A stretch of DNA of 43,853 bases from an uncultured Spirochaetota bacterium (GTDB lineage Bacteria > Spirochaetota > Spirochaetia > Treponematales > Rectinemataceae), in the NCBI GenBank assembly GCA_903821875.1, contig CAIJMU010000113.1:1-43853 (forward strand), in the 5' to 3' direction. Under the pieces are notes generated by a model, which worked only from the letters and a program-made list of their open reading frames with translations, had not been told where the DNA came from and did no database searches. Shown in pieces: positions 1-43,853 of the stretch (position 1 is the first letter of the stretch; each line of letters begins with the position of its first letter). The position numbers were made by a program, and so were the translations under genes.

Positions 1-201
1 ACTACACGAACTCAGCGCTAATTATCTGCAAATATTACGCTCGGAATGTCGGTCTGGTTCTCATTAAAACACTATATAGAGATGATAATGGGGACATGAA
101 AACAATGGGATACTACTCGCTTACTGGAATAAAGGATTAGGAAGTCAATATAGGCACTTTCCGGGGGATACTCGGGAAACCCTCTTTTATTGTCGTTAGT
201 G
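1..201. other. AT-rich left edge without a recognisable gene
   Basis: This stretch is visibly richer in A and T than the rest of the window. I see no credible coding frame with a ribosome site, no tRNA and no CRISPR. It lies downstream of the - strand gene ending at 202. Two similar 13-base strings, around 14-26 and 198-210 (core GCTAATT), flank it, but they are imperfect and too short to call an attachment site. Confidence 0.4.
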
Positions 202-528
202 CTAATTGTCCTTGAACCAGTCCTCCGCCCATTTCCCGCCGTCAGCAGCGCCAGATTCCCGGTACAGCTCATCGATCCGCTCGCGGTAGCCAGGCGTCGT
301 GTCGTCCAGGCGTGTGATGCCCAGCAAGACGAATTCGGTAGTTGCCTTATCCCGTGCCGTGCCCCATGCCGCATCCCGTTCTTTCATTTTAGCCATGGCC
401 GCGTCGAAGAGGCTGGGCTTCTTTGTTTTCTGCTTCTTGGTTTTTTTCGTCTTGACCTTGGCAACACCGACGCTCGCGATTCGATCAAGAACGACATTCA
501 CTCCTTTTATTTTCTCTTCTTCAGACAT
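202..528 (-). CDS. Stand-alone copy of the MuF C-terminal domain
   Basis: Its last 72 residues match the C-terminal 72-residue module of the MuF protein (11842-12057) at about 59 of 72 positions, including the shared ending WAEDWFKDN. The module is preceded here by a lysine-rich linker (KTKKTKKQKTKK). The chosen start opens with MSEEEKIKG and has only a weak GAGAG site upstream. The frame stays open to ATG codons at 603 and 717, so a longer product up to 171 residues is possible. The gene lies opposite to the structural operon. Function is unknown. Because the MuF copy sits where polymorphic toxin-like tails occur in MuF proteins, this could be an effector, an immunity partner or a regulator; nothing here decides between them. 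Confidence 0.6.
   Translation of the reverse strand: MSEEEKIKGVNVVLDRIASVGVAKVKTKKTKKQKTKKPSLFDAAMAKMKERDAAWGTARDKATTEFVLLGITRLDDTTPGYRERIDELYRESGAADGGKWAEDWFKDN
205..420 (-). repeat. Inverted copy of a 72-codon module also at 11842-12057
   Basis: Read on the - strand this segment encodes KPSLFDAAM...WAEDWFKDN, closely matching the segment encoded at 11842-12057 on the + strand. The match starts abruptly at KPSLF and runs to or near both stop codons. The nucleotide sequences are also very similar. The two copies lie about 11.5 kb apart in opposite orientation. Confidence 0.85.
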
Positions 529-842
529 GAGTTTTCCATCTCTCTCTAGGAAAGCAAACGCGGACTGAAAAAATCCTGTCGCGTCGGATTCTGTAATTAT
601 CATTCCTCGATCATTGCGAATAGTTTTCCCTTTCCACGAGAGCGGCCTGTCGGATGCAAGATGCCATGTACTCAAACTTGAAATGCTGAAACCATGTTCC
701 TTCCCGCCGGCATCCATGGGAAATCTTTGATCTGTTTTTTACATCCGTCAAGGCAAGAAACTATCCGTATCGGTAGTTTTAGATCGACTGGACAAATATC
801 GACCAAGGATTGCTGCCCGTTCTTCCGATTGAGGGAGGGGGA
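529..842. other. Spacer between two - strand genes
   Basis: If the downstream - strand gene starts at 528, this stretch holds no assigned gene. Its - strand frame remains open from 717, so part of it may encode an N-terminal extension of that gene. A TTGACG hexamer on the - strand at about 755-760 could be a -35 box, but no good -10 follows. I see no terminator after the gene ending at 843. Confidence 0.35.
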
Positions 843-1124
843 CTATGCGCCCTTCGAAGTTTTTTTAGAATCTCCCCGCGCCCATTCGCCATCCAGCTTT
901 TTAGAATAGACGCCCTGGATATATTGGCTGCGCGCTGCCGCCGCAGCTTGCTGGGCAACTTCCTCAATTTCAAGGCCCCGTTTCACTAAGAGGGCAGTGA
1001 ATTGATCTTTTGTGCCCGTCCAATCTGCGGACTTCATTGCTTCAGTTATTCGCTCATCTAGTTCATCGGTAATCCTCACGCGCAAAATCGAGTCCCTTTT
1101 CTCGCCAGTCGCATTTCTCCCCAT
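843..1124 (-). CDS. Small DNA-binding-like protein, divergent from 1237
   Basis: This 93-residue protein begins MGRNATGEKRDSILRVRIT. The early basic beta-strand-like segment (RDSILRVRI) followed by helices with DELDERITEAM resembles the ribbon-helix-helix fold of CopG/Arc-type regulators. The C-terminal half is alanine- and glutamate-rich and probably helical. The start at 1124 is fixed by an excellent AAGGAGGAG site just upstream; the open frame continues further but without such a site. It is transcribed away from another RHH-like gene across a promoter region with repeated GTGT half-sites, so autoregulation is plausible. A relaxosome or plasmid-type role cannot be excluded. Confidence 0.65.
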   Translation of the reverse strand: MGRNATGEKRDSILRVRITDELDERITEAMKSADWTGTKDQFTALLVKRGLEIEEVAQQAAAAARSQYIQGVYSKKLDGEWARGDSKKTSKGA

Positions 1125-1151
1125 CTCTCCTCCTTCGCCAACCCCACTTCC

Positions 1152-1181
1152 ATTATCGGCATAAAACACAAAAATACACAA
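1152..1181 (-). promoter_or_regulatory. Promoter for the - strand gene at 843-1124
   Basis: On the - strand TTGTGT (1181-1176) is followed after 18 bases by GATAAT (1157-1152). It lies about 30 bases before the ATG at 1124 and overlaps the phased half-sites. Confidence 0.5.
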
Positions 1182-1189
1182 TAAGACAC

Positions 1190-1218
1190 TTGACATGTGC
1201 TCTATAGTGTCCTATCGT
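1190..1218 (+). promoter_or_regulatory. Promoter for the gene at 1237
   Basis: A perfect TTGACA (1190-1195) is followed after 17 bases by TATCGT (1213-1218). The predicted start of the RNA falls near 1225, giving a very short leader that begins almost at the AAGGAGG site. The -10 box lies between two GTGTC half-sites. Confidence 0.55.
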
Positions 1219-1236
1219 GTCTTGCAAGGAGGCAAG

Positions 1237-1569
1237 ATGAAGCGCCTAAATGTTTATCTGGATGGAGACTTGGAAAAGAGATTCCTCGCAGACGCGACTA
1301 AAAATAAGCGTGGCCCACAGGGCGAGATCGAATACCTGATTGAAAAAGCCCTCGACGCTCTCGAAGCCCCGATGTCCGGTCAGGCCAAGGAGCTGGCGGC
1401 GGCATTGGAGCACAACCGCCAATGCCGGGCCGACTGCGGGATAGGGGATGCTCCGAAGCGTCCTCGCGCGAAACGGTTTTTCAACGAGGTGGCCCTCGCG
1501 GCCGCCTACCACTCCGGCTATGAGTCCGGGGTGGAAGATGGACTCAAACAGAAAGGAGCTGCATCATGA
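1237..1569 (+). CDS. Ribbon-helix-helix-like small protein
   Basis: The 110-residue product starts MKRLNVYLDGDLEKRF, a short basic beta strand followed by a helix, typical of Arc/CopG-type DNA-binding proteins. The next part (GEIEYLIEKALDAL) fits the second helix. The remainder has a cysteine pair (CRADCG) and a helix rich in alanine and glycine. The start is set by AAGGAGG at 1226-1232. It leads the + strand accessory genes and its stop overlaps the next start (ATGA), so it may regulate this group and the divergent gene. Specific target unknown. Confidence 0.7.
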   Translation: MKRLNVYLDGDLEKRFLADATKNKRGPQGEIEYLIEKALDALEAPMSGQAKELAAALEHNRQCRADCGIGDAPKRPRAKRFFNEVALAAAYHSGYESGVEDGLKQKGAAS

Positions 1570-1997
1570 CGACGAAGGAATGGGCCGCGAAGCTGAATGG
1601 CATCGAGTACCCGGCGCGTGAAGTCGAGAGCTGGCAGGTCGAGGCCGCCAAGGATGGCGTCGTGATCGTCTACGGGATGTCCGACGACCTCATCGAGTTC
1701 GCGGGGGCCATCAACGAGGAAGACGGGGCTTGGGAGGGGACCGAGAAGAAGATCACGCCTGACGGAAGGCTCTACGACGAGGACAGGAATCGCGAGGAGC
1801 TGAAATACAATTCCATGCAGGTATCGAACATGCCGAAGGTCAGGGCGATATGGAGCCCGCGCGGCGCCGACGGAGAGATTTGGGCGAGCTGGGAGATTCA
1901 GACCCTAATCCCCCACGATACTTTCGACATCATGGAGGACGGGGAGATATTCTGCCGTGGTGCCGTCTTCACCCTGGCTTTGGCCCTCACTTTCTGA
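1566..1997 (+). CDS. Hypothetical phage protein
   Basis: The 143-residue product is acidic, with three tryptophan-containing segments and a C-terminal part reading IPHDTFDIMEDGEIFCRG. Similar 'IPHxTFxI.EDGE.FCRGxVF' endings occur in small early phage proteins of unknown role; this is from memory and not checked. Translation is probably coupled to the preceding gene by an ATGA overlap at 1566-1569. No catalytic motif is visible. Confidence 0.7.
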   Translation: MTTKEWAAKLNGIEYPAREVESWQVEAAKDGVVIVYGMSDDLIEFAGAINEEDGAWEGTEKKITPDGRLYDEDRNREELKYNSMQVSNMPKVRAIWSPRGADGEIWASWEIQTLIPHDTFDIMEDGEIFCRGAVFTLALALTF

Positions 1998-2010
1998 AGC
2001 GCAGACAGCG

Positions 2011-2223
2011 ATGAGCTGCCGACGAATCGACTTTGAGGGTGGCGTGGCCTATCTCTGCGGTCCCAACAGGCGGGGCGGGTTCGGCCCATGGTCATGGGAG
2101 CTTCACAATTACTGCGGCGTCGCGTGGTACTGGCTCTCCGGTACGCGTTTCGAGCGCCAGCTCAATCCAGGGGAGCATTCGCCCCTGTGGCTCATCTTCT
2201 ACGCGCAAAAAGGGGATCGCTGA
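2011..2223 (+). CDS. Hypothetical small protein
   Basis: This 70-residue product begins MSCRRIDFEGGVAYLCGP and is rich in tryptophan, glycine and tyrosine. It ends 2 bases before the next gene. The ribosome site is weak (GAAGC). No family recognised; the two early cysteines alone do not make a metal site. Confidence 0.5.
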   Translation: MSCRRIDFEGGVAYLCGPNRRGGFGPWSWELHNYCGVAWYWLSGTRFERQLNPGEHSPLWLIFYAQKGDR

Positions 2224-2225
2224 GA

Positions 2226-2564
2226 ATGAAGCTCTACCTTTCGGGGCCCATCACCGGCATTCCCGACTACCGCGACCGATTCTTTCAGGCTGAAGACTAC
2301 CTTCGACACCTTGGTCCCGGCGTCGAGGTCATCAACCCGGCGGCTTTTTCGTGCATGGCTCTCTGGGAATGGGAGGACTGCATACTTTTCGACCTGAAGC
2401 TACTCAGGGGGGCTGATTCCCTCGTCTCGCTGCCCGGATCGGCAAACAGCAAGGGGGCCAGGATCGAGGTGGACTTCGCGCGGGGGATGGGAATCCCGGT
2501 TTTCGACCTGTGCGAGGTTCGGGCCTGGGTGGCAAGGCTGGCTCCATGCGAGCAAGTTTCATGA
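2226..2564 (+). CDS. DUF4406 / deoxyribosyltransferase-like protein
   Basis: The 112-residue product starts MKLYLSGPITG and continues to FFQAEDYLR and INPAAF, then LLRGADSLVSLPGSANSKGARIEV across two blocks (about residues 60-83). This pattern (YLSGPITG, NPA, LPGW/S..SKGA..E) is that of DUF4406, a Rossmann-like family related to nucleoside 2-deoxyribosyltransferases and common in phages. The glutamate in SKGARIE is the position expected to be catalytic in that superfamily. It may act in nucleotide salvage, or in turnover of NAD-like molecules, but the substrate is not known. Its stop overlaps the next start. Confidence 0.8.
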   Translation: MKLYLSGPITGIPDYRDRFFQAEDYLRHLGPGVEVINPAAFSCMALWEWEDCILFDLKLLRGADSLVSLPGSANSKGARIEVDFARGMGIPVFDLCEVRAWVARLAPCEQVS

Positions 2565-2851
2565 GGCTATTCGGATTCGAGATACGGCGGATACCTGCTA
2601 CTGAGCCCGCCTTCGCCCGGCAGCGCGACCTCTGGATGATCTGCACGGTATGCGGGCGGCTCTCGCGGCTAAATAGGCTTGAAGACGGCCGGACCATCCT
2701 CGCGGCTCTCTGGGGAGTGGAGAAGATTCGGCGGCTTGAGCTCGGGTGCCCCTGCGGCAAGAAGATCGTCATCTTCTCAAGCGAAGAGGTCTTTGAGAAG
2801 GCCCAGCCCGTGTTCTGGGAGAAATTGACCGACGGGATGGGACGACGATGA
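2561..2851 (+). CDS. Small zinc-ribbon-like protein
   Basis: The 96-residue product has CTVCG at about residues 28-32 and CPCGKKI about 39 residues later, a cysteine arrangement that could bind zinc. The rest is basic and hydrophobic without a known motif. The start overlaps the previous stop (ATGA at 2561-2564) and its own stop overlaps the methyltransferase start, so it is translated in a chain with these genes. Function unknown. Confidence 0.6.
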   Translation: MRLFGFEIRRIPATEPAFARQRDLWMICTVCGRLSRLNRLEDGRTILAALWGVEKIRRLELGCPCGKKIVIFSSEEVFEKAQPVFWEKLTDGMGRR

Positions 2852-4233
2852 ACTATGTCGACCTGTTTTCGGGCATTGGAGGATTCGCGCTCGGGGCATA
2901 TTGGGCAGGCGCGCGGTTCGACCGGCACTTCTTTTCGGAAATAGACCCATGGTGCGTCGATCTGTACGGCCGCCGATTCCCGGAGGCCAAGACGCTCGGG
3001 GGGATTCAGGGGATCGCCACAGAGGAGTTATCACGTGAATTTGGAAATGAGTGGGTGCTTACCGGGGGGTTCCCCTGTCAGGATATCTCCGTCGCCGGGA
3101 AGGGGGCAGGACTCGCCGGAGAGCGATCGGGTCTTTGGTGGGAGTATTGGCGCCTTATTCGCGATCTTCGACCCGCCGTCGCGATCATGGAAAACGTCGG
3201 AGCCCTCGCTTTTCGAGGACTTGATTCCGTCCTTGGATCGCTTGCCGAAGTCGGGTACGATGCTGAATGGGCGGATATTCGAGCGTCGGACATCGGAGCC
3301 CCGCACCGCCGGGAGAGAATCTGGATTGTGGCCTACCCCAGCGGCGAGCGTCACAAACCTGTTGGAATCTCCGGAATCCTGGATGGAGCGCGCCGAGCGG
3401 CTGAAGGCGAAGGGTTACAATTCCAACGGCGCGGGAATGCCGTTGACCATAGCCGCGAAGGTTTGGCCGACGCCGAAATCATCGCCGAGCGGGCCGGATT
3501 ACGCTCGCATGTCCCGGCCGGGGAGCGGGGGCGACGACCTGGCTACGGCAGTCGCACGGTGCGGGGGGGGGGCGACCTTGTACCCGACTCCGAATGCGCG
3601 GGACTGGAAGGACTCAGGGCCGACGCAAGGGAACAGGCATTCGCCGAACCTTGGGACGGTGGTTGGGGGACAGTTGAATCCGACGTGGGTGGAAGCATTG
3701 ATGGGCTACCCCCGTGGCTGGACCGACATATTGGAGTAGGATGCAGTTATGCGGAAAATCAACGAAGAGTCGAAGCCCTGCGCGGTTTGTGGTCAGACCA
3801 TGTTTCGCAAGCGCTACGGCGAACGATTAGAGGACTTGAGCGCCTTCAACAGGCGGATGTGCTGTTCGCTTTCCTGCGCCAACACGAGGCAGGAATTGAC
3901 GAAGCACGGCTACTCGTGGAGGGCGAGGAAGTTTCTGAAGGATTCCTGCGAGGCCTGCGGAGAGAAGCTATTTCTGCACGCTCATCACATCGATCAGGAC
4001 AAGAAGAACAACACCCCGGAGAACATCCAGACCCTTTGCAAGTGGTGCCACGACTTCTGGCATTCGACAGCCCGCCGCATTGGGCGGGAGACGGCTGGGA
4101 GGATGCCACCCCTCGTGTAACCAAGGGGATACCCAAGCGGGTGGACCGACTCCGAGGCCTCGGCAATGCGATTGTCCCTCAGATAGCGGCGATGATATTC
4201 AGCCGTATTCTTGAACTGGAACGCTTTTGTTGA
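2848..4233 (+). CDS. DNA (cytosine-5) methyltransferase
   Basis: The product (461 residues) carries the ordered motifs of C5 cytosine methyltransferases: motif I DLFSGIGG (residues 5-12, AdoMet binding), motif IV GGFPCQDIS with the catalytic Cys77, motif VI ENV (from Glu115), motif VIII HRRERIW (around 153-159), and motif X GNAIVPQIA from Gly439. The expected role is methylation of phage DNA at specific cytosines, probably against host restriction. The central part, which should hold the target recognition domain, is encoded by DNA that is also open in a second frame carrying two convincing genes with their own ribosome sites. The frame has no stop through that region and its end is in frame with motif X, so I call one intact gene. 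A gene interrupted by insertion, still open by chance in GC-rich DNA, is the alternative. Confidence 0.85.
   Translation: MNYVDLFSGIGGFALGAYWAGARFDRHFFSEIDPWCVDLYGRRFPEAKTLGGIQGIATEELSREFGNEWVLTGGFPCQDISVAGKGAGLAGERSGLWWEYWRLIRDLRPAVAIMENVGALAFRGLDSVLGSLAEVGYDAEWADIRASDIGAPHRRERIWIVAYPSGERHKPVGISGILDGARRAAEGEGLQFQRRGNAVDHSREGLADAEIIAERAGLRSHVPAGERGRRPGYGSRTVRGGGDLVPDSECAGLEGLRADAREQAFAEPWDGGWGTVESDVGGSIDGLPPWLDRHIGVGCSYAENQRRVEALRGLWSDHVSQALRRTIRGLERLQQADVLFAFLRQHEAGIDEARLLVEGEEVSEGFLRGLRREAISARSSHRSGQEEQHPGEHPDPLQVVPRLLAFDSPPHWAGDGWEDATPRVTKGIPKRVDRLRGLGNAIVPQIAAMIFSRILELERFC
3035..3739 (+). CDS. Overlapping-frame gene inside the methyltransferase
   Basis: This 234-residue frame lies in the +1 phase within the methyltransferase gene. 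It starts with GTG at 3035, 7 bases after GAGGAG (3022-3027); an ATG follows at 3047. It contains SGLWPTPAAS, VWPTPKSS and LYPTPNARDWKDSG, and ends GGQLNPTWVEALMGYPRGW. Phage proteins with repeated WPTP motifs and an NPTWVEWLMGFPxGWT-like ending are well populated and often named methylase-associated; I recognise that pattern from memory. Its first part is simply the alternate reading of methyltransferase motifs IV-VIII. It stops 9 bases before the HNH gene. Whether it is translated is unproven, but the ribosome site, the conserved-looking ending and the tidy junction argue for it. Confidence 0.55.
   Translation: MNLEMSGCLPGGSPVRISPSPGRGQDSPESDRVFGGSIGALFAIFDPPSRSWKTSEPSLFEDLIPSLDRLPKSGTMLNGRIFERRTSEPRTAGRESGLWPTPAASVTNLLESPESWMERAERLKAKGYNSNGAGMPLTIAAKVWPTPKSSPSGPDYARMSRPGSGGDDLATAVARCGGGATLYPTPNARDWKDSGPTQGNRHSPNLGTVVGGQLNPTWVEALMGYPRGWTDILE
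3749..4120 (+). CDS. HNH endonuclease nested in the methyltransferase
   Basis: The 123-residue product has two zinc-binding blocks: CAVCG (11-15) with CCSLSC (38-43), then CEACG (67-71) with CKWC (97-100). Between the latter are LHAHHID (76-82) and N92, followed by CHDFWH, giving a classic HNH nuclease centre. It would cut DNA with a metal ion, either as a homing-type element or in packaging or host-DNA degradation. The ATG has AGTAGG 8 bases upstream. The gene is in the same phase as 3035-3739 and in a different phase from the methyltransferase that fully encloses it. Confidence 0.75.
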   Translation: MRKINEESKPCAVCGQTMFRKRYGERLEDLSAFNRRMCCSLSCANTRQELTKHGYSWRARKFLKDSCEACGEKLFLHAHHIDQDKKNNTPENIQTLCKWCHDFWHSTARRIGRETAGRMPPLV

Positions 4234-4258
4234 AGATAAGTGCTTATTCTGCTATAAT
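4230..4258 (+). promoter_or_regulatory. Strong sigma-70-type promoter after the methyltransferase
   Basis: TTGAAG (4230-4235) and a perfect TATAAT (4253-4258) are separated by 17 bases. The -35 box overlaps the methyltransferase stop codon. It should drive the small genes from 4295. Confidence 0.7.
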
Positions 4259-4260
4259 AT

Positions 4261-4278
4261 CTATGGGTTTTCCCATAG
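4261..4278 (+). promoter_or_regulatory. Perfect inverted repeat at the transcription start
   Basis: CTATGGG and CCCATAG form a perfect 7-base inverted repeat around a TTTT loop, directly after the TATAAT box. It could be an operator covering the RNA start or a short 5' hairpin on the transcript. Confidence 0.55.
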
Positions 4279-4294
4279 AAGAATGGAGGCGAAA

Positions 4295-4555
4295 ATGGCG
4301 CATGCCGGGGCGTCCGTGAACTGGACCCTGAAGAGCATCAAGACGGAAGTGGAATCCCTCATCAAGGCCGAAATCGACACGAACCCGAAGTATCCGCATG
4401 ACCTCATCGTGGCGCTCGCCCTCGTCCATCGGGAGATTGGAGCGTTTCTAGGCGCTCCGCCTGTAGTTCAGGAGGCTCCTTCGGAGGGCGTCATTCCGGG
4501 AGCCGTAACCCTGGCCGAGGGGGAAGGCTTTGCGGGGGGCTCCGAGGCAACATGA
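4295..4555 (+). CDS. Hypothetical small protein
   Basis: This 86-residue product starts MAHAGASVNWTLKSIKTEVE and has an amphipathic helical N-terminal half and a low-complexity acidic tail rich in Gly, Glu and Ala. GGAGG lies 5 bases before the start at 4295; an upstream ATG at 4283 has no such site. It is first downstream of the promoter at 4230-4258 and its stop overlaps the next start. No family recognised. Confidence 0.65.
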   Translation: MAHAGASVNWTLKSIKTEVESLIKAEIDTNPKYPHDLIVALALVHREIGAFLGAPPVVQEAPSEGVIPGAVTLAEGEGFAGGSEAT

Positions 4556-4749
4556 CCGCGAAATGCCCTCTCTGTGGGGAGCTGATACGATGGACAACGG
4601 GTTCCCATGGAGCCCCGACGATGGTAGAGAGAGAAGAAATAGAGATTGTGACGGCGAGCGGGCGAAGCGCGCGCGGGGCGCGGCCACACGTCTGCGCGAG
4701 GAGCGATGATGGGACAACCGGCGAAACAGGAATTCCACGACCTTCTTGA
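4552..4749 (+). CDS. Small zinc-ribbon-like protein
   Basis: The 65-residue product begins MTAKCPLCGELIRW, with a CPLCG knuckle, and has one more cysteine (HVCARS) about 40 residues on. The start overlaps the preceding stop (ATGA). The 3' end overlaps the next gene by about 40 bases. Function is unknown; short proteins of this type are common in phage accessory regions. The low-complexity C-terminus makes the call uncertain. Confidence 0.45.
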   Translation: MTAKCPLCGELIRWTTGSHGAPTMVEREEIEIVTASGRSARGARPHVCARSDDGTTGETGIPRPS

Positions 4750-4951
4750 CGACCTGTGCCGGCAGGAGGTCTTCGGCAGCATCGCGTTTCGCTTTCAGAA
4801 GGGCGACATCGTTTCGGTGTCCGACTCCCTCGAATGGAAGCCCGGTGAGATTTGCGAGGCCTATGGCAAGAAGACTGAGGGACTAAAAAAAAAGGTCCTG
4901 ATAGTCCGGAAGCGCCCGGATGACGACGATTTGGCCAAAACAGGGACGTGA
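4709..4951 (+). CDS. Hypothetical small protein
   Basis: The 80-residue product has a helical start (FHDLLDDLCRQEVFGSIAF) and a lysine-rich C-terminal part. GAGGAG at 4698-4703 favours ATG 4709 over the adjacent ATG 4706. It ends just before the promoter at 4961. A run of nine A residues near 4886-4894 in the reading frame is a possible slippage site or sequencing weak spot. No family recognised. Confidence 0.55.
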   Translation: MGQPAKQEFHDLLDDLCRQEVFGSIAFRFQKGDIVSVSDSLEWKPGEICEAYGKKTEGLKKKVLIVRKRPDDDDLAKTGT

Positions 4952-4960
4952 TCCGCTTTC

Positions 4961-4990
4961 TTGTACTTAAAATGCTGATTCGGCTATACT
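4961..4990 (+). promoter_or_regulatory. Promoter upstream of the terminase genes
   Basis: TTGTAC (4961-4966) and TATACT (4985-4990) are separated by 18 bases. It lies in the only sizeable non-coding gap before the packaging genes. Confidence 0.6.
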
Positions 4991-5038
4991 GAAACTGACG
5001 GGAACCTGAATAGCACATTGGCGCCGAGTCGAAGGATC

Positions 5039-5082
5039 GGGCCGATACCACGCTCATAGCAGCGGAGGTGTCGGCTCTTTTT
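5039..5082 (+). terminator. Terminator-like leader hairpin before the terminase operon
   Basis: An 11-base stem (GGGCCGATACC at 5039-5049 with GGTGTCGGCTC at 5067-5077, two G-U pairs) encloses a second stem CGCT/AGCG and is followed by TTTTT. With the promoter 50 bases upstream it would give an RNA of about 85 nt, or act as an attenuator for the terminase operon. The same layout recurs at 30051-30160. Confidence 0.65.
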
Positions 5083-5102
5083 ATTGCACGAGGGATGAAT
5101 GG

Positions 5103-5282
5103 ATGATCTGCAAGAGGTGTGGCGAGAAGGTGAAGTACATTCCGAGCGCCAACACGGAGGAAATCCACATCGTAGACGACGCCCTTGTAATCATCATCAC
5201 GAACACCGGGCGCGAGGCCAGGGGATACCTTCGCCATCAGTGTAAGGATGGAGCGTCGGCTGATGCCCAGAAAGAAGCCTGA
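5103..5282 (+). CDS. Small cysteine-knuckle protein before terminase
   Basis: This 59-residue product begins MICKRCGEKVKYIPS and has one later cysteine (RHQCKDG). The CKRCG knuckle suggests zinc binding. GAGG lies about 9 bases before the ATG. Its last 20 bases overlap the likely terminase small subunit start in another phase, so the two may be translationally coupled. It is easily missed because it is shorter than 60 residues. Function unknown. Confidence 0.5.
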   Translation: MICKRCGEKVKYIPSANTEEIHIVDDALVIIITNTGREARGYLRHQCKDGASADAQKEA

Positions 5283-6024
5283 TCCCGCTGGCACGAAAGG
5301 CTCGCAGGGCGCGGGCCGCAGGAAGGGAAAGCAGGAGAATGCCCTCCCGGCCGGGGATGTTCTCAACCTCGACTCCATCGACTGGGGGGACGTGAAGCTG
5401 ACGATCCTTCGGAAGCGCTTCATCTTTTGGTACACCTTCCCCGGTAGCGAATCCTACATGCGGTCGGCCGAGTCGGCAGTGAAGGCGGGATACTCCAAGG
5501 GGCAGGGCCGCCAAATGGGGTACAAGCTCCGCCACGACCCGGAAGTCGCCAGGGTAATCCGCCGTGTGGTCGAGAACACCGTCAAGACCGACTTGGAAGA
5601 GGAATACCACCGCATCCTGGAGTTGAAGCGGCGGCGGGTTCACTACGACATCAAGGACTACTTCAAGAAGGTCACGGTCACTGACCCGGATACAAAGCAG
5701 CAATACCAGAAGGAAGTCATTAAGGACCTCGACGAGCTTTCTGACGAACAACGCATGGCCATCGATTCGGTCGACTATCGCTCCCAGCGCGGAATGAAGG
5801 TCTACATCATGGCCAACCGCGAGAAGAGCATGGATGACCTTGTGGGCATGTACCAGAAGACCTTCGGCGGAAAGGATGAGGACAGCTTCGACATAGAGAC
5901 GACGGCGGAAATCATCAAGGACAAGCTGTCTGTAAAAACGACCGTGAGAAAGAAAAATGACGTGACTGCGCAAAACGCTACAGGATTCCTAGCAGCTCCA
6001 AAAAGCCTACCAGAGGAAGAGTAA
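5263..6024 (+). CDS. terS: Terminase small subunit
   Basis: The product (253 residues from 5263) has a basic, proline-rich N-terminus followed by SAVKAGYSKGQGRQMGYKL, a helix-turn-helix-like DNA-binding segment typical of terminase small subunits, and then a long helical region with a C-terminal basic tail. It should recognise the phage packaging site and regulate the large subunit, whose gene follows 31 bases on. Two starts are possible: ATG 5248 (AAGG directly adjacent) and ATG 5263 (GGAG 9 bases away); I prefer the second. Confidence 0.8.
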   Translation: MPRKKPDPAGTKGSQGAGRRKGKQENALPAGDVLNLDSIDWGDVKLTILRKRFIFWYTFPGSESYMRSAESAVKAGYSKGQGRQMGYKLRHDPEVARVIRRVVENTVKTDLEEEYHRILELKRRRVHYDIKDYFKKVTVTDPDTKQQYQKEVIKDLDELSDEQRMAIDSVDYRSQRGMKVYIMANREKSMDDLVGMYQKTFGGKDEDSFDIETTAEIIKDKLSVKTTVRKKNDVTAQNATGFLAAPKSLPEEE

Positions 6025-6055
6025 TGAATACAAAAGGATACATACCGAGGCCGGA

Positions 6056-7633
6056 ATGGCTGTAACAGGCAAGCTCTGGACGCCGGAGGAGCGACTTAAT
6101 TACATCGACGCCTTCATCAAGGTAGACGGGAAAGACATCGACTTGGACTTTTGGCAAGAACATTTCATCAAGTCCAATTTCAAGTATTCCGTGCTCTTGA
6201 AGTCCCGGCGCACCGGGTATTCATTCGCGACAGGCCTCAAAGGCTTCGTGAAGGCCATGGACCCGGCCAGGATTAAATACGTCAAACAATTCGTTTCTTA
6301 CAACGAAGATGATGCGAAAGAAAAAATCAACTATGTCAAGGAATTCTATAACAGCATCCAGAAGAAATACAAAAAGAAGATCATTTCAGACACCAAAACG
6401 CAACTTGAGTTCTTGGATGCCAACGGGAAAACGACGAGTAGGCTTATTTCCATTGCCTGTCGCCCGCCGCGCGGTAAGGGCGGGGACATATCCTTCGACG
6501 AAATGGGAATCTATCCTGCCAACAAGGCACGGTTGATCTATACGGCAGGCCTTCCTGTCATTGCCCGAGGCGGATGCGTGGAGGCGGGAAGTACGCCCCT
6601 GGGGAAGATCGGGACCTTCTACGAGATTTGGATAGACAAGAATAAATATCCTGAGTATGCCCGCTTCAGTGTTCCTTGGTGGTTCTCTTCGTCTCTCTGC
6701 ACCAATGTCGATGAAGCCGTGAAACTTTGCCCGAACATGGATACCGAGGACCGGGTTATGCTGCTGGGCAGCGAATCCCTGAAAAGCATCTTCAACTCCA
6801 TGTTCCTTGAGGACTTCCAGCAAGAATTTGAGTGCTCCTTCGTCGATAGCGCCAGTAGCTACATCACCCTCGACCTGATCCATGCCAACACGCCGGGAAT
6901 GAGGCCGGAAGACCGAGAGGCGGAGCTTGGGGATGAGGACGAGGAGTCCGACATCGAAATCCATGTCTTCAAGGATGTGGACTCCCTCCTTCTCGGCTAC
7001 GATCCGGAGGTGCATGGCCGGATATACCTCGGCTATGACGTGGCGCGGCGCCGCGACGCGGCCGTGGTCTTCGTCATCGGCATCACGAAGGACGGGAAGA
7101 AGCGGAGCGTGGCTGAGATCGAGATGACCAACAAAGAGTTCGAGTTTCAACTCGATGTGATCAGGAAGATCATGAAGAACCTGCCCGTGGTTCGTGGTTC
7201 CATGGATCAGACAGGCCAGGGTGAACCCCTCTGCGAGACTCTTCAGAAAGAGTTCGGAGCCGCCAAGATCGAGGGTGTGATCTTTAGCCCTGAGTCCAAG
7301 GAGATGCTTGCGATCGGGGTACGCTCGGGCCTGGAGAAGAGAGAGTTCCTTCTCCAGAACGATCCCAAATTCCACAAGCAGATTCATTCCATCAAGAGGA
7401 TGACAACCATTGCGGGTAGATTCCGCTATGATTCTCAAAGGGATGAACAGGGCCACTCTGATAGCTTTTGGGCTTGGGCATTGGCAAATTCTGCCATAAT
7501 CGATAGCGTCAAAACATCCGGCGGCGGGTTCTACGGGCAGTATTCCAAAAGCAAAGATGGTGCCAAAGTAGAAAAAGCCCCAAAATACGCAACTCCAGCC
7601 ATTCTGTCACGAATTGGGAGGATTAGGTCATGA
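6056..7633 (+). CDS. terL: Terminase large subunit (packaging ATPase-nuclease)
   Basis: The 525-residue product has a deviant Walker A, KSRRTGYS at residues 49-56, a Walker B DISFDEMG (144-151, with Asp148-Glu149), and a C-terminal RNase H-like nuclease domain with acidic residues at YLGYDVARR (Asp328), MDQTGQG (Asp384) and HSDSFWAWAL (Asp469). This is the motor that translocates DNA into the prohead and cuts the concatemer. GAGG lies 6 bases before ATG 6056. The stop overlaps the portal start (ATGA). A 13-codon frame starting at 6024 sits in the gap but is too short to call. Confidence 0.93.
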   Translation: MAVTGKLWTPEERLNYIDAFIKVDGKDIDLDFWQEHFIKSNFKYSVLLKSRRTGYSFATGLKGFVKAMDPARIKYVKQFVSYNEDDAKEKINYVKEFYNSIQKKYKKKIISDTKTQLEFLDANGKTTSRLISIACRPPRGKGGDISFDEMGIYPANKARLIYTAGLPVIARGGCVEAGSTPLGKIGTFYEIWIDKNKYPEYARFSVPWWFSSSLCTNVDEAVKLCPNMDTEDRVMLLGSESLKSIFNSMFLEDFQQEFECSFVDSASSYITLDLIHANTPGMRPEDREAELGDEDEESDIEIHVFKDVDSLLLGYDPEVHGRIYLGYDVARRRDAAVVFVIGITKDGKKRSVAEIEMTNKEFEFQLDVIRKIMKNLPVVRGSMDQTGQGEPLCETLQKEFGAAKIEGVIFSPESKEMLAIGVRSGLEKREFLLQNDPKFHKQIHSIKRMTTIAGRFRYDSQRDEQGHSDSFWAWALANSAIIDSVKTSGGGFYGQYSKSKDGAKVEKAPKYATPAILSRIGRIRS

Positions 7634-9345
7634 AGCACATACCCCAAGAGGAACTTCTTTCCTTTCTCGCGAAGGCCCATGTCGTCAAGAAGGATTCCCG
7701 CGCACTCGTGCCGACGCGACAAGTCCCTGAGCAATCCGTCGAGCCGATCAAGTCGGTAACGCTCAATCCGTTCAACCGCCTCATGTACCGGGGCAGCCGG
7801 AACATCGTCGAGCCGAACCGGAAGCTGGACTATCGGGTCCTTCGCGTCGTCGCGGAACGGGCATGGATCATCAATGCCATCATCGGTCATCAGATAAGGT
7901 CGGCGAGACCGTTCATGAAGCCATCGACCGACAACAACATCCGGGGATTCCAATTGCGGCTCAAGGACAAGGACCGCTCCCCCTCCGCGCGCGAGAAAGA
8001 GCTCATGAAGGTCTATACCGAATTCTTCCTCAACACGGGCTATGGAAGCGATCCAGGCAGGGAAGACGATATGACAGCTTTCTCGGCCAAGGTCATTCGC
8101 GACCTTCTCACCCTTGATCAGGTCACGACGGAGCTTCAGAGGACCCAGGTTCGGAAGGTCTACGCCTATTGGGCGGTGGACCCGGCCACGATCTTTAAGT
8201 GTTCTGAGGAAGGGTACAACGGCGACGATAGGATCAGGTATATCCAGGAGGTCGACCTCGCCATCACCGCGTACTACTCGCGGGATGACCTCATTTTCGA
8301 CTACCAGAATCCCCGGACGGACGTGAACCATTCGGGCTACGGCTATTCCGTCGTCGAACAGGCGATCGACCTCATCACGGGCATGATCAATTCTTTCATG
8401 TACAACATGGGCTTCTTCACCGAGGACAGGCTCCCGCGCGGAATGCTCCTTCTTCAGGGCGACGCGGACATGGAAGAGGTGGAGATGATCGAGGACTATC
8501 TCGTGAACATCATGTCGGGTGGTCCCATGTCCAAATGGCGTGTCCCGATCATCCCGGCAGGTAACGGCGGGTCGGGGGGCGAAGGCAGGAAGTTCGAATG
8601 GGTATCTCTTCAGGGGTCGAACAAGGACATGGAGTTTTCCCAATGGACGGAATTCCTGTGGTCCAGCGTCGCGGCATTGTTCGGTATCGACCTTGAAGAG
8701 CTTGGTATCAAGACTTCCAAGAGTACGTCTGTCATACCCGAAAACTCGGCGCCGAGGATCGAGGCATCGAAGTCGCACGGGCTGGGATCGGTGCTTTCGT
8801 TCCTCGAAGCGCACTATCAGAAGATCCTCGATCGGCTCGACCCGCGATTTGATTTCGAGTTTCTTGGCTACGAAAGGGACGATCCTAGCCTAAAGAACGC
8901 GACGCGGGAGGCGGAGCTCCGGACCTTCAAGACGATCGACGAGCTTCGCGCCGAGGCGGACCTGAAGCCCTTCGGCGAGGACTGGTCAAAGGTTCCCCTC
9001 AATCCCTACGTCGTCCAACTCATGCAATCCGCCCAGGGCCAGGCCGGGGGCGAGGCGGGCATGCCGCCCGGAGCCGAGGAGTATGGCGCGGGTGGCGAGG
9101 AGGGGGATGACCCCTCGGCGGCCTACCGCAAGCTCCTCATGGACGAGGGGCAGGAGCCCGAGGAGGGCGGCCAGAAGCCCGCGCAGACGGGCGAGCTGAC
9201 TGGGCAGGCAGGGGGCCGAAGGCGCTCCGGCGGCGGAAGCACCGCGCCGACGGGCGAAGACGGCGCTTCGGGCGGGGGCAAGCGGAGCATTTACGATTCC
9301 ATAGGGAAGTCCATCAGGTCTGACGTGATTGAGATCATCGTCTAA
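7630..9345 (+). CDS. Portal protein
   Basis: The 571-residue product follows terminase with a 4-base overlap, the usual portal position. It shows the pattern of HK97/SPP1-type portals: an N-terminal region with LDYRVLRVVAERAWIINAII, a central VYAYWAVDPATIF, and SSVAALFGIDLEELGI in the C-terminal half. It would form the dodecameric ring at the packaging vertex through which DNA enters and leaves. The last 110 residues are low-complexity (Gly, Glu, Pro, Ala) and probably disordered, possibly lining the head interior. Confidence 0.88.
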   Translation: MKHIPQEELLSFLAKAHVVKKDSRALVPTRQVPEQSVEPIKSVTLNPFNRLMYRGSRNIVEPNRKLDYRVLRVVAERAWIINAIIGHQIRSARPFMKPSTDNNIRGFQLRLKDKDRSPSAREKELMKVYTEFFLNTGYGSDPGREDDMTAFSAKVIRDLLTLDQVTTELQRTQVRKVYAYWAVDPATIFKCSEEGYNGDDRIRYIQEVDLAITAYYSRDDLIFDYQNPRTDVNHSGYGYSVVEQAIDLITGMINSFMYNMGFFTEDRLPRGMLLLQGDADMEEVEMIEDYLVNIMSGGPMSKWRVPIIPAGNGGSGGEGRKFEWVSLQGSNKDMEFSQWTEFLWSSVAALFGIDLEELGIKTSKSTSVIPENSAPRIEASKSHGLGSVLSFLEAHYQKILDRLDPRFDFEFLGYERDDPSLKNATREAELRTFKTIDELRAEADLKPFGEDWSKVPLNPYVVQLMQSAQGQAGGEAGMPPGAEEYGAGGEEGDDPSAAYRKLLMDEGQEPEEGGQKPAQTGELTGQAGGRRRSGGGSTAPTGEDGASGGGKRSIYDSIGKSIRSDVIEIIV

Positions 9346-9357
9346 AAGGAGGCTGAT

Positions 9358-10113
9358 ATGTTACTGGTAATACGAATCGCGAAAGAATGGCTGGAGAAGG
9401 CGCAGAAGAGCGCGAAGCTGGTACCGGAGCAAAGGACCATCCATCGGGGAGCCTCGACCTACACGGCTACGGTCTGGGTCGATCCAACCGATAAGACAGC
9501 TCCGACCCAGCACGGGTTTAGTTTTGATGAGCGAACAAAAGGGAAGCCCAAGCCAGCTTCCGTAGGCAACAAGGAAAGCCACGAGGAAAGCCCCGGTTCT
9601 CGCGCCGCTAGCGAGGCATACGACGAGCTGATGGCTGAGGCGTCGTCGGCAAACGTCCCGATCAAGCGTCACAAGGTAGCCGCAGACAACCTAGACGACT
9701 TAGACGACTTAGACGACTTTGATCCGGAAGAAGACCTTATACGTCGCACAAAAGAGAAATATCCAGGCATAAAGTTGGAAGAGAAAAAGGAAACTCCAAA
9801 GCCTGCGGGCCGCTGGACCGATTTATCCCTGCCTGCTCCCAAGGCAGGAGTGCCAAACAAGACCATCGAAGACACTCTTGCCACGATCAGGGACCATTCA
9901 AGCGGGGCACTGGCGCAATATGCGGGTTCCAGCCAGTACGAGGACATCGACAAGTTCCGCGACAGCGCCGCCCAATGGGCCTATGAAAACAACAAGATCG
10001 GGAGCGCTGCGAAGGTATTCGACGAGTATGCAAGAAGCAGGGGGCTCAGGAAGTCGATCCTTGGCCCTGTTGCATCGTTTGTGCAGGAATGGATCAGGAA
10101 GTCTAGGCGGTGA
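9358..10113 (+). CDS. Virion-associated protein with shared N-terminal tag
   Basis: The 251-residue product opens with a hydrophobic segment then WLEKAQKSAKLVPEQ and TATVWVDPTDK, matching the N-termini of the proteins at 12081 and 19698 and, more weakly, 18061 and 10110. The middle is charged and low-complexity, including LDDLDDLDDFD made by a near-perfect 12-base DNA repeat. The C-terminal 90 residues are helical and basic (FVQEWIRKSRR). Excellent AAAGGAGG lies before the ATG. Its position between portal and MuF suggests a head-internal protein. No enzymatic motif is seen. Confidence 0.7.
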   Translation: MLLVIRIAKEWLEKAQKSAKLVPEQRTIHRGASTYTATVWVDPTDKTAPTQHGFSFDERTKGKPKPASVGNKESHEESPGSRAASEAYDELMAEASSANVPIKRHKVAADNLDDLDDLDDFDPEEDLIRRTKEKYPGIKLEEKKETPKPAGRWTDLSLPAPKAGVPNKTIEDTLATIRDHSSGALAQYAGSSQYEDIDKFRDSAAQWAYENNKIGSAAKVFDEYARSRGLRKSILGPVASFVQEWIRKSRR

Positions 10114-10676
10114 CAACGGCCGTGCTCTGCATCCAACTAGAAAAGTCCCGCAAGAAGAAGGGGCGTCTTCCTTTCAAGATCATCACGTTCAAGGATGGGA
10201 GGCGGGAGAAGGTTTACTACATTCCGAAGAACCCGAACCTTCCCCTTGTCCGTGCTCCAGCAAACACGTTTTCAGGCATAGAAAGCATTCGGGATATTCA
10301 GAAGAAAGTCCTTTTGTTCGCCCGGAATACTATGCAGGGAAAGCTGTTCAAGAATATCGACACGGGATACGAAATCAGGATTTCGAGGGATGGCATAGAT
10401 GAGGTTCTGTCACATGCCTCGAAAATCGACCATTGTCTTTCCATCATGGTGATTCCGAAAATACTGGAACAAAGCAAACTTCTATCCGTCGAGCCGGACA
10501 AAAACGGCAATGAGAACGTGAAGGCCATTTATAGAATGCGCTGTCTTTTGGAGATAGGGCAAAAACACTATGTTGTGGAATCGGTAATCAAGGAAACCGT
10601 CGAGGGGAAGAAATACTACGACCATCACTTGATAAAAAAGGAGCCCGCGAGTGGGGGGGCTCATTCTCATGATTGA
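10110..10676 (+). CDS. LPD3/BECR-like domain protein
   Basis: The 188-residue product starts with GTG overlapping the previous stop (GTGA). After a short basic segment related to the shared tag (QLEKSRKKKGRLPFK, then KVYYIPKNP), the body reads LFKNIDTGYEIRISRDGI, HCLSIMVIPKILEQS, NENVKAIYRM and KETVEGKKYYDHHL. This fits the large polyvalent-protein-associated domain LPD3 and its relatives with a Barnase/EndoU/ColicinE5/RelE-type fold, found in phage MuF and polyvalent proteins. Some such domains are RNases, but no catalytic triad can be assigned by eye. Likely packaged into the head and delivered with DNA (inference). Confidence 0.65.
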   Translation: MTTAVLCIQLEKSRKKKGRLPFKIITFKDGRREKVYYIPKNPNLPLVRAPANTFSGIESIRDIQKKVLLFARNTMQGKLFKNIDTGYEIRISRDGIDEVLSHASKIDHCLSIMVIPKILEQSKLLSVEPDKNGNENVKAIYRMRCLLEIGQKHYVVESVIKETVEGKKYYDHHLIKKEPASGGAHSHD

Positions 10677-10708
10677 GAACCATAGCCACTCCCCGATGTT
10701 GCGGGCTC
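10641..10708 (+). terminator. Nested inverted repeats after the LPD3-like gene
   Basis: GAGCCCGC (10641-10648) and GCGGGCTC (10701-10708) form an exact 8-base inverted repeat enclosing a second perfect hairpin TTCTCA-TGAT-TGAGAA (10664-10679) over the stop codon. There is no U tract, so it may stabilise or process the mRNA rather than terminate it. Confidence 0.4.
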
Positions 10709-10743
10709 ACTATGAGTATATCGCTACCTAAACGAGGTTGCAA

Positions 10744-12084
10744 GTGGAATACCGCCTGTCCGTCATGGACGTGAACGACGTGAACCGCCGGGACAAGTAC
10801 CTGTCGGCGGTCAATTCCTTGGCCAAGGCCATGAAGGTCCCCGTCACCCTGAAGCCACGAAGCGAGCATGTCGAGCGCTTTCCCTACCGATCCTATGAAG
10901 ACCTCGTGCAGAAGTGGACCTTCATGTACGCGGGCCTCCTCGATCGAATCTACAACACCGCCTGCCATGCCTTCGACCTGCCGCGAATCACAACCTTCAG
11001 CAAGGCCGCCGACACCGATCCGCTCATCTACAAGGGTAAGATTCTCTACACGCCCGAGACGGGGAAGCCGATCACCCAACGTCAATGGCGGGAATTCGTC
11101 GTCTCAATCGAGCGATTCCTGAACCGAGGCCTGCGCGGCGCCGAGGAGCGCATGGTCCTCGATGCCGTCGCCCTCGGGAAGGTCCTCGACCGGATGCTGA
11201 AGTACAACTCGTGGGAAGCGGTGGAGGCCAAGCGCCTCGAAGAACTGGAATACTGGCGCCACAAGTTCGAATACATGTCCGACCCGGCCAACTACCGGCG
11301 CCTCTTCGGCGTCTCCGATTTCGAGGCCGACAGGATCAAGGTCGCCGAGGAGTCGTGCGCGCAGTACATCCGGGACATAGACTCCAAGACCAAAAGCACG
11401 ATCAATCAGGCCTTCATTTCGGGCATCAGGGAAAGGAAATCCAAGAGCGAGGTGGCGCAAGACCTCTTTGACCGCTTTGGCTCCCTGAACCGGGACTGGC
11501 AGCGCATCGTCGAGACGGAAGTCAACGAGAACATGAACACGGCCTTCCTGGTATCCGAACGTTCGGATGCGAAGGCGGGCGAAAAGCTCTATTTCCAGCG
11601 CTACGAGGTTCTAGACGACGCTACCTGCGCGCATTGCAGGCGCATCCAAGGCGCCGTGGTGCTGTGGTCGGACGAGGCCCTGGTCGACGAGAAGATCAGC
11701 GACCCCTACGCTACGGTGGCGATATGGGAAGGGAAGACACGGATCGGAAAGAAGGGCGGCGACGAGTGGATCGCGGCGGGGGCTCAGCATCCATGGTGCC
11801 GAGGCAGTTGGGCGCGGTGGGCGCCTCCGGCCGAGGAGGGCAAGCCCAGCCTCTTTGACGCAGCCATGGCGAAGCTGAAGGGCCGCGAGGCCGCATGGGG
11901 TGCGGCGGTGGGGAAGGCGAAGGCCGAGTTCACCGCGAAGGGCATCACGCGCCTGGACGACACGACGCCGGGCTACCGCGAGCGAATCAATGAGCTCTAC
12001 CGCGATTCGGGAGCCGCTGACGGCGGGAAGTGGGCGGAGGACTGGTTCAAGGACAATCCGGCCAAGGAAGGGGGAGGGGAATGA
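10744..12084 (+). CDS. MuF-type minor head protein with C-terminal extra module
   Basis: The product (446 residues) contains the phage Mu F-like domain: RIVETEVNENMNTAF around residues 255-270, the metal-type CAHC (295-298), and HPWCRGSW (349-356), the hallmark Cys/His pattern of Mu gpF / SPP1 gp7 proteins. These minor head proteins sit near the portal and aid DNA delivery. Residues 367-438 form an added module that is repeated as a separate gene at 202-528. I chose GTG 10744 because CGAGG lies 6 bases upstream; TTG 10738 is the outer limit and ATG 10765 is another choice. The stop overlaps the next start. Confidence 0.85.
   Translation: MEYRLSVMDVNDVNRRDKYLSAVNSLAKAMKVPVTLKPRSEHVERFPYRSYEDLVQKWTFMYAGLLDRIYNTACHAFDLPRITTFSKAADTDPLIYKGKILYTPETGKPITQRQWREFVVSIERFLNRGLRGAEERMVLDAVALGKVLDRMLKYNSWEAVEAKRLEELEYWRHKFEYMSDPANYRRLFGVSDFEADRIKVAEESCAQYIRDIDSKTKSTINQAFISGIRERKSKSEVAQDLFDRFGSLNRDWQRIVETEVNENMNTAFLVSERSDAKAGEKLYFQRYEVLDDATCAHCRRIQGAVVLWSDEALVDEKISDPYATVAIWEGKTRIGKKGGDEWIAAGAQHPWCRGSWARWAPPAEEGKPSLFDAAMAKLKGREAAWGAAVGKAKAEFTAKGITRLDDTTPGYRERINELYRDSGAADGGKWAEDWFKDNPAKEGGGE
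11842..12057 (+). repeat. 72-codon module also found inverted at 205-420
   Basis: This segment encodes the C-terminal module of the MuF protein. The differences from the inverted copy cluster in its centre, while the last 38 residues differ at only two conservative positions. That suggests recent duplication or gene conversion of its 3' part. Confidence 0.85.
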
Positions 12085-15000
12085 GCATATTTCGGCGCTT
12101 CGTCATGATTCCGATACAGGGAGTGCTCGAAAAGGCACGCCATAGCGCCCGCCTGGTACCGAAAAGGATCATCCTCACGAACGAGGATGGAACCACCTAC
12201 CCTAAAACCGTCTGGGTCCTCCCCGCTGAAGCCAAGGCGGAGAAGCCGCGTGCTGGCCAGTTCGACCTGTTCGACGAAGGGCCGGCCGAGGCTCCACGGC
12301 TCAGGGTGGAGAGCCCGCACGCGCCGATTCCTGCTGTCGCGAGGCCTATTGTGGAGGAGAAGCCGATTGAAGCCCTGCCGGAGGATGATCGGCGGGAAGC
12401 TTCCCCCGACGACGTAGCGCGGCGTAATCTGGCCCTGGCGATCGAGGAGACCCCATTCCGTGACTACGGATCGTGGGTTGGGAAGGGGAAGCATCTGAAT
12501 CCTTCCGCCCGCGCGAAGCTCAATCAGGAGGTGGCCGGGCTCCTCCTCAAGGTGCGCGATGAGCTTTCCGAAGAGGACGTGGAGAAGATTCGGAAGTATT
12601 CGGGCTTCGGCGGCGTGAAGGCGGACGATGAGCGCGGCGTCCTTTATGACTTCTATACCTCTCCGCCCGTGGCGAAGATGACCTGGAAGATGCTGGACAA
12701 GGTTTCCCTCGTTAAGGCAGGAGAATCGGTGCTTGAACCATCCTGCGGCACCGGCGTCTTTTTCGAGGTGGCCCCGGAAGGGCTTGAGCTCCACGGTGTC
12801 GAGCTGGACGGGCGCACGGCCGCCGCCGCTTCGATCGTCCAGGAGGGGGCGGCCATTCATTCGGGCAGCTTCGAGCAATTCAACCTCCACAATCGGAAAG
12901 CCTTCTCCCGCGTGATCGGGAATGCCCCGTTCGGCGATCGATCCGTCCAGACTGCCTTCATGGACATGCCCGAGGAGAAGAGCCTCGATCGGTACTTCCT
13001 CTCGCGGTCGCTCGATGCTCTCGCGGATGGCGGCTCCATGGCGCTGATTGTTCATCCGGGAGTCATGGACGGGAAGGGGAATCGCGAATGGCGGGCGGAG
13101 CTGCTGAAGAAAGGGCAGTTCATGGGCGCGGCGCGGCTCCCGAACGGGTCCTTCAAGCATACCCAAACCGGAGTTCAGCCCGACATCATCTTCTTCAGGA
13201 AGTACCCGGAAGAGATTCGGGGCCGCCTTGGGCAACTCGACGAGAAGGGGCTGAAAGAGGCCGGATTCTGGAACGACGGGTGGGTGGAGGGTTCGTATTA
13301 CGAGGGAAAGCCGAAACACATACTCGGGAATCTGAACGAGGGGGGCGGAAACTGGGGTCGCGACGTGGTGGAGGGCGATCTTACCCTTGCCGACATGGAC
13401 GAGGCTGTCGCGCGTTTCGAGCCCGAAACCGAAAAGACCACGGAGGACCTAGAACGCCTTCGCTCCATGACGAAGACCCCCGGCGAGGCCTCGGGGCGCA
13501 AGAAGGGCGACGAGACGACGCTGACCGAAGCCGAGGCGGAGGCTGTCGCGGCCAAGACCCTGGCCGTCGGGGCGACGAAGAGCGAAGACGGCCGCGTCTA
13601 TCGGCTGAACGCCAACCATCGCTGGGAGCGGGTGAAGGGCGCCGATGAGTTGGCGGCGGAGAAGCTTGAACAGGTCAAGGCGATAGCAGAGAACGTGAAG
13701 GCGATCCGTGATGCCATGCGCGACTCGGCGCCCGTCGATGATCTTCAGCGGGAGACCAGGCGCCTCATCCAGGCCTACGAGGAGGCCTATGGAGCGGCCC
13801 CGAAGGACGACAAGGATATCAGGAAGCTCCTCAATGCGACCGCCTCGCTTTCGGGGGTCTATGAAGGCCTCGTGGGGATCGATGACGGTATCCTGACGAA
13901 GCAGAACGTCTACGCGAAGGAAATCGAAATTATCGACGGCCACAATCCCGCCGTCACGGCGCTCCTTACCCTTCAGCGCAACATGGTCGATGCCATGCCC
14001 GAAGCCCTCCGCGCCTATTTCCCGAATGACATAGACAGCCTCATGGTCTCCCTGCAAGAAAGCGAGGACGCTTTCCTGACATACGACGGATGCTGGCAGC
14101 TCCGCGAGGATTTCATAGCGGGGAACGCATGGGAGAAGGTGGATGGCCTGAAAAAGGCCCTCGCCGATCATTCTGGCGACAAGTGGAAGGGCGAACGCGA
14201 GAAATGGCAGCACGGTATCGACGAACTGGAGAAGGCGGCCGGTTGGGTCCCGATCGAGGAAGCCGAGTTCACCCCTCAGTCTTCATGGATTCCCGAGGAG
14301 ATCATCGACCGCTGGGCAAAAGCCAGCGAGGGCATGAGATACGGGGGCGAATTCACCGGCAAGACGCTTTCGAGAAATGAGGAAGGGAAGTGGGGTGTCG
14401 AGTACGACGAGGACAAGCACATTCGGGGAAAGAATTGGCGGGACCCCGGACACTACATCGACGCGGGGGAATGGCAAGAGCTCAGCCATGAACTCGTCTA
14501 CTTCCTGAACATGCAGAAGCAACGGTCGAAAACAACCGACACGGAGACATTCAACCGCAACGCAGAGGACAACTTCAAGGCATGGGTGTCGAACAATGCC
14601 GAGGTCCGAGAACAGCTTGAAGGCCTTTTCAATCGGAAGTTCAACGCCGAAATAGGGGCGCCGACGAAGACCTACTCGGTGAACATCGATGGCTGGAATC
14701 CCGACGTGAAGATTCAGCCCTGGCAATGGCAGACCATCCATCATCTCTACCGGCAAGGGAAGGGCATCACGGCGCTCGGCACCGGCTTCGGGAAGACCTA
14801 TGCGGCAATCTGCCTCATGGCGCTCCTCCGGCAAGAGGGCAAGCTGAAGCGGCCCATGGTGCAGGTCCCGAACAACAAGGTGAAGGACTGGGTGAAGTAC
14901 ATCGCTCGCTCGATGCCGGGCCTCAAGGTCGGGGCTGTCGATCCTGAATCCGAGGGATACGCGAACCAAGCAAAGCGGTACAAGATGTACCAGGACCTGG

Positions 15001-17600
15001 CCAACGGCGACTTTGACGTGATCATCCTCCCCGAGTCGGCCGCCTCCGAGATTCAGCTCCGGCCCGAGGAGGATCAACGCATCACGGATGAGATCGTGGC
15101 GGGACAGATCATGGACAAGGCCGCCGCAAGCTCCCGGAAGGTGGAGCAAGCGAAGGAATCGGCGCGCGGGAAGCTCGAAGCCGGAAAGACGAACCAGACC
15201 ATCAATTTCGAGGACTTCGGCTGTGACGCCTTGTTCGCCGACGAGGCGCACAACTACAAGAACCTCTTCAGCTCAAGCCTTTCCCGCGAAACCGGGATGA
15301 ACGACGGGCGGCGTTCCGATCGCGCCCTCAGCTTCTTCAAGAAGAGCGAGCATATCAGGCGCGCCCATGATGGGAAAAACGTTTTCCTCCTCACGGCAAC
15401 GCCACTCACGAATAGCCCGCTCGAATACTACAACATGCTCATGCACGTGGCTCCCGAAACGCTCGAAACCCTGAACATCCACAACATCGACGACTTCATC
15501 CGCAATTTCGCCGATATCGAAGTCGGCCTGAAGTGCGACTGGGGAGATGGGAAGCCGAAGGAAGGGCGAATCCTAAAGGGCTTCAAGAACCTGCGGACCC
15601 TTCAGGACATGTTCTTCAAGTACACCGACCTTCAGAATGATCCGACGAAGATCGGGCTTCCCAAGCCAAAATCAGAGAATCATCCGAACGTGATACCCAT
15701 GCAGGCGGAGCAATCGGGGGTCTTGCGGGGCATATCAGAGGAGCTTGAGAAGTACAAGATGATGTCGAAGGAAGAGCGAGCGGGGAGCAAGGAGAACTTC
15801 CTGACGTTCTATACCCGCATGCGCACGGCCTCCCTCGACCTCGAATTGTACGATCCCACGGGGCACAAGGGCTGGAAGAATCCCAAGCTCGAAACGCTCG
15901 CCCAGAACGCCATAGACAGCTTCAAGGCGACGGGGGGCGGGCAAGTGGTATTCTGCGATCGAGTTGTTTCCGGGGACGGTTCCTTCAACCTTCACGACAA
16001 GATCAAGGCTGAACTGGTGGCCAAGGGCTTCAGCGAATCCGAAATCGTCGTGGTGAACGGAATCACGAAGTCGGGCGGAAAGAAGAGCGACACCGCCCTG
16101 GAGCATGAGGTCTCGGCCGCGATCGACGGATTCAACACGGGGAAGTACAAGGTCATCATCGGGACGACTCCGACCATGGGCGAGGGCGTCAACCTCCAGA
16201 AAAACAGCGCCGCCCTCCATCACTTCGACATCCCCTACCGTCCCTCGGACTTCATCCAACGGAACGGCCGCGTCGACAGGCAGGGCAACAAACAGGGCAT
16301 GGTGGCGCTCCATACCTATCTCGCGGCCGGCACGATCGACAACTACTCGGTCAATCTCGTCCAGAGCAAGGCGAACTGGATCGATCAGCTCCTCAGAACC
16401 AAATCGAACGTCTTCACCAATCCGAACGACGACTCCTTCATCGATCCTGATGAGCTCCTTCTCGCCCTCACGGAAGAATGGGGGGACAAGGAGAAGACGG
16501 GGGAGCGACGCGCCGAAATGGAGAAGGTGAAGGCAGGGAAATTCAAGGAAGCGAATGCTGACAAGGTTCACGCGACGCTCGCGAGCCTCAGCCTCATGCG
16601 CGGGTCGATCAAGGGCTTCGAGGGCGACAAGGGGACGGTCCAGTATCAGAACCGCCTGCGGAAGCTCTACAACATGGAGGAATCCCTCCGCAACAATCCC
16701 GAGTTCAAGAATCTTGAGCTTCTTGCCGATGATCCTCCCGAGTTCATCTATGACAAGACCGCGAGGAGGGTCTACAAGCCCGGCGACGCATTCATGCTCA
16801 GGAAGGGGCTCTACGTCGTCACCGACATCAACCACAAGAAGCAGACGATGCACTGCAAGCCCGCATCGCAGGAAGGAAGCGGCTGGAATTCCGAATGGGA
16901 GGAATGGAAGCAGGGGGAAGGTATTGGAGGCGGAAAGAACCCCGTCCATCTCGCCAGCCCTACGAAAGCCGACATCAGGAAGCTCGGCTCCCTCTATTCA
17001 CCGGAAGATTTCAGCAAGCAGGGGCAGACGTTCAAGCGAGACCGATACCGAGACATGCTGAAATACTCGGGCAAGGACGTGCATTATTTCAGGATGGACG
17101 ACGAGGGCAAGGTCCATCTCACTTCAAAGCGCTGGGATTTCAAGACGAAGGATGCCGACGAGGCCTTAAATCCCTATCGCCCCGAAGACCATGCGAGGAT
17201 CATCGCGGCAATCAGGTCTGATGAGGCCGAGACAAGCGGCGATGCCGTCTCCGATCCGGTATTCGAGGAGACGGGCATTTCCGAGGTCCTTCGCGAGCCT
17301 GCCATGAGGGAGTACCGCGCGAACCCCGCAGCCGAGTTTGTCGATGCCCTGGCGTCGACCTACTGGAAGCCCGTCGATGATGTGGTAGACCGGATGAAGC
17401 GGAAGGGCATTACCAGCCATTCTGGCGCCTGGGAGCTGAAGGAGATCATCGCCAAGAATCCGGAGTACGAGGTCAAGTACGACAAGTCCTACGGCGGAAG
17501 GTCGGGGGTCGCGTTCCGCAAGCGCCCGACGGTCGAAAAGGCGATCCGGGCGATATACCGGAAGCCCGCCCGATTGGTTATAATGAGGAAGGAGGGCTAG
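12081..17600 (+). CDS. DarB-like N6-methyltransferase / SNF2 helicase polyvalent protein
   Basis: The 1839-residue product begins with the shared tag (LEKARHSARLVPKR, KTVWVLPAE, then FDLFDEG). An adenine-N6 methyltransferase domain follows: AdoMet motif LEPSCGTGVFF (from Leu218) and NAPF (281-284) in place of NPPF/Y. A superfamily 2 helicase domain follows: GTGFGKT (900-906), DEAH (1054-1057), LLTATPL, and RNGRVDRQ (from Arg1394). The C-terminal 400 residues carry further uncharacterised polyvalent-type segments. This is the layout of phage P1 DarB and relatives, packaged proteins that protect injected DNA from type I restriction. Start ATG 12081 overlaps the MuF stop with a purine-rich site upstream. 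Confidence 0.88.
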   Translation: MSIFRRFVMIPIQGVLEKARHSARLVPKRIILTNEDGTTYPKTVWVLPAEAKAEKPRAGQFDLFDEGPAEAPRLRVESPHAPIPAVARPIVEEKPIEALPEDDRREASPDDVARRNLALAIEETPFRDYGSWVGKGKHLNPSARAKLNQEVAGLLLKVRDELSEEDVEKIRKYSGFGGVKADDERGVLYDFYTSPPVAKMTWKMLDKVSLVKAGESVLEPSCGTGVFFEVAPEGLELHGVELDGRTAAAASIVQEGAAIHSGSFEQFNLHNRKAFSRVIGNAPFGDRSVQTAFMDMPEEKSLDRYFLSRSLDALADGGSMALIVHPGVMDGKGNREWRAELLKKGQFMGAARLPNGSFKHTQTGVQPDIIFFRKYPEEIRGRLGQLDEKGLKEAGFWNDGWVEGSYYEGKPKHILGNLNEGGGNWGRDVVEGDLTLADMDEAVARFEPETEKTTEDLERLRSMTKTPGEASGRKKGDETTLTEAEAEAVAAKTLAVGATKSEDGRVYRLNANHRWERVKGADELAAEKLEQVKAIAENVKAIRDAMRDSAPVDDLQRETRRLIQAYEEAYGAAPKDDKDIRKLLNATASLSGVYEGLVGIDDGILTKQNVYAKEIEIIDGHNPAVTALLTLQRNMVDAMPEALRAYFPNDIDSLMVSLQESEDAFLTYDGCWQLREDFIAGNAWEKVDGLKKALADHSGDKWKGEREKWQHGIDELEKAAGWVPIEEAEFTPQSSWIPEEIIDRWAKASEGMRYGGEFTGKTLSRNEEGKWGVEYDEDKHIRGKNWRDPGHYIDAGEWQELSHELVYFLNMQKQRSKTTDTETFNRNAEDNFKAWVSNNAEVREQLEGLFNRKFNAEIGAPTKTYSVNIDGWNPDVKIQPWQWQTIHHLYRQGKGITALGTGFGKTYAAICLMALLRQEGKLKRPMVQVPNNKVKDWVKYIARSMPGLKVGAVDPESEGYANQAKRYKMYQDLANGDFDVIILPESAASEIQLRPEEDQRITDEIVAGQIMDKAAASSRKVEQAKESARGKLEAGKTNQTINFEDFGCDALFADEAHNYKNLFSSSLSRETGMNDGRRSDRALSFFKKSEHIRRAHDGKNVFLLTATPLTNSPLEYYNMLMHVAPETLETLNIHNIDDFIRNFADIEVGLKCDWGDGKPKEGRILKGFKNLRTLQDMFFKYTDLQNDPTKIGLPKPKSENHPNVIPMQAEQSGVLRGISEELEKYKMMSKEERAGSKENFLTFYTRMRTASLDLELYDPTGHKGWKNPKLETLAQNAIDSFKATGGGQVVFCDRVVSGDGSFNLHDKIKAELVAKGFSESEIVVVNGITKSGGKKSDTALEHEVSAAIDGFNTGKYKVIIGTTPTMGEGVNLQKNSAALHHFDIPYRPSDFIQRNGRVDRQGNKQGMVALHTYLAAGTIDNYSVNLVQSKANWIDQLLRTKSNVFTNPNDDSFIDPDELLLALTEEWGDKEKTGERRAEMEKVKAGKFKEANADKVHATLASLSLMRGSIKGFEGDKGTVQYQNRLRKLYNMEESLRNNPEFKNLELLADDPPEFIYDKTARRVYKPGDAFMLRKGLYVVTDINHKKQTMHCKPASQEGSGWNSEWEEWKQGEGIGGGKNPVHLASPTKADIRKLGSLYSPEDFSKQGQTFKRDRYRDMLKYSGKDVHYFRMDDEGKVHLTSKRWDFKTKDADEALNPYRPEDHARIIAAIRSDEAETSGDAVSDPVFEETGISEVLREPAMREYRANPAAEFVDALASTYWKPVDDVVDRMKRKGITSHSGAWELKEIIAKNPEYEVKYDKSYGGRSGVAFRKRPTVEKAIRAIYRKPARLVIMRKEG

Positions 17601-17987
17601 GTGATGTTCTACGACAATGATTTCGTGGATGGCCTTGTCGCCAAGCTCAAGGTTCCGGGCGGCGACGACTACGTGAAGCGCACAGCCCTCACGATCGGCG
17701 ACATGCTGAAGAAGAACCCGCGAATCTACAAAAGCTTCGGGGTCTATTGGTGGGCCGTGAAGGATGCGCTCAGGCGGTACTACCCGGACAGCGACGAGTG
17801 GTTCACAGGTTCGTACAGCGACGACCTGACGAAGGAGCGCGCCTGGCACGGGGACCTTTTCAGGACGGTCCTAGCGGGGACGTACTACCACGGGCGCCAG
17901 ACTTCATATTCGAGCGACCATTCATGGACCGACGAGAAGGGCGTCGATCATGACTACACCCTTTTCGACGAGAACGCTGGATTCTAA
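17601..17987 (+). CDS. Hypothetical protein in the polyvalent cassette
   Basis: The 128-residue product is rich in Asp, Tyr and Trp (YKSFGVYWWAVKDALRRYY in the middle). It starts GTG 17601 or ATG 17604, with AAGGAGG just upstream, directly after the DarB-like gene. YYHGRQTSYSSDHSW near the end is unusual, but no family is recognised. Its tight spacing suggests it is made with the large protein before it and may assist it. Confidence 0.65.
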   Translation: MMFYDNDFVDGLVAKLKVPGGDDYVKRTALTIGDMLKKNPRIYKSFGVYWWAVKDALRRYYPDSDEWFTGSYSDDLTKERAWHGDLFRTVLAGTYYHGRQTSYSSDHSWTDEKGVDHDYTLFDENAGF

Positions 17988-17992
17988 GCTGA

Positions 17993-18017
17993 AGGGGGCG
18001 CCGATGGGGCGCCTCCT
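17993..18017 (+). terminator. Strong hairpin without U tract
   Basis: A 10-base stem (17993-18002 with 18008-18017, core GGCGCC on both arms, one G-U pair) with a 5-base loop lies between two genes. Lack of a U run argues for an mRNA stability or processing element. Confidence 0.45.
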
Positions 18018-18060
18018 CGTCCTAGAGAAAAACACTTTACCAAACTGCATGGAGGACGAC

Positions 18061-19626
18061 ATGCCCGGATTATTCATCAGGAAAGCGGCGGATGTATCCG
18101 TTGGGATTCCTGTCACGAGTCTCATGGCGAAGGCGCTGAATACGAGTCGGCTGGTCCGAAAACAGGTGACGGTGAATCGCGGCGGGAAGACGTTTCAACA
18201 GTACAAGTGGATGAAGCCGGGCGAAGCTGGCACGCCTACACCCGGAGGCCCAAAGACTGATCCGGAGGAAGCTCGGGGAAGCAAACATGGGTATGGCATG
18301 CACCGAATAGAGAACGGCGACGAAATCACCTTCAAGAGCAACGGTGTGGTGGTCAGGGGAACCGTCGTAGATGACGAATGCCACGATGGGGTCGTCGTCA
18401 AGGATTCCGAGGGGCGAACGCATCCTGTCGAATGGAAGGACATCACGGGCTACAAGGGGAGACGCCGAGGAAAGGACGGGGGAGGCGGGAAGGGTGGCGG
18501 CGGAGACGGTGGTGGAAACGGCGATGACCCCGATTCCGACAAGCCCGATCCCAGGAAATCCTATATAGAACCCGGAACATTTCACGCCGACTCATGGGCC
18601 GCGCAGTTTGATGATCCGACCATTACCGGGAAGTCGATATTGGAAAAGATCGAGGGCAAGAATCCCGGAACAATCGAGGCGATCGAGAAGACGGAAAAGC
18701 GGCTGGAGAACCTGGAGCAAACGATAGGCGGCTTCCGTGTTTCGGGCAAGGATGCCGAGGCTGTCTACACCAAAGAACGCCAGCGCCTGCATGACAAGAT
18801 ATTGGGCACCATCCTGTCGCCCAAAACCGTTGTAGGTGCGATGCCTTCGCCAGGAGAAAAGCCGGTTTTCATCATGCTTGGCGGGCGAGGAGGGTCTGGA
18901 AAGTCGTGGTTCGAGGGCAAGGTTTACGATCCCGCCAAGGTCATCAAGCTCGACGCCGACGAGATAAAGGGAATGCTCCCCGAATACGAGGGATGGAATG
19001 CGGCGCAGATTCATGAGGAATCGAGCGACATTCTCGAAAAGGTACTCGTCGAGGCTAAAAAGAATGGCTTGAATGTGGTGCTCGACGCGACGATGAAGAC
19101 CGAAAAGAGCGCTCTGAAGAAGATCGATTATTTCAAGGATGCCGGGTATTCGGTCGAAGCTCACTACATGCACCTTCCAAGGATCGGGGCTGCCGAACGG
19201 GCGGTCATGCGGTTCATGGGAAAGACGAAGCGCTATGTCCCTGTCGATGTCGTCCTGGCTAATACGACAAACGAAGCGACCTTTGACAAGGTTCGGCAGC
19301 TCGCCGATACGTGGAGCTTCAGGGACAACGACGTGAGCATGGGGCAGGAACCCATTCTCATTTCCAATCAGGGGAAGGGTAGATTTGGAGCCTTCCTGAA
19401 GGCGCTCCTTTACAAGTCCATGGCGAGGGCCATATACTCAAAGAGGAGGATGTCAATGGCCAAAATGCCGAGTCCACAAGAGCGCCCCGACATCTACGAC
19501 GAATACGACAACGGCGACGTGACCCCGGATGAGAAGCTTGCTCCCGATGTCAAGGCGGGAATCGAGAGGGTCGGAGCGATTGTCGAAAACGCCAAGAAGA
19601 AGAGGGCCGCCGAGTCTTCCAAGTAG
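18061..19626 (+). CDS. Zeta-toxin-like P-loop kinase with shared tag
   Basis: The 521-residue product opens with a variant of the shared tag (LMAKALNTSRLVRKQ, FQQYKWMKPGEA). A small beta-rich part and a glycine-rich linker (about residues 140-165) follow. From about residue 265 it has FIMLGGRGGSGKSWF with Walker A at 275-282, then IKLDADEIKGMLPEY and LNVVLDATMKTEKSA, the order seen in zeta toxins and related kinases (P-loop, DxD, LDAT). Zeta toxins phosphorylate UDP-N-acetylglucosamine and block cell-wall synthesis; other relatives act on small molecules or RNA ends. There is no adjacent epsilon-type antitoxin. GGAGG lies 5 bases before ATG 18061, fixing the start. Confidence 0.78.
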   Translation: MPGLFIRKAADVSVGIPVTSLMAKALNTSRLVRKQVTVNRGGKTFQQYKWMKPGEAGTPTPGGPKTDPEEARGSKHGYGMHRIENGDEITFKSNGVVVRGTVVDDECHDGVVVKDSEGRTHPVEWKDITGYKGRRRGKDGGGGKGGGGDGGGNGDDPDSDKPDPRKSYIEPGTFHADSWAAQFDDPTITGKSILEKIEGKNPGTIEAIEKTEKRLENLEQTIGGFRVSGKDAEAVYTKERQRLHDKILGTILSPKTVVGAMPSPGEKPVFIMLGGRGGSGKSWFEGKVYDPAKVIKLDADEIKGMLPEYEGWNAAQIHEESSDILEKVLVEAKKNGLNVVLDATMKTEKSALKKIDYFKDAGYSVEAHYMHLPRIGAAERAVMRFMGKTKRYVPVDVVLANTTNEATFDKVRQLADTWSFRDNDVSMGQEPILISNQGKGRFGAFLKALLYKSMARAIYSKRRMSMAKMPSPQERPDIYDEYDNGDVTPDEKLAPDVKAGIERVGAIVENAKKKRAAESSK

Positions 19627-19633
19627 TTAGGTC

Positions 19634-19660
19634 AGGCGCTCCTTAGCGGGCGCCTCTTTT
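19634..19660 (+). terminator. Rho-independent terminator
   Basis: AGGCGC (19634-19639) pairs with GCGCCT (19650-19655) around a loop, followed by CTTTT. It lies 8 bases after the kinase gene stop and would reduce read-through into the next gene. Confidence 0.65.
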
Positions 19661-19697
19661 ACAAAAACGCGTCCTTACGCCTTACTCGGAGGTTTCC

Positions 19698-21866
19698 GTG
19701 CCTGAAATTCGCAATTTGATCATACGATTCGTCATTCCGCTCCTCGAAAAGGCACGGCGCAATCCCAAGCTGGTTCCCAAGAAGATGGTGGTGACTCGCG
19801 AGGGCACGGCATATTCTACGACGGTATGGGTGCTTCCCGGAGAAGCCGCAAAAGAAAAGCCGCTCGGGGTTCAATTTGACATGTTCGCCGAGGCGGAGAT
19901 AGACGAAGTGGCTCGCAAGAAGAGATTCATCAACCTCCTGTCGGCTGGAACCTCGGTGGCCTTCAAAGACAAGGGTGGGAACCTAAAGACTGGCAAGATA
20001 GCCCTTGGCGGGCTATTGCAGGTTGTATGCGACGGTGATCTCGTGGAGATAGAACCGGAGGCTATCGCTGAAGTGTTTCCTGAGAAAGAACCCGAAAAGA
20101 TCGCCCGAATCATGGCTCAAGCTAGTCCCGAGACGCGGGCTGCCACCGAGGCTGAGCTTTGCGGTGCGAAGATTGAAGAGAAAGCCCCCGAGGCCTATGA
20201 GTTCGAGCCTCGGCGCGTCGAGGGCACGCATGACTACCTGGACTACCGCGACGTGATTCCGGTCAAGATCGGCCTCATTCCCGACAAGGACATCCTGAAA
20301 AGGAAGCGGCCGGGCTGGATGCCTGAGATCGAGGACCGTCACTTCGGTAGTTCAGGCCATCGCATCGAAGCGGCCAAGCTCGACGACGGCGACTACATGG
20401 TGTTCCTCGGGAAAGGCCCTGGCTTGGGCATCATCCATGCTCGGGTAGGCGTCGACGTTCTCGCGGCCATGCAGGACTACTACCTGAAGCGGGCTAAGGC
20501 CCTAGGAAAGGAGCGGGCCACGGAATATGCCCGGCTCTATCCGGGCAGCAGGCGGCGCGCCCGGGCCATCCGGATGCTGGGGGAGAATCGGGCCATGCCT
20601 TCAACCCTCGCCCTGGCATCGGATTTCCTTGGGGCGCAAGGTGGCGCGCGGTGGGCGCCCGTCCGTGAGGCGATTGCGGACATGAAGCAGAAGCTTTCCG
20701 ACATGAACATCCAGATCGAGGAGAACTATTCGGCCTACGCCAAGGGGCAGGAGACGGCCTACGGAAACTCGGGCACGCGGAAAGACCTCCTCGATGAATA
20801 CGGCGTTCTTGTCAAGCGCCAGAACGGTGACGCGATCAACAAGAAGGAGATCGATGAAATCAGAACCGCCCTGGACGCGGTGTACGGCGTCTACGGGAAC
20901 CGGGCGAGCATGGCCAAGGGCTTCGGGCTCAAGGTGAGCCATTCGGGCAAGGTCCTCATGCACGCGCGAAACGCGGCGGGCATCTACTTCCCCTCTCACC
21001 GGGCGATCGGCGTTACCATGCGGAACGGGGAGATGGGCTTCGGCTTCACCCTAGCACATGAGTGGGCGCACTTCATGGACAACTACCTCGGCTCGAAGGG
21101 CGGGCGCCACTTTTACGCATCGGACGATTGGTCCTCTCTGCCGGGCAAGATCGCCCGGACCTTCCGGTCCAACATGGCGTCGCCCCAGAAGTCCGACTAC
21201 CAGAACCGGACCTGCGAATGCTTCGCTCGAGCCCTCGAACAGTTTTTCGCGACCAAGAAAGGGAACCAGGCTGAATACCAAGCCCAGTGGAACGGGAAGG
21301 GCAACCATCCCCGGCAATCGGTCTATGAAGCGACGGTCCTCCCCCTCGTCGATAGGTTCTTCGAGGAAGATGATGAGCTCTTGAAGGCCTTCCGCCTCTC
21401 CCGTTCTCTGACATGGAGCGGCCACAAGCTTCAAGGCAGAATGACGCTTCACGGTATGGAAATCAGCATCGAGAACCGGAAGGGAAGCGTGCGTCGGGGC
21501 GTGGACAAGGATGGCCACGAATGGGAAACGAAGATGCACTACGCCTACGGCTATGTGCGCGGGACCGTCGGGAAGGACAAGGATCACCTGGATTGCTACA
21601 TAGGGCCTGACCCTGAATCCGAAAAGGTCTTCGTGGTTCATCAGAACGATCCCGTGACGGGCAAGTACGATGAGGACAAGACCATGCTCGGCTTCAACGA
21701 TGCCGCCGAGGCCAAGGCTGCCTACCTGAAGCAGTATGACCGCCCCGGCTTTTTCGGAAGCATGGACGAGACGAGTATCGAGGCCTTCAAGCGGGAGGCG
21801 TTCAAGAAAGCGAATCATGGAAAGAAGCTCATCGTGAAGAGCGGAGGGGTATCGTGGCCGAGCTGA
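19698..21866 (+). CDS. Polyvalent protein: tag, HExxH (LPD1-like) and pyrophosphatase-like domain
   Basis: The 722-residue product starts with GTG, CGGAGG 5 bases upstream. Residues 1-60 are the clearest example of the shared tag (LLEKARRNPKLVPKK, TTVWVLPGEAAKEKP, FDMFAEAE). The middle carries TLAHEWAHFMDNYLG with HExxH at 454-458 and, 50-60 residues on, CFARALEQFF, whose glutamate could complete a zincin-type site; this resembles the LPD1 domain of phage polyvalent proteins. The last 150 residues (ISIENRKGSVRRGVDKDG, DHLDCYIGPDPES, KTMLGFND, YDRPGFFGSM) match the inorganic-pyrophosphatase-like domain of the same protein class. Likely packaged and injected (inference). Confidence 0.8.
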   Translation: MPEIRNLIIRFVIPLLEKARRNPKLVPKKMVVTREGTAYSTTVWVLPGEAAKEKPLGVQFDMFAEAEIDEVARKKRFINLLSAGTSVAFKDKGGNLKTGKIALGGLLQVVCDGDLVEIEPEAIAEVFPEKEPEKIARIMAQASPETRAATEAELCGAKIEEKAPEAYEFEPRRVEGTHDYLDYRDVIPVKIGLIPDKDILKRKRPGWMPEIEDRHFGSSGHRIEAAKLDDGDYMVFLGKGPGLGIIHARVGVDVLAAMQDYYLKRAKALGKERATEYARLYPGSRRRARAIRMLGENRAMPSTLALASDFLGAQGGARWAPVREAIADMKQKLSDMNIQIEENYSAYAKGQETAYGNSGTRKDLLDEYGVLVKRQNGDAINKKEIDEIRTALDAVYGVYGNRASMAKGFGLKVSHSGKVLMHARNAAGIYFPSHRAIGVTMRNGEMGFGFTLAHEWAHFMDNYLGSKGGRHFYASDDWSSLPGKIARTFRSNMASPQKSDYQNRTCECFARALEQFFATKKGNQAEYQAQWNGKGNHPRQSVYEATVLPLVDRFFEEDDELLKAFRLSRSLTWSGHKLQGRMTLHGMEISIENRKGSVRRGVDKDGHEWETKMHYAYGYVRGTVGKDKDHLDCYIGPDPESEKVFVVHQNDPVTGKYDEDKTMLGFNDAAEAKAAYLKQYDRPGFFGSMDETSIEAFKREAFKKANHGKKLIVKSGGVSWPS

Positions 21867-22177
21867 AGCAACAATGCGGCGTGCTGAACATTTCCATCTA
21901 CAAGGACAACACGCGCAACGTCGAACTCGACTGGAACATCGACCTGACCCTGTACACGTTTTCCGCGAAGGTCGTCAACGCCAGCACGGGAGCCCTTATC
22001 GTGGAAATCCCGGTAGTCGTTGTCGATCTGGCTCTGGGCAAGATCACTCTGGAAATCGATGATGCGGTGGCGCTCGCAACGCCGGTCGGAACCTACAAGT
22101 GGGACCTGAATTGGGTGGACCCCGACGGCTTCAAGCGGACGGTGCTGGCTGGGGCCTATGTGGTGGCCACTCCGTGA
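21854..22177 (+). CDS. Small beta-rich virion-like protein
   Basis: The 107-residue product overlaps the previous gene by 13 bases and starts GTG after GGAGGGG. Alternating hydrophobic strands (LTLYTFSAKVV, LIVEIPVVVVDL, GTYKWDLNWVDPDG) suggest an Ig-like beta sandwich of the kind found in baseplate or fibre attachment proteins. Its stop overlaps the next start (GTGA). I infer a virion surface role from this and from the next genes. Confidence 0.6.
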   Translation: MAELKQQCGVLNISIYKDNTRNVELDWNIDLTLYTFSAKVVNASTGALIVEIPVVVVDLALGKITLEIDDAVALATPVGTYKWDLNWVDPDGFKRTVLAGAYVVATP

Positions 22178-22527
22178 GCGACGTTCTGGTAGAAGTCGCG
22201 CCTTCTGAGCGGATTTCAATCCAGGCGCGCCAGTACGAGATTGACACCGACGGAATTCAGGTGGAGCTGGTGCAGTATAGCCAGATTGCCACAATCCGAA
22301 AGGTGGATAGGATAACTGTCACGGCTACTGCGAAGGGGCCTTCCGGGGATCGAGGCCTCACGGGTCCGGGAGTTCCGTCGGGCGGAAGCTCCGGCATGGT
22401 CCTTGCCAAAAAGAGCGAGGCCGATAATGACACTGAATGGCGGCCAATAGTCATGTATGGAACCGGCGACCCTCCGAATCCCGATGGAATCCAGGACGGC
22501 GCCCTCTACTTCAAACTTTCGACCTAA
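22174..22527 (+). CDS. Short collagen-like / fibre-tip protein
   Basis: The 117-residue product starts at GTG 22174 overlapping the previous stop. After a beta-rich N-terminal half it has GPSGDRGLTGPGVPSGGSSG, a short collagen-like stretch, then MVLAKKSEADNDTEW, a pattern widespread in phage tail fibre and tip proteins. The last part (GDPPNPDGIQDGALYF) is also typical of that class. Probable surface-exposed virion component. Confidence 0.65.
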   Translation: MSDVLVEVAPSERISIQARQYEIDTDGIQVELVQYSQIATIRKVDRITVTATAKGPSGDRGLTGPGVPSGGSSGMVLAKKSEADNDTEWRPIVMYGTGDPPNPDGIQDGALYFKLST

Positions 22528-22539
22528 AGGAGATGAACC

Positions 22540-22905
22540 ATGGCCTTTCTTGCTGACGTTTCCCTCGATGCCGCTCTCGCCGTTATCGTGTCCAACGTGA
22601 CGACGCTCTTCATCTGCAACGCGGAGCCCGCCACCTATGCCGCCGCCTCGGGCGCGAACAAACTCGGGACTAAGAATCCCATAACCGTAGGCACTCCGGG
22701 GGACAGGGCGCCGAACGGAAGAAAAGTGACGGTACCCGCGATCACCGATGGGGTGGTCAATACGTCCGGTACGGCCTCCCATTGGGCGCTGTGTTCCGGA
22801 ACGGTGCTCTACGCTACCGGGGCGCTTTCAGCAACCCAGGCCGTTACCGCTGGAAATGCGTTCACCCTAGCCGCATTCGATGTCGGCATCCCTGACGCGG
22901 TATAA
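22540..22905 (+). CDS. Probable virion protein
   Basis: The 121-residue product is rich in Ala, Thr, Gly and Val and low in charge (SHWALCSGTVLYATGALS), as in phage structural proteins. AAGGAG lies before the ATG. It forms a tight group with three further low-charge genes. No defined family recognised. Confidence 0.6.
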   Translation: MAFLADVSLDAALAVIVSNVTTLFICNAEPATYAAASGANKLGTKNPITVGTPGDRAPNGRKVTVPAITDGVVNTSGTASHWALCSGTVLYATGALSATQAVTAGNAFTLAAFDVGIPDAV

Positions 22906-22907
22906 GC

Positions 22908-23450
22908 ATGGCCGGAACCTTCATAACCACAACCTTCCGCGTTCCCGGCAACGCGGGGGTGGCGCAGAACCTCTTCACCTTGGAAAATATCACGGGCTCT
23001 CCGGTAGTCGTCACGCTGCGCCGTCTCGTGATGATGATGGATACGACCGCCGTGCTCACCGCCGTTATGCCGCAGTTCAAGTGCTCGCGCTTCGTAGGGG
23101 CGGCGACGGGCGGGACCGCGATGACAAAGGGCCAGTTCGACAGTGTAGCCGCGTCGAACGCTGCGGTCACCGCGCGAGGTGGAGCCTCGGCTGATGGCAC
23201 GGCCGCCGCAATCACGGCTACTCCGGGTGTCGCGCTCTGGCAACAGTTTGGAATGCGAATGCACACCGTCGTCGGGCAGGTGATCTCCGGCGAGTGTGAC
23301 ATGCTCCCCGCCCTCGTCGCCGACTCGGGACTTGCTTCTTTCAAGCTCGCGGCGAACGAATCGCTGGTCGTCCATGTCGTCGCCGCAGCGGGAACGTCGA
23401 ATCCTGCGACGAATCACTACATCGTCAACGCGGTCTGGGAAGAGGCTTAG
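22908..23450 (+). CDS. Probable virion protein, paralogue of the next gene
   Basis: The 180-residue product shares a chain of motifs with the 23454 gene product: VVTLRRLVMMMD / VVSIRRLMVFMD, KGQFD / KGAFD, VVGQVIS / AVEQVIS, MLPALV / LLPTLV, and NPATNHYIVNAVWEE / NPVTNTWMVNCCWQEE. The two are therefore tandem duplicates. Composition (Ala, Thr, Val-rich, few charges) is that of a beta-rich structural protein. It begins 2 bases after the previous stop. Confidence 0.65.
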   Translation: MAGTFITTTFRVPGNAGVAQNLFTLENITGSPVVVTLRRLVMMMDTTAVLTAVMPQFKCSRFVGAATGGTAMTKGQFDSVAASNAAVTARGGASADGTAAAITATPGVALWQQFGMRMHTVVGQVISGECDMLPALVADSGLASFKLAANESLVVHVVAAAGTSNPATNHYIVNAVWEEA

Positions 23451-23453
23451 TCC

Positions 23454-24257
23454 GTGGCGATCTCGTTCTCCGGCCTCGCATGCACTCCGCGCATCGCGGG
23501 CGACAAAACGACGAACCAAGTCCTTTTCGTCATCGAGAACGATAGGCAGTCCGGCGTTGTCGTTTCTATCCGAAGGCTCATGGTGTTCATGGACCCCGGA
23601 CTAGGGGCCTTGACCGACGTCACTCCCCCGGTTCGCGGCTACCGTTCCTCGGTTGATATCGAGGAACGGGGGGCAAGCCTGCTTTCTAAGGGCGCTTTCG
23701 ACACCTCGCAGACAAGCTCTGCCGAGGTCGAGCTGTGGGGTGGAAGCACTCCCGATCTAGCCGGAAAAGGAGAACTCGCGGCGACGATAACAGCCCCGTC
23801 ATTTGGGAACATGATCGCCCGGAATCACACCGCAGTGGAACAGGTCATATCGACCGAGGTGACCCTCCTTCCGACGCTCGTCTCCAAGATCCCCTACAAG
23901 CTCTATCCCGGCCAGTCCTACGTTGTCCGCGTCGATGCTGCGGCTGCGGCAAGCAATCCCGTGACCAACACCTGGATGGTCAACTGCTGCTGGCAGGAGG
24001 AGCCCGTCGCGGTGCACGCGATATCCGGGACCGTGACGAATGGCGGAACCGGCGTCGTCGGCGCGAAGGTGCTCGTCCTCATCGCGGACGATACCTCCCT
24101 CACGAATGCCTACCTCTGGGCGACCATCACAACCGGCGCGGGAGGAACCTGGTCATGCGCCACCATTCCTGACGGCAAGATCGCCTTTGCCTACGCTCAG
24201 CACGACGCCGGAGGCGGCACCTACTACACGGCAGCCGGAGCGCCCTTCGTGAGCTGA
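23454..24257 (+). CDS. Probable virion protein with C-terminal Ig/CarboxypepD-like domain
   Basis: Residues 1-185 are paralogous to the preceding gene product. The extra C-terminal part starts VHAISGTVTNGGTGVVGAKV and continues to AYLWATITTGAGGTW, a pattern of carboxypeptidase-regulatory-like or Big-type beta domains often found on phage surfaces. The start is GTG 23454 with GAGG 8 bases upstream. Likely a decoration or fibre protein that gained a carbohydrate- or surface-binding domain (inference). Confidence 0.65.
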   Translation: MAISFSGLACTPRIAGDKTTNQVLFVIENDRQSGVVVSIRRLMVFMDPGLGALTDVTPPVRGYRSSVDIEERGASLLSKGAFDTSQTSSAEVELWGGSTPDLAGKGELAATITAPSFGNMIARNHTAVEQVISTEVTLLPTLVSKIPYKLYPGQSYVVRVDAAAAASNPVTNTWMVNCCWQEEPVAVHAISGTVTNGGTGVVGAKVLVLIADDTSLTNAYLWATITTGAGGTWSCATIPDGKIAFAYAQHDAGGGTYYTAAGAPFVS

Positions 24258-24258
24258 C

Positions 24259-24873
24259 ATGGCATACACCCCCCCGGCTCGAACGGCAGTCGATTTTCCG
24301 CTCTCTTCGTTGACCCCGGCGGGGCGGAGCGCGGTTAATTTTGCCTTCATTGTTGGAGGTGGCGGCACCGATTCTCTGACCGCAAGCGGCATCACCGCCA
24401 GTCCAGCCGTCGGGAATCCGGCAATCGGGGAAAAGCACGCACTGTCTGCGACGGGGATAGTGTCGAGTCCTGTTGTTGGGTCGCCTGCCATTGGTCAATC
24501 ACATGCCCTCGTGGCAACGGGAATTGCATCTTCGCCCATCGTCGGGGTGCCAGCCGTCGGGCAAGTCCACAATCTTGGGGCGGCGACTCCGGCTATAGGG
24601 AATCCCGTTCTCGATACTCCCGCCATAGGACAGATTCACGCGCTCTTGGCAATCGGGCTGGCTTCTGGCGATCCGGGCGCCGATTTCCCGATCATGCTTC
24701 AGCTTCACGTTCTCAATGCCACCGGCCTTCTTGTGGGGGCTCCGGAAGTCGGTATGCCCGATTTCGCTCTTCCGACCGCGAATTTTGGTTCGGTCATAAT
24801 GGGGGGGGATGGAGCAAGGTATACTCAGCTTACCTCTTGGCATCGGGGCAGTGGCGTGAAGCCAAGGAATTGA
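24259..24873 (+). CDS. Protein built of 22-residue tandem repeats
   Basis: The 204-residue product has six repeats with a 22-residue period beginning near residues 40, 62, 84, 106, 130 and 152 (LSATGIVSSPVVGSPAIGQ, LVATGIASSPIVG...). The first three are closest; later ones decay. Such short repeats with fixed Gly, Pro and His positions suggest a repeating beta-structure fibre. The C-terminus is unrelated and basic. It closes the group of probable surface proteins. No family named. Confidence 0.6.
   Translation: MAYTPPARTAVDFPLSSLTPAGRSAVNFAFIVGGGGTDSLTASGITASPAVGNPAIGEKHALSATGIVSSPVVGSPAIGQSHALVATGIASSPIVGVPAVGQVHNLGAATPAIGNPVLDTPAIGQIHALLAIGLASGDPGADFPIMLQLHVLNATGLLVGAPEVGMPDFALPTANFGSVIMGGDGARYTQLTSWHRGSGVKPRN
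24376..24781 (+). repeat. Six 66-base coding repeats
   Basis: The DNA encodes six degenerate copies of a 22-residue unit with consensus L.ATGI.SSP.VG.PAIGQ.HA. The last copies have diverged strongly, so the array is old or under relaxed constraint at its 3' end. Confidence 0.65.
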
Positions 24874-24928
24874 AGGTTTTGGCAGGCGGAGCCTGGCGCG
24901 ACGTGGTTTCATAGAATAGGAGATACCG

Positions 24929-27900
24929 ATGTTCAGCAGAATCGAACGCTACGCTTATGACTCGAACGGGCTCGCTCGGCTCAGCAAATCAGGGGTCCTC
25001 GACGTGGAGCCCGACGGCTATGTCGAGCTTTCGATCCGCGAATACCTCCTCATGCGGAAGTCCCTTAAGCTCGCCAACGAAAGCCTGCGCATGGAAAAGG
25101 CCAAGGTGAAGATGCCTGCCGGTGCGCGGTGGATCACGGTCCATCCGAACGGCGCCGAGGACGGCACGCCGATCATGATCCAGGATACCGGGAAGGGGAC
25201 GGCTCACGTTATCGCGGGCGCGGGCGGCAAGCTCAACGGGCTCAAGCTGAACAAAATCAAGAGCAAGGAAGAGTACGCGGCGGTCATGGAGCAAAGGACC
25301 GAGGAGAAGAAGAAAAAGAAGCTGGAAGAGCGGCTTCGCGAGCAAGAGACGGTATCGCAGATGCGGCCAGAGGAGCGGAAGGAATTCAAGGCTCAGAAGA
25401 AAGCCGCCAAGGACGCGCAGAAGCAGACCGAGAGCGACCGGAAAGACACGCGGGCCAAGGCGGAGGAGGAATTCGCCAGCTACTTCGCGGGGCTCGTGGA
25501 CTGGGACCAGGCTCCCATCGAGGACGATTTCAGGGAAGCCCGAAAGGGAATCCTCAAGGAAATGGCGGAGGCCGAGGAAGAGGGCGACAGGGCGAGGGTG
25601 AAGCGCCTCGAAAAAGAGCTCGACGTGACAAAGAAGGCCGAGGAGCGGGCACTGAAAAGCCAGCGCTCCAACTTCCTGGCCTCGGCGAAGGACGCGGTGC
25701 GCCAGATTCAGCGCGAACTCATCGGTGACAAGGACCTGCGGGAGCAAGTCGAGGCGGGCCTCGGCGGGGCAACAGGCGCGGATGAAGCGATACGCACCGA
25801 GAACACCGGGAAGGGGAAGGGGTTCGTCGCGGAGTACCGGGAAAACGCCGAGCGCAAGGGAGGGCTGGACGCCGAAGCTCTCCGGGAGGAGAAAAATCAG
25901 GTCTTCTCTGACCGCATGGCTGAAATCGCGCAGGAAAACCCGAGCCTGGCCTTCATGATCACGAAGGGTATCGAGACGAACCGGCAGATCAACGGCATCA
26001 AGAATGACCTCTATGAAAAAGAGGATACGCCGAGGAAGCCCATCGCGGAGGTCGAAAAGAGGACCGAGGTACTGAAGCGCTACCTGGAGATGAAAAAGAA
26101 GCTCGCCGAGATCGAGAAGAAGGAAGGGGGCGGGACTCAGGTGAAGCTCGACGGGACACCCGATGAGGCCGTCGACTCCGTGGAAGACCTCGCCTATGGG
26201 AAGGGAGTCTCCATCGACTTCAAGGAACTTCTCGATGCTGATCTTGACGACGAAATAGAGCGGATCAAGACGGAGCGCCAAGCCGCCGTCCACTCCTCCC
26301 TTCTCGACACGATAGCCAAGAATCCCGGCGGGGCTGAAAAGTGGATCGCGAACGGGAACTACTCGGGGTTCAACTCCATCGCCCTCGCGGCGTTGAAGAC
26401 GGAAGGCCTAGACCGGGACACCGTAGACCTTCTTGGGGTAGGGGCAAGCGCAAAGCTCCTTGCCATGACGGCGCGCCATTCCATGCCGGCCGAGGCCTAT
26501 AAAGACTTCGCCGAGGGCATGGAACGCTACCATGAGGCCGTGAACGAGACGATAGCCGCCGAGGCGGTGGAGCGCGGGAAGGAGCTCATCGCTCGTGCGG
26601 AGTCCATCAAGGAGGAGGTCGCCGCGAACCCTTCGGACCTCGCGGCCGTCGCCGAACTCAATGAGGCCCGGCTCCAGTACCTCGACGAGGCGAACCGGAT
26701 CATCGGTCAGGCCCTCGGGAGTTTGGAGGCCTCGGCGGCCATGGTTGTCGAGCTGAAGGGGTCGAAGGACCCCGAATCGATCGAAGTGAACCTCGGGGAA
26801 ATCTCGAACGAGGACACGATCATCAGGATGCACGCCCTCGGGTTAGAAAAGGGAGACTATTCCATCGATTCGCTTGGTGGGAGCAAGATCGTCACCATCA
26901 GCACGCCCGGCAAGCTCATTCATCCCGTCGATGCTGAGGAGCTGGCCGTCGAGCAAGAGGTCGACGCGATCAAGTCGGGTGCCCGTGACGAGGACGGATG
27001 GATGCCTGCGGGGCTCGTGCGGCGGGACGCGGAAAGCTACGAAGACCCCGGACCCGACGAGGAGCTTCCGGCCGGAGACGTGGACAATCAGAGCCTCGGT
27101 GACGACGCGGAAGCCATCCACAAGACCGAGGAGGCCGCCCATCGGACGCTCGGCGAGATGCCGGAGGGTTCCTTCGCCTTCAAGTCGGTGGAAGACCTAT
27201 CGCCCCAAGAGCAAACCGACCTGCGGCGGTACTGGGAGCGGGAACTCTACCAGGGGAGCATGGCGGAGACGACGGCAGGACAGAACATGAAGACCGGGAA
27301 GGCCGTCTCCAAGCAGGCCGCATGGTCGAAATTCCTGAAAGGCGAACACGGGGGAAGCGAAGCGGGAGCCTTCGAGGCCATCAAGAGCGACCTCATCGCG
27401 AATCATTCGACCGAGGACATGTTCGGCGAGAAGGATATCCCGCCCCTGGCCCGCGTCATTCCCGGCAACTGGGGCACCTATCGTGCGAACGTGGAGGGCG
27501 CCCGAGAGCTTTTCAGCGCGATCGATGATCTCCGGGACCCCTCCTTGGTGACGGATGCCGCTGCGGCCGAGCGTGAGGTCAAGAAGCTCGAAGGGGAGCT
27601 TCCCGGAAAGCTCACCGAACTCTACCAGGCGCAGATGAAGGACCACTACCTGAAGTGGATGTCGGGGCATACCGAGGAGGAATTCAGGGCCGGGGAATCA
27701 CGGCAGGAACGGAGTCCGTGGGGGGAATACGTCCGGATGCACGGGGACGTTGGCAACGCTCAGGCCTCCATCTTGGATCGGATTCGGGGCGACTTCACGG
27801 CGCGTTTCGTCAAGAACTATGGCCAAGTGACCGGGAAAAAGCTCGCGACGCGGGCCGAGAAAATAAGGAACGCTCAGGATCACGTGCTTGGCATGCTCCA

Positions 27901-29836
27901 TCGGGACGTTCGCGATTCCTACACGGAACGCTTCAAGCGCGAGATGGGCGAGGCCGGCGGGGACCTCGCAAACCGGAGCAACGGCCGCCTCGCCTCCGGA
28001 TCGTGGAAGGACAAGCTTGGGGGGTATCTGGAGGAGAAGAAGCGGGCCGATGCCGCCCAAGGCGACATGTTCGGCGACGCCGATCTGAAGCAGGACGACG
28101 GGACCGAGGTTCGTTCCATCGGGAAGCGGGCAGAAACGCAGTTGGCTTCGATGCTTCCCGAGCTTTCGCAGAATCAGCTTCGCGGGCAACGGTTCAAGGT
28201 CAACACCATGCAGGCCAAGGGCGAACGGCAGAGGGCCATCAAGATGTTCGAGGCCACGAAGCGAATGAACCTCAGTTTCGGGACCGGGAAGGGGAAGACG
28301 ATCATCTCGATCGGGGCTTTCACCGAGCTAAAATCGAAGGGCAAGGCGAAGCGCGCCATTTTCGCCGTCCCATCCGTCGTCCAATCGCAGTTCGGCAACG
28401 AGGCCAACACCTTCTGCGAACCGGGGAAGTACCGGGTGAAGTCTGACCCGTCGCTCACGCGCGAGGGCCGCATCGAAGCCATGAAGGACGGCAAGCTCGA
28501 CATGGTGGTGTTCACGCATCAATCCCTGCGCGACGACATGGTGCATCTCATGGCCCGGAACAACGGCATGAGCCCGGAAGCGATGAAGGAGCACTTCAAC
28601 GCCAAGGGCGCCGAAGAGCGCCGCAAGATTCTCGGCGACACGCTCGCGAAGGAGGGGATTTCCTTCGACATGCTGACGGTCGACGAGGCCCACTACACGA
28701 CGAACCGGAAGGGGAAGGACGACACGACGCTCTCGAACGTCATGGATGCCCTGAACGGGAACGTCTCGTACTTCATGAATCAGACGGCGACGCCGGTCAA
28801 GAACGACATTTCCGAGGCCTACGACATGCTCCACAAGGTGGCCCCCGGCCGCTTCACCGACCGGAATGAGTTCATCAAGCGGTACGGCGTCGACTCTGAC
28901 TTCTCGCGCCGATCGCTCCAGCGCCTTATCTCGCGGTACAACTACGCGAGCCCGACGGTTACGGGCGTGAAGCGAAGCTCCAAGAGGGAAGTCGTACCGC
29001 TCGCCGGAGACCAGGCGGCCGAATATGAGAAGGTCGAATCGATGTTCAAGCGCGCAAGCAAGGCGCAGCGTTCGGGCACGGTGGACGTGGAGGCGATGAA
29101 ATTCCTTTCGCCGAGTTCCTTCCGGAACCAGGGCGCCGAGAAGCATGAAGAGATAGCGCGGCGGCTCCAGGAGTCCTCCGGGACGATCAAGGAAGAGGCG
29201 CTGAACCGGGCCGTGAATCAGTTCGACTGGAAGCACAACGCCAAGATCGGAAAGACGGTCGACCTCATCGAGAAGAAGATTTACGACGCGGACAATCCGA
29301 AGACGGCGAGCAAGGCCGGTGATCGCAAGCCCGGCGTCGTCTTCGCCCACAATATCCAGACCGTCGAGAATCTTCGGGCAGCCCTTACGGCGAAGGGGCT
29401 CCGCGTCGGAATCATCCAGGGAAGCATGAACGGCGCCGAAAAGGAAAAGGTGAAGGTCGGATTCAACCCCCCGAACCCTAAGGATCGCGTCTACGACATC
29501 ATGCTCTGCTCCGACGCGGGCGCGACGGGGCTGAACCTCCAGAATGCTGCCTACCTCGTGAATTTCGACCTTCCCCAGACTTCCTGGGTGAAGCAGCAAC
29601 GCGAGGGCAGGATCGACCGCATGGGGCAGGCCCATCAGGAAATCGAGTACCACGATATCGTTTCCGACACGGACCACGAAAAAAAGAAGTGGGAGAGGAT
29701 TCAGCGAAAGAAGGCTCTCGGGAGCATCTTCGAAGAGGACCCCGGCGTGCTCGACGATACGGGCCTCGCCTCGACCATCGCGGCCGTGAAGCAGGATCGG
29801 TACAATCAGGGCATCGAAAAGGAGAAGGCGGCATGA
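24929..29836 (+). CDS. Second giant SNF2-type helicase polyvalent protein
   Basis: The 1635-residue product has a long N-terminal region that is highly charged and coiled-coil-like (about residues 110-240), further helical regions to about residue 1060, and a C-terminal superfamily 2 helicase: LSFGTGKGKTI with Walker A at 1118-1124, TVDEAHYTT with DEAH at 1252-1255, NQTATPVKN, VVFAHNIQTV, and REGRIDRMGQ from Arg1558. Unlike the 12081 product I see no AdoMet or NPPY-type motif. Only a faint trace of the tag is seen near the N-terminus (LRMEKAKVKMPAGARWITV). AGGAG lies 8 bases before ATG. It probably travels with the genome and remodels or translocates on DNA after entry. Confidence 0.85.
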   Translation: MFSRIERYAYDSNGLARLSKSGVLDVEPDGYVELSIREYLLMRKSLKLANESLRMEKAKVKMPAGARWITVHPNGAEDGTPIMIQDTGKGTAHVIAGAGGKLNGLKLNKIKSKEEYAAVMEQRTEEKKKKKLEERLREQETVSQMRPEERKEFKAQKKAAKDAQKQTESDRKDTRAKAEEEFASYFAGLVDWDQAPIEDDFREARKGILKEMAEAEEEGDRARVKRLEKELDVTKKAEERALKSQRSNFLASAKDAVRQIQRELIGDKDLREQVEAGLGGATGADEAIRTENTGKGKGFVAEYRENAERKGGLDAEALREEKNQVFSDRMAEIAQENPSLAFMITKGIETNRQINGIKNDLYEKEDTPRKPIAEVEKRTEVLKRYLEMKKKLAEIEKKEGGGTQVKLDGTPDEAVDSVEDLAYGKGVSIDFKELLDADLDDEIERIKTERQAAVHSSLLDTIAKNPGGAEKWIANGNYSGFNSIALAALKTEGLDRDTVDLLGVGASAKLLAMTARHSMPAEAYKDFAEGMERYHEAVNETIAAEAVERGKELIARAESIKEEVAANPSDLAAVAELNEARLQYLDEANRIIGQALGSLEASAAMVVELKGSKDPESIEVNLGEISNEDTIIRMHALGLEKGDYSIDSLGGSKIVTISTPGKLIHPVDAEELAVEQEVDAIKSGARDEDGWMPAGLVRRDAESYEDPGPDEELPAGDVDNQSLGDDAEAIHKTEEAAHRTLGEMPEGSFAFKSVEDLSPQEQTDLRRYWERELYQGSMAETTAGQNMKTGKAVSKQAAWSKFLKGEHGGSEAGAFEAIKSDLIANHSTEDMFGEKDIPPLARVIPGNWGTYRANVEGARELFSAIDDLRDPSLVTDAAAAEREVKKLEGELPGKLTELYQAQMKDHYLKWMSGHTEEEFRAGESRQERSPWGEYVRMHGDVGNAQASILDRIRGDFTARFVKNYGQVTGKKLATRAEKIRNAQDHVLGMLHRDVRDSYTERFKREMGEAGGDLANRSNGRLASGSWKDKLGGYLEEKKRADAAQGDMFGDADLKQDDGTEVRSIGKRAETQLASMLPELSQNQLRGQRFKVNTMQAKGERQRAIKMFEATKRMNLSFGTGKGKTIISIGAFTELKSKGKAKRAIFAVPSVVQSQFGNEANTFCEPGKYRVKSDPSLTREGRIEAMKDGKLDMVVFTHQSLRDDMVHLMARNNGMSPEAMKEHFNAKGAEERRKILGDTLAKEGISFDMLTVDEAHYTTNRKGKDDTTLSNVMDALNGNVSYFMNQTATPVKNDISEAYDMLHKVAPGRFTDRNEFIKRYGVDSDFSRRSLQRLISRYNYASPTVTGVKRSSKREVVPLAGDQAAEYEKVESMFKRASKAQRSGTVDVEAMKFLSPSSFRNQGAEKHEEIARRLQESSGTIKEEALNRAVNQFDWKHNAKIGKTVDLIEKKIYDADNPKTASKAGDRKPGVVFAHNIQTVENLRAALTAKGLRVGIIQGSMNGAEKEKVKVGFNPPNPKDRVYDIMLCSDAGATGLNLQNAAYLVNFDLPQTSWVKQQREGRIDRMGQAHQEIEYHDIVSDTDHEKKKWERIQRKKALGSIFEEDPGVLDDTGLASTIAAVKQDRYNQGIEKEKAA

Positions 29837-30054
29837 AGGATCGAAGGGAAGAACTCTACAGGCTCCTCGCGCGCGCCGGGCGCCGTCGGGCGGAGGCTGA
29901 GGCGACTCGGGATTCAATCGATGCGACCATGGCCCATGCCTTCGACGAGAACCAGGCGAACGTCGAGATTGTCCGGCGGAAGGCGCAAGGGGGCGATGAG
30001 GCAGCCGGGGCCGGGTATCTGGCGCTCCTTCGGGGACGGCGGACTATCTCTTGA
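29833..30054 (+). CDS. Small helical protein
   Basis: The 73-residue product begins MKDRREELYRLLARAGRRRA and is almost wholly helical and rich in Arg, Ala and Glu. The start overlaps the helicase stop (ATGA at 29833-29836), so it is co-translated with it. It ends just at the next promoter. No family recognised. Confidence 0.6.
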   Translation: MKDRREELYRLLARAGRRRAEAEATRDSIDATMAHAFDENQANVEIVRRKAQGGDEAAGAGYLALLRGRRTIS

Positions 30055-30078
30055 CATTCGGCACTTGCACGATACATT
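30051..30078 (+). promoter_or_regulatory. Promoter for the protease-capsid operon
   Basis: TTGACA (30051-30056), 16 bases, TACATT (30073-30078). The -35 box overlaps the previous stop codon. It should drive the head maturation and capsid genes. Confidence 0.6.
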
Positions 30079-30126
30079 CTGAAGCAGTACAGTATCAGTA
30101 GAACTTCCGGCGTCGAATGGAGATTC

Positions 30127-30160
30127 GGGCCGCATACCCCTCGGGGCGTGCGGCCCTTTT
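30127..30160 (+). terminator. Terminator-like leader hairpin before the protease gene
   Basis: GGGCCGCA (30127-30134) pairs with TGCGGCCC (30149-30156), with an inner CCCC/GGGG stem, followed by TTTT and soon by TTTTT. It stands between the promoter and the gene it should serve, so it is an attenuator or the 3' end of a short RNA. The preceding sequence (GGCG, TCGAA, GGA, TCGGGCCG) resembles the leader at 5020-5044. Confidence 0.65.
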
Positions 30161-30185
30161 CGTTTTTCCGGCGCCATGGAGACGC

Positions 30186-31640
30186 ATGAACGGCATCGGG
30201 CTCGACGATCGCATCTACCTCGAACTCACCCTGTCGAAGGCCATCGAGACCGACGAACACGGGAATTGGATCATCGAGGCCGAGGCGTCAAACGAGAACC
30301 TGGACTTTGACGGCCAGGTTGTGCTTCAGCGCGCGCTCTCGGGGTCTAAGGATTATTTCCTCTCGAACGGCGTCATTTCCTACGATCACCGTCACCTTCG
30401 CGCCGATCCCGAGGACCCGAATTGGTCGCCCGAGAAGTACATCATCGGCGAACCGATCGATGTGACGACGCGCGGGGACAGCACCTTCGTCACGGCGAAG
30501 CTCTACAAGTCGAATGCCGTGGCGCGCGAGGTCATCAAGAAGCTCCAGGACGGCTCCACGAGGATGAAGACCTCGGTCGGCGGGAAACGCCCCGAGATCG
30601 TCTCGACCTTCGATTCCGGCCTCGGACGGGCGGTGGAGAAGGTCGTCCGGGTGCTTTGGGACGAACTTGCGATCACCTTCAAGCCCGTCAACCAGACGCT
30701 TGAACCCGTGGCCCTCTCCAGCGCCGCTTTCGTGAAATCCCTTGAAGCTGGCTTCGCTACCGATTCCTCCGCGATGACCGGGGGACGGGCGATGATCCCG
30801 TCCGACCTGGGAGGAGGCCGAGGGCGCAAGGCCGATATCTACGCTGTCGTCATGGCATTGGCTTACGGAGACGTGAGCAATGACGAAGAAGCCGAACAGC
30901 TTTTGAAGAATCGCGGGTGCTCGTCCGAAGAGGCGAAGACAATCCTGCGAGACTTAGTTTCCAAGAAAGACAGGATCAAGGAGGAGGTTTCCATGACTGA
31001 TCCCAATCTCACCAAGGCCTTCGATGAGTCCATCGAGACTCTTGAGAAGTCCATGAAAAAGCCCAAGAAGGCAGCCACCGAACCCGACGGCGACGAGGAA
31101 GGCTTTCCCGAATTCCCGCCCGAGGAGGCCCTGAAGGCGGATGCCCCCGAGGGCGAGGACCCCGACGAGGAGGGTGATGCCGACGCGCCTCCCCCCAAAC
31201 CCCCCAAGAAAAAGGGGATGCAGAAGTCGGTCTACGAGGAGATGCGCGAAAGCTCGTCCGATTTCCTCGACGTGACGCCCTTCCTCGACAATCTCACGAA
31301 GAGCATTTCGAAGCGGCTCTCCGCGATGGAGCGCCAGGTCTCCGAGATGGTCACCTTCCAGAAGTCCATGGGGGGCGCCCTCGTCAACACCGGCAAGCTC
31401 GTGAAGAGCATGGCGGATGGTCCGATGCCGCGTCAGGCTGTCGTGAATAAGCAGGATCGCGCCTTCACCGGCTCCGATGGAAAGCCTGCCACGATGACCC
31501 GGCAGGAGATCATCCAGAAGTCGCAGCAGGCCGTCAGAGAGGGCAAGATGTCGCTCCAGGATGCCGCGATCATCGAGGAACGCCTCAACAAAGGCATCGC
31601 CCTCAACGACGGCACGCTCCGTCTCATCAAGTCCATATAA
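30186..31640 (+). CDS. Head maturation protease with C-terminal scaffold part
   Basis: The 484-residue product has an N-terminal part with GVISYDHRHL and, about 65 residues on, STRMKTSVGG, consistent with the His and Ser of prohead proteases. After residue 188 comes AGFATDSSAMTGGRAMIPSD, a segment also present near the N-terminus of the major capsid protein. The C-terminal 215 residues are acidic, proline-rich and helical (EEMRESSSDFLDV, SKRLSAMERQVSEM), as in scaffolds. An internal start at 30993 has a near-perfect ribosome site. GGAG lies 5 bases before ATG 30186, which defines the start. It would shape the prohead, then clear the scaffold. Confidence 0.78.
   Translation: MNGIGLDDRIYLELTLSKAIETDEHGNWIIEAEASNENLDFDGQVVLQRALSGSKDYFLSNGVISYDHRHLRADPEDPNWSPEKYIIGEPIDVTTRGDSTFVTAKLYKSNAVAREVIKKLQDGSTRMKTSVGGKRPEIVSTFDSGLGRAVEKVVRVLWDELAITFKPVNQTLEPVALSSAAFVKSLEAGFATDSSAMTGGRAMIPSDLGGGRGRKADIYAVVMALAYGDVSNDEEAEQLLKNRGCSSEEAKTILRDLVSKKDRIKEEVSMTDPNLTKAFDESIETLEKSMKKPKKAATEPDGDEEGFPEFPPEEALKADAPEGEDPDEEGDADAPPPKPPKKKGMQKSVYEEMRESSSDFLDVTPFLDNLTKSISKRLSAMERQVSEMVTFQKSMGGALVNTGKLVKSMADGPMPRQAVVNKQDRAFTGSDGKPATMTRQEIIQKSQQAVREGKMSLQDAAIIEERLNKGIALNDGTLRLIKSI
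30993..31640 (+). CDS. In-frame nested scaffold protein (internal start)
   Basis: Within the protease gene and in the same frame, ATG 30993 is preceded at 5 bases by AAGGAGGAGG (30978-30987), a stronger site than that of the full gene. The product would be 215 residues starting MTDPNLTKAFDESIE: acidic, helical, proline-rich in the middle, the type of phage scaffold. Nested scaffolds inside protease genes are known in lambda (Nu3 within C). That this start is used is inferred from the site alone. Confidence 0.6.
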   Translation: MTDPNLTKAFDESIETLEKSMKKPKKAATEPDGDEEGFPEFPPEEALKADAPEGEDPDEEGDADAPPPKPPKKKGMQKSVYEEMRESSSDFLDVTPFLDNLTKSISKRLSAMERQVSEMVTFQKSMGGALVNTGKLVKSMADGPMPRQAVVNKQDRAFTGSDGKPATMTRQEIIQKSQQAVREGKMSLQDAAIIEERLNKGIALNDGTLRLIKSI

Positions 31641-31655
31641 GGAGGGAAGAGCAAT

Positions 31656-33071
31656 ATGAACTTCCTCGAACCCACCAACTCCAGCGACTACGCGTTCGGT
31701 TCCGTCTCCGAGGGGGAGCTCCAGAAGGCCCTTTCCGCCGGGTACGGTACCGACGCTGCTGCCATGACCGGCGGTCGCGCGCTCATCCCCGAAGACATCG
31801 AGATGAGCATGGTCAACGCTCTCGCGGCCAAGAAGGAGGATTTCAAGCTCTCGAACCTCCTCAAGAACACGAAGGTCAATTCGACGGTGCACGAGTACAC
31901 CCGCCGGAATGACGCGGGCGATTTCCAGAGCATCTTCACGTCGGAAGGCGGCAGCGCGGGGGATTCCAGCCAGACCCTCGAGCGTGTCACCCGGCCCATG
32001 AAGTACATGCAGACCTACCGGGAGGTCACCCTCCAGATGCAGGTCGCCCGCACGATCGAGGACGCCCTCGCGTCCGAAAAGCTCGCGGGCACGCTCACGG
32101 TCCTCAAGGGCCTGGAGTACGGCATGTTCCAGGCCGACAGCGCCGTCATCCCCGTCCAGTTCGACTCCGTGTCCAAGCAGGTCCGGGCGAACGCCAGCCG
32201 CAGGAACCTCGTGGATCTTCGCGGCGCCAAGATTTCCGACGCCGTAGGCGAGGACTCCATCACGGAGATCGCGCGCCAGGTCTTCGAGAACGGCGGCAGC
32301 CTCAGCCACGCCTTCATGCCGTCCATGATCGCGCAGGATTTCCAGAAACTCGCGAAGGATCGGCTCCGCTTCAATCCGGACGACAGGAAGGGCGCCCAGG
32401 TCGTCATGGAGTACCCGACTCCCTTCTCCAGCGATATCAAGATCGCCGGTAAAGAGGCGGGACCCGACAAGATGATGTACGTGAAAGGCAAGATCGCCGC
32501 TTCCGGCGACTCCACGAAGCGTCCCGATGCCCCCACCTTCGCCCTCGCGTCGCAGAACCTCACGGCCAGCCAGGGCCGTGGCTTCGACGCGGGCTCGGCG
32601 GGAACGTACTACTACACCGTGTTCGCGATCAACGAATTCGGCGTATCGGTCGGAGCTGCCGCCGCCTCGCTCGCCCTAGCCGCCGCGAAGGAAGCGAAGA
32701 TCACGATCACCCCCGGAGCCAAGAAGGGGACCGGCTACATCATCTGCCGTTCGAAGAAGGACGCGGCCGATGGCACCGACTGCCGCGAGATGGTGCGGGT
32801 CGCCGATTCCGGCGTTGCCACCACGGTGGCGCTGGACCAGCAGGAGGACCTGCCGGGCACCGGCGAGATTCTCTATCTGAGCCATGACGAGGTGGAGCCG
32901 AGCATCCAGTTCGACCAGTTCCTCCCTCTCATGAAGTTCGATCTCTACCCCACCCGCGCGGCCGTCACGCCCTTCCTCATCGTGCTCTTCGGCACGCCGG
33001 ACGTGAAGGTTCCGTGGTTCCACGGCGTCGTCAAGAACGTCGGCTACACCAGCGACGGATTCTACAACTGA
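31656..33071 (+). CDS. Major capsid protein with Ig/FN3-like insertion
   Basis: The 471-residue product follows the protease with AGGAGG before its ATG. Its N-terminal arm contains AGYGTDAAAMTGGRALIPED (28-47), followed by MVNALAAKKEDFKLSNLL, the helical arm and the E-loop and core of an HK97-type capsid protein. Between about residues 290 and 405 there is PDAPTFALASQNL, GTYYYTVFAINEFGVS, KGTGYIICRS and TGEILYL, a fibronectin/Ig-like domain inserted before the C-terminal core (QFLPLMKFDLYPT). It would form the shell, with the inserted domain exposed on the surface or rigidifying capsomers. Confidence 0.85.
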   Translation: MNFLEPTNSSDYAFGSVSEGELQKALSAGYGTDAAAMTGGRALIPEDIEMSMVNALAAKKEDFKLSNLLKNTKVNSTVHEYTRRNDAGDFQSIFTSEGGSAGDSSQTLERVTRPMKYMQTYREVTLQMQVARTIEDALASEKLAGTLTVLKGLEYGMFQADSAVIPVQFDSVSKQVRANASRRNLVDLRGAKISDAVGEDSITEIARQVFENGGSLSHAFMPSMIAQDFQKLAKDRLRFNPDDRKGAQVVMEYPTPFSSDIKIAGKEAGPDKMMYVKGKIAASGDSTKRPDAPTFALASQNLTASQGRGFDAGSAGTYYYTVFAINEFGVSVGAAAASLALAAAKEAKITITPGAKKGTGYIICRSKKDAADGTDCREMVRVADSGVATTVALDQQEDLPGTGEILYLSHDEVEPSIQFDQFLPLMKFDLYPTRAAVTPFLIVLFGTPDVKVPWFHGVVKNVGYTSDGFYN

Positions 33072-33077
33072 CCCTCG

Positions 33078-33105
33078 GCCCGGCCTGCTTCGGTGGGCCG
33101 GGCCT
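33078..33105 (+). terminator. GC-rich hairpin after the capsid gene
   Basis: GGCCCGGCC (33078-33086) pairs exactly with GGCCGGGCC (33097-33105), followed by TTCCCT. The very stable stem with a poor U tract suggests partial termination or 3' protection of the capsid message. Confidence 0.5.
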
Positions 33106-33128
33106 TCCCTAGAAGAGGAGACCCGAGC

Positions 33129-33323
33129 ATGGCTGAACTGAAAGACAAGATGTGCAAGGCCTGCCCTGCACTCAAAGCGCTCTCGACGAGGCTGGAATCG
33201 ACCATCACCCTCGTCAACGAGCTCAAGACCGACCACAACGCGCATTGCGCGATGGGCGCCGGTACTCACACCGCCGCCGACGCCACGAACGTGGTTACGA
33301 GCGCCGCTGTGAGCGTGCTGTAA
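33129..33323 (+). CDS. Small hypothetical protein after the capsid gene
   Basis: The 64-residue product begins MAELKDKMCKACPALKAL and has a CKAC pair and a helical centre with heptad-like spacing (STRLESTITLVNELKTDH). GAGGAG lies upstream. Position after the capsid gene could suit a decoration or connector accessory protein. No family recognised. Confidence 0.6.
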   Translation: MAELKDKMCKACPALKALSTRLESTITLVNELKTDHNAHCAMGAGTHTAADATNVVTSAAVSVL

Positions 33324-33334
33324 AGGGGGCGCGC

Positions 33335-33628
33335 ATGGCACGCGGAGAACGAAACGCCGAACAGACCGACCCGGCCGAGCCTCAGACGGCTGCGGAAACG
33401 CAGGGTGAAAGCCAGGCGCCGACGCCTCCCGCCGAGGTTCAGAGCCCGCCGGCCGAGCCTCAGACGGCTCCCACGAGGGGCGCCAAAGTGAAGAACCAGG
33501 CCAGGGCGGGGCAATTGGTCTATGCGGAGACCGGGGTGCCGATCAGCTTCGACGAGGATGGCGTAGCCATCGTGACGAACGCCGATCTCGCCTACCTGCT
33601 CACTGTCCCTGGCTACGAAAAGGCCTAA
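33335..33628 (+). CDS. Small protein with Pro/Glu/Ala-rich N-terminus
   Basis: The 97-residue product has a disordered N-terminal half with PAEPQTA twice, and an ordered C-terminal half (GQLVYAETGVPISFDEDGVA) that could be a small beta domain. GGGGG lies 6 bases before the ATG. It is likely a head or neck accessory protein by position. No family recognised. Confidence 0.6.
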   Translation: MARGERNAEQTDPAEPQTAAETQGESQAPTPPAEVQSPPAEPQTAPTRGAKVKNQARAGQLVYAETGVPISFDEDGVAIVTNADLAYLLTVPGYEKA

Positions 33629-33637
33629 GACGGGATC

Positions 33638-34756
33638 ATGAATATCAGCGCCGTCCTCAGCAATCGCGACATCATCCTCACGCTTGAAAACGCTTCGGGA
33701 GTGGCTGGCTTCGTCGGCTATCGGGTGGAGCGCAAGCGCGAGGATGGGGCGTGGTTGACCTGGGGCGGCGCGTCCTTTTCCGATTCGGGCGCCTACGCGC
33801 CTGTCCCCTCGAATCGCTTCTCCGATTATGACGTAGCCGATGGCATCTACCAGTATCGCTATGCGGTCGACACGGGAACGCTGTCGGTCTTCGCCTCTTC
33901 CGACTGGGTTAAGATCGGGACCGGCCGCCTGGGCTGGACTTTTGAGAACTACGCGCCCCCCGAGGGCGTCTTTGGCGAGATTCTTACAGCCGATGACCTT
34001 CGGTATACCTACCTGTGGGGGATCGAATTCCGAGCTTCCAACGGCGATATCTTCACCGACGCGCAGGTCCGGCAGAGCATAAAATCCGCCGCTGCCGAAA
34101 TTGGGCGATACCTGAAGATCACCCTGCCTAAAACCAGAATCATCTGCCAGCCAGGCTCCGAAGTGGTTCGCGGACGCGACTACGACGAAGCGGAGGACCC
34201 CTACTCATACCGCCATGACCGATGGACGAGGACCGGGCGCATCGTGCTCAGGAAGCGTCCGATCCTGTCCGTAGAGCGGTTCCAGCTCTATGGGATCGCG
34301 GATCAGAAGGTCCTGGACCTCATGACCTGGGCGCGCATCGACCATCGCAAGGGCGTGCTGAACTTCTTTCCCAAGGCGGGATCGGACGGCCAATTCCGCA
34401 TAGCTCCGGCCTCGCTCACGATGGGCATGAGCTGGATGAACGGCGACTACCCCCACGGGTACAAGATCGATTACACGGCAGGTTTCGAGCATGCAGGCCT
34501 CATTCCCAGCGATCTTCGCGAGGTCATCGGGAAGGTGGCAGCCTGCAAGCTTCTCAATATCATCGGCGATGGACTTTTGGCGGGGTTCTCTTCCTCGTCC
34601 CTTTCGATGGATGGCGTATCGGAGAGCTTTTCGTCAACACAATCGGCGACCTCTGCGATGTTCGCAGCTCGTATCGAGGTTTATCTCAAAGACATCAAGA
34701 ACTGGCTTCTGGAGAATCGTACCAAGTTTTCCAACATCACCATAGGAAGCATCTGA
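33638..34756 (+). CDS. Head-tail connector-like protein with N-terminal Ig-like domain
   Basis: The 372-residue product starts with a fibronectin/Ig-like part (FVGYRVERKREDGAW, GIYQYRYAVDTG, about residues 1-95). The remainder has EIGRYLKITLPKTRI and a C-terminal helical part (EVIGKVAACKLLNIIGDGL, IEVYLKDIKNWLLENRTKF) as in neck adaptor proteins. Its position between capsid and tail genes supports a connector. The last base is shared with the next start (TGATG). Confidence 0.6.
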   Translation: MNISAVLSNRDIILTLENASGVAGFVGYRVERKREDGAWLTWGGASFSDSGAYAPVPSNRFSDYDVADGIYQYRYAVDTGTLSVFASSDWVKIGTGRLGWTFENYAPPEGVFGEILTADDLRYTYLWGIEFRASNGDIFTDAQVRQSIKSAAAEIGRYLKITLPKTRIICQPGSEVVRGRDYDEAEDPYSYRHDRWTRTGRIVLRKRPILSVERFQLYGIADQKVLDLMTWARIDHRKGVLNFFPKAGSDGQFRIAPASLTMGMSWMNGDYPHGYKIDYTAGFEHAGLIPSDLREVIGKVAACKLLNIIGDGLLAGFSSSSLSMDGVSESFSSTQSATSAMFAARIEVYLKDIKNWLLENRTKFSNITIGSI

Positions 34757-35661
34757 TGACCTGTACTCGATGCGGCCTCGAAAAACAGAAAGAAGCCTTT
34801 TTCTCGGAGAGCCGCAATCGTTGCGGCATCCGTCAACCCTGCAAGGAATGCCTGAAGACGCCAAAGATACTGGTGGCCTCCAAGGTTTGTGGAAAGTGCA
34901 AGAACGAGAAGCCTATCGAGGAATTCACCAAGAACATCGCGAACCAAGACGGGCGGAATACGATTTGCCGGACCTGCGCTAGTGAGAGGCAGAAAGAATA
35001 CGTCGAAAACTTGAAGGCTCGCACCGAATTGCCCGCCGTTATCCAGAAGCATTGTTCGGCTTGCGGGGAAATCTTGCCTGTCTCGGGATTCTATCGATCG
35101 AAAAGCCGCATAGATGGGTACACCGAGACCTGCGTTGCCTGTAGAGATGCAAAGAGAACGGCCGAGTACAAGCGCAACCCTGATATCTATAAGCAGCGCT
35201 GGGCGCGCTACATGCGCGATCCTGAAACCAAGAAACGCTATGACGCATACCGGGAGCGATGGGCGAAAGAACACCCCGGCATAGTTCGCCGGGTTCAGAA
35301 GCGATGGCATGTGGCAAACAGAGAGCACCATGCCAGCCTCGTTCAATCCTGGTATCGAACAGAGAAGGGCAAACGCCACGCGAAGCAGAAGTCCGCGAAT
35401 AGGCGATACCTCGAAAAGAGCGCCGGAAGGATTTCCTCTCAGACGATCAGGGCAATCGAAGAAGAGAATATCGCCCGATTCGGGTTTCTCACCTGCATTT
35501 ACTGCCTCCGCCCGATTCAGGAGGGCTACCATCTCGAACATCGCCTTCCTCTCATCCGAGGCGGGAAGAATGCAAAGGGAAATCTCGCGGTCAGTTGCCC
35601 CTCCTGCAATCTGAGGAAAGGGATTCTGACTGATGCGGAATTCATGGAGCTTGCGGTATGA
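34756..35661 (+). CDS. HNH endonuclease inserted in the neck genes
   Basis: The 301-residue product has three cysteine-pair units near the N-terminus (CTRCG/CKEC, CGKCK/CRTC, CSACG/CVAC), each followed by a similar segment such as EAFFSESRN or SGFYRSKSR. The middle is basic and repetitive in Arg, Lys and Tyr. The C-terminus is the HNH centre: CIYC, YHLEHRLPL, N, CPSCN. This arrangement fits mobile phage HNH nucleases with zinc-finger DNA-binding repeats. It breaks into an otherwise structural gene series but is joined to both neighbours by overlaps, so it does not interrupt a gene. Likely a homing-type element. Confidence 0.82.
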   Translation: MTCTRCGLEKQKEAFFSESRNRCGIRQPCKECLKTPKILVASKVCGKCKNEKPIEEFTKNIANQDGRNTICRTCASERQKEYVENLKARTELPAVIQKHCSACGEILPVSGFYRSKSRIDGYTETCVACRDAKRTAEYKRNPDIYKQRWARYMRDPETKKRYDAYRERWAKEHPGIVRRVQKRWHVANREHHASLVQSWYRTEKGKRHAKQKSANRRYLEKSAGRISSQTIRAIEEENIARFGFLTCIYCLRPIQEGYHLEHRLPLIRGGKNAKGNLAVSCPSCNLRKGILTDAEFMELAV

Positions 35662-36803
35662 AGGGCTATGGCCTCGGCAAGAACTCCCCGATTCGTCTCA
35701 GCCTCGGGAAAGAGAACTACGAGGCGCTCATAGAACGCCACGGCCAATGGGTCCGATGGCGCCAGGCAGTACGGTGCGCCTGCACGACGAAAAACGGCCG
35801 GCCCGATATCCAGTGCCGCCTGTGCGGGGGCGAGGGGTGGCAATACAGGTTCCAGGAGGCCGTGGAGGAGTCCCTATCGCTTCCCGTGCTGGACGGAACA
35901 ACGGTCGAGCTTCCCGTGGCTTATTCGACAGCTTCGATCTCCGAGGCGCACGATTATATGGGCGTGCGCTACGCGGAGGCCGGGCGGTACGGACGCTTCG
36001 TCCGGTTCTCTGGTTCTCGTGTGCCCGCGCGAGGCGAGCGCGTCGAATTGTCCGTCCTTCGCCCCATGGTCAAGAAGTTAGAACGGGCCATCGTCACCTA
36101 TCGTGGAGCTGGCTGCTTCTCCATCGACGCGCTCGCGGTCGTTGGAGCCGCCGGGATAGCGGCTGATCGGACGACGAATGCCGACATCATCTCGATCGGG
36201 GCGCTCAGGAATGAAACCATCGATGTCGACTACCCAGTTTCCATGACGAGGAGAAATCTCGCCTTTTCGCCCGTAGCCGATGATCCGGACGCGGGCGATG
36301 TTGTCGTAGCGACGGATGTCGAGTACATCGACCCGTTCTACTTCGTCGTAACCGGCCAACAGCATCGCGAGTCCGACGCGCGGTTCCTCGAAAGCATCGA
36401 AGGCGACGCGAGCATGTCCTTCCCCGAGTGCTACAAGATCGGAGAGGGCGACATCATCACCCTTCTTGCGGCCACCCAGGTCGGGAAGCGGGTCATTTCG
36501 CACGGCGCCGGGGACATCGACACGATCCCTGAATTCTACCTCGAATCCATATCCGCGATCGAGAGCGGAAGCACGATCTACCTTCCGGGGGTCGATTACG
36601 CTTTCTGGGGCGCCAACAAGGTGAAATGGCTCGGAGACAACCGCCCGATCGCGGGGGCACCGGTCTTCGTGTTCTACGCGTTCAATCCGACGTACCGCGT
36701 CGTTAAGGAATTCCCCAACGTCAGGTCGAGCGAAAACCAGAACCTTCCCCGTCGCGTGGCGCTGAAGCTGCTTTCGACCTTCGCGGAAAGGAAGCCGGTA
36801 TGA
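35658..36803 (+). CDS. Neck/tail-completion-like protein with cysteine cluster
   Basis: The 381-residue product begins MKGYGLGKNSPIRLSL and has HGQWVRWRQAVRCACTT followed by DIQCRLCGGEGWQYRF (about residues 28-68). The CxC...CxxCGGxGW cluster resembles a zinc-ribbon seen in some myophage neck proteins. The rest is beta-rich (IYLPGVDYAFWGANKVKWLG). Overlap with the HNH gene at the start and with the next gene at the end shows one operon. Exact role not known. Confidence 0.6.
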   Translation: MKGYGLGKNSPIRLSLGKENYEALIERHGQWVRWRQAVRCACTTKNGRPDIQCRLCGGEGWQYRFQEAVEESLSLPVLDGTTVELPVAYSTASISEAHDYMGVRYAEAGRYGRFVRFSGSRVPARGERVELSVLRPMVKKLERAIVTYRGAGCFSIDALAVVGAAGIAADRTTNADIISIGALRNETIDVDYPVSMTRRNLAFSPVADDPDAGDVVVATDVEYIDPFYFVVTGQQHRESDARFLESIEGDASMSFPECYKIGEGDIITLLAATQVGKRVISHGAGDIDTIPEFYLESISAIESGSTIYLPGVDYAFWGANKVKWLGDNRPIAGAPVFVFYAFNPTYRVVKEFPNVRSSENQNLPRRVALKLLSTFAERKPV

Positions 36804-37648
36804 TTCAGCTTTCGGTCATGCCCAAGACGACGCTCCTCGCGAGTCTCCAAGCTCGCCTGAAGACTATGGGCGGCCAGGGGATGCCCCAGACCACGGAAGC
36901 CTTCAAGGCAGGCGTGCGAGCGATCGAAGCAACGTGGAAGTCGGTGGCGAACGGCGCTCCTCTGAACGGCGAAGTCCTTGTCAAGAATCCTTCCGGTGGA
37001 TACGCGGCCGGCGTCAAGGTTAGGCAGGTCGGACCATTCGACTACACCGTCTACAACGATTCAAAGGGCGCGGAAGGCATTGAGAACGGGACCCCGCCGC
37101 TCGACATGAAGCAAACCCATCCCTACGGTCCCAAGGGGCGCATGGCGAACAAGGGGACGAAAACGAATCCTCGCTGGGTGCCCTATCTCATCGTTCCGTT
37201 CAGGTGGGGGACTCCCGGCGCTTCCGGGGGGCATTTCAGGAACATCATCCCCGACCAAATCTACTCCATGCTCAGGATGCAGATTCGGGCAGGCCAATTC
37301 ATTCGGACGCAGGTAGCTTCGGAGACGCATTCGGAGCCCAACTTCTGGGGAGAAGCCGTCCAGCGGGCTCAGTACCAGGGGGAAAATGGCAGGGAGGGGT
37401 GGGGTTCGATGCTTCGCGGCATCGGTGGAAATATCGAGGGGCTTTCGGCTATGGACGCTGACACCGGCAAGAAGAAAGGCTCGGCCTACTTCACGTTCCG
37501 CGTGATTTCCGCCGATTCTCCCGCCGGTTCATGGATCAAGCCCGCCACTCCTGCGAAAAATGTCGCAAAGAAGGTCGCCGACTATACCCGCGACATCATC
37601 ACCGAAAGGGTAGAGGCCGCAATCAAGGCCGACCTGGGGCTGTCATGA
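36800..37648 (+). CDS. Tail-completion / HK97 gp10-like protein
   Basis: The 282-residue product has an N-terminal helical part and WVPYLIVPFRWGTPGA and FRNIIPDQIY in the middle, with a C-terminal AKKVADYTRDIITERVE. Order after the adaptor and before the tail sheath, and the size, suit an HK97 gp10/tail-completion type protein. The match is from context more than from motif. Starts and ends in ATGA overlaps. Confidence 0.5.
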   Translation: MIQLSVMPKTTLLASLQARLKTMGGQGMPQTTEAFKAGVRAIEATWKSVANGAPLNGEVLVKNPSGGYAAGVKVRQVGPFDYTVYNDSKGAEGIENGTPPLDMKQTHPYGPKGRMANKGTKTNPRWVPYLIVPFRWGTPGASGGHFRNIIPDQIYSMLRMQIRAGQFIRTQVASETHSEPNFWGEAVQRAQYQGENGREGWGSMLRGIGGNIEGLSAMDADTGKKKGSAYFTFRVISADSPAGSWIKPATPAKNVAKKVADYTRDIITERVEAAIKADLGLS

Positions 37649-38352
37649 TCGTAATCCTGAGCAAAGGCGCCCTCATCGAGGACGTGCTCATCGAAGAACT
37701 CAAGAAGTACCTTGCCGAGGTGCGGTTCGATGAGCTTTATCCTGTTTTCGGGAGCGTTCGGGTTTCCAATGAACACCCCTTCGCGCTCCTCCTCAATCAG
37801 AAGTCGAACGGGGCGGTCTACGACGGGCAGCTCTTCCCGTCGCTGACCGTGGTTTCGGGGAGCGATGAGAAGGTTCCACCGCTCGCCGAGGTTCATGAAT
37901 GGAAGCCATGCACGCTTGAAAGCGCCGATGTGGACGGCATTGCCGCTGCGGGATACCAGGTCGCTCCCGGCGCTATCGATTGGCTCAGGACCTACTTCAC
38001 GAGCAAGCCCGAGCTTTATGGCATGACGGGATTTGGACCCCGGCGGGATCGTGTCACGATCGAAGTGTGGTCGGAGAACATCCAGCTCAAGAACGAGCTT
38101 TACAATCTAGTCGAGCTTTTCCTGTGTGGCCCGAAGCGCATGGAGATGGACAAGAAACACGGCATCAACGTGTTTGACGACACGATCCGGGGGCAGCGGA
38201 GCGGGAATTACAATCTCGATTTCGGGCAAATTCTCTACGGAGGGCAGATATCGTTCGAAGCCGACTACTGGGTCGCGCAGACGATTCTCGATTCCGATAT
38301 CACGGAGCTCAACTCATCGGTGTGGGCGGAGGTATTGAATGGCACAGCGTGA
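37645..38352 (+). CDS. Probable tail terminator or neck protein
   Basis: The 235-residue product starts MIVILSKGALIEDVLIEELK. RDRVTIEVWSENIQLKNEL followed by ELFLCG is compatible with tail-terminator folds, in which a strand-helix pattern precedes the tube-binding face. Placement just before the sheath gene supports the idea. No decisive motif. Overlaps both neighbours. Confidence 0.5.
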   Translation: MIVILSKGALIEDVLIEELKKYLAEVRFDELYPVFGSVRVSNEHPFALLLNQKSNGAVYDGQLFPSLTVVSGSDEKVPPLAEVHEWKPCTLESADVDGIAAAGYQVAPGAIDWLRTYFTSKPELYGMTGFGPRRDRVTIEVWSENIQLKNELYNLVELFLCGPKRMEMDKKHGINVFDDTIRGQRSGNYNLDFGQILYGGQISFEADYWVAQTILDSDITELNSSVWAEVLNGTA

Positions 38353-38536
38353 CGAAAATGAAGTCTTGGTCGAGACAGCGGCTGCTCCGGGCATGGACAT
38401 AAACCGTTTTCTAGCCAAGAACCCGAAGGACAAAAGCCTCGGTGACATGTTCAGGGTGCTCCATCGGGGCAAGATCAAGACCGAGGCCGAGTGGAGTACC
38501 GAAGTCGATTCGGTAATCAATCGCAGGATTAACTAG
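38339..38536 (+). CDS. Small hypothetical protein before the sheath gene
   Basis: The 65-residue product begins MAQRDENEVLVETAAAPG and contains KNPKDKSLGDMFRVLHRGK. It overlaps the previous gene by 14 bases and ends 18 bases before the sheath gene. Short proteins at this place are common in myophages, but I cannot name a function. Confidence 0.6.
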   Translation: MAQRDENEVLVETAAAPGMDINRFLAKNPKDKSLGDMFRVLHRGKIKTEAEWSTEVDSVINRRIN

Positions 38537-38554
38537 GCAAGGAGGAGGTAATTC

Positions 38555-40291
38555 ATGGGTGTTGACAGCGTAGCGTTCCAGTCGGCCGGACAGCGGACGG
38601 AACATCTCATCCCCGGCGCGTACTCTCGCAACAACTATGTGCGAAGCGCAGGCGGCGGGGTCTCGGCGAACCGGGCCGTGCTGATAGGGGAATCGAAGGG
38701 CGGAAAACCAAATACGCTCTATTGGTTCTATACGTCTTCCGAGGCGATCGAGGTTCTGAGGGGTGGTCCGCTCCTTGAGGCCGTCCTGTGCGCCTTTGCG
38801 CCCGGAAATGACCTGACCCCCCAGGCGATCGGAGCCATGAGGATCAATCCGGGTACGCAGGCGAGCCGGATTCTCAAGCAGGGTGTCACCGAACTCGTGA
38901 CCGTGAAGGCCTGGGATTATGGCCTGCACACGAACCAGCTCAAGATGAAGCTGGAAGCCGGATCGCTCGCCAATTCCAAGAAGCTGACGTTCTCCTTCAT
39001 GGGGAGCGAGTCCGTGCTCGACAACATCATCAGGCCTTCGCTGGAGATTCAGTATGTCGGAACGGGCAGCGCGGCGGTCCTGGCGATCACCAAGGCGGGT
39101 CTCACGACGACCATCACCGGTACCCCTGCGGACAATCTCGCGATCGATTTCGCGGCATTCCAGACGATCGAAGATGTCGTGAACTACATCAACGATCGAC
39201 CCGCTTACACCTGCGTGCTGAAGACGGGAGTACCGACGGAACTGTCCATCCATCTCGACGGCGTGGCGGGCCAGGCCATCAAGGCTACGACCTATGTCGC
39301 CAGCTCGAATCTCCAGGCCATCATCGATGCGCTTGGCAAGATTCCCTATGTCGCCTCGGCCGCGTTCGTGGACGCTACCGCGACGCGCACGGTTCCCGAC
39401 AACGACGCGGTCTGGGCCTACTTCGGCGGCGGCACGCACGGGGCCTGCACGGTCACCGAGTACACGGCCACCCTTCTCGCCCTCGAAAGCGAGGAAGTTA
39501 ACATCATCGGAAGCTCTGCGACGGACGAGGCGGTCCATATCCTCATCAGGAACCACTGCATAGCCATGTCGTCCGTCGAGGGGCGCAAGGAGCGGACCTT
39601 CCTTGTGGGCGGAGCGGCGGGGGAGACGGTCGACGCGGTGATCACGCGGGCGAAGAATCTCGCCACGGATACCGGTTCGCTCGCCTATCCCGGCTTCTAC
39701 CACTACGACGTGCTCGACTATTCGAAGAAAAAGACCTACAGCCCCGCCATGTACGCGGCGAAACTCATCGGGCAGGAGGTCTCCCTCGCGATCAACGAGC
39801 CGATGACCAACAAGAGCGTCGACATTCTCTCGTGGGAGATCGACCTGAAGAAGGGCGACCTCGTGAAGCTCATCCAGGGCGGAGTCACGGCGGGGGCCAA
39901 GAGCCAGGACAACCGGCTCGCGACGATCCGCTCCCTCACCACGCATCAGGGGAACGAGCTTCAGCGCTGCGAGCGCTCCATGAAGCGCGAATCGAACTAC
40001 ATGGCCCGCGATCTTCGCGAGACCATCTCGAAGAGCGTCGGCACCGCCGGGTCTGACTCGGCCGGCGGGACCGAAGAGGCGATCTTCTGGAGCAAGGTGG
40101 CCGCATGGTCCAGGGACGGGCTTATCATTCGGACGCCCGATGGCAAGCTCGCTTGGGGATTTTCTCTCCGCCGGAACGGGAGCGCGACCTACATCGAGTA
40201 CAACGTCTATCTCACGGCGCCGAAGAATTTCTTCTTCATCACCGCGAATCTGCATGTCTACGACGGATCGGCCGAATCCGTCTCGGTCTAA
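38555..40291 (+). CDS. Tail sheath protein
   Basis: The 578-residue product has the tail-sheath layout: N-terminal HLIPGAYSRNNYVRSAGGG and ANRAVLIGESKGG, then TLYWFYTSSEAIEVLRGGPL, with an inserted variable middle and the conserved C-terminal part (TTHQGNELQRCERSMKRES, ending in strands ATYIEYNVYLTA and FFFITANLHVYD). It would contract around the tube to drive DNA entry, so the phage is a myophage. AAGGAGGAGG precedes the ATG. Confidence 0.88.
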   Translation: MGVDSVAFQSAGQRTEHLIPGAYSRNNYVRSAGGGVSANRAVLIGESKGGKPNTLYWFYTSSEAIEVLRGGPLLEAVLCAFAPGNDLTPQAIGAMRINPGTQASRILKQGVTELVTVKAWDYGLHTNQLKMKLEAGSLANSKKLTFSFMGSESVLDNIIRPSLEIQYVGTGSAAVLAITKAGLTTTITGTPADNLAIDFAAFQTIEDVVNYINDRPAYTCVLKTGVPTELSIHLDGVAGQAIKATTYVASSNLQAIIDALGKIPYVASAAFVDATATRTVPDNDAVWAYFGGGTHGACTVTEYTATLLALESEEVNIIGSSATDEAVHILIRNHCIAMSSVEGRKERTFLVGGAAGETVDAVITRAKNLATDTGSLAYPGFYHYDVLDYSKKKTYSPAMYAAKLIGQEVSLAINEPMTNKSVDILSWEIDLKKGDLVKLIQGGVTAGAKSQDNRLATIRSLTTHQGNELQRCERSMKRESNYMARDLRETISKSVGTAGSDSAGGTEEAIFWSKVAAWSRDGLIIRTPDGKLAWGFSLRRNGSATYIEYNVYLTAPKNFFFITANLHVYDGSAESVSV

Positions 40292-40302
40292 GGAGGCATT
40301 AG

Positions 40303-40797
40303 ATGGCCATAGATAATATCACGGGATCGATCATTGCCACTGGAGCCAACGTCCTGGTACGGGTTGGCCAGACGAGTGATTCCTGCACCGAGGTGATCGG
40401 CCTCGCAACCAATGTTTCCTACTCGGAAAATTTCCAGACTCAGGACGCGGTGGTCATCGGCCACCTCGGGCCGGTCTCGATCGACCCGAACGGCTACACC
40501 TGCGAGATCACGATCGGGTGCTTCATCCCGGCAAAGCTCACAATGGGCGCCTCCGGAACCTACGATGCGACGGCCTCGAAGGCGGTGAACGAGTTCTTGC
40601 CGTCCCGCTCGGGCATCGAGACCGATGGAATCAAGAAGGCATTCCGGTCCTTGGAGTTCTACAACCAGAAGACGGGCGTGGTTATCGCAAAGTTTTCCGG
40701 GGTCATAATCACCAATGCGGGGATGAACATCGACGGCAACGCCTATGTGAAGTCCAACGTGCAGATGCGCGCTCTTGAGCGGGTGGTGTTCTCGTGA
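40303..40797 (+). CDS. Tail tube protein
   Basis: The 164-residue product lies directly after the sheath with AAGGAGG before the ATG, the standard order. It is beta-rich (ITGSIIATGANVLVRVG, YTCEITIGCFIPAKLTMG) with a helix, as in the XkdM/gp19-type tube. It would polymerise inside the sheath on the tape measure. A terminator-like hairpin follows the stop. Confidence 0.82.
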   Translation: MAIDNITGSIIATGANVLVRVGQTSDSCTEVIGLATNVSYSENFQTQDAVVIGHLGPVSIDPNGYTCEITIGCFIPAKLTMGASGTYDATASKAVNEFLPSRSGIETDGIKKAFRSLEFYNQKTGVVIAKFSGVIITNAGMNIDGNAYVKSNVQMRALERVVFS

Positions 40798-40802
40798 TGC
40801 GT

Positions 40803-40836
40803 GGAGGTCGGGGCTGCCTGAGCTCCGACCTCCTTT
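40803..40836 (+). terminator. Terminator-like hairpin after the tail tube
   Basis: GGAGGTCGG (40803-40811) pairs exactly with CCGACCTCC (40825-40833), followed by TTT. It would lower expression of the tail-assembly and tape-measure genes relative to the abundant tube protein. Confidence 0.65.
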
Positions 40837-40869
40837 CCCGGCGAGGCAAAAAACTTAAGGAGTTGAAGC

Positions 40870-41418
40870 ATGGGCGAAGAACTTTTTGATATCGTAGAGA
40901 AGCCGAAGGATGAGCGGAAAGAGCCCGAGAAGGCCATGAAGCCCCTGGAGGCCATGGGGATCGATGTCCTCGAAGTCCTGCTTTCGGGCAAAGCCATAGA
41001 GCGATCCGTCGAGACCAAGCGGGGGTCATTCCGAGTCCGGTATCCCTCCGGGCGTGATCGGTTCAAGATCGATCAGCGAAGGGCGATGCGGAGGAACGGA
41101 GTTCCGTCCGATTCCTACGACGAGTACGCAAACTATAACAATCTGCTGTGGTCCACCCTCGATGTGGCAATCATCGATGGACCCGAGTGGTTTAAGAAGG
41201 CCAAGGCCGAAAACCCGAACTGGAGCTGGGAGGAGTGCCCAGACGAGGAGCACGTAATTGAGCTCTATCGCCTGGTAGGCACGTTTCGTAGCGAGGTTGG
41301 AAAGCGAATTCAGGAATCTCGACTTGGCGAAACTGCTCGCGGAGTCGAATCAGCGCCGCCTCCAGCGCCTGTGGGTGATGGAGCATTTTCGGGTATTGCC
41401 TACGGACCCAAGGCTTGA
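40870..41418 (+). CDS. Tail assembly chaperone, first protein
   Basis: The 182-residue product sits between tube and tape measure, the position of tail assembly chaperones. It has a charged N-terminus, a YPSGRDRFKIDQRRAMRRNG segment, and CPDEEHVIELYRLVGTFRSEV, then a low-complexity proline/alanine tail. The second gene opens inside its 3' end in another phase, the pattern used for frameshifted chaperone pairs. AAGGAG precedes the ATG. Confidence 0.65.
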   Translation: MGEELFDIVEKPKDERKEPEKAMKPLEAMGIDVLEVLLSGKAIERSVETKRGSFRVRYPSGRDRFKIDQRRAMRRNGVPSDSYDEYANYNNLLWSTLDVAIIDGPEWFKKAKAENPNWSWEECPDEEHVIELYRLVGTFRSEVGKRIQESRLGETARGVESAPPPAPVGDGAFSGIAYGPKA

Positions 41419-41608
41419 GCTGCTTACCGACGAACAGATAGCTGTTCTTTTTCAATATTGGCTTGATTACGATGAATCGTGGGCACGGGATATCTACAGG
41501 AAAAAGCGAGCGGAAGAGGATGCAAAGCCGTCTTTCGACGCTGAGGAGCTTCGGGCCGTGGGATATTCGGAAGACGAGATCGAGCAGGTGAAGAGGTCGC
41601 TTGAATGA
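41297..41608 (+). CDS. Tail assembly protein overlapping the first chaperone frame
   Basis: The 103-residue frame overlaps the first chaperone gene by 122 bases in the +1 (equivalently -2) phase. It contains AKLLAESNQRRLQRLWVMEH, FRVLPTDPRLELLTDEQ and SFDAEELRAVGYSED, resembling small myophage proteins before the tape measure. It may start at TTG 41297 (GCGAGG upstream) or be made as a fusion by a ribosomal shift. The frame is open only from 41279, so a shift would lie between 41279 and 41418. Stop overlaps the tape-measure start. Confidence 0.6.
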   Translation: MESEFRNLDLAKLLAESNQRRLQRLWVMEHFRVLPTDPRLELLTDEQIAVLFQYWLDYDESWARDIYRKKRAEEDAKPSFDAEELRAVGYSEDEIEQVKRSLE

Positions 41609-43853
41609 GTGATATTGGCATCAACCTTTCCCTCAATACCGGAAGCGCTGCCTCCAATGTCAAAGCCCTGTCCGGCGCATTTGATTCTTTAGGAGAGGCG
41701 ATACGAAAGGCCCTTGAGGCAGGGAATGTCGGGGATGCCAAGACTTACGGGGAATTGGCGCTGAAACTTCGACAGCAGATGGCCACGGAAGCAAAGGTGG
41801 GTGGTAGCAAAAAGGAAGTAGAAACCCCTGCCATGAGAACGGTACATGGCGTTACCACGTTCTTGAATCGGGGATCAGGAAATATCGCGGCTCTGGGCGG
41901 CGGCAACGCAGCTGGGGCGGCCCTTGGGGCTGCCGGGGATACGGCAGGGCTTCTCAGCAGCCTGAAGGGCGTCTCGCCCGGAGCGGCTATTGGCGGCGCT
42001 GTTATTGGCGGCTTGGTTGCGTTGGGGGCTGGAGCAAATAAGCTTTCGGAGCAATTCGAGAAGGTCATGCAGCCTGCCATGGGTCTGGCGGCTACCCTTG
42101 GGACACTTGGAACCGATTCAAAGAAAAACAGCATTGCGTTCTCGGATGCGCTCAACAAATCGGCGAAAGAGGCTACGAAGTACGGTTACACCATGGAAGA
42201 GGGCATGCAGACCGTCAATGAACTCGCGCGGCTTGGTGTTGGCTCCAAAGATGGTGAATCAAAGGCCTTCGCATCGGCTGGGAAGGTTTTTGCATTTGAG
42301 CGCGCTACCGGAGCCGATAGGGGCGTGCTTACGCAGGGAGAAGCGCTTTCGGAACGGTACGGCGCTGGTGATGCGCTCCGTTTCGCCGCTGGCGGAGTGG
42401 TCCAGTCAGGAATGGAACCGGGGCAGTATCAGGAATATCTCAACGCTACGCTTCGAATCTTCGAGGAAGGGCTCTCGCGTGGTGTCGTGAAGGGGTTTGG
42501 AGAAATATCTCGGACGCAGAATATGCTCGCAGCCATAGGAACAACCTGGAAAGGCGAGCTAGGCGCGCAGCGGTATTCCCAGATGAGTAGCACGGTAACC
42601 AAGGCCAGCGAACTCAACTCTGACTACGACGTGGTGATGTTCCAGGCAATCCAGGCCACACTGGATGACGCAGCGGTCGGCGGGAACAAAACCGCAGCAC
42701 AAAAGGCACATCCATGGGACAAAAAAGCCATCGCTGCCGGGGCTGCGATCGATGTTGAATACCAGAAGTACGGGAAAGCCAGCGACTTTCTTGCGGTGAT
42801 GAGGGCGGGTGATGCCGGACTCACTCCGGAAGTTCTCAACCACGTCATGGAAATCATAAAGAAGGACCTCGGGGGCGGCGAGGAAGGCGCGTCGATATTT
42901 GCAACCATGAAGGTCTTAAACCTCAACGCAACGGCCGCTACTGATGTCTATAAAAAGTGGAGCGAGGGGCTATTAGATAAGGCATTCGCCAGCGCCCAGG
43001 ACCCGAAGGGCACTGTCGATTCTCCTGAATTGACATTGCTCAAGGCAGTGAATGGGATCAGGCTCGACCTTGCGAACGCGGGAAGCAATGTGTTGCCAGC
43101 GAAGGCAACCGTCATGAGCTTCCTTGAATCCTTGACGAACATGATCGGAGGTTCCAAGAAGCTCGAAGCCGACAAGGCGGCAGCCGGAGCGGTGGTCGGG
43201 GGGGTGTTCGGAGGAACCTATAGTCCGGAGCGCTCTCGGGTCTCTGGAGTATTCGCGAAGGCTTTCGAGAACAAGAACCAACCGGACAGCGACAAGGACA
43301 CGGTAGGCGACTACGCCGAATCGGCTCAGCGTACCCAGTTGATGCTACAGAGCCTTTCTCCCGGAGCCCGCCTGAAGATGGCCACGCATCCTGAAATGTA
43401 CGGGGATGTATTTGCGAGCCTGAAGAGCATCACTGATTTTCCTGCCTTCGAGGCGGCGATGAAAAAGCGTCTCGATGCGCGGAGAGCCGATGGTACACAG
43501 GGGTATGCCAATCCTAGCATGGACTACATCAAGCAGCTCGGACTTGGTACGGAATTCACCGACGCGGCAAAGAATGCCGATCCTAACGCGCTTGCAATAG
43601 CGGGAATGGCCAAAGACACCTATGGCAATGATGTCGCGGCTTTCAAGAAAAGTGCGCTTGGACAATATCTATTTTCTGAAATACAGGCGAAGGCCAAGGA
43701 TGGATTCACCGACGGTGAATGGAGCGGGATATTCGAAGGCGTCAGGGATCGGTATGCCAAGCCCGGATCACAGGCAGAGAAGGATAGCGTTTTCGAGCAA
43801 TCCAAGAAGGCGAGGCAGGATAAACTCTATAGCCGCCTCGCCGGAGGCTCATA
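41605..43853 (+). CDS. Tail tape measure protein (partial, runs off the window)
   Basis: The frame opens at ATG 41605 (ATGA overlap) and is uninterrupted to the right edge: at least 749 codons, without a stop. It begins MSDIGINLSLNTGSAASNV, has a glycine/alanine-rich hydrophobic stretch (GAAIGGAVIGGLVALGAGA) near residues 125-145, and long helical stretches, as tape measure proteins do. Its place after tube and chaperones confirms the call. It sets tail length and may assist DNA passage through the membrane. The C-terminal domains lie outside the window. Confidence 0.82.
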   Translation, partial: MSDIGINLSLNTGSAASNVKALSGAFDSLGEAIRKALEAGNVGDAKTYGELALKLRQQMATEAKVGGSKKEVETPAMRTVHGVTTFLNRGSGNIAALGGGNAAGAALGAAGDTAGLLSSLKGVSPGAAIGGAVIGGLVALGAGANKLSEQFEKVMQPAMGLAATLGTLGTDSKKNSIAFSDALNKSAKEATKYGYTMEEGMQTVNELARLGVGSKDGESKAFASAGKVFAFERATGADRGVLTQGEALSERYGAGDALRFAAGGVVQSGMEPGQYQEYLNATLRIFEEGLSRGVVKGFGEISRTQNMLAAIGTTWKGELGAQRYSQMSSTVTKASELNSDYDVVMFQAIQATLDDAAVGGNKTAAQKAHPWDKKAIAAGAAIDVEYQKYGKASDFLAVMRAGDAGLTPEVLNHVMEIIKKDLGGGEEGASIFATMKVLNLNATAATDVYKKWSEGLLDKAFASAQDPKGTVDSPELTLLKAVNGIRLDLANAGSNVLPAKATVMSFLESLTNMIGGSKKLEADKAAAGAVVGGVFGGTYSPERSRVSGVFAKAFENKNQPDSDKDTVGDYAESAQRTQLMLQSLSPGARLKMATHPEMYGDVFASLKSITDFPAFEAAMKKRLDARRADGTQGYANPSMDYIKQLGLGTEFTDAAKNADPNALAIAGMAKDTYGNDVAAFKKSALGQYLFSEIQAKAKDGFTDGEWSGIFEGVRDRYAKPGSQAEKDSVFEQSKKARQDKLYSRLAGGS

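What the first reader, a model, noticed from the sequence alone, without database searches (positions are those of the whole stretch)
9358..19850. Shared N-terminal tag on different polyvalent proteins: candidate capsid-loading signal
The proteins starting at 9358, 12081 and 19698 all begin with a hydrophobic turn, then LEKA(R/Q)...(K/R)LVP(K/E), then a beta segment ending in TVWV(L/D)P. The 12081 and 19698 proteins also share EKP and FD(L/M)F. Weaker forms open the 18061 (MAKALNTSRLVRKQ, YKWMKPGEA) and 10110 (LEKSRKKKGRLPFK, VYYIPK) proteins. The attached enzymes are unrelated: MTase-helicase, kinase, HExxH/pyrophosphatase, LPD3-like. One signal on many cargoes next to portal and MuF genes is what a packaging tag would look like. 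The sharing is seen; the loading role is inferred.
Basis: partly seen in the sequence, partly recalled or inferred. Interest (0 to 1): 0.75.

Follow-up and report, generated by a model that had tools for sequence, protein, structure and literature searches.

The report
Shared tag on phage head cargo proteins
Four unrelated proteins in this prophage's head-gene region begin with the same roughly 45-residue module, which also occurs, sometimes several times per phage and sometimes inside longer proteins, on other phage proteins encoded near head genes, so it is probably an undescribed address label that puts anti-host proteins into the virus particle.

Summary
Those starting at 9358, 12081, 18061 and 19698 share an N-terminal module: hydrophobic helix, LV(P/R)K, then a beta-hairpin ending W(V/M)xP. 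The similarity is far beyond chance (z 12-27). The fifth (10110, LPD3) is not significant. A profile trained only on this phage group finds the module in unrelated phages (Exiguobacterium EalM-132, Lysinibacillus LysYB1, Bacillus SIOphi, Thermus Lalka and Cumys) at 22-41 bits against a shuffled maximum of 9. It sits on at least eight cargo types, in or beside packaging and head-gene clusters wherever the genes around it could be read. Across phage groups, tags resemble the other tags of their own phage more than tags on the same cargo elsewhere. In relatives the module also occurs inside fused proteins, up to three per chain, so it is not strictly N-terminal. The neighbouring DarB-Ulx pair matches phage P1, where a DarB N-terminus is a proven capsid signal; P1 DarB itself lacks this module. 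A capsid-loading tag is the best reading (about 0.57), but no packaging was tested. A second, unreported feature: several tags end in Q-x-[DNS]-[LM]-F, which matches the sliding-clamp-binding motif. Pfam has no model for the module.

The parts
9358..9486 (+). Tag module on protein A (251 aa, cargo unknown): MLLVIRIAKEWLEKAQKSAKLVPEQRTIHRGASTYTATVWVDP
10110..10241 (+). Possible degenerate tag on the LPD3 protein; not statistically supported
   Evidence: 1.8-2.9 bits, E 0.2-0.45
12081..12224 (+). Tag module on the DarB-like N6-methyltransferase-SNF2 helicase (12081-17600)
12258..12272 (+). QFDLF, clamp-binding-like motif after the tag
   Evidence: consensus QL[S/D]LF from PMC3919608
17601..17987 (+). 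Ulx-like anti-restriction gene directly after the DarB-like gene, as in phage P1; no tag
   Evidence: (phrog_1629, E 2.6e-14)
18061..18219 (+). Tag module on the Zeta-toxin-type kinase (18061-19626), after a conserved MPGLFIRK start
19698..19838 (+). Tag module on the HExxH metallopeptidase-InPase protein (19698-21866)
19872..19886 (+). QFDMF, clamp-binding-like motif after the tag
28058..28072 (+). QGDMF in the untagged SNF2-type helicase 24929-29836; position kept in relatives (QGDMF, QVDMF)
7630..9345 (+). Portal gene next to the first tagged gene (context; its N-terminus is not a tag)
10738..12084 (+). MuF-type minor head protein between tagged genes (context)
30117..33071 (+). Head maturation protease (30117-31640) and major head protein (31656-33071): head module (context; protease or scaffold is a candidate tag receptor)

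Best explanation
The shared module is a transferable capsid-loading tag. An N-terminal hydrophobic or amphipathic helix, a basic LV(P/R)K turn and a beta-hairpin ending W(V/M)xP dock each carrier protein onto one phage-encoded head component (prohead scaffold-protease, portal or MuF interior) during prohead assembly. Different effectors (DarB-like anti-restriction enzyme, kinase, metallopeptidase-InPase, RelA/SpoT-type and others) are thereby packaged and delivered with the DNA. When genes fuse, each segment keeps its tag, so the tag also appears internally. Shown: the module, its spread over unrelated cargoes, its head-gene setting, the resemblance of tags within one phage. Inferred: docking, packaging, injection and the identity of the receptor.
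For: (1) Significant sharing on four unrelated proteins in this window. (2) A profile trained on this phage group only finds it in distant isolated phages at 22-41 bits, shuffled maximum 9. (3) Context: five copies in Exiguobacterium phage EalM-132 (one weak), all between terminase and portal in a whole-record search; beside portal in LysYB1; after portal and minor head protein in Cumys; in the head module of this window and its relatives. (4) Tags of one genome resemble each other across cargoes (0.54-0.56 in G549 and EalM-132) more than the same cargo's tags across phage groups (0.33; background 0.31), permutation p 3.5e-4, as expected if one receptor per phage is recognised. (5) P1 DarB: the N-terminal 30 residues suffice to package a reporter (PMC9024508); here a DarB-like protein carries the tag and is followed by a Ulx-like gene. 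(6) Cargoes are of the type proposed to be packaged polyvalent proteins (PMC5512222). (7) Bacillus SIOphi gp35 carries a divergent copy (23.9 bits); its Staphylococcus homologue RS_088 was found by LC-MS/MS in purified fRuSau02 particles (PMC5618024), and the segment is, by eye, the best conserved part of that family.
Against: No virion proteomics was found for the window phage or close relatives. RS_088 itself scores only about 3 bits, and that preparation also held non-structural proteins (ribonucleotide reductase, holin). The tag occurs inside fused proteins, unlike T4 and P1 signals. P1 and D6 DarB lack it, so it is not universal for DarB packaging. The helicase 24929, the Ulx-like protein and MuF lie in the same cluster untagged. 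Tags in one genome could resemble each other through recombination rather than a common receptor. Head-gene linkage alone would also fit other late functions.
Confidence: 0.57

Rival explanations
1. The module acts in the newly infected cell, not in assembly: a targeting or docking unit for injected proteins, with its Q-x-[DNS]-[LM]-F tail binding the host sliding clamp (DnaN) so that the enzymes act at the replication fork or on incoming DNA.
For: Q-x-[SDNTG]-[LM]-[FW] occurs 16 times in 41,498 residues of relatives where about 2 are expected, and all 16 lie in tag tails or in helicase H. The motif is kept while linker length and flanks change (WVLPGEASHAAQFDMF against WVLPGEAAKEKPLGVQFDMF). 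The consensus is QL[S/D]LF with positions 1, 4, 5 most important (PMC3919608). The host DNA polymerase III alpha candidate carries QVSLF.
Against: The motif is missing from the kinase and RelA-type tags and from this window's protein A, so it cannot be the function of the core module. The helicase has the motif without the tag. No binding was tested.
Confidence: 0.16
2. The module is a junction element in polyvalent polyproteins, for example a site where a head protease or an encoded metallopeptidase separates segments before or after packaging.
For: In G197, G198, G680 and a Hydrogenedentes MAG the module sits at junctions between segments of 1281- to 1584-aa or longer chains, up to three per chain. 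Metallopeptidase domains are common here; PMC5512222 proposes autoproteolysis for P1 DdrB.
Against: Free-standing single-domain proteins keep the full module at their N-terminus, where separating segments serves no purpose. Conservation covers helix and hairpin, not one short cut-site-like motif. The segment shared by protease and major head protein does not occur in the tag.
Confidence: 0.12
3. The module is a shared assembly domain that joins the effectors to each other or to MuF in a complex, with packaging only a by-product.
For: All carriers are co-encoded and tags in one genome are alike; P1 Dar proteins are incorporated stepwise (PMC9024508).
Against: Some phages carry a single detectable tag (LysYB1, Lalka, SIOphi, Cumys), leaving no tagged partner to bind.
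Confidence: 0.1
4. The resemblance is chance, or only a leftover of recent gene duplication.
For: The C and E tags are the closest pair (score 150).
Against: z 12-27; DNA diverged while protein is kept; leave-out detection in distant phages.
Confidence: 0.02

Closest known systems
P1 DarB N-terminal capsid-targeting signal (PMC9024508)
   Same: N-terminal signal on a DarB-type methyltransferase-helicase followed by a ulx gene; sufficient to carry a reporter into the head
T4 capsid targeting sequence of internal proteins (IPIII; cited in PMC9024508)
   Same: One short N-terminal signal that sends cargo into the prohead and can carry foreign proteins
   Different: T4's is a short peptide cut by the gp21 protease (own knowledge); this module is about 45 aa with a predicted beta-hairpin, occurs internally, and no cleavage is shown
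Polyvalent proteins (Iyer et al. 2017, PMC5512222)
   Same: Same cargo domains: methyltransferase-helicase, metallopeptidase, InPase, RelA/SpoT, LPD domains; predicted to be packaged
   Different: The passages read describe no shared N-terminal or junction module; Pfam has no model for it
Bacterial sliding-clamp binding motif QL[S/D]LF (PMC3919608)
   Same: QFDLF, QFDMF, QLDMF, QGDLF, QADLF in tag tails fit positions 1, 4 and 5
   Different: Found on phage effector proteins rather than polymerases; binding untested

Membership tests
Capsid-targeting sequence (T4/P1 type) | Located at the N-terminus of packaged proteins | tested here: inconclusive
   N-terminal on free-standing proteins, internal in fused proteins and at about aa 300 in EalM132_00044
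Capsid-targeting sequence (T4/P1 type) | Necessary and sufficient for packaging into the head | not testable with these tools
   needs reporter fusions and virion proteomics
Capsid-targeting sequence (T4/P1 type) | Sequence match to P1 DarB N-terminus | tested here: not met
   no match of P1 or D6 DarB to the tag profile
Capsid-targeting sequence (T4/P1 type) | Removed by the head protease | not testable with these tools
   no cleavage data; no shared short cut-site motif noticed
DarB-like antirestriction protein (12081) | N6 DNA methyltransferase plus SNF2-type helicase in one chain | tested here: met
   Pfam N6_Mtase 3.7e-10, Helicase_C, SNF2-rel_dom; DarB-like phrog_10089 1.6e-109
DarB-like antirestriction protein (12081) | Followed by a ulx gene | tested here: met
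   17601-17987, phrog_1629 E 2.6e-14
Polyvalent proteins | Effector-type domains encoded with phage head and packaging genes | tested here: met
Sliding-clamp-binding motif | Q at position 1, L/M at 4, F at 5 | tested here: met
   host DnaE-like QVSLF
Sliding-clamp-binding motif | Binds DnaN | not testable with these tools
   needs a binding assay

The most novel reading that the evidence does not exclude
A so far undescribed, widespread helix-plus-beta-hairpin domain is a general phage cargo-import module that works at N-termini and inside polyproteins, and in one phage group it is coupled to a clamp-binding motif that sends the injected enzymes to the host's sliding clamp after entry.
Probability: 0.25. 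Interest if true: 0.85.

Novelty: new variant of a known kind. Interest (0 to 1): 0.68.

Why it matters
How phages choose which proteins go into the head is known for few systems. The P1 Dar study looked for a common signal among Dar proteins and found none (PMC9024508). A module recognisable by sequence on many cargoes in several phage groups would let packaged effectors be predicted from genomes alone, make the loading question testable in isolated phages of laboratory Thermus and of Exiguobacterium, and offer a new address label for protein delivery by phage heads. The clamp-motif tail would give a first idea of where such effectors go after entry.

Tried and rejected
Portal N-terminus (helix then LVP) as a fifth tag carrier: no match to the profile. 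P1, D6 and Bordetella PHB04 DarB or neighbours as carriers: no significant match to the window-group profile; a marginal PHB04 hit (E 0.002) was not used. Weak hits in G187, G210, G262 and G338 (G187) were not used; they lack convincing reading frames or contexts. Solved structures: no hit. AlphaFold2 of the full 722-aa protein: pLDDT 47, not used; tag alone: helix 3-19, strands 26-34 and 37-45 at pLDDT 61, only suggestive. A search for relatives of an EalM-132 tagged protein found none. Virion data for Thermus Lalka or EalM-132 were looked for in papers and not found.
Full report
CHECK OF THE OBSERVATION. The window is contig C113 of a 4.68-Mb draft genome and holds a contractile-tailed prophage: terminase, portal, MuF, head maturation protease, major head protein and tail sheath are recognisable. 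The N-termini at 9358 (A), 12081 (C), 18061 (D) and 19698 (E) share a module of about 45 residues: hydrophobic helix, (L)xKA, LV(P/R)K, a beta-hairpin and W(V/M)xP. Pairwise scores are 73-150 against shuffled means near 22, and no other window N-terminus comes close to them; the doubtful 10110 reaches at most 39. Only these four copies are significant in the whole host genome. The LPD3 protein at 10110 is not significant. DNA similarity between the four is small or absent, so the protein likeness has been kept by selection rather than by recent copying.

DISTRIBUTION. A profile from the window group (A2) was tested on phages not used to build it. It finds four strong copies and one weak copy in Exiguobacterium phage vB_EalM-132, and one each in Lysinibacillus phage LysYB1, Bacillus phage SIOphi, Thermus phage Lalka27a (on a DarB-like protein) and Thermus phage Cumys, at 22-41 bits for the strong ones; shuffled proteins reach at most 9. 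Genomes of the same phylum carry more. Across 197 related genomes it is rare and, where genes around it could be read, it lies in phage-type gene clusters. Pfam has no model that matches the module. Several PHROG families match it near their N-terminus (phrog_25452 positions 5-45, E 1.8e-5; phrog_27103, phrog_4162, phrog_16218), and one is annotated as virion structural protein (phrog_1917); all but the first are weak matches.

CARGOES. The module is found on: protein A and its relatives (no known domain), DarB-like methyltransferase-helicase, Zeta-type kinase, metallopeptidase-InPase, RelA/SpoT-type protein (Pfam E 2.2e-10), ParB-like protein, PARP-type ADP-ribosyltransferase (E 2.6e-14), a 206-aa protein among connector genes, and a RadC-containing polyprotein.

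INTERNAL COPIES. In IMG/VR contigs G197 and G198 the D-position and E genes are one reading frame with two internal tags. A 1514-aa frame in G680 carries three, and a Hydrogenedentes MAG has a 1584-aa protein with one clear copy, one weaker copy and one doubtful copy. So the module marks the start of each segment rather than only the start of the chain.

CONTEXT AND CO-VARIATION. In EalM-132 all five copies lie between terminase (24398-26041) and portal (46445), within about 20 kb of a 146-kb genome searched whole. In LysYB1 the tagged gene is next to portal, in Cumys it follows portal and minor head protein. Tags within one genome are alike across unrelated cargoes (G549 0.555, EalM-132 0.541, window 0.38), while tags on the same cargo in different phage groups are hardly above background (0.334 against 0.310); label permutation p 3.5e-4. 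Within one phage group, orthologous tags are the most alike (0.561). The tag thus follows the phage more than the cargo over long distances, which is what a signal read by one receptor per phage would do; recombination between copies is an alternative.

MECHANISM. The best reading is capsid loading. Phage P1 gives the closest experimental precedent: the first 30 residues of DarB carry a reporter into the head, and the authors found no common N-terminal consensus among Dar proteins (PMC9024508). Here the DarB-like gene is followed by a Ulx-like gene, the same pair as in P1 and in Thermus Lalka (PMC11437467), and the DarB-like protein shares its N-terminal module with its neighbours. P1 DarB has no match to the module, so the comparison is of function, not of sequence. 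Virion evidence is indirect: SIOphi gp35 has a divergent copy; its Staphylococcus homologue RS_088 was detected in purified particles (PMC5618024), but RS_088 scores only about 3 bits and that preparation also contained non-structural proteins.

THE Q-x-[DNS]-[LM]-F TAIL. After the hairpin, DarB and InPase tags, the 206-aa protein and some A-type proteins carry QFDLF, QFDMF, QLDMF, QGDLF, QGSLF, QADLF or QVDLF. In relatives there are 16 matches to Q-x-[SDNTG]-[LM]-[FW] in 41,498 residues, about 2 expected, all in tag tails or at one position of the untagged helicase. In the window the pattern occurs three times in 14,072 residues of listed frames, at these same places. The linker before it varies in length. 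It fits the clamp-binding consensus QL[S/D]LF, positions 1, 4, 5 most important (PMC3919608), and a host DNA polymerase III alpha candidate carries QVSLF. Copies are related, so the count is not a set of independent events. Binding is untested and the kinase and RelA-type tags lack it, so it is treated as a separate attached motif.

LIMITS. No proteomics, no receptor, no cleavage data; the structure models are poor.

Noticed in passing
window 202-717 (-) and 10738-12084 (+): A reverse-strand ORF near the contig start repeats the last 72 residues of the MuF protein at 82% identity (E 2.6e-38), with a weaker match to an earlier part of MuF (31%, E 7e-5).
   Followed up: partly
window 30117-31640 and 31656-33071: The head maturation protease and the major head protein share a segment (AGFATDSSAMTGGRAMIPSD / AGYGTDAAAMTGGRALIPED, E 5e-8), possibly a common processing or scaffold-contact site.
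   Followed up: partly
L030 9923-12253 and L011 around 4900-6000: In IMG/VR contig G197 the MuF protein and the InPase domain each contain an intein-like insert (start C, Hint-like DTEVLT / DTKILT, end N-C).
   Followed up: no
window 24929-29836: The large untagged SNF2-type helicase has its own conserved N-terminal motif (GARWITVHPNGAEDGTPIMIQDTG) kept in relatives, which may be another module of this kind.
   Followed up: no
L059 13755-19979: The Thermus Lalka27a DarB-like protein carries QPALF, QPTLW, QPTLW before its tag, perhaps repeated weak clamp-type motifs.
   Followed up: no
window 3749-4120 and 34222-35661: HNH-like nuclease reading frames, one overlapping the C5-methyltransferase-like gene at 2848-4233, the other between head-tail connector genes.
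   Followed up: no
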